Assembly: GCA_964019135.1 (NCBI GenBank)
Contig: OZ025249.1
Span: 868,001 to 932,000 of the forward strand
DNA from: Arenicola marina
Taxonomy: Eukaryota > Annelida > Polychaeta > Arenicolidae
Reading direction: 5' to 3'
Length of the DNA: 64,000 bases
In this document: piece after piece, positions 1-64,000 of the stretch
Layout of the letters: each line of letters begins with the position of its first letter
Position numbering within the stretch: position 1 is the stretch's first letter
Position numbers and translations under genes: made by a program
The notes under the pieces: model-generated
What the model was told of the DNA's origin: nothing
The model's database searches: none
Seen by the model: only the letters and a program-made list of their open reading frames with translations

Positions 1-905
1 ATGAACCAAGTACCTCCACGCCCTGCCACTGTGCCCCCCTCTCCCATCCCCACCTGAACCAAGTACCTCCACGCCCTGCCACTGTGCCCCCCCACTTCCC
101 TCCCCACCTGATTCAAGTACCTCCACGCCCTGCCACTGTGCCTCCCCTTCCCTCCCCTCCCCACCTGAACCAATTACCTCCACGCCCTGCCACTGTGCCC
201 CCCTCTCCCATCCCCACCTGAACCAAGTACCTCCACGCCCTGCCACTGTGCCTCCCCTCCCCTCCCCTCCCCACCTGAACCAATTACCTCCACGCCCTGC
301 CACTGTGCCCCCCTCTCCCATCCCCACCTGAACCAAGTACCTCCACGCCCTGCCACTGTGCCCCCCCCTTCCCTCCCCACCTGATTCAAGTACCTCCACG
401 CCCTGCCACTGTGCCCCCCCCCCTTCCCTCCCCGCATGAACCAATTACCTCCACGCCTTGCCACTGTGCCCCCCACCCCCCGCTCTCCCCTCCCCACCTG
501 AACCAAGTACCTCCACGCCCTGCCACTGTCCCCCCCTCTCTCCTCCCCACCTGAACTAAGTACCTCGACACCCTGCCACTGTGCCCCCCTCCCCTACCCA
601 CCTGAACCAAGTACCTCCACGCCCTGCCACTGTGCCCCCCTCTCCCTTCCCCACTTGAACCAAGTACCTCCACGCCCTGCCACTGTGCCCCCCTCCCCTC
701 CCCACCTGAGCCAAGTACCTCCACGCCCTGCCACTGTGCCCCCCTCCCCTCCCCTCCCCACTTGTACCAAGTACCTCGACGCCCTGCCACTGTGCCCCCT
801 CCCCACCCCACCTGAACCAAGTACCTCCACGCCCTGCCACGTGTCCCCCTCCCTCCCCTCCCTCCATGAACCAAGTACCTGCACGCCCTGCCACTGTGCC
901 CCCCC
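1..905. repeat. Minisatellite, about 53-60 bp unit
   Basis: Tandem array, about 16 copies, with the core CCAAGTACCTCCACGCCCTG followed by a C-rich spacer of variable length. Unit length drifts because the C and CT tracts expand and shrink. The array runs off the left edge of the window. Open frames in it, mainly on the minus strand, follow from its composition; no gene is supported. Confidence 0.95.
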
Positions 906-1320
906 CCCAACCCATTGCCATCTGCTGGTCATACCATGGGGTCACAGGTCAGCACAGACTGGTGTGACCTTTGACCTCCAGATGCCATGGGTAGTGACCA
1001 GAGCGGCCGATGATCACGTGTAGATCACTCGGGGTCCCGCCTGGCTCGTCGCGGTTGGGGGTTGTTGGGGTCGGTGAAGCGGGGAGGGGGTCGCGATGAG
1101 GGGAAGATGCGCAAGAACTTGATATCACATGTCAAGGTTATCAGCGTGCGTCGGGCTATCTTGTTGAAAGCTTCTATCACTTATCACCTTCTGACCTTAT
1201 AACCCCGCTCCCGCGAGACCGCCAACAGTGCCACCAGATGGCGCGGGTGGCCGAGGGGCTATCGCATCCTCGCCGGCCGGATTCAGGAACCATACTCGAC
1301 TTCTAGAGCATTTTCGGGCA
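906..1320. other. Unique island between arrays; no gene recognised
   Basis: About 415 bp of non-repetitive, moderately GC-rich sequence. I checked it for the missing first exon of the collagen gene (ATG, hydrophobic signal, donor leaving one codon base) and saw none. No RNA gene was recognised. Confidence 0.5.
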
Positions 1321-2395
1321 TCCAGCTCCCGAAGTTCCGTATCCCGAGATCTGACTATTGAAGTCTGTATCCCGAGAGCGGACCCCTGAATCCCGTATCC
1401 CGAGGGCGGACCCCTGAATCCCGTATCATGAGGGCTGACTCCTGAAGTCCGTATTCCGAGGGCGGACTCCTAAAGTCCGTATCCCGAGGGCGGACTCCTG
1501 AAGCCCGTACCCCGAGGGCGGAACCCTGAATCCCGTATCCCGAGGGCGGACCCCTGAATCCCGTATCCCGAGGGCGGACTCCTGAAGCCCGTATCCCGAG
1601 GGCGGACTCCTGAAGTCGGTATCCCGAGGGCGGACTCCTGAAGCCCGTATCCCGAGGGCGGACTCCTGAAGCCCGTATCCCGAGGGCGGACCCCTCAATC
1701 CCGTATCCCGAGGGCGGACTCCTGAAGTCGGTATCCCGAGGGCGGACTCCTGAAGTCGGTATCCCGAGGGCGGACTCCTGAAGCCCGTATCCCGAGGGCG
1801 GACTCCTGAAGCCCGTATCCCGAGGGCGGACTCCTGAAGTTTGTATCCCGAGGGCGGACTCCTGAAGCTCGTATCCCGAGGGCGGACTCCTGAATCCCGT
1901 ATCCCGAGGGCGGACTCCTGAAGTCGGTATCCCGAGAGCGGACCCCTGAATCCCGTATCCCGAGGGCGGACTCCTGAAGCCCGTATCCCGAGGGCGGACT
2001 CCTGAAGTCGGTATCCCGAGGGCGGACCCCTGAATCCCGTATCCCGAGGGCGGACCCCTGAATCCCGTATCCCGAGGGCGGACTCCTGAAGCCCGTATCC
2101 GAGGGCGGACTCCTGAATCCCGTATCCCGAGGGCGGACTCCTGAAGTCGGTATCCCGAGGGCGGACCCCTGAATCCCGTATCCCGAGGGCAGACTCCTGA
2201 ATCCCGTATCCCGAGGGCGGACTCCTGAAGTCGGTATCCCGAGGGCGGACCCCTGAATCCCGTATCCCGAGGGCGGACCCCTGAATCCCGTATCCCGAGG
2301 GCGGACTCCTGAAGCCCGTATCTCGAGGGCGGACTCCTGAAGTTTGTTTCCCGAGGGCGGACTTCTGAAACCCGTATCCCGAGGGCGGACTCCTG
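1321..2395. repeat. Minisatellite, 28-bp unit (first copy)
   Basis: Tandem 28-bp units with the core CCCGAGGGCGGACTCCTGAA and variants (AAGCCC, AAGTCGG or AATCCC in the following bases). Because 28 is not a multiple of 3 and the minus strand lacks stops, it is open in more than one minus-strand frame with a 28-residue period; these are not genes. From 1352 onward it is repeated almost base for base after the N gap. Confidence 0.95.
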
Positions 2396-3328
2396 ACCCC
2401 ACCCCCCGACACTAGCCCTCTAGCTATGTGTGTATCATAATGTGACCCCCCCCCCCTACCCGCCACCAGCCCCCTAGCTATGTGTGTATCATGGTGTGAC
2501 CCCCCCCCCGCCACCAGCCCCCTAACTATGTATGTATCATGGTGTAACCCCCCCCCCCGCCACCAGCCCCCTAACTATGTGTGTATCATGGTGTAACCCC
2601 CCCCCCGCCACCAGCCCCCTAGCTAGGTGTGTATAATGGTGTGACCCCCCCCCCCCGCCACCAGCCCTCTAGCTATGTGTGTATCTTAATGTGACCCCCC
2701 CCCCCGCCACCAGCCCCCCAGCTATGTGTGTATCATGGTGTGACCCCCCCCGCCACCAGCCCCCTAACTATGTGTGTATCATGGTGTAACCCCCCCCCCC
2801 GCCACCAGCCCCCTAGCTATGTGTGTATCATGGTGTGACCCCCCCCCCACCCGCCACCAGCCCCCTAGCTATGTGTGTAGCATGGTGTGACCCCCCGCCA
2901 CCAGCCCTCTAGCTATGTGTGTAGCATGGTGTGACCCCCCGCCACCAGCCCCCTAACTATGTGTGTATCATGGTGTAACCCCCCCCCCCCGCCACCAGCC
3001 CCCTAGCTATGTGTGTATCATGGTGTGACCCCCCCCCCCTCGCCACCAGCCCTCTAGCTATGTGTGTATCATGGTGTAACCCCCCCCCCTGCCACCAGCC
3101 CTCTAGCTATGTGTGTATCAAGATGTGCCCCCCCCCGCCACCAGCCCTCTAGCTATGTGTGTAGCATGGTGTGACCCCCCCGCCACCAGCCCCCTAGCTA
3201 TGTGTGTATCATGGTGTGACCCCCCCCCGCCACCAGCCCCCTAACTATGTGTGTATCATGGTGTAACCCCCCCCCGCCACCAGCCCCCTAGCTATGTGTG
3301 TATCATGGTGTGAGCCCCCTAGCTATGT
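2396..3328. repeat. Minisatellite, about 45-50 bp unit with poly-C tract
   Basis: Array with the core CCCCTAGCTATGTGTGTATC, then ATGGTGTGA/ATGGTGTAA and a run of 6 to 14 C. Length variation is mostly in the C run. It ends at the N gap. Confidence 0.95.
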
Positions 3329-3528
3329 NNNNNNNNNNNNNNNNNNNNNNNNNNNNNNNNNNNNNNNNNNNNNNNNNNNNNNNNNNNNNNNNNNNNNNNN
3401 NNNNNNNNNNNNNNNNNNNNNNNNNNNNNNNNNNNNNNNNNNNNNNNNNNNNNNNNNNNNNNNNNNNNNNNNNNNNNNNNNNNNNNNNNNNNNNNNNNNN
3501 NNNNNNNNNNNNNNNNNNNNNNNNNNNN
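3329..3528. other. Assembly gap, exactly 200 N
   Basis: A run of 200 N, a fixed size that points to a scaffolding placeholder rather than a measured gap. Flanking sequence is duplicated across it: 1352-about 2620 matches 3529-about 4800 at a constant offset of 2177 bp over the 28-bp array. Confidence 0.98.
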
Positions 3529-4572
3529 TGACTATTGAAGTCTGTATCCCGAGAGCGGACCCCTGAATCCCGTATCCCGAGGGCGGACCCCTGAATCCCA
3601 TATCATGAGGGCTGACTCCTGAAGTCCGTATTCCGAGGGCGGACTCCTAAAGTCCGTATCCCGAGGGCGGACTCCTGAAGCCCGTACCCCGAGGGCGGAA
3701 CCCTGAATCCCGTATCCCGAGGGCGGACCCCTGAATCCCGTATCCCGAGGGCGGACTCCTGAAGCCCGTATCCCGAGGGCGGACTCCTGAAGTCGGTATC
3801 CCGAGGGCGGACTCCTGAAGCCCGTATCCCGAGGGCGGACTCCTGAAGCCCGTATCCCGAGGGCGGACCCCTCAATCCCGTATCCCGAGGGCGGACTCCT
3901 GAAGTCGGTATCCCGAGGGCGGACTCCTGAAGTCGGTATCCCGAGGGCGGACTCCTGAAGCCCGTATCCCGAGGGCGGACTCCTGAAGCCCGTATCCCGA
4001 GGGCGGACTCCTGAAGTTTGTATCCCGAGGGCGGACTCCTGAAGCTCGTATCCCGAGGGCGGACTCCTGAATCCCGTATCCCGAGGGCGGACTCCTGAAG
4101 TCGGTATCCCGAGAGCGGACCCCTGAATCCCGTATCCCGAGGGCGGACTCCTGAAGCCCGTATCCCGAAGGCGGACTCCTGAAGTCGGTATCCCGAGGGC
4201 GGACCCCTGAATCCCGTATCCCGAGGGCGGACCCCTGAATCCCGTATCCCGAGGGCGGACTCCTGAAGCCCGTATCCGAGGGCGGACTCCTGAATCCCGT
4301 ATCCCGAGGGCGGACTCCTGAAGTCGGTATCCCGAGGGCGGACCCCTGAATCCCGTATCCCGAGGGCAGACTCCTGAATCCCGTATCCCGAGGGCGGACT
4401 CCTGAAGTCGGTATCCCGAGGGCGGACCCCTGAATCCCGTATCCCGAGGGCGGACCCCTGAATCCCGTATCCCGAGGGCGGACTCCTGAAGCCCGTATCT
4501 CGAGGGCGGACTCCTGAAGTTTGTTTCCCGAGGGCGGACTTCTGAAACCCGTATCCCGAGGGCGGACTCCTG
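3529..4572. repeat. Minisatellite, 28-bp unit (second, near-identical copy)
   Basis: Same 28-bp array as before the gap, with the same order of variant units. I saw only isolated single-base differences (for example cccatatcatg against cccgtatcatg). This is probably a duplicated contig end or a second haplotype rather than a second genomic array. Confidence 0.93.
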
Positions 4573-5445
4573 ACCCCACCCCCCGACACTAGCCCTCTAG
4601 CTATGTGTGTATCATAATGTGACCCCCCCCCCCCTACCCGCCACCAGCCCCCTAGCTATGTGTGTATCATGGTGTGACCCCCCCCCCGCCACCAGCCCCC
4701 TAACTATGTATGTATCATGGTGTAACCCCCCCCCCCGCCACCAGCCCCCTAACTATGTGTGTATCATGGTGTAACCCCCCCCCCGCCACCAGCCCCCTAG
4801 CTAGGTGTGTATCATGGTGTGACCCGCCCCCCCCCCCCGCCACCAGCCCCCTAGCTATGTGTATATCATGGTGTGACCCGCCCCCCCCGCTACCAGCCCC
4901 CTAGCTATGTGTGTATCATGGTGTGACCCGCCCCCCCCCCCGCCGCCACCAGCCCCCTAGCTATGTGTGTATCATGGTGTGACCCGCCCCCTCCCCGCCA
5001 CCAGCCCCCTAGCTATGTGTGTATCATGGTGTGACCCGCCCCCCCCTGCCACCAGCCCTCTAGCTATGTGTGTATCATGGTGTGACCCCCCCCGTCACCA
5101 GCCCCCTAGCTATGTGTGTATCATGGTGTGACCCCCCGCCACTAGCCCCCTAGCTATGTGTGTATCATGGTGTGACCCCCCGCCACTAGCCCCCTAGCTA
5201 TGTCTGTATCATGGTGTGACCCCGCCCCCACCAGCCCTCTAGCTATGTGTGTATCATGGTGTGACCCCCCGCCACTAGCCCCCTAGCTATGTGTGTATCA
5301 TGGTGTGACCCCCCGCCACTAGCCCCCTAGCTATGTCTGTATCATGGTGTGACCCCGCCCCCACCAGCCCCCTAGCTATGTGTGTATCATGGTGTGACCC
5401 GCCCCCCCCCTGCCACCAGCCCTCTAGCTATGTGTGTATAATGTT
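4573..5445. repeat. Minisatellite, about 45-50 bp unit with poly-C tract (continued)
   Basis: Same family as 2396-3328. The first few units copy the pre-gap units; beyond about 4800 the order differs, and many units carry GACCCGCCCC in place of GACCCCCCCC. Confidence 0.94.
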
Positions 5446-6190
5446 GTGTGTAATATCACGAATACCAGAGACTGAGAGAGGCAAACATCACGTCCCACTG
5501 CCTTACCCGTGGGTGTAAGTGGAGGGGGTGTGGGAGGGGGGGGGGGCGCATGGTGGGCCGATGGACAGAATGGAGGGAATCGGGGCACAACATGGTATGA
5601 TAGGGGAAATAAGGTACAGTGGCACTCACGCTGGAGGGGAACAACCGAGATGGGGGACTGGTGTGGGGGGGGGGGGGTGCTGGGCACTCTTCAATGGCTC
5701 TGCCCTGACCCACGCCCTGGTGGGTGTGGGGCACTCTTCAATGGCTCTGCCCTGACCCACGCCCTTGTCAACAATGACCCGAGACAATGTGGAACTGGAC
5801 CCCAACCCTCTTCAGGGCGGATATAAGGGGGGGGGAGGGAGGGTTACGAGGGGTGCAACTACCCCCTTGGGAACTTGAGCATATACTATCGATGTTTGGG
5901 TTCTTCGAACACCCCCCCCCCCCCACGGTCGCAAGTGTTCAGAGGGCACCCCACTGGTCGCAATGTTGGCAGAGCATCCCCATCGCCCTCCATTGCACAT
6001 TCCTAGATCGGCCCCTAGATCTGGTGGCGGAGGGGGGTGGGGGGGGGGTCTAGATCGGCCCCTGCTCATCCCCCCCTCCATTCCTAGATCGGCCCCTGCT
6101 CATGGCCCGGGATTGGAACCCTTACGTAAGGTTTCGGGTCATCTAAAAATGAAGACACGTCTGTCACTCACTGGCACAAACCAAGCACTG
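5446..6190. other. Unique, G/C-tract-rich island with short duplications
   Basis: Mostly unique sequence with several poly-G/poly-C runs. It contains a direct duplication of about 40 bp (core CTTCAATGGCTCTGCCCTGA, near 5690 and 5737) and about three copies of a block with the core TAGATCGGCCCCT (6003-6105). Short open frames exist, but none has recognisable homology or splice context. Confidence 0.5.
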
Positions 6191-7525
6191 TGAGTACGGA
6201 TGGCGCCCTTGTGGGGTGCCGATTCGGGACTTATGGGGGTACTGATGGGGGACTTATGTGGGTACTGATGGGGGACTTATGGGGGTACTGATGAGGGACT
6301 TATGTGGGTACTGATGAGGACTGTTTGGGGTACTGATGAGGGACTTATGGGGGTACTGATGGGGACTTATGTGGGTACTGATGGGGACTGATGGGGGTAC
6401 TGATGAGGGACTTCTGTGGGTACTGATGGGGACTGATGGGGGTACTGATGAGGGACTTATGGGGGTACTGATGAGGGACTTATGTGGGTACTGATGGGGA
6501 CTTATGGGGGTACTGATGAGGGACTTATGTGGGTACTGATGAGGACTGTTTGGGGTACTGATGAGGGACTTATGTGGGTACTGATGGGGAACTTATGGGG
6601 TACTGATGGGGGACTTACGGGAGTACTGATGAGGTATTTATGTTGGTACTGATGGGGGACTAATGGGGCACTTATGGGGGTACTGATGGGGGAATTATGT
6701 GGGTACTGATGTGGGGACTTATGGGGGGCTTATGGGGGTACTGATGTCGAACTTATGGGGGCACTGATGGGGACTTATGTGGGTACTGATGGGGACTTGT
6801 CGTGGTACTGATGGGGGTACTGATGGGGACTTATGTGGGTACAGATGGGGACTTATGGAGGTACTGATGGGGGACTTATGTGGGTACTGATGGGGGCCTT
6901 ATTAGGGTACTGATGGGGACTTATGTCGGTACTGATGGGGGACTTTTTCGGCACTGTTGGAATTATGTGGGTACTGATGGGGGCTTTATTGGGGTACTGA
7001 TGGTTACTTATGTCGGTACCGATGGGGGACTTATGGGGTACTGATGGGCGACTTTTGGGGGTACTGATGGGGACTTATGGGGCACTGATGTGGGACTGAT
7101 GGGGACTTATGGGGCACTGATGTGGGACTGATGGGGTACTGATGGGGGACTTATGTCGGTACTGATGGATCTACTGATGAGGCACTTATGGGGGTACTGA
7201 TGGTGACTTATGCCGGTACTGATTGGGGCCTTATGAGGGTACTGATGGTGACTTATGGGGCACTGATGGGGGACTTATGTCGGTATTGATAGGGGACGTA
7301 TGGGGGTACTGATGTGGGACTTATTGGGGTACTGCTGGGGACTATGTGGGTACTGATGGTTACTTATGTCAGTACTGATGGGGGACTTATGGGGGTACTG
7401 ATGGTGACTTATGTCGGTACTGATGGGGGACTTATGGGGTACTGCTGGGGACTTATCTGGGTACTGGTGGGGGCCTTATGGGGGTACTAATGGGGGACTT
7501 ATGTGGGTACTGATGGGGGACTTAT
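6191..7525. repeat. Minisatellite, about 23-bp unit
   Basis: Degenerate tandem array of alternating GGGGACTTATGTGGGTACTG type units with many single-base variants and indels. It is rich in runs of 4-5 G. Degeneracy increases towards the right end. Confidence 0.93.
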
Positions 7526-8125
7526 GTGGTCTTGATATTTACATATTTTGCTTCATTTGCACAATCCTATTTGTATGATGCGGGTGAAGGAGTGAGGAGG
7601 CTCATAGAGGGCCACTGCCCGCGCCGATGTGTCTCGCTTCACTCTGGCATCAGTTCTTCCCAACCTCCTGGGCTGTGGCTTGCTGGGGTCGGCCCAAACC
7701 ATCTTGAGTGGGGTGGGGTGGGTGGAGGGGGGTGAGGGGGTGAGTGCTCTTAGCGGCTGGGGGTGAAATGGGGTGTTATAAAAAGATCGGGTCGTCCTCC
7801 GACCATGAACCCCAAACAAGCGGGCAGCTAATGTGGTCGATATCAAAAGGTTGTATAAACAAAGTTGTGCCCAAGTGACGGGCTTGGTAAGCCGGCGGAT
7901 TTGACCCGGCTATAACCTTATAGTGCTTACACCAGAGTACCTAAGAGCAGGCTGACTGCCACTCACTCAGGAGTCAGACTAAACGAATCTAAACAGGAGG
8001 AAGGGCGTGGTTGGGAGGGTGAGGGGGGGGGGGAGTTGCTGGATAGGTCATCCCTGACGCTTTCCTGAAAGTCCAAGCGAAGTTGTCATTTCTGGCGCTG
8101 TCAGTGCGAGCCAGGACAGCCTCAA
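7526..8125. other. Unique island; no gene recognised
   Basis: About 600 bp of non-repetitive sequence before the 42-bp array. A short + strand frame near 7526 has a hydrophobic beginning but starts with GTG and runs into G-rich repeats. I found no plausible signal-peptide exon for the collagen gene here. Confidence 0.45.
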
Positions 8126-11100
8126 AGAAAGGTATATAAAGCAATAAATCCTGCTGTGTCTCCTTCAATGCAGGTCTATAAAGCAATGAACACTGTTGTG
8201 TCTCCTTCAATGAAGGTCTATAAAGCAATGAACACTGTTGTGTCTCCTTCAATGAAGCTCTATAAAGCAGTAAACACTGTTGTGTCTCCTTCAATGAAGG
8301 TCTATACAGCAATGGACACTGTTGTGTCTCCTTCAAAGAAGGTCTATGAAGCAATGAACACTGTTGTGTCTCCTTCAATGAAGGTCTATAAAGCAAAGAA
8401 CACTGCTGTGTCTCCTTCCATGAAGGTCTATAAAGCAATGAACACTTTTGTGTCTCCTTTAAATGAAGGTCTATAAAGCAGTAAACACTGTTGCGTCACC
8501 TTCAAAGAAGGTCTATAAAGCAATGAACACTGTTGTGTCTCCTTCAATGAAGGTCTATAAAGCAGTAAACACTGTTGCGTCTCCTTCAAAGAAGGTCTAT
8601 AAAGCAATGAACACTGCTGTGTCTCCTTCAATGAAGGTCTATAAAGCAATGAACACTGTTGTGTCTCCTTCAATGAAGGTCTATAAAGCAGTAAACACTG
8701 TTGTGTCTCCTTCAATGAAGGTCTATACAGCAATGCACACTGCTGTGTCTCCTTCAATGAAGGTCTATAAAGCAATGAACACTGTTGTGTCTCCTTCCAT
8801 GAAGGTCTATAAAGCAGTAAACACTGTTGTGTCTCCTTCAATGAAGGTCTATACAGCAATGAACACTGTTGCGTCTCCTTCAATGAAGGTCTATAAAGCA
8901 ATGAACACTGTTGTGTCTCCTTCAATGAAGGTCTATAAAGCAATGAACACTGCTGTGTCTCCTTCAATGAAGGTCTATACAGCAATGAACACTGTTGTGT
9001 CTCCTTCAATGAAGGTCTATAAAGCAATGAACACTGTTGTGTCTCCTTCAATGAAGGTCTATAAAGCAATGAACACTGTTGTGTCTCCTTCAATGAAGGT
9101 CTATAAAGCAATGAACACTGTTGTGTCTCCTTCAATGAAGGTCTATAAAGCAATGAACACTTTTGTGTCTCCTTTAAATGAAGGTCTATAAAGCAATGAA
9201 CACAGCTGTGTCTCCTTCAATGAACGTCTATAAAGCAATGAACACTGTTGTGTCTCCTTCAATGAAGGTCTATACAGCAATGGACACTGTTGTGTCTCCT
9301 TCAAAGAAGGTCTATAAAGCAATGAACACATTTGTGTCTCCTTTAAATGAAGGTCTATTAAGCAGTAAACACTGTTGTGTCTCCTTCAAAGAAGGTCTAT
9401 AAAGCAATGAACTCTGTTGTGTCTCCTTCAATGAAGGTCTATAAAGCAATGAACACAGCTGTGTCTCCTTCAATGAGAGTCTATAAAGCAATGAACACTG
9501 TTGTCTCCTTCAATGAAGGTCTATAAAGCAGTAAACACTGTTCTGTCTCCTTCAATGAAGGTCTATAAAGCAATGAACACTGTTGTGTCTCTTTCAATGA
9601 AGGTCTATAAAGCAGTAAACACTGCTGTGTCTCCTTCAATGAAGGTCTATAAAGCAATGAACATTGCTGTGTCTCCTTCAATGAAGGTCTATAAAGCAAT
9701 GAACACTGTTGTGTCTCCTTCAATGAAAGTCTATAAAGCAATGAACACTGTTGTGTCTCCTTCAATGAAGGTCTATAAAGCAGTAAACACTGTTGTGTCT
9801 CCTTCAAAGAATGTCTATAAAGCAATGAACACTGCTGTGTCTCCTTCAATGAAGGTCTATAAAGCAGTAAACACTGTTGTGTCTCCTTCAATGAAGGTCT
9901 ATAAAGCAATGAACACATATTTGTGTCTCCTTTAAATGAAGGTCTATAAAGCAATGAACACAGCTGTGTCTCCTTCAATGAACGTCTATAAAGCAATGAA
10001 CACTGTTGTGTCTCCTTCAATGAAGGTCTATACAGCATTGGACACTGTTGTGTCTCCTTCAAAGAAGGTCTATAAAGCAATGAACACTTTTGTGTCTCCT
10101 TTAAATGAAGGTCTATAAAGCAGTAAACACTGTTGTGTCTCCTTCAAAGGAGGTCTATAAAGCAATGAACTCTGTTGTGTCTCCTTCAATGAAGGTCCAT
10201 AAAGCAATGAACACTTTTGTGTCTCCTTTAAATGAAGGTCTATCAAGCAGTAAACACTGTTGTGTCTCCTTCAAAGAAGGTCTATAAAGCAATGAACACT
10301 GTTGTGTCTCCTTCAATGAAGGTCTATAAAGCAATGAACACTGTTGTGTCTCCTTCAATGAAGGTCTATAAAGCAGTAAACACTGTTGTGTCTCCTTCAA
10401 AGAATGTCTATAAAGCAATGAACACTGCTGTGTCTCCTTCAATGAAGGTCTATAAAGCAGCAAACACTGTTGTGTCTCCTTCAATGAAGGTCCATAAAGC
10501 AATGAACACTGTTGTGTCTCCTTCAATGAAGGTCTATAAAGCAATGGACACTGCTGTGTCTCCTTCAATGAAGGTCTATAAAGCAGTAAACACTGTTGTG
10601 TCTCCTTCAATGAAGGTCTATAAAGCAATGAACACTGTTGTGTCTCCTTCAAAGAAGGTCTATAAAGCAATGAACACTGTTGTGTCTCCTTCAAAGAAGG
10701 TCTATAAAGCAATGAACACTGTTGTGTCTCCTTCAATGAAGGTCTATAAAGCAATGAACATTTTTGTGTCTCCTTTAAATGAAGGTCTATCAAGCAGTAA
10801 ACACTGTTGTGTCTCCTTCAAAGAAGGTCTATAGAGCAATGAACACTGTTGTGTCTCATTCAATGAAGGTCTATAAAGCAATGAACACTGTTGTGTCTCC
10901 TTCAATGAAGGTCTATAAAGCAAAGAACACTGTTGTGTATCCTTCAATGAAAGTCTATAAAGCAATGAACACTGTTGTGTCTCCTTCAATGAAGGTCTAT
11001 AAAGCAATGAACACTGTTGTGTCTCCTTCAATGAAGGTCTATAAAGCAATGAACACTGTTGTGTCTCCTTCAATGAAGGTCTATAAAGCAGTAAACACTG

Positions 11101-11168
11101 TTGTGTCTCCTTCAAAGAAGGTCTACAAAGCAATGTACACTGTTGTGTCTCCTGCAATGAAGGTCTAG
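8126..11168. repeat. Minisatellite, 42-bp unit
   Basis: About 72 copies of a 42-bp unit with the core CTATAAAGCAATGAACACTG. 42 is a multiple of 3, so both strands show long open frames with a 14-residue period (MKVYKAMNTVVSPS on +, LYRPSLKETQQCSL on -). Indels repeatedly break both, and the array sits just upstream of a + strand exon, so I do not read it as coding. Longer segments (for example around 9143-9340 and 9900-10100) recur, showing higher-order duplication. It ends 37 bp before exon A. Confidence 0.95.
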
Positions 11169-11205
11169 GTATTGAAATCTAACTTGTGTTTTCATTTCCC
11201 TCCAG

Positions 11206-11286
11206 AGTTTCCCGACTACTCCCTGGGGAGTTTAGACCAGTCACCAATATGTCCGGAATCACAATCTGGAGACGATGACCTTCTAG
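11206..11286 (+). CDS. COL9A1: Collagen alpha-1(IX)-like, exon A (start of NC4/TSPN domain)
   Basis: 81-nt internal exon between ttccctccag and gtaagt. It is entered with two codon bases and leaves one, so an exon ending in one codon base must lie upstream. The peptide ends SPICPESQSGDDDLL, matching the start of human NC4 (LCPKIRIGQDDLPGFDL): first conserved Cys, then an acidic stretch before GFD. In the known family this domain is the N-terminal globular head of the type IX collagen alpha-1 chain, secreted to the extracellular matrix and projecting from cartilage-type fibrils. The signal peptide exon was not found upstream. The 42-bp array ends 37 bp before the acceptor and the 44-bp array begins at the donor. 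The other frames contain stops. The gene assignment rests on all six exons together. Confidence 0.85.
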
Positions 11287-12112
11287 GTAAGTTAACCGCA
11301 TTCACCTACAACACACAAGTCACTTATTGCTAGGCAAGCCGACCGCCTTGACCAACACACCAGTCACTTACTCCTAGGTAAGCCGACCGCCTTCACCAAC
11401 ACACCAGTCACTTACTCCTAGGCAAGCCGACCGCATTGACCAACACACCAGTCACTTATTCCTAGGTAAGCTGACCGCCTTCTCCAACACACCATTCACT
11501 TATTAGGTAAGCCAACTGCCTTCACCAACACACCAGTCACTTACTCCTAGGTAAGCCGACCACCTTCACCCACACACTAGTCACTTACTTCTAGGTTAGC
11601 CGACTGCCTTCACCCACACACTAGTCACATACTTCTAGGTTAGCCGACCGCCTTCACTAACACACCAGTCACTGATTAAGTAAGCCGACTGCCTTCACCA
11701 ACGCACCAGTCACTTACTCCTAGGCTAGCCGACCGCCTTCACCGACACACCAGTCACTTACTTCTAGGTAAGCCGACTGCCTTCACCAACACACCAGTCA
11801 CTTGCTACTAGGTAAGCCGGCCGCCTTCACCAACACACCGGTCACTTATTAGGTAAGCCGACTGCCTTCACCAACACACCAGTCACTGATTCGGTAAGCC
11901 GACTGCCTTCACCAACACACCAGTCACTTACTCCCAGGTAAGCCGACAGCCTTCACCAACACACCAGTGACTTACTCCTAGGCAAGCCGACCGCCTTCAC
12001 CAACACACCAGTCACTTACTCCTAGGTAAGCCGACTGCCTTCACCAACACACCAGTCACTTATTAGGTAAGCCGACCGCCTTCACCAACACACCAGTCAC
12101 TTACTCCTAGGT
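11280..12112. repeat. Minisatellite, 44-bp unit containing the exon A 5' splice site
   Basis: About 19 units with the core CACCAACACACCAGTCACTT followed by ACTCCTAG and GTAAGCCGAC. The first unit is the exon A end itself (CTTCTAG|GTAAGTTAACC), so each unit repeats the last 4 or so exon bases plus the intron start. About a dozen units keep GTAAG; others read GCAAG or GTTAG. Use of a downstream copy would read into an in-frame TAG after about 16 codons. Confidence 0.9.
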
Positions 12113-13760
12113 CCTTGTGTCAGTCCCCGTGTCAGTGCCCGTGTCAGTCCCCGTGTCAGTGCCCGTGTCAGTCCCTGTGTCAGTCCCCGTGTCAGTCCCC
12201 GTGTCAATCCCCGTGTCAGTCCCAGTGTCAGTGCCCGTGTCAGTCCCCGTGTCAGTCCCAGTGTCAGTGCCCGTGTCAGTCCCAGTGTCAGTCTCCGTGT
12301 CAGTCCCAGTGTCAGTCCCAGTGTCAGAGCCCATGTCAGTGCCAGTGTCAGTCTCACGTGTCAGTGCCCGTGTCAGTGCCCGTGTCAGTGCCCGTGTCAG
12401 TCCCCGTGTCGGTCTCCGTGTCAGTCCCCTATGTTAGTCCCCGTGTCAGTCCCCGTGTCAGTGCCCGTGTCAGTCTCCGTGTCAGTCCCCTATGTTAGTC
12501 CCCGTGTCAGTGCCCGTGTCAGTGCCCGTGTCAGTGCCAGTGTCAGTCTCCGTGTCAGTGCCCGTGTCAGTCCCCGTGTCAGTCCCCGTGTCAGTCCCCG
12601 TATCATTCCCCGTGTCAGTCCCTGTGTGAGTCCCCGTGTCAATCCCCGTGTCAGTCCCCGTGTCAGTCCTCGTGTCAGTCCCCGTGTCAGTCCTTGTGTC
12701 AGTTACCGTGTCAATCCTAGTGTCAGTCCCCGTGTCATTTCCCGTGTCAGTGCCCGTGTCAGTCACAGTGTTTGTACCCGTGTCAGTCCCCGTGTCAGCC
12801 TTCGTGTCAGTCCCCGTGTCAGTCCCCGTATCAGCCTCCGTGTCAGTCTCCGTGTCAGTGCCCGTTTCATTCCCCGTGTCAGTGTCCGTGTCAGTCCCCG
12901 TGTCAGTGCCCGTGTCAGTCACAGTGTTTGTACCCGTGTCAGTCCCCGTGTCAGCCTTCGTGTCAGTCCCCGTGTCAGTCCCCGTATCAGCCTCCGTGTC
13001 AGTCTCCGTGTCAGTGCCCGTTTCATTCCCCGTGTCAGTGTCCGTGTCAGTCTCCGTGTCAGTGCCCGTTTCATTTCCCGTGTCAGTGTCCGTGTCAGTC
13101 CCCGTGTCAGTGCCAGTGTCAGTCTCCGTGTCAGTGCCCGTGTCAGTCCCCGTGTCAGTCCCCGTGTCAGTCCCCGTATCATTCCCCGTGTCAGTCCCTG
13201 TGTGAGTCCCCGTGTCAATCCCCGTGTCAGTCCCCGTGTCAGTCCTCGTGTCAGTCCCCGTGTCAGTCCTTGTGTCAGTTACCGTGTCAATCCTAGTGTC
13301 AGTCCCCGTGTCATTTCCCGTGTCAGTGCCCGTGTCAGTCACAGTGTTTGTACCCGTGTCAGTCCCCGTGTCAGCCTTCGTGTCAGTCCCCGTGTCAGTC
13401 CCCGTATCAGCCTCCGTGTCAGTCTCCGTGTCAGTGCCCGTTTCATTCCCCGTGTCAGTGTCCGTGTCAGTCCCCGTGTCAGTGCCCGTGTCAGTCCCAG
13501 TGACAGTCCCCGTGTCAGTCCCCGTGTCAGTCTCCGTGTAAGTCCCCGTGTAAGTCCCCGTATCATTCCCCGTGTCAGTCCCCGTGTCAGTCCCCGTGTC
13601 AGTCCCCGTGTCAGTCCCAGTGACAGTCCCCGTGTCAGTCCCCGTGTCAGTCCCCGTGTCAGTGTCCGTGTCAGTCCCCGTATCATTCCCCATGTCAGTG
13701 TCCGTCAGTCCACGTTTCAGTCCCCGTGTCAGTGCCCGTGTCAGTCCCCGTGTCAGCCTG
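12113..13760. repeat. Minisatellite, 12-bp unit
   Basis: Array of the 12-mer CCCGTGTCAGTC with higher-order blocks: the segment around 12590-12850 recurs at about 13190-13440. 12 is a multiple of 3, so long frames with a 4-residue period (VSVP, RVSP, CQSP on +; TDTG on -) arise in every frame. They lie inside the A-B intron and are not genes. Confidence 0.95.
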
Positions 13761-13838
13761 CGTGTCTGGCTGCGGCTTCAGTTGTCAAAGACGGTTTTGC
13801 CAACAATTAGCTAATGAAGCAAACTGTTCGTTTCACAG

Positions 13839-13971
13839 GATTCGACTTCATCTCCCAGTATGGCTTGGATGCTGGGGCCGAAACAGAAGGAGTCAAAACC
13901 ACCAGAGGTTCCAACGAATATCAGAAGGCCTTCAGGATACGGGAACAGGCTGACCTTCGGGTCCCTACAAG
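13839..13971 (+). CDS. COL9A1: Collagen alpha-1(IX)-like, exon B (NC4/TSPN domain)
   Basis: 133-nt exon between gtttcacag and gtcagt. The last base of exon A plus GA gives the Gly codon of GFDFISQYGL, matching human GFDLISQFQV. The exon continues with NEYQKAFRIREQADLRVPTR, equivalent to human AYKLGNNVDFRIPTR. It leaves two codon bases (AG) completed by exon C. This is the first part of the laminin-G/TSPN beta sandwich. The 20-base exon end is itself the first unit of a 33-bp tandem repeat running into the intron. A second donor exactly 33 nt downstream (gt at 14005) would add 11 residues in frame, so a length variant of the protein is possible in principle. Confidence 0.9.
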
Positions 13972-14250
13972 GTCAGTCCCCACCGACCTTCGGGTCCCTA
14001 CAAGGTGACTCCCCACCGACCTTCGGCCCTACAAGGTGAGTCCCCACTGACCTTCGGGTTCCTACAAGGTGACATCCCACCGACCTTCTGGTCCCTACAA
14101 GATGACTCCCCACCGACCTTCGGGTCTCTACAAGGTAAGTCCCCACCAACCTTCTGGTCCCTACAAGGTGACTCCGCACCGACCTACGGGTCCCTACAAG
14201 GGGACTCCCCACCGTCCTTCTGGTCCCTACCAGTTGAGTTCGGGAGTATA
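13952..14250 (+). repeat. Minisatellite, 33-bp unit containing the exon B 5' splice site
   Basis: About nine units of GACCTTCGGGTCCCTACAAG plus 13 intron bases such as gtcagtccccacc. Unit 1 is the real exon end with its donor. Later units keep a usable GT at the same place (gtgact, gtgagt, gtgaca, gtaagt), while some have lost it (gatgac, ggggac). The second donor keeps the frame; using a third or later one meets an in-frame TGA. Confidence 0.92.
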
Positions 14251-15045
14251 CAAGTAAGTTTAAGTAACGGTTCCGTGTGGATATTCTATTTACTGTGGGT
14301 GATGGCTCGTTTCTGTAGTTGATCGTTCAGACTTGAAGCCCTTTGTAAAAGTAATGCAGATGTCGCCCTGTACGAGACGTATATATAATTTGTTATATGT
14401 GTTATGTAGCCCTGTTTTCAGGTTATTTAATACGCCAGTGACTTCTGTCGTATGTGTTTATTGTTGGAGATAGAAAGTCTAAATTAGTCTAGATGCAGTC
14501 TAAATTAGACTGCATCGAGGTTATTCAATCGTTTCTGGTAGTAACGCCTTTACACTTGTGTACAATTAACGTACTCTGGTACTTCGTAGTGCAATCCAGG
14601 CTGTCTAGATAGATCCATTTACCATTGTGACACATCAGGCCACTTGGTGCAACGCTCCAGTAATCACGGGCTGAATACTACCCTTTCAAATGGTAAAACT
14701 GCAACAAGATTTGATAACATAAATTAGAAATAACCTAACCTAATATTATCGTACGTGATCAGTTCATTGCAATAAAGCTTTACGTATGACGTCCACCGTT
14801 GTGACGTCCGTCTGTTGCATTGGCTAGCAATCCGTGTCCTTTCACACCCCACGATACCGACCCGGGACCGCGTGTGACTGTTGAACAGTTCGCAAGAAGG
14901 CTAAATACACAGACATGAAATGTCAAACGACAGAAATAACATGACGGCTTTTATTATTGACACGAATGTAAGGTATCACTCATTAAATGCACCTAAATCA
15001 CCCAATAGAAACTAAGGACTAAGGAGTAACAGCGAGTGCCGCCTG
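14251..15045. other. Unique intron sequence, AT-richer
   Basis: About 800 bp of non-repetitive intron between exon B repeats and the 38-bp array. It contains one perfect 12-bp inverted repeat (14492-14516). No open frame of note and no recognised element. Confidence 0.6.
14492..14516. repeat. Perfect inverted repeat, 12-bp arms
   Basis: The arms GATGCAGTCTAA and TTAGACTGCATC are separated by one base. They could form a hairpin in RNA or DNA. A related direct copy (gtctaaattagtctag) lies just upstream, so it may be a decayed repeat. No function is evident. Confidence 0.85.
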
Positions 15046-16490
15046 CTCCAGGTGGTCTAGCGTACAAGGGTCATTAAAGTAGAGCTCCACGTGGTCTAGC
15101 GTACAAGGGTCATTAAAGTAAGCTCCACGTGGTCTAGCGTACAAGGGTCATTAAAGTAAGCTCCACGTGGTCTAGCGTACAAGTGTCATTAAAGTAAGCT
15201 TCACGTGGTCTAGCGTACAAGGGTCATTAAAGTAAGCTTCACGTGGTCTAGCGTACAAGGGTCATTAAAGTGAGCTTCACGCGGTCTAGCGTACACGGGT
15301 CATTAAAGTAAGCTTCACGTGGTCTAGCGTACAAGATCATTAAAGTAAGCTCCACGTGGTCTAGCGTACAAGGGTCATTAAAGTAAGCTTCACGTGGTCT
15401 AATGTACAAGGGTCATTAAAGTAAGCTCCACGTGGTCTAGCGTACAAGGGTCATTAAAGTAAGCTCCACGTGGTCTAGCGTACAAGGGTCATTAAAGTAA
15501 GTTTCACGTGGTCTAGCGTACAAGGGTCATTAAAGTAAGCTCCACGTGGTCTAGCGTACAAGGGTCATTAAAGTAAGCTTCACGTGGTCTAGTGTACAAG
15601 GGTCATTAAAGTAAGCTTCACGTGGTCTAGTGTACAAGAGTCATTAAAGTAAGCTCCACGTGGTCTAGCGTACAAGGGTCATTAAAGTAAGCTTCACGTG
15701 GTCTAGCGTACCAGGGTCATTAAAGTAAGCTTCACGTGGTCTAGCGTACAAGGGTCATTAAAGTAAGCTTCACGTGGTCTAGCGTACAAGGGTCATTAAA
15801 GTAAGCTCCACGTGGTCTAGCGTACAAGGGTCATTAAAGTAAGCTCCACGTGGTCTAGCGTACAAGGGTCAATAAAGTAAGCTCCACGTGGTCTAGCGTA
15901 CAAGGGTCATTAAAGTAAGTTTCACGTGGTCTAGCGTACAAGGGTCATTAAAGTAAGCTCCACGTGGTCTAGCGTACAAGGGTCATTAAAGTAAGCTCCA
16001 CGTGGTCTAGCGTACAAGGGTCATTAAAGTAAGCTCCACGTGGTCTAGCGTACAAGTGTCATTAAAGTAAGCTCCACGTGGTCTAGCGTACAAGGGTCAT
16101 TAAAGTAAGCTCCACGTGGTCTAGCGTACTAGGGTCATTAAAGTAAGCTTCACGTGGTCTAGCGTACACGGGTCATTAAAGTAAGCTTCACGTGGTCTGG
16201 CGTACAAGGGTCATTAAAGTAAGCTTCACGTGGTCTAGCGCACAAGGGTCATTAAAGTAAGCTTCACGTGGTCTAGCGTACAAGGGTCATTAAAGTAAGC
16301 TTCACGTGGTCTAGCGTACACGGATCATTAAAGTAAGCTTCACGTGGTCTAGCGTACAAGATCATTAAAGTAAGCTCCACGTGGTCTAGCGTACAAGGGT
16401 CATTAAAGTAAGCTTCACGTGGTCTAGCGTGCAAGGGTCATTAAAGTAAGCGCCACGTGGTCTAAGGTACAATGGCCATTAAAGTAAGCT
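15046..16490. repeat. Minisatellite, 38-bp unit
   Basis: About 38 very uniform copies with the core ACGTGGTCTAGCGTACAAGG, then GTCATTAAAGTAAGC and TCC or TTC. Most units differ by one or two bases, which suggests recent expansion or active homogenisation. Confidence 0.96.
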
Positions 16491-16797
16491 CATATCTCTA
16501 TCAGTACAGCTGTACGTATCTCTATCAGTACAGTTCTAATCTGTCTATTAGTACGGCTGCACATATCTCTATCAGTACAGCTGTACATATCTCTATCAGT
16601 ACAGCTGTACATATCTCCATCAGTACAGCTGTACATATCTCCATCAGTACAGCTGTAGATATCTCCATCAGTACAGCTGTACATATCTCTATCAGTACAG
16701 CTGTACATATCTCTATCAGTACAGCTGTACATATCTCCATCAGTGCAGCTGTACATATCTCCATCAGTACAGCTGTACATATCTCCATCAGTACATC
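16491..16797. repeat. Minisatellite, 24-bp unit
   Basis: About 12-13 copies with the core ATATCTCCATCAGTACAGCT. The period is a multiple of 3, so it is open on both strands with an 8-residue period (HISISTAV on +). It joins the end of the 38-bp array directly. Confidence 0.94.
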
Positions 16798-16825
16798 TCT
16801 TCGTTCACTAGAGACCCCTATTCCT

Positions 16826-17515
16826 ATTTACGCAGGCCGCCTCACAGGCTACCAGAACGCCTCACAGGCTGCCAGGCCGCCTCACAGGTTACCAGAACGC
16901 CTCGCAGGCTGCCTCACAGGCTGCCAGGCCACCTCAAAGGCTACCAGGCCGCCTCACTGGCCGCCTCAAAGGCTGACAAGCCGCCTTATAGGCTGACAGG
17001 CCGCCTCACAGGCTGACAGGCCGTCTCACAGGCTGCCAGGCCACCTCACAGGCTACCAGGTCACCTCACGGGCTACCAGGCCACCTCAAAGGCTACCATG
17101 CCGCCTCAAAGGCTGGCAAGCCGCCTTATAGGCTGACAGGCCGCCTCACGGGCTGACAGGCCGCCTCACAGGCTGCCAGGCCACCTCACAGGCTGACAAG
17201 CCGCCTTGTAGGCTGACAGGCCGCCTCACGGGCTGACAGGCCGCCTCACAGGCTGCCAGGCCACCTCACAGGCTACCAGGTCACCTCACGGGCTGCCAGG
17301 CCGCCTCACGGGCTACCAGGCCGCCTCACAGGCTACCAGGCCGCCTCACAGGCTGCCACGCCACCTCACAGGCTACCAGGTCACCTCACAGGCTGCCAGG
17401 CCGCCTCACGGGCTACCAGGCCGCCTCACAGGCCGCCTCACGGGCTACCAGGCCGCCTCAAGGACTACCAGACCGCCTCGCATGCTGCCAGGCTGCCAGG
17501 CCGACCCAGTGTTAT
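16826..17515. repeat. Minisatellite, 20-bp unit
   Basis: About 34 degenerate copies of GGCCGCCTCACAGGCTACCA with GCTGCCA and GCTGACA variants. Blocks of about 100-140 bp recur, for example the section with GCCTTATAGGCTGACAGG. Confidence 0.92.
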
Positions 17516-17640
17516 TCCAGCAGTGCGTACTAATTTGGCTAATATACAGGCAGGCGCCAAACTAAATGGACAGGTGCGGCACCGCACCTACAGACCTCTA
17601 GGTTTAATTAACACACTCACATTGCTGTTCCCACTAGCCC

Positions 17641-20600
17641 TCAGGCGAAGTGTCCCCACTGAGCTACAGGGGACGTGTCCCCACAGACTTAGAGGGGAAG
17701 TGTTCCCACTGACTTCGAGGGGAAGTGTCCTCACTGACTTACAGGGGAAGTGTCCCCACCGACTTGCAGGGGAAGTGTCCCCACTGACTTAGAGGGAAAG
17801 TGTCCCCACTGATTTACAGGGGAAGTGACCCCACTGACTTAGAGGGGAAGTTTCGCCACCGATTTACAGGGGAAGTCCCCACTGACTAAGAGGGGAAGTG
17901 TCCCCACCGACTTACAGGGGAAGTTCCCACTGACTTACAGGGGAAGTGTCCCCACTGACTTACAGGGGAAGTGTCCCCACTGATTTACAGGGGAAGTCCC
18001 CACTGACTTACAGGGGAAGTGTCCCTACCGACTTACAGGGGAAGTGTCCCCACTGACTTACAGGGGAAGTGTCCCCACTGACTTAGAGGGGAAGTGTCCC
18101 CACCGACTTACAGGGGAAGTCCCCACCGACTTACAGGGGAAGTGTCCCTACCGACTTACAGGGGAAGTCCCCACCGACTTACAGGGGAAGTGTCTCCACC
18201 GACCTACAGGGGAAGTGTCCCCACCGACTTACAGGGGAAGTGTCCCCACTGACTTACAGGGGAAGTGTCCCCACTGACTTACAGGGGAAGTGTCCCCACC
18301 GACTTACAGGGGAAGTGTCCCCACCGACTTACAGGGGAAGTGTCCCCACTGACTTACAGGGGAAGTGTCCCCACTGACTTACAGGGGAAGTGTCCCCACC
18401 GACTTACAGGGGAAGTGTCCCCACTGACTTAGAGGGGAAGTGTCCCCACCGACTTACAGGGGAAGTGTCCCCACTGACTTACAGGGGAAGTGTCCCCACC
18501 GACTTACAGGGGAAGTGTCCCCACTGACTTACAGGGGAAGTGTCCCCACCGACTTACAGGGGAAGTGTCCCCACTGACTTACAGCGGAGGTGTCCCCACT
18601 GAGCTACGCAGGAAGTATCCTCACTAACTTGCAGTGGAAGTGTCTCCACCGATTTGCATGGGAAGTGTCCTCACTGGCTTACAGGGGAAGTGTCCTCACT
18701 GGCTTACAGGGGAAGTGTCGCCACTGACTTACAGGGGAAGTGTCCGCACTGACTTAGAGGGGAAGTGTCCCCTCCGACTTACAGGGGAAGTCCCCACCGA
18801 CTTACAGGGGTGGTGTCCCCACTGACTTACAGGGGAAGATTCCCCACTGACTTACAGGGGAAGTGTTCCCACTGATTTACAGGGGAAGTGTCCCCACTGA
18901 GCTACGCAGGAAGTATCCTCACTAACTTGCAGGGGAAGTGTCTCCACCGATTTGCATGGGAAGTGTCCTCACTGGTTTACAGGGGAAGTGTCCCCGCTGA
19001 CTTACAGGGGAAGTGTCCCCACTGACTTACAGGGGAAGTGTCCCCTCCGACTTACAGGGGAAGTCCCAACCGATTTACAGGGGAAGTGTCCCCACTGACT
19101 TACAGGGGAAGTGTCCCCACTGAGCTACGCAGGAAGTATCCTCACTAACTTGCAGGGGAAGTGTCTCCACCGATTTGCATGGGAAGTGTCCTGACTGGCT
19201 TACAGGGGAAGTGTCCCCACTGACTTACAAGGGAAGTGTCCCCACCGACTTACAGGGGAAGTGTCCCCACTGACTTACAAGGGAAGTGTCCCCACCGACT
19301 TACAGGGGAAGTGTCCCCACTGACTTACAGGGGAAGTGTCCCCACTGATTTACAAGGGAAGTGTCCCCACTGAGCTACGCAGGAAGTATCCTCACCAACT
19401 TGCATGGGAAGTGTCCCCACTGACTTACAGGAGAAGTGTCCCCACTGACTTACAGGGGAAGTGTCCCCACTGACTTATAGGGGAAGTGTTCCCACCGACT
19501 TACAGGGGAAGTCCCCACTGACTTAGAGGGGAAGTGTCCCCACCGACTTACAGGGGAAGTGTCCCCACTGGCTTACAGGGGAAGTGTCCTCACTGGCTTA
19601 CAGGGGAAGTGTCCCCACTGACTTACAGGGGAAGTGTCCCCACCGACTTACAGGGGAAGTGTCCCCACTGACTTACAGGGAAAGTGTCCCCACTGACTTA
19701 CAGGGGAAGTGTCCCCACTGGTTTTTTAGGGGAAGTGTCCCTACCGACTTACAGGGGAAGTGTCCCCAGTGACTTACAGGGGAAGTGTCCCCAGTGACTT
19801 ACAGGGGAAGTGTCCCCACTGGCTTACAGGGGAAGTCCCCACTGACTTACAGGGGAAGTGTCCTCACTGGCTTACACGGGAAGTGTCCTCACTGGCTTAC
19901 AGGGGAAGTGTCCTCACTGGCTTACAGGGGAAGTGTCCCCACTGACTTACAGGGGAAGTGTACCCACCGACTTACACGGGATGTGTCCCCACTGACTTAC
20001 AGGGGAAGTGTCCCCACTGACTTACAGGGGAAGTGTCCCCACTGGTTTTTTAGGGGAAGTGTCCCTACCGACTTACAGGGGAAGTGTCCCCACTGACTTA
20101 CAGGGGAAGTGTCCCCACCGACTTACAGGGGAAGTGTCCCCACCGACTTACAGGGGAAGTGTCCCCACTGGCTTACAGGGGAAGTGTCCTCACTGACTTG
20201 CAGGGGAAGTGTCCCCACTGACTTACAGGGGAAGTGTCCCCACCGACTTACAGGGGAAGTCTCCCCACTGACTTACAGGGAAAGTGTCCCCACTGACTTA
20301 CAGGGGAAGTGTCCCCACTGGTTTTTTAGGGGAAGTGTCCCTACCGACTTACAGGGGAAGTGTCCCCAGTGACTTACAGGGGAAGTGTCCCCAGTGACTT
20401 ACAGGGGAAGTGTCCCCACTGGCTTACAGGGGAAGTGTTCCCACCGACTTACAGGGGAAGTCCCCACTGACTTAGAGGGGAAGTGTCCCCACCGACTTAC
20501 AGGGGAAGTGTCCCCACTGGCTTACAGGGGAAGTGTCCTCACTGGCTTACAGGGGAAGTGTCCCCACTGACTTACAGGGAAAGTGTCCCCACTGACTTAC

Positions 20601-20965
20601 AGGGGAAGTGTCCCCACTGGTTTTTTAGGGGAAGTGTCCCTACCGACTTACAGGGGAAGTGTCCCCAGTGACTTACAGGGGAAGTGTCCCCAGTGACTTA
20701 CAGGGGAAGTGTCCTCACTGGCTTACACGGGAAGTGTCCTCACTGGCTTACAGGGGAAGTGTCCTCACTGGCTTACAGGGGAAGTGTCCCCACTGACTTA
20801 CAGGGGAAGTGTTCTCACTGACTTACAGGGGAAGTGTCCTCACTGGCTTACAGGGGAAGTGTCCCCCTGAGCTACACAGTAAGTGTCCCCACTGGCTTAC
20901 AGGGGAAGTGTCCTCACTGGCTTACAGGGGAAGTGTCCCCCTGAGCTACACGGTAAGTGTCCCCA
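17641..20965. repeat. Minisatellite, 25-bp unit with higher-order blocks
   Basis: More than 130 copies with the core GGGGAAGTGTCCCCACTGAC followed by TTACA. Two marker blocks recur: one with GAGCTACGCAGGAAGTATCC (near 18599, 18899, 19130, 19373) and one with ACTGGTTTTTTAGGGGAAGT (near 19717, 20041, 20317, 20618). This shows segmental duplication of multi-unit blocks. Open frames of 60-100 residues are by-products. Confidence 0.95.
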
Positions 20966-22090
20966 CTGACTTACGGTATGAGGGCCAGTCTTATGCGTAC
21001 AGCGGACCAGGCATTCAAAGGGGAACTACATTTACGTCACGAAACGGTGAATGATCGCCTCTATTTTTGTACGAGCCATATGGGATTACGGCAAATATTT
21101 CTAATAGTGCCCCCAAAAAAAATTAATTAGGATTTATGTCTTGCAAGTCTCTTTGGACCTAGGAGCTGGACCTTAAGAGGCGTGGGTGGGGTGGGGTGGA
21201 GTGGGCCCGGAGGGGAGGGGGTGCACCATAAAAATGCGGTGCAGAAGGCTGAAGGCTTTTTGAACCCGCGCTGGCTATTGCATTGTCGCCAGTCAGTTCT
21301 ACCACTTAAAATATTTGGGATTTTTTTATTCCTGAGAATTAAAACCTTTTACTTCCAAATATATTCTGTTTTGTCCCAAAATAAAATAATATTGCTAAAT
21401 ATGGTCGGAAAAAAGTGTATGAAAAAATATTGTACCAGGGAACCATCTGGTCAATTGTTTATCAGGGAACCGGTCGATTTTTGTAAGACCCAACTCTGGG
21501 CTCACTAGGTAGGGTGGGGGGGTAGGGGGGGGCGTCGGTCATCGGGCGAAATATATGTCGGATTCTCTTGTCCAGAACGTCTAGAAACAACGTGTATCAA
21601 TGCTGTAACTAAACGTTGTAACGCCTTGTACAGTCTTTGCCGGAAACGTCGACGTTTCCGGGGAATGAATGTGTCGTTCTGGAGTCCTGCTTGGTGCGCC
21701 ATCTGGTGAGCTTACCGCGGCGCCTGTTTCAGCCCACGCCAGGTCTGGGGAAGGGGAGGTGGGGTGGGGTATTGGGCGCCTGTCTGCAGCCCACGCCAGG
21801 TCAAGGTATGGGGAGGAGGAGGGACGGGGTAGAAAGGGGCGGGGTCCGGGTCTGGGGAGAGGGAGGGTGGGAAAGGGAGGGTGGTGATGGGGATACAGCT
21901 GGGACAGTGATTGAGGGTGTCTGAGAGCGGCAAGCCGGGTCAAGTAGGGAGGGGGAGGGCGGGGGTGACCGGTGGCGGGGGTCTGAGCGCGGCATGTCGG
22001 GTCAAGTAGGGAGGGGTGGGGGGGGGGTACCCGGGGGGGGGGTCGTGGGGGAATGACGCCTCGAATGGGGACGTCTGGCGTGTTGGGGAT
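20966..22090. other. Unique intron sequence, AT-rich then G-rich
   Basis: 20966-21640 is unique and partly AT-rich. 21640-22090 is strongly G-rich on the + strand, with two imperfect copies of a block containing CAGCCCACGCCAGGTC. A minus-strand open frame of several hundred codons that ends here reads through the two arrays to its right and is composition-driven. No gene recognised. Confidence 0.5.
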
Positions 22091-22099
22091 GGTAACTGG

Positions 22100-22745
22100 T
22101 GTGGTTTGGCGTGAGGGTGGGTGGCGCGTGGTAGGGAGGGGGAAGTGTGGGTGGGTGGCGTGTGTTGGGGAGGGGGCGAGTGTGGGTGGATGGCGCATGG
22201 TAGGGAGGGGGCCAGTGTGGGTGGGTGGCGCGTGGTAGGGAGGGGGCGAGTGTGGGTGGGTGGCGCGTGGTAGGGAGGGGGCGAGTGTGGGTGGGTGGCG
22301 CGTGGTAGGGAGGGGGAAGTGTGGGTGGGTGTCGCGTGGTAGGGAGGGGGCGAGTGTGGGTGGGTGGCGCGTGGTAGGGAGGGGGCGAGTGTGGGTGGGT
22401 GGCGCGTGGTAGGGAGGGGGAAGTGTGGGTGGGTGGCGCGTGGTAGGGAGGGGGCGAGTGTGGGTGGGTGGCGAGTGGTAGGGAGGGGGCGAGTGTGGGT
22501 GGGTGGCGCGTGGTAGGGAGGGGGCGAGTGTGGGTGGGTGGCGCGTGGTAGGGAGGGGGAAGTGTGGGTGGGTGTCGCGTGGTAGGGAGGGGGCGAGTGT
22601 GGGTGGGTGGCGCGTGGTAGGAAGGGGGAAGTGTTGGTGGGTGTCGCGTGGTAGGGAGGGGGCGAGTGTGGGTGGGTGGGGCGTGGTAGGGAGGGGGAAG
22701 TGTGGGTGGGTGGCGCGTGGTAGGGAGGGGGCGAATGTGGATGGA
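22100..22745. repeat. Minisatellite, 35-bp G-rich unit
   Basis: About 18 copies with the core GGTAGGGAGGGGGCGAGTGT, then GGGTGGGTGGCGCGT. Every unit has four or more runs of three or more G on the + strand within about 30 bases, fitting the usual G-quadruplex pattern. Confidence 0.95.
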
Positions 22746-22999
22746 GTGTGGTCAGAGGGTGAGCCGGATGGGGTGATGAGTGGATAGGAATGGTATCTGG
22801 TGGGGGTGGGAGGGGCGGTTCTTAGAGGGCGCGTAGCGCCTCGATTTGAAGCGACTAGGAAGAGAGGTTTTTGCGAGTCGGCTTGTGTGCTCACAGGGAG
22901 ACAGTGTAGGGTCGGCTCTCTGTCTACCCACAAAACATCATCACCAGTGCACACAATATCACTTTTCCCGTTTTCACTTACAACAAATACCAGGTTATT

Positions 23000-24115
23000 G
23001 TTTCTCTGACAGTCTCGGTTCATTTCCAATCTCCGGCAACATCTGCGTCTTTGACAGTTTCGGTCGACATCTGCCTCTTTGACAGTTTCGGTCGACATCT
23101 GCGTCTTTGACAGTTTCGGTCTAAAAGCGACATTTGACTCTTTGACAATCCCGGTATAATAGTGACATCTGGCTCTTTGACAGCATCGGTCTTGTAGCGA
23201 CATCTGACTGTTGACAGTGTCAGTCTAATAGTGACATCTGCCTTTTTGGCAGTGTCAGTCTTATAGCGACATTTGAATCTGACAGTCTCGGTCTTATAGC
23301 GACATCTGACTTTTTGACAGTCTCGGTCAAATAGGGACATCTGGCTCTTTGACAGCATCGGTCTTGTAGCGACATCTGACTTTTTGGCAGTGTCAGTCTT
23401 ATAGCGACATTTGACTTTGGTAGTCTTGGTCTTATATCAACGTCGGTCTCTTTGACAGTCTCTGTCTAATAGCGACACTTGAATCTTTGACAGTCTCGGT
23501 CTATTAGCGACACTTTACTCTTTGACAGTCTCGGCCTAATAGCGACATTTGACTATTTGACAGTTTCGAGCTTATAGCGACATTTGACTCTGGCAGTTTC
23601 GGTCCAATAGCGACATTTGACTTTTGACAGTCTCGGTCTAATAGCGACATTTGACTTGTTGACAGTTTCGGTCTAATAGCGACATCTGACTTTTGACAGT
23701 CTCGGTCTAATAGCGACATTTGACTCTTTGACAGTTTCGGTCTAATAGCGACATCTGACTTGTTGACAGTCTTGATCTAATGGCGACATCCTACTCTTTG
23801 ACAGATCCGGTCTAATAGCGACATCTAACTCTTTGACAGTCTCGGTCTAATAGCGACATCTGACTCGTTGACAGTTTCGGTATAATAGCGATATTTGACT
23901 CTGTTGACAGTGTCAGTCTAATGGTGACATCTGGCGCTTTGACAGTCTCGGTCTTATAGCTACATTTGACTTTGGCAGTCTCTATCTAATAGCGACATTT
24001 GACTGCTAGTCTCGGTCTAATAGCGACATCTGACACTTTCACAGTCCCGGTCTAATAGCGACATCTGACGCATTGACGGTATCGGTCTTACCGACATTTG
24101 ACTCTTTGAAAGTGT
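23000..24115. repeat. Minisatellite, 35-bp unit, degenerate
   Basis: About 32 copies with the core GGTCTAATAGCGACATCTGA, then CTCTTTGACAGTCTC. Many point changes and small indels suggest it is older than the 38-bp and 64-bp arrays. Confidence 0.92.
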
Positions 24116-24710
24116 TGAGTGTTGGGGTGAGACACGGGTTTCAAGAGTTACAGCTGTCATGTGGTTAAGTGGTGGGGTTAGATACGGGTTCCAACAGTTA
24201 CAACTGTCATGTGGTTAAGTGGTGGGGTTAGATCCGGGTTCCAACAGTTACAGCTGTCAGGTGGTTAAGTGGTGGGGTTAGACACGGGTTTCAAGAGTTA
24301 CAGCTGTCATGTGGTTAAGTGGTTGGGTTTGATACGGGTTCCAACAGTTACAGCTGTCATGTGGTTAAGTGGTGGGGTTAGACACGGGTTTCAAGAGTTA
24401 CAGCTGTCATGTGGTTAAGTGGTTGGGTTAGATACGGGTTCCAACAGTTACAGCTGTCATGTGGTTAAATGGGGGTTAGATCCGAGTTCCAACAGTTACA
24501 GCTGTCATGTGACTAAGTGGTGGGGTTAGATCCGGGTTCCAACAGTTGCAGCTGCCATGTGGTTAAGTGGTGGGTTTAGACACGGGATGCAACATTTACA
24601 GCTGTTATGTGGTTAAGTGGTGGGGTTAGATTGGGGTTTCAACTGTTACAGCTGTCATGTGGTTAAGTGGTGGGGTTAAATTGGGATTTCAACAGTTACA
24701 GCTCTCATTG
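24116..24710. repeat. Minisatellite, 50-bp unit
   Basis: About 12 copies with the core GTTCCAACAGTTACAGCTGT, then CATGTGGTTAAGTGGTGGGG. It ends about 115 bp before exon C. Confidence 0.94.
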
Positions 24711-24825
24711 ACCGACGAAAGACTGCCGCGGAGGGGGATGCTGTTTTCGCCATAAGTTGTGTTTACGCACTTGCTCTGTTGCTACGGGACTGTTCCCCAA
24801 CACAATGCCCTCTCCTCGCCCGCAG

Positions 24826-25057
24826 GTCGATGTTCCCTCGGGAGCTGCCCGCTCGCTTCTCCTTCGTCAGCACGTTCCGGATGGCCAAGCAGACGTCCCG
24901 GGATGTGTGGGATCTGCTCCGGATCTCTGATCCGCGCGGTGACAACCAGTTCAGCGTACGTCTGGACGGCTCCACCAAGAACGTGAAGGTCTTCTACCTG
25001 GACTACGCCAACCAGCTACAGGAGGCCACCTTCCCCAGAAACAAGCGCATCAGACAG
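24826..25057 (+). CDS. COL9A1: Collagen alpha-1(IX)-like, exon C (core of NC4/TSPN domain)
   Basis: 232-nt exon between cccgcag and gtgcca. One base completes the Arg codon from exon B, then 77 codons end in phase 0. The peptide opens SMFPRELPARFSFVSTFRM, against human NLYPSGLPEEYSFLTTFRM, the most diagnostic segment of the TSPN fold. It goes on DVWDLLRISDPRGDNQFSVRL (human NIWQIQDSSGKEQVGIKI) and ends ATFPRNKRIRQ before the exon D sequence LFDKKWHK. The donor gtgcca is weak for a constitutive site. The reading frame is open throughout and codons are GC-rich, unlike flanking intron DNA. Among FACIT collagens the combination with exons E and F favours type IX over XII, XIV, XVI or XIX. Confidence 0.92.
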
Positions 25058-25187
25058 GTGCCAAACATGCTCAGCAATTTACAATAGTATCGTGAAACGT
25101 ACGCTTTAAGTATCAGCGCACGATATTAGGAAAGTAAGTTTGTGGGATTATGGCATTTCCAATGGAGTGTACATCTTGTTTGTTTGC

Positions 25188-27669
25188 CTGTTCGATAAGC
25201 AGTAGCACAAGCTACAGTCTAGCAAGCTGTATGACCGACTTATCATTGCATTTGTTCGACAAAAAGTGGCACAAGCTACAGTCTAGCATGCTGTTTGACC
25301 GACTTATCATTGCAGTTGTTCGACAAGAAGTGGCACAAGCTACAGCTGAGCATGCTGTATGACCGACTTATCATTGCAGTTGTTCGACAAGAAGTGGCAC
25401 AAGCTACAGCTGAGCATGCAGCATGACCGACTTATCATTGCAGTTGTTCGACAAGAAGTGGCACAAGCTACAGTCTAGCATGCTGTATGACCGACTTATC
25501 ATTGCAGTTGTTCGACAAGAAGTGGCACAAGCTACAGTCTAGCATGCTGTTTGACCGACTTATCATTGCAGTTGTTCGACAAGAAGTGGCACAAGCTACA
25601 GCTGAGCATGCAGCATGACCGACTTATCATTGCAGTTGTTCGACAAGAAGTGGCACAAGCTACAGCTGAGCATGCAGCATGACCGACTTATCATTGCAGT
25701 TGTTCGACAAGAAGTGGCACAAGCTACAGCTGAGCATGCAGCATGACCGACTTATCATTGCAGTTGTTCGACAAGAAGTGGCACAAGCTACAGTCTAGCA
25801 AGCTGTATGACCGACTTATCATTGCAGTTGTTCGACAAGAAGTGGCACAAGCTACAGCTGAGCATGCTGTATGACCGACTTATCATTGCAGTTGTTCGAC
25901 AAGAAGTGGCACAAGCTACAGCTGAGCATGCAGCATGACCGACTTATCATTGCAGTTGTTCGACAAGAAGTGACACAAGCTACAGTCTAGCATGCTGTAT
26001 GACCGACTTATCATTGCAGTTGTTCGACAAGAAGTGGCACAAGCTACAGCTGAGCATGCAGCATGACCGACTTATCATTGCAGTTGTTCGACAAGAAGTG
26101 GCACAAGCTACAGTCTAGCATGCTGTATGACCGACTTATCATTGCAGTTGTTCGACAAGAAGTGGCACAAGCTACAGCTGAGCATGCAGCATGACCGACT
26201 TATCATTGCAGTTGTTCAACAAGAAGTGGCACAAGCTACAGTCTAGCATGCTGTATGACCGACTTATCATTGCAGTTGTTCGACAAGAAGTGGCACAAGC
26301 TACAGCTGAGCATGCAGCATGACCGACTTATCATTGCAGTTGTTCGACAAGAAGTGGCACAAGCTACAGTCTAGCATGCTGTATGACCGACTTATCATTG
26401 CAGTTGTTCGACAAGAAGTGGCACAAGCTACAGCTGAGCATGCAGCATGACCGACTTATCATTGCAGTTGTTCGACAAGAAGTGGCACAAGCTACAGCTG
26501 AGCATGCAGCATGACCGACTTATCATTGCAGTTGTTCAATAAGAAGTGGCACAAGCTACAGTCTAGCATGCTGTATGACCGACTTATCATTGCAGTTGTT
26601 CGACAAGAAGTGGCACAAGCTACAGTCTAGCAAGCTGTATGACCGACTTATCATTGCAGTTGTTCGACAAGAAGTGGCACAAGCTACAGTCTAGCATGCT
26701 GTATGACCGACTTATCATTGCAGTTGTTCAACAAGAAGTGGCACAAGCTACAGCTGAGCATGCAGCATGACCGACTTATCATTGCAGTTGTTCGACAAGA
26801 AGTGGCACAAGCTACAGCTGAGCATGCAGCATGACCGACTTATCATTGCAGTTGTTCAACAAGAAGTGGCACAAGCTACAGTCTAGCATGCTGTATGACC
26901 GACTTATCATTGCAGTTGTTCGACAAGAAGTGGCACAAGCTACAGCTGAGCATGCAGCATGACCGACTTATCATTGCAGTTGTTCGACAAGAAGTGGCAC
27001 AAGCTACAGCTGAGCATGCAGCATGACCGACTTATCATTGCAGTTGTTCAACAAGAAGTGGCACAAGCTACAGTCTAGCATGCTGTATGACCGACTTATC
27101 ATTGCAGTTGTTCGACAAGAAGTGGCACAAGCTACAGCTGAGCATGCAGCATGACCGACTTATCATTGCAGTTGTTCGACAAGAAGTGGCACAAGCTACA
27201 GCTGAGCATGCAGCATGACCGACTTATCATTGCAGTTGTTCGACAAGAAGTGGCACAAGCTACAGTCTAGCATGCTGTATGACCGACTTATCATTGCAGT
27301 TGTTCGACAAGAAGTGGCACAAGCTACAGCTGAGCATGCTGTATGACCGACTTATCATTGCAGTTGTTCGACAAGAAGTGGCACAAGCTACAGCTGAGCA
27401 TGCAGCATGACCGACTTATCATTGCAGTTGTTCGACAAGAAGTGGCACAAGCTACAGTCTAGCATGCTGTATGACCGACTTATCATTGCAGTTGTTCGAC
27501 AAGAAGTGGCACAAGCTACAGCTGAGCATGCAGCATGACCGACTTATCATTGCAGTTGTTCGACAAGAAGTGGCACAAGCTACAGCTGAGCATGCAGCAT
27601 GACCGACTTATCATTGCAGTTGTTCGACAAGAAGTGGCACAAGCTACAGCTGAGCATGCAGCATGACCG
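25188..27669 (+). repeat. 64-bp minisatellite made of the intron C-D / exon D junction
   Basis: 39 copies at an exact 64-bp period (starts at 25188, 25252, 25316 and so on to 27620) with no net indel. Each unit is 50 exon bases beginning TTGTTCGACAAGAAGTGGCA plus 14 intron bases ACTTATCATTGCAG. The copy starting at 27620 is the functional exon D start, after which sequence changes from CGACTTATC to CGCGTGGAG. From 25316 on all 37 copies show an AG acceptor; the copy at 25252 reads GCAT and the first is degraded. Three subtypes differ around the CTGAGCATGCAGC segment (GCTGAGCATGCAGC, GTCTAGCATGCTGT, GCTGAGCATGCTGT) and alternate irregularly. Confidence 0.96.
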
Positions 27670-27787
27670 CGTGGAGCTGTACGTGGACTGTGAGAACGTG
27701 GCCGCCGCTCCCGTCCAGTCCCGAGGACCCGTCGACGTCAACGGAGATATCGTCATGGGCAAAAACCTGCAAGGGAATACCGTCAGG
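27620..27787 (+). CDS. COL9A1: Collagen alpha-1(IX)-like, exon D (NC4/TSPN domain)
   Basis: 168 nt, 56 codons, phase 0 at both ends, between attgcag and gtaggg. It opens LFDKKWHKLQLSMQHDRVEL (human LFDSQWHKIMIGVERSSATL), then YVDCENV with the second conserved Cys (human FVDCNRI), SRGPVDVNGDIVMGK (human PRGPIDIDGFAVLGK) and ends NTVR. I chose the acceptor at 27619 because it is the only one of 37 repeated acceptors that leads into the full open frame; any upstream copy shifts the frame (64 is not a multiple of 3) and meets a stop. The first 50 bases are identical to units of the intronic array, so about 16 codons of this domain lie inside a minisatellite. Confidence 0.93.
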
Positions 27788-27889
27788 GTAGGGTCATGTC
27801 GCCATGGTCACTTTACAAATACCGTGTGATACCTCATGTATCAAATATTGTAATACATTGGGGTATGTTGCAGTAAACTAATTACCGGA

Positions 27890-27908
27890 GATGGGTGACT
27901 GAATACAG
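27890..27908. repeat. Target-site duplication, left copy
   Basis: GATGGGTGACTGAATACAG, 19 bp, identical to 34191-34209. It adjoins the A-rich 3' end of the LINE. Confidence 0.95.
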
Positions 27909-30900
27909 TATTTTTTTCCCAAACGGTACATGAGTCACATTTAAAGTCATTTCATAGTATGTTTTACACACAGTAATCTTACATACATAATATAATGACC
28001 TGCTTGACAGAGCAAGCTCTCGGGGTTTCCATTTTCCCTCTACTTTTGCTTTTAATCTTGGCGATAGATGTTTTTCAAGCTCGTATGTGACTTTAATACA
28101 GGCGATGGTTCCAGAGGAACTTGGCTCGGTATCGCTATATTTACATTGGGATATATATCTTTTGACAATTATCATTATATGATTGACCAAGACAGAGGGA
28201 GTCACACTTTGATCTCCCAGTAAAACAGATTTTTTAGACAAGTTTAATCGTACACATTCCGTACTGCGGCTTAACCATCTATCTATTGCGATCCACAGCG
28301 ATCTCACACTCTCGCAGTCATAAAATAAATGCTCTAGTGTTTCGCATGACATTTTACAAAACGTACACAGATCTGTTTCGCTAAGTTTACACATAAATAA
28401 GAATTTATTGGTGGGTAATATTCTATGCAATATTTTAAATTGAAAACTTCTACTTCTCTCATTTGTAGTTGTTTTATAAGGTAGGGTGTACATACTTGTC
28501 CATTCTTCTGCATCAATTGTAGTGCTGAGCTGCTCTGACCATTTCATTTCATTATTTCTATGGTAGCTCAGCGACTCAGCAAAAATTCTATAAACCCTTT
28601 TACAAAGTAGTGGCGACTCATACAATGTTTTCATTCAAACACTTGCAACTTTTGGCATATGCGGGTCCCATTCTTTGATATTGCGTCTCCATTCGCGTGG
28701 AATACAATGAATTAAGCTGTAGAAGTCGGCAAAATTAATATTCAGACTATACTTCAAAATAAAATCTTGGAAACCCATAAAATTGCCATCTTCATTAGTT
28801 AAGTCTATTACACGCGTAACACCTTTCTCTGTGAACTCCTTCTCCCTGCAAGTTAAGTTGGAATTTGTTAAGAAATATGCATGCCATATAGGTCGATACA
28901 GATCACAATCATCTTTCAGACAGCCGGTCTGTTTTCTAAATTCTTGCCATGAGGCTACAACATGTATCCAGAAACGGTTATAGGTGGGCGCGAAGGCCTC
29001 ACTTGATTTCGAATCAAGCTCCCAGCAGGACTTATAGTTAAAACATATAGTATCTCTAAATAAACTCTGCCAAGCACCCTCCTGCGTAATCAATCTCTTT
29101 ATCCATGTTATCTTTATAGCCTTTAAAAAAGAAGTAAAGTGAGTCAGTTTGACACCCCCGCAGTTAAAGTCCTGAGCCATCCGATTTAACGTTACCTTGG
29201 GCCTTTTTCCACCCCAGATAAAAGTGCGAACAGCTTTGTTTATACGCTCGATATACGGGCGGTCAGGGTTGGGTAGAACTGATGCAACATGGATCAGCTT
29301 AGGCAAAGCCAACGTCTTAACTACCGTGACCCTACCCGTCAGAGACAACTGGCGTTTACTGTATATTCTTAAAGTATTTTCAAATTCAGCAATTTTCTGC
29401 GAATAATTTACTGTGATCATTTTATCTAGGTCGGTGTCAAAGTAAATACCTAACAATATAAAATTGCTGACCCAAGATAACTGCATTTCGTCGTGGCTTT
29501 CTCGATACCCCGTGGGGCTGAGTCCAATGTGGATAGCTTTAGTCTTTTCAATATTAATCTTCAAGCCAGAACATACATGGAACGACTCAAAAACACTCAA
29601 GGCATTTCTCATGGAGGAGTTAGTTCCATCCAGAAGCAAAAACGTCAGCATATTGACCTATCTTATACTGTTTGTGTAATACACGTATACCCTTAATGCT
29701 ATCGTCCCACTTTATGGCCATAGTGAGGGGATCAATAGCTAAAATGAACAGGTACGGGGAAAGAGAATCTCCCTGTCGACAACCTCGTCTAATGCTAAAA
29801 CAATCGGACAAAAAACCGTTATTAATGGCACGGCTGGTTGGGTCATTGTATAACACTTCGTACCATTTGATAAAAGTATCGCCGAAATTATATTCACGTA
29901 GTACCCTTGCGATATATGTCCAGCTGAGCGTATCTAACGCTTTCTCGAAGTCGATCAGAAGGATTTCCCCCGATTTTTTATTAGATATTAAGTATTGAAT
30001 GATGTCGAAAACCAGCCGAGTGTTTTCACCGATATATCTTCCCTTCAAGAAACCTTTTTGATCTGGGCTTATTATATCTACCAATATATGTTTCATACGT
30101 TTTGCTAGTATACCAGTAAACAGTTTTAGGTCTGCGTTTAATAGTGAAATTGGGCGCCAATTGCTTAAAAACTCTCTAGGTTTGTCCCCCTTTGGCAAAC
30201 ACGTAATAATTCCTTGCTTCTGCACAGTCGACAAAGAGCCAGTATGAAGGGCATATTGTATACTTTTATACATATACATATTAATATATTCCCAGAAGAA
30301 TTTGTAGCACTCTGCTGGGAAGCCGTCGCTACCCGGAGATTTATTGTTTTTCATCGATTGTAGAACTTCTGCTGTCTCATTCATACTCATATCCTTGTCA
30401 CATAACTGTCGTTGCTCTGCTGAGAGCCGTTTAATATTACGATTGGTCAAAAATTTGTCCATACATTCCCCCTGTTTAATATGGTTCGCGCTGGAGTAGA
30501 GGTTCTCATAAAATCGTTTTAGCTCTTTTAATACCTCTTCTGGTCTCACGATATCCTTCCCCTCGACATTAACCCCAGTTATCAGTTTATTTACATACTT
30601 TCTTTTCTCTAGACTGCAAATTTTTTACTGGGTTTCTCACTATCTTCGTAGAACTGAGCTTTGGATCTTAAAAAAATACCCCTAGCTTTAGGAAGCTCAA
30701 GTTTCTCGAGCTGTACTTTCAAGCCGTCGATTTCATTATCTATGTTACATGAGACAGTGCTTTGAGCTCTGTCTCTACTCTCTTCTAATGTAGCGATGTC
30801 ATTTTCTAACCATCTTTCAAGCCCATCGCACATTTTCTTTTTATGACTGCAGAATGTTATTGTTCGCCCCCGAATTTCTAATTTAATTATCTCAAACAAC

Positions 30901-31647
30901 AGTTGATCATTAATACTAAAAACTATGTTATTGCTGTCCGACGGGTTCATTTTATATTGTTCTACGACCATGCTTATAGACTGTCTCACCATCTGAGCAT
31001 ATTCCAGGTCTCTGAGCAAAGAGGTGTTAAATTTCCATACTCCCTTACCGCGCTCTGCCGCATATAATTCAATTTCAACACACAGCAGTGAGTGATCCGT
31101 CCTGTAGCCGGGTTTGATATCGGCTTTGCTTAACATAGCATTTGCATCAGTCGAAGTTAAGAAAAAATCCAGTCGTGCGCGTTGACCTTTGCGCTGCTGA
31201 TTGTTGTCCATGTATATCTACGAGTTTTAGGATGTCTAATTCTCCAACAATCTAATAGGTCCAGATTAACAGTAAACTCTGAGACTTGTCTCTTAGCTCT
31301 GACATTGTTCTCCCGTTTGTAACCTATGCAATCCAGTTTGAAATCTAAAACCATGTTCCAGTCACCGCACATGATGGTACTAGCATTATCTAATTTATTT
31401 ACTCTATCATATATATCTATATAGAACTGTGCGGAGTCGATATTCGGTCCGTAGACATTTACAAGTGTAAATCGATACCCGTTTATGCTAATATCTAAAA
31501 TAAGCAAGTTGTCCAATTTCATCTTTCTCAACTGCATGTACGCAGTGGTCAACAGTATTTTTTATAACGGTGGCCACTCCGCGTGCTTCTGAAGAGGGTA
31601 AATTGACATAGCACAAACCACCGCACTGGTCATTCAGTGCTTCATGC

Positions 31648-31829
31648 GACTACCGAAATGGACATCTTGGAGGCACCAAAATACATATCATTTTGACTAC
31701 CGAAATGGACATCTTGGAGGCACCAAAATACATATCATTTTGACTACCGAAATGGACATCTTGGAGGCACCAAAAAACATATCATTTTGACTACCGAAAT
31801 GGACATCTTGGAGGCACCAAAAAACATAT
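31648..31829. repeat. 47-bp tandem repeat (about 4 copies) inside LINE ORF2
   Basis: Starts at 31648, 31695, 31742 and 31789 with the core GACTACCGAAATGGACATCT. On the minus strand the unit encodes the endonuclease LQDVHFGS region, so the array arose inside the LINE by duplication of its own coding DNA, probably after insertion. The copies are nearly identical. Confidence 0.94.
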
Positions 31830-32043
31830 TTTTCACTTTGAGCCACTCTACAACATCCATGCGCTTAACCGAGGAACCAAGGCCTCTAACATTCATACAA
31901 CACATAGGGTGAGATATGCGATCGGAGTACCCGGCGCGGAGATTTAGAGCATGCGGACTCACTCTTTCCGCTAATAGGCGGACCAATATTAACCGAACGC
32001 AAAATCCGCGGTCCGCGTGAATGTTGCACTTGCTGCACTGCAC

Positions 32044-32986
32044 AAATTTTGAAGATCGTTAAATAGTGCCATAAAATCAATCAACGGATACGTATTGTGT
32101 TCATTATCTTATTCTCGTTGTTATAATATTATTTACAGATTTTTTGCAGGTCACAATACTACTATATATATATTAAACGTGTTGTGCGGCCTGGACGCCA
32201 TGTTAGAAATCCTCGTGATCCTCGTCTGGGTGGGGAGTAAGGTCTGGGAGTAAAATGTACCACGGGACCGCCCTATCGGACCACAATCTCCGCGTTCGCT
32301 TATGCACTCCGCGGAGTCCGACTACTCCGCTCGCATACGAACCGACGAACGGATGACCGAACTCACCCATAGATATACTCATGGTGGAAATGTAGTGAGC
32401 AATACACAGACCACTTTGACAGGTGCGTCTTTTATGACATGTACCGATATGGGGGTTGCGAAGTGTTTGTGGGGTCCAGACAACATAGCAGGTCTATGAA
32501 CTAATAGGGATTAATATAGAACTATATTAATAATAGATTGGGAATCAAAACACAGTAGAGGAAGGAGGGCAGAAGGAAGCAACAAAAAAAAGGTGGCAAA
32601 CACAAAATAGCACAAGAGCCGCTACCAGCGGTTGAGAGATCCCTGGTTAAAATTTACATGTACAACCTTCCGTTTCGTTCACGAAGGAAACGGCCGCGAA
32701 CATATGCATAATGCCTGGAGAAACTATGCATATAAACAAACACAGGCGACCATGGTTTGATTTCAACGATTGTATAGTTTCATTTACACGTCATTAAGAT
32801 TCAATACCGTTTGTATTGAGGGCACACACGGAGATGCGGAACAGTTTGAAACCGGTACAACATAAAACTGGATTACACGCAGCGCTTGAACTCATGGCTG
32901 AACTCAAATGTCATTGGGGCCACCTCAAAAACCACGTATTCCCCTGTGGTCATTGCAGCGGAGATACGTCATTGGTACACTACGTC
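32044..32986. other. Spacer between LINE ORF1 and ORF2
   Basis: About 940 bp between the ORF1 stop and the ORF2 start, longer than in mammalian L1. I see no open frame of note. There is a short inverted repeat (CCGTTTC...GAAACGG near 32670-32693). A second insertion or an internal control sequence cannot be excluded. Confidence 0.5.
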
Positions 32987-33896
32987 TCAATTGTTGGTGC
33001 TCTTGTTAGCTGCAACATTAAAAGACTCTAGCCAACTCTCTGGCAATTCGTGTACTGTATGAACATGGTATGTCTTGTTGTTTACAATCAGTCGGTTACC
33101 TAATGCTGTGGATTTTGCACCGCTTGCCCATGCCGCCTTCATCAAGGGAATAAGTCTTCTCTTCTCATCTTGGATGTGCTAGGGGAAGTCTTCTTCAATA
33201 AATATTGAAGTCCCTCGCAGATGTTTCTTGTGGTTCCAGACCTTCTGCCTGTCGTCGAAGTATGCAAAGCGCACGATGATGGGCCGCGGCTTTCGGTGAG
33301 GCGCCCCCTGTCGTCGACTTCTGACCCAGACGATGACAGCGTTGCAGACGTATGTCGCCAGCGTTCTCGATTCCGAGCTTGGCTTTGATGGTTTCCTTGA
33401 CGACCGCAGCACTATCTTCTTTATCCCACGCCGACTCTGCGATCCCATGGATGACAAGGTTCTCCCTCCTGCCGTATGCCTCAAGGGCTGTCATTTTTTT
33501 CTTTAAATCTTCGTTTTCAAATTTGAGGCTTTCCAGAGTCTGGACTGGATATTGCCGTTCGAATTTTATTAGTTTTTGTTTCAAGGTCTCGTTTTCTTTT
33601 TCAAGCTTATCCACCCTGTCACTGGTTAAGTGGGCGAGGTCCTTTATGGAATGTAGTTCTTCTTTCATAATACGGATATCTTCCTGCATCTGGGGCAGGC
33701 AAGACACCTTCTGCAGAATTTCGGCCAGCATGGGTTGTTGGTTTTTAGCGGTCGCCATCTCTTCTGATGCGTTAATCTTAGTACTAGTATCCACTGATGT
33801 CGTCTCAGTCCAGGTTAGCAGAGTTCCTTGCTTCTTGTCCTCCGGTTTATCCTGTTTCGCACCGCTACTGTTTCGCCGTCTCTTAGATTTCCCCAT
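32987..33896 (-). pseudogene. LINE ORF1: coiled-coil RNA-binding protein, degraded
   Basis: Chosen start MGKSKRRRNSSGAK at 33896: basic N-terminus, and upstream codons look like 5' UTR. Residues about 57-142 are a heptad-rich coiled coil (LTSDRVDKLEKENETLKQKL). Then comes the L1 ORF1-type RRM segment with RRENLVIHGIAE and RLQRCHRLGQ, and a C-terminal domain with RPIIVRFAYFDDRQKVW and MKAAWASGAKSTALGNRLIV. In L1-type elements this protein trimerises and coats the element RNA. One frameshift near 33305 and one in-frame TAG after IEEDFP (about 33180) break it. The stop is at 32987-32989. Confidence 0.9.
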
Positions 33897-34136
33897 GATC
33901 CATTTTGAGACAGCCCCCGGAAGAGCCGGTGAATTCAAGCGACTTCCCGTGTCCCGACAACGTTGAAGTTTCCTCGGAGTATCTTGCTTTATACCAGCGG
34001 CACTCCCTTGAAACTTTACATGTGGAATCTCTAGTACGTAGTATCTCATGTTAATCCTTGGCTCAACATATCGATCTAAGTGTCTTTAACCTGCGAGGGA
34101 TCTCCACGTTGGTAGATCACGTCCACCTCGCAGCGG

Positions 34137-34144
34137 CCATCTTG
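34137..34144 (-). promoter_or_regulatory. YY1-like motif in LINE 5' UTR
   Basis: CCATCTTG on +, that is CAAGATGGCCGC on the element strand, about 12 bases from the apparent element start (GGAGCTCAAGATGGCC). Human L1 has a YY1 site in CAAGATGGCCG at the same place, where it positions transcription initiation. The likeness is seen; the function here is inferred. Confidence 0.55.
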
Positions 34145-34150
34145 AGCTCC

Positions 34151-34180
34151 TGTCAATACTGACTGAATACAGTATTGACA
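34151..34180. repeat. Perfect hairpin at the LINE 5' junction
   Basis: The arms TGTCAATACTG and CAGTATTGACA surround an 8-base loop. The loop and right arm include GACTGAATACAGTATT, which equals the end of the target duplication plus the first four bases at the opposite junction. This suggests extra sequence copied in when the 5' end was joined. Confidence 0.85.
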
Positions 34181-34190
34181 AGACTAGGGG

Positions 34191-34209
34191 GATGGGTGAC
34201 TGAATACAG
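34191..34209. repeat. Target-site duplication, right copy
   Basis: GATGGGTGACTGAATACAG, identical to 27890-27908, at the 5' end of the LINE. Confidence 0.95.
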
Positions 34210-34439
34210 CAATAACATGACAACTGGGTGACCGGTTTGATGTCCCCTGAGGCGTTGCCTGATGTCGACGCTATGTTGAGTGCGCTCTACGTATTGCTGT
34301 TACAGTTGCTTCCTACGTTCGACGCCAATAAGGCCTGCTTTCATGCAGATAAAAATAATGAGGTGCGCTTTTCAGCCTTACAGACAAAAAAAAGGTCTTA
34401 AGTTGTAAGTTACAGCTGTCATCCGATCCCCTGGAGGAT

Positions 34440-35435
34440 AGTACGTTTCTTTGCTCACGACCCATGTCCTGTCATGCTTACGGCCTCAGTCCTGCAATGC
34501 GTACGGCCTTTGTCCTGGCATACTTACAGCCTTAGTCCTGTCATGCTTACGGCCTTAGTCCTGTCATGCTTACGGCCTTAGTCCTGTCATGATTACGGCC
34601 TTAGTCCTGTCATGCTTACGGCCGTAGTCCTATTATGCTTACGGCCTTAGTCCTGTCATGATTACGGCCTTAGTCCTGTCATGATTACGGTCTTAGTCCT
34701 GTCATGATTACGGCCTTAGTCCTGTCATGCTTACGGCCTTAGTCCTGTCATGCTTACGGCCTTAGTCCTGTCATGCTTACGGCCTAAGTCCTATCATGTT
34801 TATGGCCTAAGTCCTGTCATGCTTACGCCCTTAGTCCTATTATGCTTACGGCCTTAGTCCTGTCATGATTACGGCCTTAGTCCTGTCATGATTGCGGCCT
34901 TAGTCCTGTCATGATTACGGCCTTAGTCCTGTCATGCTTACGGCCTTAGTCCTGTCATGATTACGGCTTTAGTTCTGTCATGACTAGGGCCTTTGTCCTG
35001 TCATGCTTACGGCCTTAGTCCTGTCATGCTTACGGCCTTAGTCCTGTCATGCTTCCGGCCTAAGTCCTATCATGTTTATGGCCTTAGTCCTGTCATGCTG
35101 ACGGCCTTAGTCCTGTCATGATTACGGCCGTAGTCCTGTCATGCTTACGGCCTTAGTCCTATTATGCTTACAGCCTTAGTCCTGTCATGATTACGGCCTT
35201 AGTCCTGTGATTACGGCCTTAGCCCTGTCATGCTTACGGCCTTAGTCCTATCCGGCTTACGGCCTTAGTCCTGTCATGCGTACGGCCTTAGTCCTGTCAT
35301 GATTACGGCCTTTGTCCTGTCATGACTAGGGCCTTAGTCCTGTCATGCTTACGGCCTTAGTCCTGTCATGTTTACGGCCTTAGCCCTGTCATGCTTACGG
35401 CCTAAGTCCTATCATGTTTATGGCCTTAGTCCTGT
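34440..35435. repeat. Minisatellite, 23-bp unit, type 1
   Basis: About 43 copies with the core CGGCCTTAGTCCTGTCATGC and variants with ATGATTA or ATGTTTA. It passes smoothly into the type 2 array, to which it is clearly related (shared TTAGTCCTG / CTAGTCCTGGCAT and the same period). Confidence 0.95.
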
Positions 35436-38335
35436 CATACTTATGACCCCAGCCCTGGCATACGTACGACCATGGACGTGGCATACTTATGATCCTAGTC
35501 CTGGCATATGTACGACCATGGGTGTGGCATACTTATGACCCTATTCCCGGCATATGTACGACCATGGACGTGGCATACTTATGACCCTAGTCCTGGCATA
35601 CGTACGACCATGGACGTGGCATACTTATGACCCTAGTCCTGGCATACGTACGACCATGGGCGTGGCATACTTATGACCCTAGTCCTGGCATACTTTAGAC
35701 CTTAGTCCTGGCATACGTACGACCATGGGCGTGGCATACTTATGACCCTAGTCCTGGCAAACGTACGACCATGGACGTGGCATACCTATGACCCTAGTCC
35801 TGGCATACTTATGACCCCCGCCCTGGCACACTTATGACTCTAGTCCTGGCATACTTATGACTCTAGTCCTGGCATACTTATGACCCTAGTCCTGGCATAC
35901 TTATGACCCTAGTCCTGGCATACTTATGACCCTAGTCCTGGCATACGTATGATCCTAGTCCTGGCATACTTATGACCCTAGTCCTTGCATACTTATGACC
36001 CTAGTCCTGGCATACTTATGACCCTAGTCCTGGCATACGTACGACCATAGACGTGGCATACTTATGACCCTAGTCCTGGCAAACATACGACCATGGACGT
36101 GGCATACTTATGACCCTAGTCCTGGCATACTTATGACCCTAGTCCTGGCATACTTATGACCCTAGTCCTGGCATACTTATGGCCCCCGCCCTTGGCACAC
36201 TTATGACTCTAGTCCTGGCATACTTATGACCCCCGCCCTGGCACACTTATGACCCTAGTCCTGGCATACTTATGACCCTAGTCCTGGCATACTTATGGCC
36301 CCCGCCCTTGGCACACTTATGACTCTAGTCCTGGCATACTTATGACCCCCGCCCTGGCACACTTATGACCCTAGTCCTGGCATACTTATGACCCTAGTCC
36401 TGGCATACTTATGACCCTAGTCCTGGCATACTTATGACCCTAGTCCTGGCATACTTATGACCCTAGTCCTGGCATACGTATGATCCTAGTCCTGGCATAC
36501 TTATGACCCTAGTCCTGGCATACTTATGACCCTAGTCCTGGCATACTTATGACCCTAGTCCTGGCATACTTATGACACTAGTCCTGGCATATTTATGACC
36601 CTATTCCTGGCATACTTATGACCCTAGTCCTGGCATACGTATGATCCTAGTCCTGGCATACTCATGACCGTAGTCCTAGCATACTTATGACCCACGTCCT
36701 GGCATACTTATGACCCTAGTCCTGGCATACTTATGACCCTAGTCCTAGCATAGTTATGACCCTAGTCCAGGCAGACTTATGACCCTAGTCCTGGCATACT
36801 CATGACCCTAGTCCTGGCATACGTATGATCCTAGTCCTGACATACTCATGACCCTAGCGGTAGCATACTTATGACCCTATTCCTGGCATACTTATGACCC
36901 CAGTCCTGGCATACTTATGACCCTAGTTCTAGCATAGTTATGACCCTAGTCCTGGCATACTTATGACCCCCGCCCTGGCAGACTTATGACCCTAGTCCTG
37001 GCATACTCATGACTCTAGCCCTGGCATACTCATGACCCTAGTCCTGGCATACGTATGATCCTAGTCCTGACATACTCATGACCCTAGCGGTAGCATACTT
37101 ATGACCCTATTCCTGGCATACTTATGACCCCAGTCCTGGCATACTTATGACCCTAGTTCTAGCATAGTTATGACCCTAGTCCTGGCATACTTATGACCCC
37201 CGCCCTGGCAGACTTATGACCCTAGTCCTGGCATACTCATGACTCTAGCCCTGGCATATTTATGACCCCCGCCCTGGCACACTTATGACCCTAGTCCTGG
37301 CATACTTATGACCCTAGTCCTGGCATACTTATGGCCCCCGCCCTTGGCACACTTATGACTCTAGTCCTGGCATACTTATGACCCCCGCCCTGGCACACTT
37401 ATGACCCTAGTCCTGGCATACTTATGACCCTAGTCCTGGCATACTTATGACCCTAGTCCTGGCATACTTATGACCCTAGTCCTGGCATACTTATGACCCT
37501 AGTCCTGGCATACGTATGATCCTAGTCCTGGCATACTTATGACCCTAGTCCTGGCATACTTATGACCCTAGTCCTGGCATACTTATGACCCTAGTCCTGG
37601 CATACTTATGACACTAGTCCTGGCATAATTATGACCCTATTCCTGGCATACTTATGACCCTAGTCCTGGCATACGTATGATCCTAGTCCTGGCATACTCA
37701 TGACCGTAGTCCTAGCATACTTATGACCCACGTCCTGGCATACTTATGACCCTAGTCCTGGCATACTTATGACCCTAGTCCTAGCATAGTTATGACCCTA
37801 GTCCAGGCAGACTTATGACCCTAGTCCTGGCATACTCATGACCCTAGTCCTGGCATACGTATGATCCTAGTCCTGACATACTCATGACCCTAGCGGTAGC
37901 ATACTTATGACCCTATTCCTGGCATACTTATGACCCCAGTCCTGGCATACTTATGACCCTAGTTCTAGCATAGTTATGACCCTAGTCCTGGCATACTTAT
38001 GACCCCCGCCCTGGCAGACTTATGACCCTAGTCCTGGCATACTCATGACTCTAGCCCTGGCATACTCATGACCCTAGTCCTGGCATACGTATGATCCTAG
38101 TCCTGACATACTCATGACCCTAGCGGTAGCATACTTATGACCCTATTCCTGGCATACTTATGACCCCAGTCCTGGCATACTTATGACCCTAGTTCTAGCA
38201 TAGTTATGACCCTAGTCCTGGCATACTTATGACCCCCGCCCTGGCAGACTTATGACCCTAGTCCTGGCATACTCATGACTCTAGCCCTGGCATATTTATG
38301 ACCTAGTCCTGGCATACTTATGACCCTAGTCTTGT
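35436..38335. repeat. Minisatellite, 23-bp unit, type 2, with about 1,036-bp higher-order repeat
   Basis: About 126 copies with the core CATACTTATGACCCTAGTCC. Marker units recur at an offset of 1,036 bp (for example ATGGCCCCCGCCCTTGGCAC at 36295 and 37331), and the block with CTAGCGGTAGCATACTTATG occurs near 36853, 37090, 37890 and 38120. This shows duplications of hundreds of bases on top of the 23-bp period. Confidence 0.95.
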
Positions 38336-38379
38336 CGTGCTTGCGATCTAAGTCTTGCTCGTGGCCCTAGTCTTGCTTT

Positions 38380-38732
38380 CTGACTCCATCATGCCATACC
38401 GAGCCAGCCTCCATCATGCCATAAAGAGCCAGTATCCATCATGTCATACCGAGCCAGTCTCCATCATGTCATACCGAGCCAGCCTCCCTCATGCCACACC
38501 GAGCCATTATCCATCATATCATACCGAGCCAGTATCCATCATGTCATAGAGAGCCAGTCTCCATCATGTCATACCGCGCCAGTCTCGACCTTGGCATACT
38601 GAGCCAGCCTCCATCATACCATACAGAGCCAGTCTCCATTATGTCATACAGAGCCAGTCTCCGTCATGTCATACCGAGCCAATCTCCATCATGTTATACC
38701 GAGTCATTTTCTATCATGTCATACAGAGCCAG
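38380..38732. repeat. Minisatellite, 25-bp unit (left part, split by a LINE)
   Basis: About 14 copies with the core ATACCGAGCCAGTCTCCATC. The same array resumes at 40893 after the inserted LINE. Confidence 0.94.
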
Positions 38733-40892
38733 ATTCAGATTCAGATTCAAAATCATTTATTCGTCAAAGCGATAATATTTAATACATAGATGATCATAGA
38801 TGAAAGATAAACATCACTTTAACACAGGAGACTCAGACTAAGGTTGAACACCGCTCTCGTCTGAGCCACCTGGAGTTGTTGTAACATAGACGAATGATAT
38901 AACTGGAACTCAAACAGTGAGAAAAGCACGAGATTTTCTATTATATGTTACTTACAAATTGGGAGTTGTGAGAGGGCTGACGTTGGGGGTGGGGCGGGGA
39001 GGGGGGGGGGGGCGGGCGGGCGCGGGGGAGCGGTCGCGGTGGAGGGGAGGGGCGAGGCGGAGGGGCTAGTTTTATTTCTGACATGTATGGCAATTCAAAA
39101 GACTACAATGGTCAGAATAATTGCTTATGATATTATCTTTGATATACTTTGAGAATCCTATCAGGCTGTGCGTATTGATCTTATCTAAAATTATTGCAGG
39201 TTCGGTATTTACAATTTCAATTAGGCAATGTCTAATGCATTTCTTCGCATAATCATGGTAAACTCTACTTGTATGAGCATAATCCTTATATCTTGTATTA
39301 TGTGAGTGTATTTCGTAGGCACGTGTTATGGGGATCTGTGAGAAGTACGTGGGGAGATTATTATTTTTTAATTTATGATAGAACTTTAATTTTTGTAAAC
39401 GGTGAATATCTTCCAGTTTTAGTAGGTTTAGCTGTTTGAAAAGGGGCTCGCTGTGAGCCTTAAAATTGCTCAGCGATATAATTCTTACTGCCCTTTTCTG
39501 TAGTTTATATATTCGTTCTCCACAGTAACCCCAAGCTAGTATGCCGTAGTTTATGTACGGGAGAATGAGGGAATTGTATATAGTTAAAAGTATTTGGGCA
39601 GAGTATATTTGAGTCTATTCAATATTCCCAGGACCTTTGAGATTTTAATGCAGATCTTGTCAACATGACTATGCCACTTCATATTCTTGGTAATTGTGAA
39701 ACCCAGCATGTTGAATTCATCTACGCATTCAACTTTTACATCATTTATTACAATATCTGGCAACTGCAGTTTCTTGCCAGGCATATGGAAGACCATGAAT
39801 TTACTCTTACTAGGATTTAATGACAGTCTACTGGCATTTAACCATTTGCTTATATTACTTAGTTCATCGTTTAATAAGGCACTGGAGGATGCTGATGTAT
39901 CAGTTTGTACTGGGCTTAAGGTACCTATCAGAGTAGTGTCATCTGCATACAATATAAAATGAAAGTAGTCGCTGGCCGACGTGATATCATTCATGTAAAT
40001 GATAAAAAGAAGCGGACCCAGTATTGAACCTTGGGGGACTCTTGTTGTTAAATGGGCCAACTCGGAGCCATAGTTATCAATTTCAACATATTGTTTACGA
40101 TTCGGTTAAATAATTCTTTAGCACTTCTAGAGCCATGTCACGTATGCCATAATGGCTCAATTTATAAATCAATATTTTGTGATCTATTGTGTCAAAGGCT
40201 TTAGATAGGTCTAGGAAAATATTGAACGGAGTTTTTCCATTATCCATATATTGCATAGTTCGATCAATTAGTTCAAGATTAGCTAATTCTGTAGAATGTT
40301 TTAATCTAAATCCGTATTGACTATTATTGAAGAGATTATGTTGCTGGAAGTGTTTAAGAATTTGATTTGCTAATGCCTTTTCAAATACCTTGGATATTGC
40401 TGGTAATAATGATATTGGTCTATAGTTGTTGAATGAAGTTACGTCACCATTTTTATAAACGGGAGTTACTTTGGCTATCTTTAACTTATCAGGAAAAGTC
40501 CCAGTTGTGAGTGTTTGATTAATTATCAGCGATAAGGTTCGAGTTAATTCTGGCTTAATCACTTTGAGAAGTTTAACCGAGATGCCGTCACGACCACAGC
40601 TGGGTTTGGGTTTCAGTTTATCAATTATATCTCCTATTTCGTTTGGATCGGTTAACGTAAATTGCAAGGTATCTGGGCTTGGGTTTTTTAAGTATGCCTT
40701 AAACTGGTCACCTGAGTTAGTAAGTTCTTCAGCAAGGTTGGGACCAATATTAGCAAAAAAATCATTAAATTTAGTGGCTATGTCTTGCTTATCAGAGATT
40801 GTTCTGCCATCTACCTTAAATATACCTAGGCCATTCCCTTTTGTCTTTTTGCGATTTAACACCTCTGTAAGTGCTGCCCAAGTTTGCTTGGT
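38733..40892 (-). mobile_element. CR1/Jockey-type LINE, 5'-truncated, inserted in a minisatellite
   Basis: About 2.16 kb on the minus strand. The 3' end is AATAAATGATTTTGAATCTG with a short TGAATC repeat, typical of CR1/L2/Jockey-group tails rather than poly-A. The 5' end is truncated between endonuclease and reverse transcriptase (begins near TKQTWAALTEVLNRKK). Both flanks are the same 25-bp array, so insertion came after the array existed. A target duplication (perhaps AGCCAG) cannot be told from the repeat itself. The exact clade is not determined. Confidence 0.9.
39072..40892 (-). pseudogene. Reverse transcriptase ORF of the CR1/Jockey-type LINE, degraded
   Basis: Order on the minus strand: linker KFNDFFANIGPNLAEEL; CGRDGISVKLLK; VTPVYKNGDVTSFNNYRPIS; SQYGFRLKHSTELA; IFLDLSKAFDTIDHKILIYK; VPQGSILGPLLFIIYMND; intact FILYADDTTLIG; WLNASRLSLNPSKSKFM; and a C-terminal region with LPYINYGILAWGYCGERIYK ending CHTCQK at a TAA (39072-39074). 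DLSKAFDTIDH and YADD are typical of the CR1/L2/Jockey group. Two frameshifts (near 40108 and 39587) break it. The 5' part with the endonuclease is absent. The 3' UTR (38733-39071) holds a long C-rich tract on the element strand. Confidence 0.92.
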
Positions 40893-41275
40893 AGCCAGTA
40901 TTTATCATGTCATACAGAGCCAGCCTCCATGATGCCATACCGAGCCAGTCGCCATCATGTCATACCGAGCCAGTCAACATCATGTCATACCGAGCCAGTC
41001 GCCATCATGTCATACAGAGCCAAACTCTATCATGCCATACAGAGCCAGAATCCATCATGTCATACCGAGCCAGTCTCCTTCATGTTATACCGAGTCATTT
41101 TCCATCATGTCATACAGAGCCAGTACTTATCATGTCATACCGAGCCAGTCTCCATCATGTCATACCGAGCCAGTCTCCATCAGGCCATACAGAGCCAGTC
41201 TCCATCAGGCCATACAGAGCCAGTCTCCATCAGGCCATACCGAGCCAGTCTCCATCAGGCCATACAGAGCCATGC
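40893..41275. repeat. Minisatellite, 25-bp unit (right part)
   Basis: About 15 copies with the core ATACCGAGCCAGTCTCCATC, continuing the array split by the LINE. The last units have ATCAGGCCATAC in place of ATCATGTCATAC. Confidence 0.94.
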
Positions 41276-41639
41276 CACTTCTTCTGTCGGTTCAAAGATA
41301 GATTGCTCTGTGACAATCTGTGTACTCAGACGTTGGTTACTGAAGTTTCGAGCTATCAACAACTACGTAATAATCATAACCGAGTGGGTTGAAATATTTG
41401 TTACTAGTGGTATGGCGGCAACTAACTCTGCAGGCTTTCTGTTACAGAGGTTGGTTGCTCCGAGTGACATACATAACATCACGCAGTCAATGAATATTCA
41501 GTGGAGAGGCGTGGGGGAGGTCAGACTCAACAGACCTGTGTATTCTGTTTATAACAGTGCTATTAACGTGTGCAGTATGTCCCTCGATGTGTGTCTCGTG
41601 CTGGGCGTCACCTCACCTCTTATATCCCTTGTCTTGCAG
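41276..41639. other. Unique intron sequence before exon E
   Basis: About 365 bp without repeats or recognised elements. It ends in a good polypyrimidine tract and acceptor (cacctcttatatcccttgtc then ttgcag). Confidence 0.6.
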
Positions 41640-41711
41640 TTCGACCTACAGTGGCTCATGCTGCATTGTGACCCGACCAAGCCACAACGCGAAACCTGTG
41701 ATGAGATACCG
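41640..41711 (+). CDS. COL9A1: Collagen alpha-1(IX)-like, exon E (end of NC4/TSPN domain)
   Basis: 72 nt, 24 codons, phase 0 at both ends, between cttgcag and gtcagt. The peptide begins FDLQWLMLHCDPTKPQRETC and ends DEIP, against human [23 protein letters not shown]: the closest match in the window and the basis for choosing collagen IX alpha-1. It holds the third and fourth NC4 cysteines (HCDP, ETC), which in the human domain pair with the two upstream ones. It closes the globular domain. The 28-bp array begins about 10 bases after the donor. Confidence 0.95.
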
Positions 41712-41721
41712 GTCAGTGAAC

Positions 41722-44700
41722 GTTTACCAAAGCCCCTCCCCTACACCCCTTGTGTGCCCCCCCCCCCCCCANNNNNNNNNNNNNNNNNNNNNNNNNNNNN
41801 NNNNNNNNNNNNNNNNNNNNNNNNNNNNNNNNNNNNNNNNNNNNNNNNNNNNNNNNNNNNNNNNNNNNNNNNNNNNNNNNNNNNNNNNNNNNNNNNNNNN
41901 NNNNNNNNNNNNNNNNNNNNNNNNNNNNNNNNNNNNNNNNNNNNNNNNNNNNNNNNNNNNNNNNNNNNNNNCCCCTACACCCTGTGTACCACTCCCCCTA
42001 CACACCCTTTGTACCACCCCCTCCCCTACACTTCCTGTGTGCCACCCCCTTCCCTGCACAACCTGTGTACCACCCCCTCCGCTACAACCTGTGTACCACC
42101 CACTCCCCACACACCCTGCATACCACCCCCTACCCTACACCCTGTGGACAACCCCCTCCCTTACAAGCTGTGTACCACCCCCTCCCCTACACACCCTGTG
42201 TACCACCCCCTCCACTACAACCTGTGTACAACCCCCTCCCCTACACCCTGTGTACAACCCCCTCCCCTACACCCTGTGTACCACCCCCTCCCCTACAACC
42301 TGTGTACCACCCCCCTACAACCTGTATACCACCCCCTTCCCTACATACCCTGTGTACCATCCCCTCCCCTACACACCCTGTGTACCACCCCCTCCCCTAC
42401 AACCTGTGTACCACCCCTCCCCTACACACCCTGTGTACCACCCCCTCCACTACAACCTGTGTACCACCGTCTCCCCTACACCCTGTGTACCACCCCTCCT
42501 ACACACCCTGCGTACCACCCCCTCCCCTACACACCCTGTGTACCACCCCCTCCCCTACACACCCTGTGTACCACCTCCTCCCTTACACACCCTGCGTACC
42601 ACCCCCTCCCCTACACACCCTGCGTACCACCCCCTCCCCTACACACCCTGCGTACCACCCCCTCCCCTACACACCCTTGGTACCACCTCCTCCCTTACAC
42701 ACCCTGCGTACCACCCCCTCCCCTACACACCCTGCGTACCACCCCCTCCCCTACACACCCTGTGTACCACCCCCCCTACACACCCTGTGTACCACCCCCC
42801 CCCCCTACAACCTGTGTACCACCCCCTCCCCTACACCCTGTGTACCACCCCCTCCCCTATACCCTGTGTACCGCCCCTCCCCTACAATCTGTGTACCATC
42901 CCCTCCCCTACACACCCTGTGTACCACCCACTCCCCTACAACCTGTGTACCACCCCCTCCCCTACAACCTGTGTACCACCCCCTCCCGTACACACCCTGT
43001 GTACCACCCCCTCCCCTACACACCCTGTGTACCACCCCCTCCCCTACAACCTGTGTACCACCCCCTCCCCTGAAACCTGCGTACCAGACCCTGCCCTGCA
43101 CACTCTGTGTACCACCCCCCTTCCCTACACACCCTGTGTACCATCCCCTCCCCTACACCCTGTGTACCACCCCCTCCCCTACACACCCTGTGTACCACCC
43201 CCCTACAACCTGTATACCACCCCCTTCCCTACATACCCTGTGTACCATCCCCTCCCCTACACACCCTGTGTACCACCCCCTCCCCTACAACCTGTGTACC
43301 ACCCCCTCCCCTACACACCCTGTGTACCACCCCCTCCACTACAACCTGTGTACCACCGTCTCCCCTACACCCTGTGTACCACCCCTCCTACACACCCTGC
43401 GTACCACCCCCTCCCCTACACACCCTGCGTACCACCCCCTCCCCTACACACCCTGTGTACCACCCCCCCTACACACCCTGTGTACCACCCCCCCCCCTAC
43501 AACCTGTGTACCAGCCCCTCCCCTACACCCTGTGTACCACCCCCTCCCCTATACCCTGTGTACCGCCCCTCCCCTACAATCTGTGTACCATCCCCTCCCC
43601 TACACACCCTGTGTACCACCCACTCCCCTACAACCTGTGTACCACCCCCTCCCCTACAACCTGTGTACCACCCCCTCCCGTACACACCCTGTGTACCACC
43701 CCCTCCCCTACACACCCTGTGTACCACCCCCTCCCCTACAACCTGTGTACCACCCCCTCCCCTGAAACCTGCGTACCAGCCCCTGCCCTGCACACTCTGT
43801 GTACCACCCCCTTCCCTACACACCATGTGTACCATCCCCTCCCCTACACCCTGTGTACCACCCCCTCCCCTACACACCCTGTGTACCACCCCCTCCCCTA
43901 CAACCTGTGTACCACCCCCTCCCCTGAAACCTGCGTACCAGCCCCTGCCCTGCACACTCTGTGTACCACCCCCTTCCCTGCACACTCTGTGTACCACCCC
44001 CTTCCCTACACACCCTGTGTACCATCCCCTCCCCTACACCCTGTGTACCACCCCCTCCCCTACACACCCTGTGTACCACCCCCTCCCATGTACCCCTGCG
44101 TACCATGCCCTCCCGTACACACCTTGTGTACCACCCCTCCCCTACACACCCTGTTTACAATCCCCTACCCTACAACCTGTGTACCACCCCCTCCCCACAC
44201 ATCCTGCGTATCACCCCCTCCCCTACACTCCATGTGTACCACCCCCTACCCTACACCCTGTGTACAACCCCCTCCCTATACAAGCTGTGTCACCCCCTCC
44301 CATACACCCCCTGCGTACCACCCCCTCCCGTACACACCCTGTGTACCACCCCCTCCCCTACACACCCTCTGTACCACACCCTCCCCTACACACCCTGTGT
44401 ACCACCCCCTCCCCTACACACCCTATGTACCACCCCCTCCCCTACATACCCTGTGTACCACCCCCTCCCCTACAACCTGTGTACCACCCCCTCCCCTACA
44501 ACCTGTGTACCACCCCCTCCCCTACAACCTGTGTACCACCCCCTCCCATACACCCCCTGCGTACCACCCCCTCCCCTACACACCCTGTGTACCACCCCCT
44601 CCCCTACACACCCTATGTACCACCCCCTCCCCTACATACCCTGTGTACCACCCCCTCCCCTACAACCTGTGTACCACCCCCTCCCCTAAAACCTGTGTAC

Positions 44701-45735
44701 CACCCCCTCCCCTACAACCTGTGTACCACCCCCTCCCATACACCCCCTGTGTACCACCCCCTCCCATACACACCCTGTGTACCACCCCCTCCCATACACC
44801 CCCTGCGTACCACCCCCTCCCGTACACACCCTGTGTACCACCCCCTCCCCTACACACCCTGTATACCACCGCCTACCCTACACACCCTGTGTACCACGCC
44901 CTCCCCTACACACCCTGTGTACCACCCCCTCCCCTACACACCCTGTGTACCACCCCCTCTCATACACCCCCTGTGTACCACCCCCTCCCCTACACACCCT
45001 GTATACCACCGCCTACCCTACACCCCCTGCGTACCCCCCCCTCCCGTACACAGCCTGTGTACCACCCCCTCCCCGACACACCCTGTGTACCACCCCCTCC
45101 CCTACACACCCTGTGTACCACCCCCTCCCTTACACACCTTGTATACCACCCCCTCCCCTACACCCTGTGTACCACCCCCTCCCCTACACATTCTGCGTAC
45201 TACCCCTCCCCAACACACCCTGTGTACCACCCCCTCCCCTACACACCCTGTGTACCACCTCCTCCCCTACACACCCTGTGTACCACCCCCTCCCCATACA
45301 CACCTTGTGTACCACCCCCTCCCGTACACACCCTATGAACCACCCCCTGCCCTACACACCCTGTATACCACCCCCTCCCTTACACACCCTGTATACCACC
45401 CCCTCCCCATACACACCTTGTGTACCACCCTCTCCCGTACATACCCTATGTACCACCCCCTGCCCTACACACCCTGTATACCACCCCCTCCCCTACACAC
45501 CCTGTGTACCACCTCCTCCCCTACACACCCTGTGTACCACCCCCTCCCCATACACACCTTGTGGACCACCCCCTCCCGTACACACCCTATGTACCACCCC
45601 CTGCCCTACACACCCTGTATACCACCCCCTCCCCTACACACCCTGTGTACCACCCCCTCCCCTACACATTCTGCGTACCACCCTCCCCTACACACCCGGT
45701 GTACCCCCCGCCCCCTACCCACCCTGTCTACCACG
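41722..45735. repeat. Minisatellite, 26-28 bp unit, C-rich on +, with N gap
   Basis: About 140 copies with the core CCCTACACACCCTGTGTACC, then ACCCCCTC. Shorter 26-bp units (CTACAACC, CTACACCC) are mixed in. Blocks recur, for example 42300-42500 against about 43200-43400 and 42770-43100 against about 43460-43810. The lack of stops gives a + strand frame of more than 1,400 codons and several others of hundreds. They are Pro/Thr/His/Tyr/Cys-rich, cross the gap and lie in an intron, so I reject them as genes. Confidence 0.95.
41772..41971. other. Assembly gap, exactly 200 N
   Basis: A run of 200 N inside the 28-bp array, 60 bp after the exon E donor. The true array length is unknown here. Confidence 0.98.
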
Positions 45736-46478
45736 AATTATAACTCGAGTATCGTTCTTAACACAATTTTTGAATAATTTGATAAAGATATAAATATATA
45801 TATGGAAAATTGTAGTTTAAGCAGCTTTAAGTGAAATGTCTTAACTGCCTGTTTACGCATCCTGGTAACAACACGGACGTTATGAGGTACACGCATGTTC
45901 ATTCATGGTTTACATTCATTTCAATGATTTCCGCAAAGTATGTTTTTATTTTGATGTGATTTGGGTCTAGCGAAGACCATTTTGTTTTGGTTGGGCATAG
46001 CGCAGCCTATGTTCAAATGTTTGTGTGATTTGGGTCTTAAGTAGCCTACATTCTATCTTTGGGTTGACATGGGTCTAACGCAGTCCATATTCTAATTTTG
46101 GCATGTTTTTGGGTGTAACGCAGCCAATAATAGTTGTTACATGATCTGGGTCTAAAACTGATTTAGAAACATTTTCATTTCTGCAAGATTTGGACGTATA
46201 ACGCGGCCTATATTATAATTTTGATTAACTTGTGTTTTGACGACGTGGGGCTTTACTTTAGTACAGCGTGAAATCATTTGACCTTGCTACATATACTTGC
46301 GGACCGATGTCAGATGTGTTTGGTGCACACCGTTCGCTGTCATGATATGGAGTAACAGATAGGTGCACCCCCCCACCCCACCCCACCCCCTAACTCACTC
46401 TCTGGGGACCGACACCGCGTCTGACCCAGAACAATACCCCAGTTAATAGCTCTAGCATGGCTCCATGTAACATTGCAG
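45736..46478. other. Intron sequence with a decayed repeat
   Basis: AT-rich intron. 45950-46220 holds about five very diverged copies of a unit of about 50 bp (TTTGGGTCTA...CGCAGCCTAT), apparently an old minisatellite no longer homogenised. 46366-46390 is C-rich. It ends in the exon F acceptor aacattgcag. Confidence 0.6.
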
Positions 46479-46526
46479 CTGACGACCTCACGTCCCGTGA
46501 CGCCGACCAGGTCCACGTACGTGGAG
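46479..46526 (+). CDS. COL9A1: Collagen alpha-1(IX)-like, exon F (linker to first triple helix)
   Basis: 48 nt, 16 codons, phase 0 at both ends, between cattgcag and gtaagt: LTTSRPVTPTRSTYVE. Length, phase and position agree with the human linker ARITPSQTTDE that joins NC4 to the first Gly-X-Y helix (VTPTRST against ITPSQTT). The match is short, so the call rests on phase 0, good splice sites and order. No Gly-X-Y exon follows before the window ends, because the next intron is at least 17 kb of 40-bp repeats. The exon end GTGGAG and donor look like the ancestor of the repeat's TGGAGATAGGTC. Confidence 0.72.
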
Positions 46527-49500
46527 GTAAGTACATACCACCAGCTGTAGGCAAACACTGGAGATAGGTCTGACATACCGCCATGTGTAGTTAAACACTG
46601 GAGATAGGTCTGACACACCACCAGCTGTAGGCAAACACTGGAGATAGGTCTGACACACCACCAGCTGTAGGCAAACACTGGAGATAGGTCTGACACACGG
46701 CCAGCTGTAGGTAAACACTGGAGATAGCTCTGACACACAGCCGGCTGTAGGCAAACACTGGAGATAGGTCTGACACACGGCCAGCTGTAGGTAAACACTG
46801 GAGATAGGTCTGACACACGGCCAGCTGTAGACAAACACTGGAGATAGGTCTGACACACAGCCGGCTGTAGGCAAACACTGGAGATAGGTCTGACATACCG
46901 CCAGGTGTAGATAAACACTGGAGATAGGTCTGACACACCACCACCTGTAGGCAAACACTGGAGATAGGTCTGACACACCACCAGCTGTAGGCAAACACTG
47001 GAGATAGGTCTGACACACGGCCAGCTGTAGGCAAACCCTGGAGATAGGTCTGACACACCACCAGCTGTGGATAAACACTGGAGATAGGTCTGACACACAG
47101 CCAGCTGTAGGCAAACACTGGAGAGAGGTCTGACACACGGCCAGCTGTAGGTAGATACTGGAGATAGGTCTGACACACGGCCAGCTGTAGGTAACACTGG
47201 AGATAGGTCTGACACACCGCCAGCTGTAGTTAAACCTTGGAGATAGGTCTGACACACCGCCAGCTGTGGATAAACACTGGAGATAGCTCTGACACACGGC
47301 CATCTGTAGGCAAACACTGGAGATAGGTCTGACACACGGCCAGCTGTAGGTAGATACTGGAGATAGATCTGACACACGGTCAGCTGTAGGTAAACACTGG
47401 AGATAGGTCTGACACACCGCCAGCTGTAGTTAAACACTGGAGATAGGTCTGACACACGACCAGCTGTAGGTAAACATTGGAGATAGGTCTGACACACGGC
47501 CAGCGGTAGTTAAACACTGGAGATAGGTCTGACATACGGCCAGCTGTAGTTAAACACTGGAGATAGGTCTGACACACGGCCAGCTGTAGGTAAACAGTGG
47601 AGATAGGTCTGACACACGGCCAGCTGTAGTTAAACACTGGAGATAGGTCTGACACACCGCCAGCTGTAGTTAAACACTGGCGATAGGTCTGACACACCGC
47701 CAGCTGTAGGCAAACACTAGAGATAGGTCTGACACACGGCCAGCTGTAGTTAAGCACTGGAGATAGGTCTGACACACGGCCAGCTGTAGGCAAATACTGG
47801 AGCTAGGTCTGACACGCCGCCAGCTGTAGTTAAACACTGGAGATAGGTCTGACGCACGGCCAGCTGCAGGTAAACACTGGAGATAGGTCTCACACACGGC
47901 CAGCTGTAGGCAAACACTGGAGATAGGTCTGACACACCACCAGCTGTAAGCAAACACTGGAGATAGGTCTGACACACGGCCAGCTGTAGGTAAACACTGG
48001 AGATAGGTCTGACACGGCCACCTGTAGGCAAACACTGGAGATAGGTCTGACACACGACCAGCTGTAGTTAAACACTGGAGATAGGTCTGACGCACCGCCA
48101 GCTGTAGTTAAACACTGGAGATAGGTCTGACACACGGCCAGCTGTAGGTAGATACTGGAGATAGGTCTGACACATGGCCAGCTGTAGGTAAACACTGGAG
48201 ATAGGTCTGACACACGGCCAGCTGTAGTTAAACACTGGAGATAGGTCTGACCCACCGCCAGCTGTAGTTAAACACTGGAGATAGGTCTGACACACGGCCA
48301 GCTGTAGGTAGATACTGGAGATAGGTCTGACACATGGCCAGCTGTAGGTAAACACTGGAGATAGGTCTGACACACGGCCAGCTGTAGTTAAACACTAGAA
48401 ATAGGTCTGACACACCACCAGCTGTAGGCAAACACTGGAGATGGGTCTGACACACGACCAGCTGTAGTTAAACACTGGAGATAGGTCTCACACACGGCGA
48501 GCTGTAGTTAAACACTGGAGATAGGTCTCACACACCGCCAGCTGTAGTTAAACACTGGAGATATGTCTGACACACGGCCAGCTGTAGGTAAACACTGGAG
48601 ATAGGTCTGACACACGGCCCGCTGTAGTTAAACACTGCAGATAAGTCTGACACACCGCCAGCTGTAGTTAAACACTGGAGATAGGTCTGAAACACAGCCA
48701 GCTGTAGGCAAGCATTGGAGATAGGTTTGACACACCGCCAGTTGTAGGCAAACACTGAGATAGGTCTGAGACACGGCCAGCTGTAGGCAAACCCTGGAGA
48801 TAGGTCTGACACACCACCAGCTGTGGATAAACGCTGGAGATAGGTCTGACACACAGCCAGCTGTAGGCAAACACTGGAGATAGGTCTGACACACGGCCAG
48901 CTGTAGGTAGATACTGGACATAGGTCTGACACACGGCCAGCTGTAGTTAAGCACTGGAGATAGGTCTGACACACGGCCAGCTGTAGGCAAACACTGGAGA
49001 TAGGTCTGACACACCACCAGCTGTAGGCAAACACTGGAGATAGGTCTGACACATCATCAGCCGTAGGCAAACACTGGAGATAGGTCTGACACACCACCAG
49101 CTGTAGGCAAACACTGGAGATAGGTCTGACACACGGCCAGCTGTAGGTAAACACTGGAGATAGGTCTCACACACGGCCAGCTGTATGCAAACACTGAGAT
49201 AGGTCTGACACACGGCCAGCTGCAGTTAAACACTGTAGACAGGTCTGACACACGGCCAGCTGTAAGCAAACACTGGAGATAGGTCTGACACACAGCCAGC
49301 TGTAGGCAAGCACTGGAGATAGGTCTGACACACCGCCAGTTGCAGGCAAACACTGAGATAGGTCTGACACACGGCCAGCTGTAGGCAAACACTGGAGATA
49401 GGTCTGACACACGGCCAGCTGTAGGTAGATACTGGAGATAGGTCTGACACACGGCCAGCTGTAGGTAAACACTGGAGATAGGTCTGAAACACCGCCAGCT

Positions 49501-52500
49501 GTAGTTAAACACTGGAGATAGGTCTGACTCACCGCCAGCTGTAGGCAAACCCTGGAGATAGGTCTGACACACCACCAGCTGTGGATAAACACTAGAGATA
49601 GGTCTGACACACAGCCAGCTGTAGGCAAACACTGGAGATAGGTCTGACACACGGCCAGCTGTAGGTAGATACTGGAGATAGGTCTGACACACCGCCAGCT
49701 GTAGTTAAACACTGGAGATAGGTCTGACACACGGCCAGCTGTAGTTAAACACTGGCGATAGGTCTGACACACCGCCAGCTGTAGGCAAACACTAGAGATA
49801 GGTCTGACACACGGCCAGCTGTAGTTAAACACTGGAGATAGGTCTGACACACGGCCAGCTGTAGGCAAACACTGGAGATAGGTCTGACACGCCGCCAGCT
49901 GTAGTTAAACACTGGAGATAGCTCTGACGCACGGCCAGCTGTAGGCAAACACTGGAGATAGGTCTGACACACCGCCACCTGTAGTTAAACAGTGGAGATA
50001 GGTCTGACACACGACCAGCTGTAGGCAAACACTGGAAATAGGTCTGACACACCACCAGCTGTAGTTAAACACTGGAGATAGGTCTGACACACCACCAGCT
50101 GTAGGCAAACACTGGAGATAGGTATGACACACGGGCAGCTGTAGGCAAACACTGGAGATAGGTCTGACACACAGCCAGCTGTAGGTAAACAATGGAGATA
50201 GGTCTGACACACAGCCAGCTGTAGCTAAACACTGGAGATAGGTGTGACACACGGCCAGCTGTAGGCAAACACTGGAGATAGGTCTGACACACCACCAGCT
50301 GTAGGCAAACACTGGAGATAGGTCTGACACACGGCCAGCTGTAGTTAAACACTGGAGATAGGTCTCACACACGGCAAGCTGTAGTTAAACACTGGGGATA
50401 GGTCTGACACACCGCCAGCTGTAGGTAAACACTGGAAATAGGTCTGACACACGGCCAGCTGTAGTGAAACACTGGAGATAGGTCTGACACACCGCCAGCT
50501 GTAGCTAAGCACTGGAGATAGGTCTGACACACGACCAGCTGTAGGTAAACACTGGAGATAGGTCTGACACACGGCCAGCTGTAGTTAAACACTGGAGATA
50601 GGTCTGACACACGGCCAGCTGTAGGCAAACACTGGAGATAGGTCTGACACACGGCCAGCTGTAGATAAACACTGGAGATAGGTCTGACACACAGTCAGCT
50701 GTAGTTAAACATTGCAGATATGTCTGACACACGGCCAGCTGTAGTTAAACACTGGAGATAGGTCTGACACACCACCAGCTGTAGGCAAACACTGGAGTTA
50801 GGTATGACACCCGGCCAGCTGTAGGCAAACACTGGAGATAGGTCTGACACACGGCCAGCTGTAGGTAAACACTGGGGATAGGCCTGACACACGGCCAGCT
50901 GTAGGCAAACATTGGAGATAGGTCTGACACACGGCCAGCTGTAGGCAAACACTGGATATAGGTCTGACACACGGCCAGCTGTAGGTAGATAGTGGAGATA
51001 GGTCTGACACACGGCCAGCTGTAGGTAAACACTGGAGATAGGTCTGACACACCGCCAGCTGTAGTTAAACACTGGAGATAGGTCTGACACACCGCCAGCT
51101 GTAGGCACACCGTGGAGATAGGTCTGACACATCACCAGCTGTGGATAAACACTGGAGATATCTCTGACACACGGCCATCGGTAGGCAAACACTGGAGATA
51201 GGTCTGACACACCGCCAGCTGTAGTTAAACACTGGAGATAGGTCTGACACACGACCAGCTGTAGGTAAACATTGGAGATAGGTCTGACACACGGCCAGCT
51301 GTAGTTAAACACTGGAGATAGGTCTGACACACGGCCAGCTGTTGTTAAACTCTGGAGATAGGTCTGACACACGGCCAGCTGTAGGCAAACGCTGGAGATA
51401 GGTCTGACACACGGCCGGCTGTAGGCAAACGCTGGAGATAGGTCTGACACACCACCAGCTGTAGGCAAACACTGGAGTTAGGTATGACACCCGGCCAGCT
51501 GTAGGCAAACACTGGAGATAGGTCTGACACACGGCCAGCTGTAGGTAACCACTGGAGATAGGTCTGACACACGGCCAGCTGTAGTTAAACACTAGAAATA
51601 GGTCTGACACACCACCAGCTGTAGGCAAACACTGGAGATAGGTCTGACACACGACCAGCTGTAGATAAACACTGGAGATAGGTCTCACACACGGCAAGCT
51701 GTAGTTAAACACTGGAGATAGGTCTGACACACCGCCAGCTGTGGTTAAACACTGCGGATATGTCTGACACACGGCCAGCTGTAGGTAGACACTGGAAATA
51801 GGTCTGACACACGGCCAGCTGTAGTGAAACACTGGAGATAGGTCTGACACATCGCCAGCTGTAGTTAAGCGCTGGCGATAGGTCTGACACACGACCAGCT
51901 GTAGGTAAACACTGGAGATAGGTCTGACACACGGCCAGCTGTAGTTAAACACTGGCGATAGGTCTGACACACGGCCAGCTGTAGGCAAACACTGGAGATA
52001 GGTCTGACACACGGCCAGCTGTAGGTAAACACTGGAGATAGGTATGACACACAGCCAGCTGTAGTTAAACACTGGAGATAGGTATGACACACGGCCAGCT
52101 GTAGTTAAACATTGGAGATAGGTCTGACACACGGCCAGCTGTAGTTAAACACTGGGGATAGGTCTGACACACGGCCAGCTGTAGGCAAACACTGGAGATA
52201 GGTCTGACACACCACCAGCTGTAGTTAAACACTGGAGATAGGTCTGACACACGGCCAGCTGTAGGCAAACACTGGAGATAGGTCTGACACACGGGCAGCT
52301 GCAGGTAGATACTGGAGATAGGTCTGACACACGGCCAGCTGTATGTAAACACTGGAGATAGGTCTGACACACCGCCAGCTGTAGTTAAACACTGGGGATA
52401 GGTCTGACCAGCTGTAGGCAAACACTGGAGATAGGTCTGACACACGGCCAGCTGCAGGCAAACGCTGGAGATAGGTCTGACACACGGCCAGCTGTAGGCA

Positions 52501-55500
52501 AGCACTGGAGATAGGTCTGACACACCGCCAGCTGTAGTTAAACACTGGAGATAGGTCTGACACATGACCAGCTGTAGGTAAACATTGGAGATAGGTCTGA
52601 CACACGGCCAGCTGTAGTTAAACACTGGAGATAGGTCTGACACACGGCCAGCTGTAGTTAAACTCTGGAGATAGGTCTGACACACGGCCAGCTGTAGGCA
52701 AACGCTGGAGATAGGTCTGACACACTTCCAGCTGTAGGCAAACGCTGAAGATAGGTCTGACACACCGCCAGTTGTAGGCAAACACTGAGATAGGTCTGAC
52801 ACACGGCCAGCTGTAGGCAAACACTGGAGATAGGTGTGACACACAGCCAGCTGTAGCCAAGCACTGGAGATAGGTCTGACACACCGCCAGTTGTAGGCAC
52901 ACACTGAGATAGGTCTGACACACGGCCAGCTGCAGGCAAACACTGGAGATAGGTCTGACACACGGCCAGCTGTAGGCAAACGCTGGATATAGGTCTGACA
53001 CACGGCCAGCTGTAGGTAGATACTGGAGATAGGTCTGACACACGGCCAGCTGTAGGTAAACACTGGAGATAGGTCTGACACACGGCCAGCTGTAGTTAAA
53101 CACTGGAGATAGGTCTGACACACCGCCAGCTGTAGGTAAACACTGGAGATAGGCCTGACACACCGCCAGCTGTAGGTAAACACTGGAGATAGGTCTAACA
53201 CACCGCCAGCTGTAGTTAAACACTGGAGATAGGTCTGACACACGGCCAGCTGTAGGCAAACACTGGAGATAGGCCTGACACACCGCCAGCTGTAGGCAAA
53301 CACTGGAGATAAGCCTGGCACACCGCCAGCTGTAGGCAAACACCGGAGATAGGTCTGACACACGGCCAGCTGTAGGTAAACACTGGAGATAGGTCTGACA
53401 CACCACCAGCTGTAGTTAAACACTGGAGATAGTTCTGACACGCCGCCAGTTGTAGGTAAACACTGGAGACAGGTCTGACACACCGCCAGCTGTAGGCAAA
53501 CACTAGAGATAGGTCTGACACACCGCCAGCTGTAGTTAAACACTGGAGATAGGTCTGACACGCCGCCAGTTGTAGGTAAACACTGGAGATAGGTCTGACA
53601 CACCGCCAGCTGTAGGCAAACACTGGAGATAGGTCTGACTCGCCGCCAGTTGTAGGTAAACACTGGAGATAGGTCTGGCATGCCGCCAGTTGTAGGTAAA
53701 CACTGGAGATAGGTCTCACACATGGCCAGCTGTAGGCAAACACTGGAGATAGGTCTGACACACCGCCAGCTGTAGGTAAACACTGGAGATAGGTCTGACA
53801 CACAGCCAGCTGTAGGCAAACGCTGGATATAGGTCTGACACACGGCCAGCTGTAGGTAGATACTGGAGATAGGTCTGACACACGGCCAGCTGTAGGTAAA
53901 CACTGGAGATAGGTCTCACACATGGCCAGCTGTAGGCAAACACTGGAGATAGGTCTGACACACAGCCAGCTGTAGGCAAACGCTGGATATAGGTCTGACA
54001 CACGGCCAGCTGTAGGTAGATACTGGAGATAGGTCTGACACACGGCCAGCTGTAGGTAAACACTGGAGATAGGTCTGACACATCGCCAGCTGTAGTTAAA
54101 CACTGGAGATAGGTCTGACACACCGCCAGCTGTAGGCAAACACTGGAGATAGGCCTGACACACCGCCAGCTGTAGGCAAACACTGTAGATAAGCCTGGCA
54201 CACCGCCAGCTGTAGGCAAACACCGGAGATAGGTCTGACACACGGCCAGCTGTAGGTAAACACTGCAGATAGGTCTGACACACCACCAGCTGTAGTTAAA
54301 CACTGGAGATAGGTCTGACACGCCGCCAGCTGTAGGTAAACACTGGAGATAGGTCTGACACACAGCCAGCTGTAGGCAAACGCTGGATATAGGTCTGACA
54401 CACGGCCAGCTGTAGGTAGATACTGGAGATAGGTCTGACACACGGCCAGCTGTAGGTAAACACTGGAGATAGGTCTGACACACGGCCAGCTGTAGTTAAA
54501 CACTGGAGATAGGTCTGACACACCGCCAGCTGTAGGTAAACACTGGAGATAGGCCTGACACACCGCCAGCTGTAGGTAAACACTGGAGATAGGTCTGACA
54601 CACCGCCAGCTGTAGTTAAACACTGGAGATAGGTCTGACACACGGCCAGCTGTAGGCACACACTGGAGATAGGCCTGACACACCGCCAGCTGTAGGCAAA
54701 CACTGGAGATAAGCCTGGCACACCGCCAGCTGTAGGCAAACACCGGAGATAGGTCTGACACACGGCCAGCTGTAGGTAAACACTGGAGATAGGTCTGACA
54801 CACCAAGAGCTGTAGTTAAACACTGGAGATAGTTCTGACACGCCGCCAGTTGTAGGTAAACACTGGAGACAGGTCTGACACACCGCCAGCTGTAGGCAAA
54901 CACTAGAGATAGGTCTGACACACCGCCAGCTGTAGTTAAACACTGGAGATAGGTCTGACACGCCGCCAGTTGTAGGTAAACACTGGAGATAGGTCTGACA
55001 CACCGCCAGCTGTAGGCAAACACTGGAGATAGGTCTGACTCGCCGCCAGTTGTAGGTAAACACTGGAGATAGGTCTGGCACGCCGCCAGTTGTAGGTAAA
55101 CACTAGAGATAGGTCTGACACACGGCCAGCTGTAGGTAAACACTGGAGATAGGTCTCACACATGGCCAGCTGTAGGCAAACACTGGAGATAGGTCTGACA
55201 CACCGCCAGCTGTAGGTAAACACTGGAGATAGGTCTGACACACAGCCAGCTGTAGGCAAACGCTGGATATAGGTCTGACACACGGCCAGCTGTAGGTAGA
55301 TACTGGAGATAGGTCTGACACACGGCCAGCTGTAGGTAAACACTGGAGATAGGTCTCAAACATGGCCAGCTGTAGGCAAACACTGGAGATAGGTCTGACA
55401 CACCGCCAGCTGTAGGTAAACACTGGAGATAGGTCTGACACACAGCCAGCTGTAGGCAAACGCTGGATATAGGTCTGACACACGGCCAGCTCTAGGTAGA

Positions 55501-58500
55501 TACTGGAGATAGGTCTGACACACGGCCAGCTGTAGGTAAACACTGGAGATAGGTCTGACACACGGCCGGCTGTAGTTAAACACTGGAGATAGGTCTGACA
55601 CACCGCCAGCTGTAGGTAAACACTGGAGATAGGCCTGACACACCGCCAGCTGTAGGTAAACACTGGAGATAGGTCTGACACACCGCCAGCTGTAGTTAAA
55701 CACTGGAGATAGGTCTGACACACGGCCAGCTGTAGGCAAACATTGGAGATAGGCCTGACACACCGCCAGCTGTAGGCAAACACTGGAGATAAGCCTGGCA
55801 CACCGCCAGCTGTAGGCAAACACCGGAGATAGGTCTGACACACGGCCAGCTGTAGGTAAACACTGGAGATAGGTCTGACACACCACCATCTGTAGTTAAA
55901 CACTGGAGATAGTTCTGACACGCCGCCAGTTGTAGGTAAACACTGGAGACAGGTCTGACACACCGCCAGCTGTAGGCAAACACTAGAGATAGGTCTGACA
56001 CACCGCCAGCTGTAGTTAAACACTGGAGATAGGTCTGACACGCCGCCAGTTGTAGGTAAACACTGGAGATAGGTCTGACACACCGCCAGCTGTAGGCAAA
56101 CACTGGAGATAGGTCTGACTCGCCGCCAGTTGTAGGTAAACACTGGAGATAGGTCTGGCACGCCGCCAGTTGTAGGTAAACACTGGAGATAGGTCTGACA
56201 CACGGCCAGCTGTAGGTAAACACTGGAGATAGGTCTCACACATGGCCAGCTGTAGGCAAACACTGGAGATAGGTCTGACACACCGCCAGCTGTAGGTAAA
56301 CACTGGAGATAGGTCTTACACACAGCCAGCTGTAGTTAAAAATTGGAGATAGGTCTGACACACAGCCAGCTGTAGTTAAACACTGGAGATAGGTCTGACA
56401 CACGGCCAGCTGTAGTTAAACACTGGAGGTAGGTCTGACACACCACCAGCTGTAGCTAAACACTGGAGATAGGTCTGACACACCGCCAGCTGTAGTTAAA
56501 CACTGGAGATTGGTCTGACACACCGCCAGCTGTAGGCAAACTCTGGAGATAGGTCTGACACACCGCCAGCTGTAGGCAAACACTGGAGATAAGCCTGGCA
56601 CACCGCCAGCTGTAGGCAAACACCGGAGATAGGTCTGACACACGGCCAGCTGTAGGTAAACGCTGGAGATAGGTCTGACACACAGCCAGCTCTAGTTAAA
56701 CACTGGAGATAGGTCTGACCCACAGCCAGCTGTAGTTAAACACTGGAGATAGGTCTGACACACGGCCAGCTGTAGTTAAACACTGGAGATAGGTCTGACA
56801 CACGGCCAGCTGTAGGCAAACACTGGAGATAGGCCTGGCACACCGCCTGCTGTAGGCAAACTCTGGAGCTAGGCCTGACACACGGCCAGCTGTAGGTAAG
56901 CACTGGAGATAGGTCTGACACACCGCCAGCTGTAGGTAAACACTGGAGATAGGTCTGACACACCGCCAGCTGTAGTTAAACACTGGAGATAGGTCTGACA
57001 CACCGCCAGCTGTAGGCAAACACTGGAGATAGGCCTGACACACCGCCAGCTGCAGGCAAACACTGGAGATAAGCCTGGCACACCGCCAGCTGTAGGCAAA
57101 CACCGGAGATAGGTCTGACACACGGCCAGCTGTAGGTAAACACTGGAGATAGGTCTGACACACCACCAGCTGTAAGCAAACACTGGAGATAGTTCTGACA
57201 CGCCGCCAGTTGTAGGTAAACACTAGAGATAGGTCTGACACACCGCCAGCTGTAGTTAAACACTGGAGATAGGTCTGACACGCCGCCAGTTGTAGGTAAA
57301 CACTGGAGATAGGTCTGACACACCGCCAGCTGTAGGCAAACACTGGAGATAGGTCTGACTCGCCGCCAGTTGTAGGTAAACACTGGAGATAGGTCTGGCA
57401 CGCCGCCAGTTGTAGGTAAAAACTGGAGATAGGTCTGACACACGGCCAGCTGTAGGTAAACACTGGAGATAGGTCTCACATATGGCCAGCTGTAGGCAAA
57501 CACTGGAGATAGGTCTGACACACCGCCAGCTGTAGGTAAACACTGGAGATAGGTCTGACACACAGCCAGCTGTAGGCAAACGCTGGATATAGGTCTGACA
57601 CACGGCCAGCTGTAGGTAGATACTGGAGATAGGTCTGACACACGGCCAGCTGTAGGTAAACACTGGAGATAGGTCTGACACACGGCCAGCTGTAGTTAAA
57701 CACTGGAGATAGGTCTGACACACCGCCAGCTGTAGGTAAACACTGGAGATAGGCCTGACACACCGCCAGCTGTAGGTAAACACTGGAGATAGGTCTGACA
57801 CACCGCCAGCTGTAGTTAAACACTGGAGATAGGTCTGACACACGGCCACCTGTAGGCACACACTGGAGATAGGCCTGACACACCGCCAGCTGTAGGCAAA
57901 CACTGGAGATAAGCCTGGCACACCGCCAGCTGTAGGCAAACACCGGAGATAGGTCTGACACACGGCCAGCTGTAGGTAAACACTGGAGATAGGTCTGACA
58001 CACCAAGAGCTGTAGTTAAACACTGGAGATAGTTCTGACACGCCGCCAGTTGTAGGCAAACACCGGAGATAGGTCTGACACACGGCCAGCTGTAGGTAAA
58101 CACTGGAGATAGGTCTGACACACCAAGAGCTGTAGTTAAACACTGGAGATAGTTCTGACACGCCGCCAGTTGTAGCTAAACACTGGAGACAGGTCTGACA
58201 CACCGCCAGCTGTAGGCAAACACTAGAGATAGGTCTGACACACCGCCAGCTGTAGTTAAACACTGGAGATAGGTCTGACACGCCGCCAGTTGTAGGTAAA
58301 CACTGGAGATAGGTCTGACACACCGCCAGCTGTAGGCAAACACTGGAGATAGGTCTGACTCGCCGCCAGTTGTAGGTAAACACTGGAGATAGGTCTGGCA
58401 CGCCGCCAGTTGTAGGTAAACACTAGAGATAGGTCTGACACACGGCCAGCTGTAGGTAAACACTGGAGATAGGTCTCACACATGGCCAGCTGTAGGCAAA

Positions 58501-61500
58501 CACTGGAGATAGGTCTGACACACCGCCAGCTGTAGGTAAACACTGGAGATAGGTCTGACACACAGCCAGCTGTAGGCAAACGCTGGATATAGGTCTGACA
58601 CACGGCCAGCTGTAGGTAGATACTGGAGATAGGTCTGACACACGGCCAGCTGTAGGTAAACACTGGAGATAGGTCTCAAACATGGCCAGCTGTAGGCAAA
58701 CACTGGAGATAGGTCTGACACACCGCCAGCTGTAGGTAAACACTGGAGATAGGTCTGACACACAGCCAGCTGTAGGCAAACGCTGGATATAGGTCTGACA
58801 CACGGCCAGCTCTAGGTAGATACTGGAGATAGGTCTGACACACGGCCAGCTGTAGGTAAACACTGGAGATAGGTCTGACACACGGCCGGCTGTAGTTAAA
58901 CACTGGAGATAGGTCTGACACACCGCCAGCTGTAGGTAAACACTGGAGATAGGCCTGACACACCGCCAGCTGTAGGTAAACACTGGAGATAGGTCTGACA
59001 CACCGCCAGCTGTAGTTAAACACTGGAGATAGGTCTGACACACCGCCAGCTGTAGGTAAACACTGGAGATAGGCCTGACACACCGCCAGCTGTAGGTAAA
59101 CACTGGAGATAGGTCTGACACACCGCCAGCTGTAGTTAAACACTGGAGATAGGTCTGACACACGGCCAGCTGTAGGCAAACATTGGAGATAGGCCTGACA
59201 CACCGCCAGCTGTAGGCAAACACTGGAGATAAGCCTGGCACACCGCCAGTTGTAGGTAAACACTGGAGACAGGTCTGACACACCGCCAGCTGTAGGCAAA
59301 CACTAGAGATAGGTCTGACACACCGCCAGCTGTAGTTAAACACTGGAGATAGGTCTGACACGCCGCCAGTTGTAGGTAAACACTGGAGATAGGTCTGACA
59401 CACCGCCAGCTGTAGGCAAACACTGGAGATAGGTCTGACTCGCCGCCAGTTGTAGGTAAACACTGGAGATAGGTCTGGCACGCCGCCAGTTGTAGGTAAA
59501 CACTGGAGATAGGTCTGACACACGGCCAGCTGTAGGTAAACACTGGAGATAGGTCTCACACATGGCCAGCTGTAGGCAAACACTGGAGATAGGTCTGACA
59601 CACCGCCAGCTGTAGGTAAACACTGGAGATAGGTCTTACACACAGCCAGCTGTAGTTAAAAATTGGAGATAGGTCTGACACACAGCCAGCTGTAGTTAAA
59701 CACTGGAGATAGGTCTGACACACGGCCAGCTGTAGTTAAACACTGGAGATAGGTCTGACACACCGCCAGCTGTAGGCAAACTCTGGAGATAGGTCTGACA
59801 CACCGCCAGCTGTAGGCAAACACTGGAGATAAGCCTGGCACACCGCCAGCTGTAGGCAAACACCGGAGATAGGTCTGACACACGGCCAGCTGTAGGTAAA
59901 CGCTGGAGATAGGTCTGACACACAGCCAGCTGTAGGCAAACTCTGGAGCTAGGCCTGACACACGGCCAGCTGTAGGTAAACACTGGAGATAGGTCTGACA
60001 CACCGCCAGCTGTAGGTAAACACTGGAGATAGGTCTGACACACCGCCAGCTGTAGTTAAACACTGGAGATAGGTCTGACACACCGCCAGCTGTAGGCAAA
60101 CACTGGAGATAGGCCTGACACACCGCCAGCTGCAGGCAAACACTGGAGATAAGCCTGGCACACCGCCAGCTGTAGGCAAACACCGGAGATAGGTCTGACA
60201 CACGGCCAGTTGTAGGTAAACACTGGAGATAGGTCTGGCACGCCGCCAGTTGTAGGTAAACACTGGAGATAGGTCTGACACACGGCCAGCTGTAGGTAAA
60301 CACTGGAGATAGGTCTCACACATGGCCAGCTGTAGGCAAACACTGGAGATAGGTCTGACACACCGCCAGCTGTAGGTAAACACTGGAGATAGGTCTGACA
60401 CACAGCCAGCTGTAGTTAAAAATTGGAGATAGGTCTGACACACAGCCAGCTGTAGTTAAACACTGGAGATAGGTCTGACACACGGCCAGCTGTAGTTAAA
60501 CACTGGAGATAGGTCTGACACACCACCAGCTGTAGTTAAACACTGGAGATAGGTCTGACACACCGCCAGCTGTAGTTAAACACTGGAGATAGGTCTGACA
60601 CACCGCCAGCTGTAGGCAAACACTGGAGATAGGCCTGACACACCGCCAGCTGTAGGCAAACACTGGAGATAGGTCTGACACACGGCCAGCTGTAGGTAAA
60701 CACTGGAGATAGGTCTGACACACAGCCAGCTCTAGTTAAACACTGGAGATAGGTCTGACCCACAGCCAGCTGTAGTCAAACACTGGAGATAGGTCTGACA
60801 CACGGCCAGCTGTAGTTAAACACTGGAGATAGGTCTGACACACGGCCAGCTGTAGGCAAACACTGGAGATAGGCCTGGCACACCGCCTGCTGTAGGCAAA
60901 CTCTGGAGCTAGGCCTGACACACGGCCAGCTGTAGGTAAACACTGGAGATAGGTCTGACACACCGCCAGCTGTAGGTAAACACTGGAGATAGGTCTGACA
61001 CACCGCCAGCTGTAGTTAAACACTGGAGATAGGTCTGACACACCCCCAGCTGTAGGCAAACACTAGAGATAGGCCTGACACACCGCCAGCTGTAGGCAAA
61101 CACTGGAGATAAGCCTGGCACACCGCCAGCTGTAGGCAAACACCGGAGATAGGTCTGACACACGGCCAGCTGTAGGTAAACACTGGAGATAGGTCTGACA
61201 CACCACCAGCTGTAGTTAAACACTGGAGATAGTTCTGACACGCCGCCAGTTGTAGGTAAACACTAGAGATAGGTCTGACACACCGCCAGCTGTAGTTAAA
61301 CACTGGAGATAGGTCTGACACGCCGCCAGTTGTAGGTAAACACTGGAGATAGGTCTGACACACCGCCAGCTGTAGGCAAACACTGGAGATAGGTCTGACT
61401 CGCCGCCAGTTGTAGGTAAACACTGGAGATAAGTCTGGCACGCCGCCAGTTGTAGGTAAACACTGGAGATAGGTCTGACACACGGCCAGCTGTAGGTAAA

Positions 61501-64000
61501 CACTGGAGATAGGTCTCACACATGGCCAGCTGTAGGCAACACTGGAGATAGGTCTGACACACCACCAGCTGTAGTTAAACACTGGAGATAGGTCTGACAC
61601 ACCGCCAGCTGTAGTTAAACACTGGAGATAGGTCTGACACACCGCCAGCTGTAGGCAAACACTGGAGATAGGCCTGACACACCGCCAGCTGTAGGCAAAC
61701 ACTGGAGATAAGCCTGGCACACCGCCAGCTGTAGGCAAACACTAGAGATAGGTCTGACACACCGCCAGCTGTAGTTAAACACTGGAGATAGGTCTGACAC
61801 GCCGCCAATTGTAGGTAAACACTGGAGATAGGTCTGACACACCGCCAGCTGTAGGCAAACACTGGAGATAGGTCTGACACACCGCCAGTTGTAGGTAAAC
61901 ACTGGAGATAGGTCTGGCACGCCGCCAGTTGTAGGTAAACACTGGAGATAGGTCTGACACACGGCCAGCTGTAGGTAAACACTGGAGATAGGTCTGACAC
62001 ACGGCCAGCTGTAGTTAAACACTGGCGATAGGTCTGACACACGGCCAGCTGTAGGCAAACACTGGAGATAGGTCTGACACACGGCCAGCTGTAGGTAAAC
62101 ACTGGAGATAGGTATGACACACAGCCAGCTGTAGTTAAACACTGGAGATAGGTCTGACACACGGCCAGCTGTAGTTAAACATTGGAGATAGGTCTGACAC
62201 ACGGCCAGCTGTAGTTAAACACTGGGGATAGGTCTGACACACGGCCAGCTGTAGGCAAACACTGGAGATAGGTCTGACACACCACCAGCTGTAGTTAAAC
62301 ACTGGAGATAGGTCTGACACACGGCCAGCTGTAGGCAAACACTGGAGATAGGTCTGACACACGGGCAGCTGCAGGTAGATACTGGAGATAGGTCTGACAC
62401 ACGGCCAGCTGTATGTAAACACTGGAGATAGGTCTGACACACCGCCAGCTGTAGTTAAACACTGGGGATAGGTCTGACCAGCTGTAGGCAAACACTGGAG
62501 ATAGGTCTGACACACGGCCAGCTGCAGGCAAACGCTGGAGATAGGTCTGACACACGGCCAGCTGTAGGCAAGCACTGGAGATAGGTCTGACACACCGCCA
62601 GCTGTAGTTAAACACTGGAGATAGGTCTGACACATGACCAGCTGTAGGTAAACATTGGAGATAGGTCTGACACACGGCCAGCTGTAGTTAAACACTGGAG
62701 ATAGGTCTGACACACGGCCAGCTGTAGTTAAACTCTGGAGATAGGTCTGACACACGGCCAGCTGTAGGCAAACGCTGGAGATAGGTCTGACACACTTCCA
62801 GCTGTAGGCAAACGCTGAAGATAGGTCTGACACACCGCCAGTTGTAGGCAAACACTGAGATAGGTCTGACACACGGCCAGCTGTAGGCAAACACTGGAGA
62901 TAGGTGTGACACACAGCCAGCTGTAGCCAAGCACTGGAGATAGGTCTGACACACCGCCAGTTGTAGGCACACACTGAGATAGGTCTGACACACGGCCAGC
63001 TGCAGGCAAACACTGGAGATAGGTCTGACACACGGCCAGCTGTAGGCAAACGCTGGATATAGGTCTGACACACGGCCAGCTGTAGGTAGATACTGGAGAT
63101 AGGTCTGACACACGGCCAGCTGTAGGTAAACACTGGAGATAGGTCTGACACACGGCCAGCTGTAGTTAAACACTGGAGATAGGTCTGACACACCGCCAGC
63201 TGTAGGTAAACACTGGAGATAGGCCTGACACACCGCCAGCTGTAGGTAAACACTGGAGATAGGTCTAACACACCGCCAGCTGTAGCTAAACACTGGAGAT
63301 AGGTCTGACACACGGCCAGCTGTAGGCAAACACTGGAGATAGGCCTGACACACCGCCAGCTGTAGGCAAACACTGGAGATAAGCCTGGCACACCGCCAGC
63401 TGTAGGCAAACACCGGAGATAGGTCTGACACACGGCCAGCTGTAGGTAAACACTGGAGATAGGTCTGACACACCACCAGCTGTAGTTAAACACTGGAGAT
63501 AGTTCTGACACGCCGCCAGTTGTAGGTAAACACTGGAGACAGGTCTGACACACCGCCAGCTGTAGGCAAACACTAGAGATAGGTCTGACACACCGCCAGC
63601 TGTAGTTAAACACTGGAGATAGGTCTGACACGCCGCCAGTTGTAGGTAAACACTGGAGATAGGTCTGACACACCGCCAGCTGTAGGCAAACACTGGAGAT
63701 AGGTCTGACTCGCCGCCAGTTGTAGGTAAACACTGGAGATAGGTCTGGCATGCCGCCAGTTGTAGGTAAACACTGGAGATAGGTCTCACACATGGCCAGC
63801 TGTAGGCAAACACTGGAGATAGGTCTGACACACCGCCAGCTGTAGGTAAACACTGGAGATAGGTCTGACACACAGCCAGCTGTAGGCAAACGCTGGATAT
63901 AGGTCTGACACACGGCCAGCTGTAGGTAGATACTGGAGATAGGTCTCACACATGGCCAGCTGTAGGCAAACACTGGAGATAGGTCTGACACACAGCCAGC
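46521..64000. repeat. Minisatellite, 40-bp unit, at least 17.5 kb, with higher-order repeats
   Basis: About 435 copies with the core CCAGCTGTAGGCAAACACTG, then GAGATAGGTCTGACACA. It starts at the exon F donor: the first unit GTGGAGGTAAGTACATACC aligns with later CTGGAGATAGGTCTGACATACC. It runs off the right edge. Long identical blocks recur: about 51940-53900 against 62010-63970 (offset 10,070), and 55103-56323 against 58423-59643 (offset 3,320, exactly 83 units). The minus strand lacks stops in all three frames, giving 40-residue-period frames up to 618 codons; none is a gene. Confidence 0.96.

What the first reader, a model, noticed from the sequence alone, without database searches (positions are those of the whole stretch)
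25188..27787. 37 identical 3' splice acceptors in tandem before exon D
The 64-bp unit is 14 intron bases plus 50 exon bases, 39 copies, perfectly phased with no net indel over 2.4 kb. Every acceptor is the same ATTGCAG|TTGTTC, yet only the last yields an open frame. The sequence just upstream of the true acceptor is a copy of exon DNA, so branch point and pyrimidine tract must lie in exon-derived sequence. Selection must come from what follows (exon D enhancers, donor proximity) rather than from the acceptor itself.
Basis: partly seen in the sequence, partly recalled or inferred. Interest (0 to 1): 0.88.

Follow-up and report, generated by a model that had tools for sequence, protein, structure and literature searches.

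The report
Amphioxus-type mirage minisatellite at an acceptor
A piece of DNA that spans the end of an intron and the start of an exon in a cartilage-collagen-like gene has been copied about 38 times in a row, so that dozens of identical splice signals precede the one that makes sense; this kind of repeat is already described from lancelets, but this one is unusually long and clean.

Summary
Observation confirmed. From 25189 to 27669 a 64-bp unit (14 intron + 50 exon bases) repeats 38.8 times. There are 38 full junction copies exactly 64 nt apart: 37 read ATTGCAG|TTGTTC, the first is dead (ATTGCAT). Spliced from the exon ending at 25057, only the last acceptor (27620) gives an open frame; the 37 other phases stop within 108 nt. 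The gene resembles collagen alpha-1(IX), NC4 domain (PDB 2UUR, E=3.2e-55).

It is not a new kind of thing. It fits the "mirage": a minisatellite made of a tandemly duplicated intron-exon boundary, described in amphioxus globin, Adh3, PGBD5 and troponin C genes and reported there not to disturb splicing. Three more boundaries of the same gene start donor-side arrays (exons A, B, F). Organism and splicing were not observed.

What stands out: 37 identical acceptors, five decoys matching the true one over at least -85..+50, which makes a natural test of how position decides splice choice. Likely mechanism: the last acceptor pairs across the exon with the nearby donor, and mis-spliced RNAs, which carry early stops, are removed.

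The parts
25189..27669 (+). 64-bp acceptor mirage array, 38.8 copies, last unit running 50 nt into exon D
27620..27787 (+). Exon D (168 nt, phase 0/0); its first 50 nt are the last unit of the array
   Evidence: predicted, no RNA
25252..25315 (+). Unit 1, preceded by the dead junction CATTGCAT
25170..25203 (+). Left edge: the six best pyrimidine-rich 20-nt windows of the C-D intron start at 25170-25177; then CAG|TAG at 25203
24826..25057 (+). Exon C, donor CAG|GTGCCA
11206..11286 (+). Exon A; its donor is unit 1 of a 44-bp array (TRF 11309-12112)
   Evidence: six sequences aligned
13839..13971 (+). Exon B
13952..14237 (+). 33-bp donor mirage of exon B: 20 exon + 13 intron nt, 8.7 copies
41640..41711 (+). 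Exon E
46479..46526 (+). Exon F; its donor is unit 1 of the 40-bp array that runs to the window end
   Evidence: five sequences aligned

Best explanation
The array is a mirage minisatellite: a 64-bp segment straddling the 3' splice site of exon D in a COL9A1-like gene, probably of an amphioxus, was multiplied by unequal exchange or slippage. Only unit 38 is read as exon. The last acceptor is used because both flanking introns are long (2.6 and 13.9 kb), so splice sites are paired across the exon: the acceptor nearest the donor at 27787 gives a 168-nt exon, the ones before it 232, 296, 360 nt and more. RNAs that use an earlier acceptor meet a stop at once and are expected to be removed by nonsense-mediated decay. 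The array is therefore tolerated and homogenises almost freely while selection holds the last copy. Shown: repeat anatomy, frames, identity of the sites, gene resemblance. Inferred: organism, use of 27620, exon definition, decay, origin by exchange.
For: Anatomy and phase. Six predicted exons join into 244 aa without a stop that match human collagen alpha-1(IX) NC4, 2UUR, E=3.2e-55. 37 of 37 other phases stop within 108 nt, so at least 123 nt before the end of exon D. Precedent: globin BflGb6 has the same make-up (3' intron end + 5' exon part) with 6 and 3 units, and RT-PCR suggested regular splicing (passages); PGBD5, with Adh and troponin C cited (passages). Human transcriptome data and 5'-site minigenes support pairing of the sites closest across the exon when introns are long (abstract, passages and one section). 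In vitro, globin substrates with duplicated 3' sites spliced, very inefficiently, only to the distal site (passage). The left-edge units carry changes not shared with most of the array, as expected of array turnover.
Against: No RNA was seen. In the human study, competing 3' sites under exon definition showed a significantly reduced upstream preference, not a stated reversal; Reed and Maniatis found the upstream 3' site chosen (as told). The best-scoring acceptor of the intron is at the left edge, not 27620 (0.85 against 0.61). The host was identified by no call.
Confidence: 0.75

Rival explanations
1. Choice among the acceptors is loose or favours upstream sites; only decay of RNAs with early stops makes the 27620 product dominate. 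The array costs the gene output.
For: 37 of 37 other phases carry stops far from the end of exon D; upstream preference of competing 3' sites in the human data taken together.
Against: Published RT-PCR on other mirages suggested regular splicing, though decay was not said to be blocked in the passages seen; with 36 live upstream decoys most RNA would be wasted (inference).
Confidence: 0.3
2. Exon D enhancers beyond +50 mark the true acceptor.
For: Decoy 37 and the true site are identical over -85..+50 and differ only from +51 downstream and beyond -85 upstream.
Against: No enhancer was tested; the same difference is explained by donor proximity.
Confidence: 0.2
3. The array length is an assembly artefact (expanded or partly collapsed).
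For: Two 200-N gaps in the window, one between matching pairs of arrays; a published globin mirage was wrongly assembled in a draft genome (legend passage).
Against: Ten distinct units interspersed in exact phase; no gap in the array.
Confidence: 0.1
4. Exon D is skipped or the gene is a pseudogene.
For: Exon D is 168 nt, so skipping keeps the frame.
Against: Exon D aligns through the NC4 domain of 2UUR and the six exons give one open frame.
Confidence: 0.05

Closest known systems
Mirage in amphioxus globin gene BflGb6 (Ebner et al. 2010, PMC3087553; passages seen)
   Same: Tandem copies of intron 3' end plus exon 5' part, splice signals in many copies, homogenised inside and divergent at the boundary units
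   Different: 150-160 bp units, 6 and 3 copies; here 64 bp and 38 full copies in exact phase
Mirages of amphioxus Adh3 (Canestro et al. 2002; not held, known here only as cited)
   Same: Boundary repeats of 10-72 bp, somatic instability reported, regular splicing reported
   Different: Different gene; copy numbers not seen
Lancelet PGBD5 tandem repeats over splice sites (PMC3902484; passages seen)
   Same: 60- and 108-bp repeats that include exon boundaries
   Different: 2 or 7 and 3 or 6 imperfect copies, depending on the source
Human internal tandem repeats at exon-intron boundaries (PMC2812944; passages seen)
   Same: Minisatellite at an exon-intron boundary that affects splicing
   Different: On average 30-bp units repeated 4 times; linked to formation of novel introns

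Membership tests
Amphioxus mirage minisatellite | Tandem repeat whose unit spans an exon-intron boundary | tested here: met
   14 intron + 50 exon nt, 38 full copies
Amphioxus mirage minisatellite | One end copy is the authentic boundary | tested here: met
   Unit 38 is the only open-frame boundary; prediction, no RNA
Amphioxus mirage minisatellite | Many copies keep AG or GT | tested here: met
   37 of 38 keep AG
Amphioxus mirage minisatellite | Homogenised interior, boundary units left out | tested here: met
   10 distinct units among 38; left-edge units 0 and 1 carry private changes; judged by eye, no tree built
Amphioxus mirage minisatellite | Does not disturb regular splicing | not testable with these tools
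   No RNA held
Amphioxus mirage minisatellite | Length polymorphism or somatic instability | not testable with these tools
   No second haplotype; whole genome not held
Amphioxus mirage minisatellite | Host is a cephalochordate | tested here: inconclusive
   Inferred from the mirages and an animal collagen gene; a 32-nt exact unit pattern had 0 matches in viral and in prokaryote contigs, collections that hold no animal genomes
Collagen alpha-1(IX), NC4 domain | Sequence match to the NC4 domain | tested here: met
   2UUR is the only distinct PDB sequence at E<=0.001, E=3.2e-55, residues 11-237 of 244; Pfam Laminin_G_2 below its cut-off, 21.2 against 22.9 bits
Collagen alpha-1(IX), NC4 domain | Gly-X-Y collagen exons downstream | not tested
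   The window ends inside the array that follows exon F

The most novel reading that the evidence does not exclude
The array is a length-variable splicing rheostat and a template bank for the exon. More identical decoy acceptors give more unproductive RNA, so copy number, perhaps varying between somatic cells as reported for the Adh locus, sets collagen IX dose. Exchange between array units and unit 38 could also rewrite coding sequence: 15 of 38 units carry TCT for CTG and CTG/TAT or TTT for CAG/CAT, 11 of them changing L-S-M-Q-H to S-S-M-L-Y in the domain.
Probability: 0.1. Interest if true: 0.75.

Novelty: new member of a known kind. Interest (0 to 1): 0.45.

Why it matters
Splice-site choice is usually studied with two competing sites. 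Here 37 acceptors with the same core, several with the same wide surroundings, differ in position, so one RNA experiment could separate pairing across the exon, use of the first site made, and decay of faulty RNA. It also shows coding sequence (the first 50 nt of exon D) living as the end unit of a homogenising minisatellite, in a gene where 4 of the 12 predicted exon boundaries in the window start such arrays.

Tried and rejected
RNA structure that hides the decoys: the last four units (256 nt) fold no better than shuffles, z=0.31, 113 of 200 shuffles at least as good. A three-unit higher-order repeat: lag-3 identity 7 of 12 in units 24-38 (shuffle p=0.03) but 10 of 35 over all 38 units (p=0.51); five lags in three ranges were tried, so not claimed. 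Selection on the 14 intron bases: one variable position against 11 in the exon part, too few independent events; not claimed. Arrays seeking exon edges: with 75% of the window in arrays, boundaries inside TRF arrays 2 of 12 against 0.60 expected (p=0.11), within 25 nt 4 of 12 against 0.92 (p=0.01); the list of 23 arrays was merged by hand. The 12+12-nt boundary test on 12 boundaries found only B donor (7 hits) and D acceptor (37 hits); A and F donors did not pass because they share only about 4-5 exon nt with their units, and they rest on alignments of five or six sequences each. Loss of the leftmost acceptors by selection: only two units, unit 0 aligned by eye; cannot be told from edge decay.

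Papers: nine answered searches. 'mirror minisatellite' and 'mirage minisatellites' found none. Passages of the amphioxus VCBP paper (PMC2632668) mention partial exons with splice sites in introns; those of the huntingtin paper (PMC2206037) no mirage; those of a lamprey col9a1 paper (PMC10161429) nothing on this.

Full report
What is there. Between 25189 and 27669 a 64-bp unit repeats 38.8 times. The junction motif CATTGCA occurs 38 times with all 37 spacings exactly 64 nt. In each full unit 14 bases equal the last intron bases before exon D and 50 bases correspond to the first 50 of exon D. 37 of 38 copies keep AG; the first reads CATTGCAT. Ten distinct units occur among the 38; two main forms, CTGAGCATGCAGCATG (20 units) and TCTAGCATGCTGTATG (11 units), are intermixed with 7 units of three other forms.

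The gene. Six exons can be read on the + strand: A 11206-11286, B 13839-13971, C 24826-25057, D 27620-27787, E 41640-41711, F 46479-46526, all bounded by AG and GT, one open frame of 244 aa. Exon positions are predictions. The product has one match among distinct PDB sequences at E<=0.001: collagen alpha-1(IX), 2UUR, E=3.2e-55. Pfam gives two laminin-G-type models below their cut-offs. The start of exon D, LFDKKWHK, aligns with LFDSQWHK there, so exon D belongs in the protein.

Frames. Joining 25057 to any of the other 37 phases gives a stop 15, 72, 96 or 108 nt after the junction; only 27620 is open. The stop lies at least 123 nt before the end of exon D, the usual setting for nonsense-mediated decay (general knowledge; not tested in this animal).

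The sites are equal. Units 8, 20, 28, 31 and 37 match the true site over at least -85..+50, unit 7 over -84..+50. In a rough recalled matrix all 37 live copies score 0.61; exons A, B, C and E score 7.02, 2.37, 5.75 and 6.01, exon F -1.42, so D is weak but not the weakest. Of 269 AGs scored, the top one is 25203 (0.85), where the most pyrimidine-rich windows of the intron (starting 25170-25177) meet a CAG that opens on TAG. That tract lies where the ancestral 3' end of the intron would be expected, and the junctions of units 0 (aligned by eye) and 1 beside it lack AG. This may be mere edge decay.

What it is. Ebner et al. [quoted passage not shown] A PGBD5 paper reports similar repeats and cites Adh and troponin C (passages). 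The array fits on each feature that I could test from sequence, except that the host is inferred. The same gene adds more: exon B's donor is repeated in 33-bp units (20 exon + 13 intron nt; TRF 8.7 copies), and the introns after exons A and F begin directly with unit 1 of a 44-bp and a 40-bp array. For exon A the 17 later donor-like phases tested (14 with GT, 3 with GC) give a stop. For exon B the second donor (14004) gives an open +33 nt product and the four later donors tested give stops.

How it likely works. Local sequence cannot mark the true site, so position or later quality control must. In human data, with long flanking introns, sites closest across the exon tend to be selected (PMC9225289). 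The last acceptor gives a 168-nt exon, the ones before it 232, 296 and 360 nt. Against this, the same study reports for 3' sites a reduced upstream preference under exon definition, not a stated reversal, and classical work found the upstream 3' site chosen (as told). A substrate with duplicated globin 3' sites spliced inefficiently but only to the distal site (PMC5389562, passage). I therefore leave a sizeable share to loose choice followed by decay.

Novelty. New member of a known kind. In the passages I saw, mirages have 2 to 7 units; 38 in exact phase is far more. I did not see the Adh3 paper or any genome-wide survey, and nine answered searches of an open-licence library do not prove that no such array is in print.

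Limits. Organism inferred; no RNA; no second haplotype; own genome not held; two 200-N gaps in the window.

Noticed in passing
13952-14237: Exon B donor mirage: the second donor (14004) would add 11 in-frame residues without a stop; the four later donors tested read into a stop.
   Followed up: partly
46522-64000: 40-bp array (TRF 437 copies from 46533) starts at exon F's donor and runs to the window end; GTAGGTAAAC, donor-like, occurs 117 times in it.
   Followed up: partly
38384-38732 and 40893-41272: Two arrays with the same 25-bp unit flank a stretch with reverse-transcriptase-like ORFs on the minus strand (39072-40901, judged by eye), as if an element had inserted into one array.
   Followed up: no
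1337-5448: Arrays of a 28-bp and then a 44-49-bp unit occur in the same order on both sides of a 200-N gap at 3329-3528: a real or an assembly duplication.
   Followed up: no
27882-34085 (-): Retrotransposon-like ORFs in the intron after exon D: zf-RVT (E=8.5e-8) and RVT_1 (E=8e-19) in two pieces; a 296-aa ORF at 33195-34085 was not searched.
   Followed up: partly
window 1-64000: About 75% of the window lies in minisatellite arrays with periods of 12 to 64 bp (list merged by hand).
   Followed up: no
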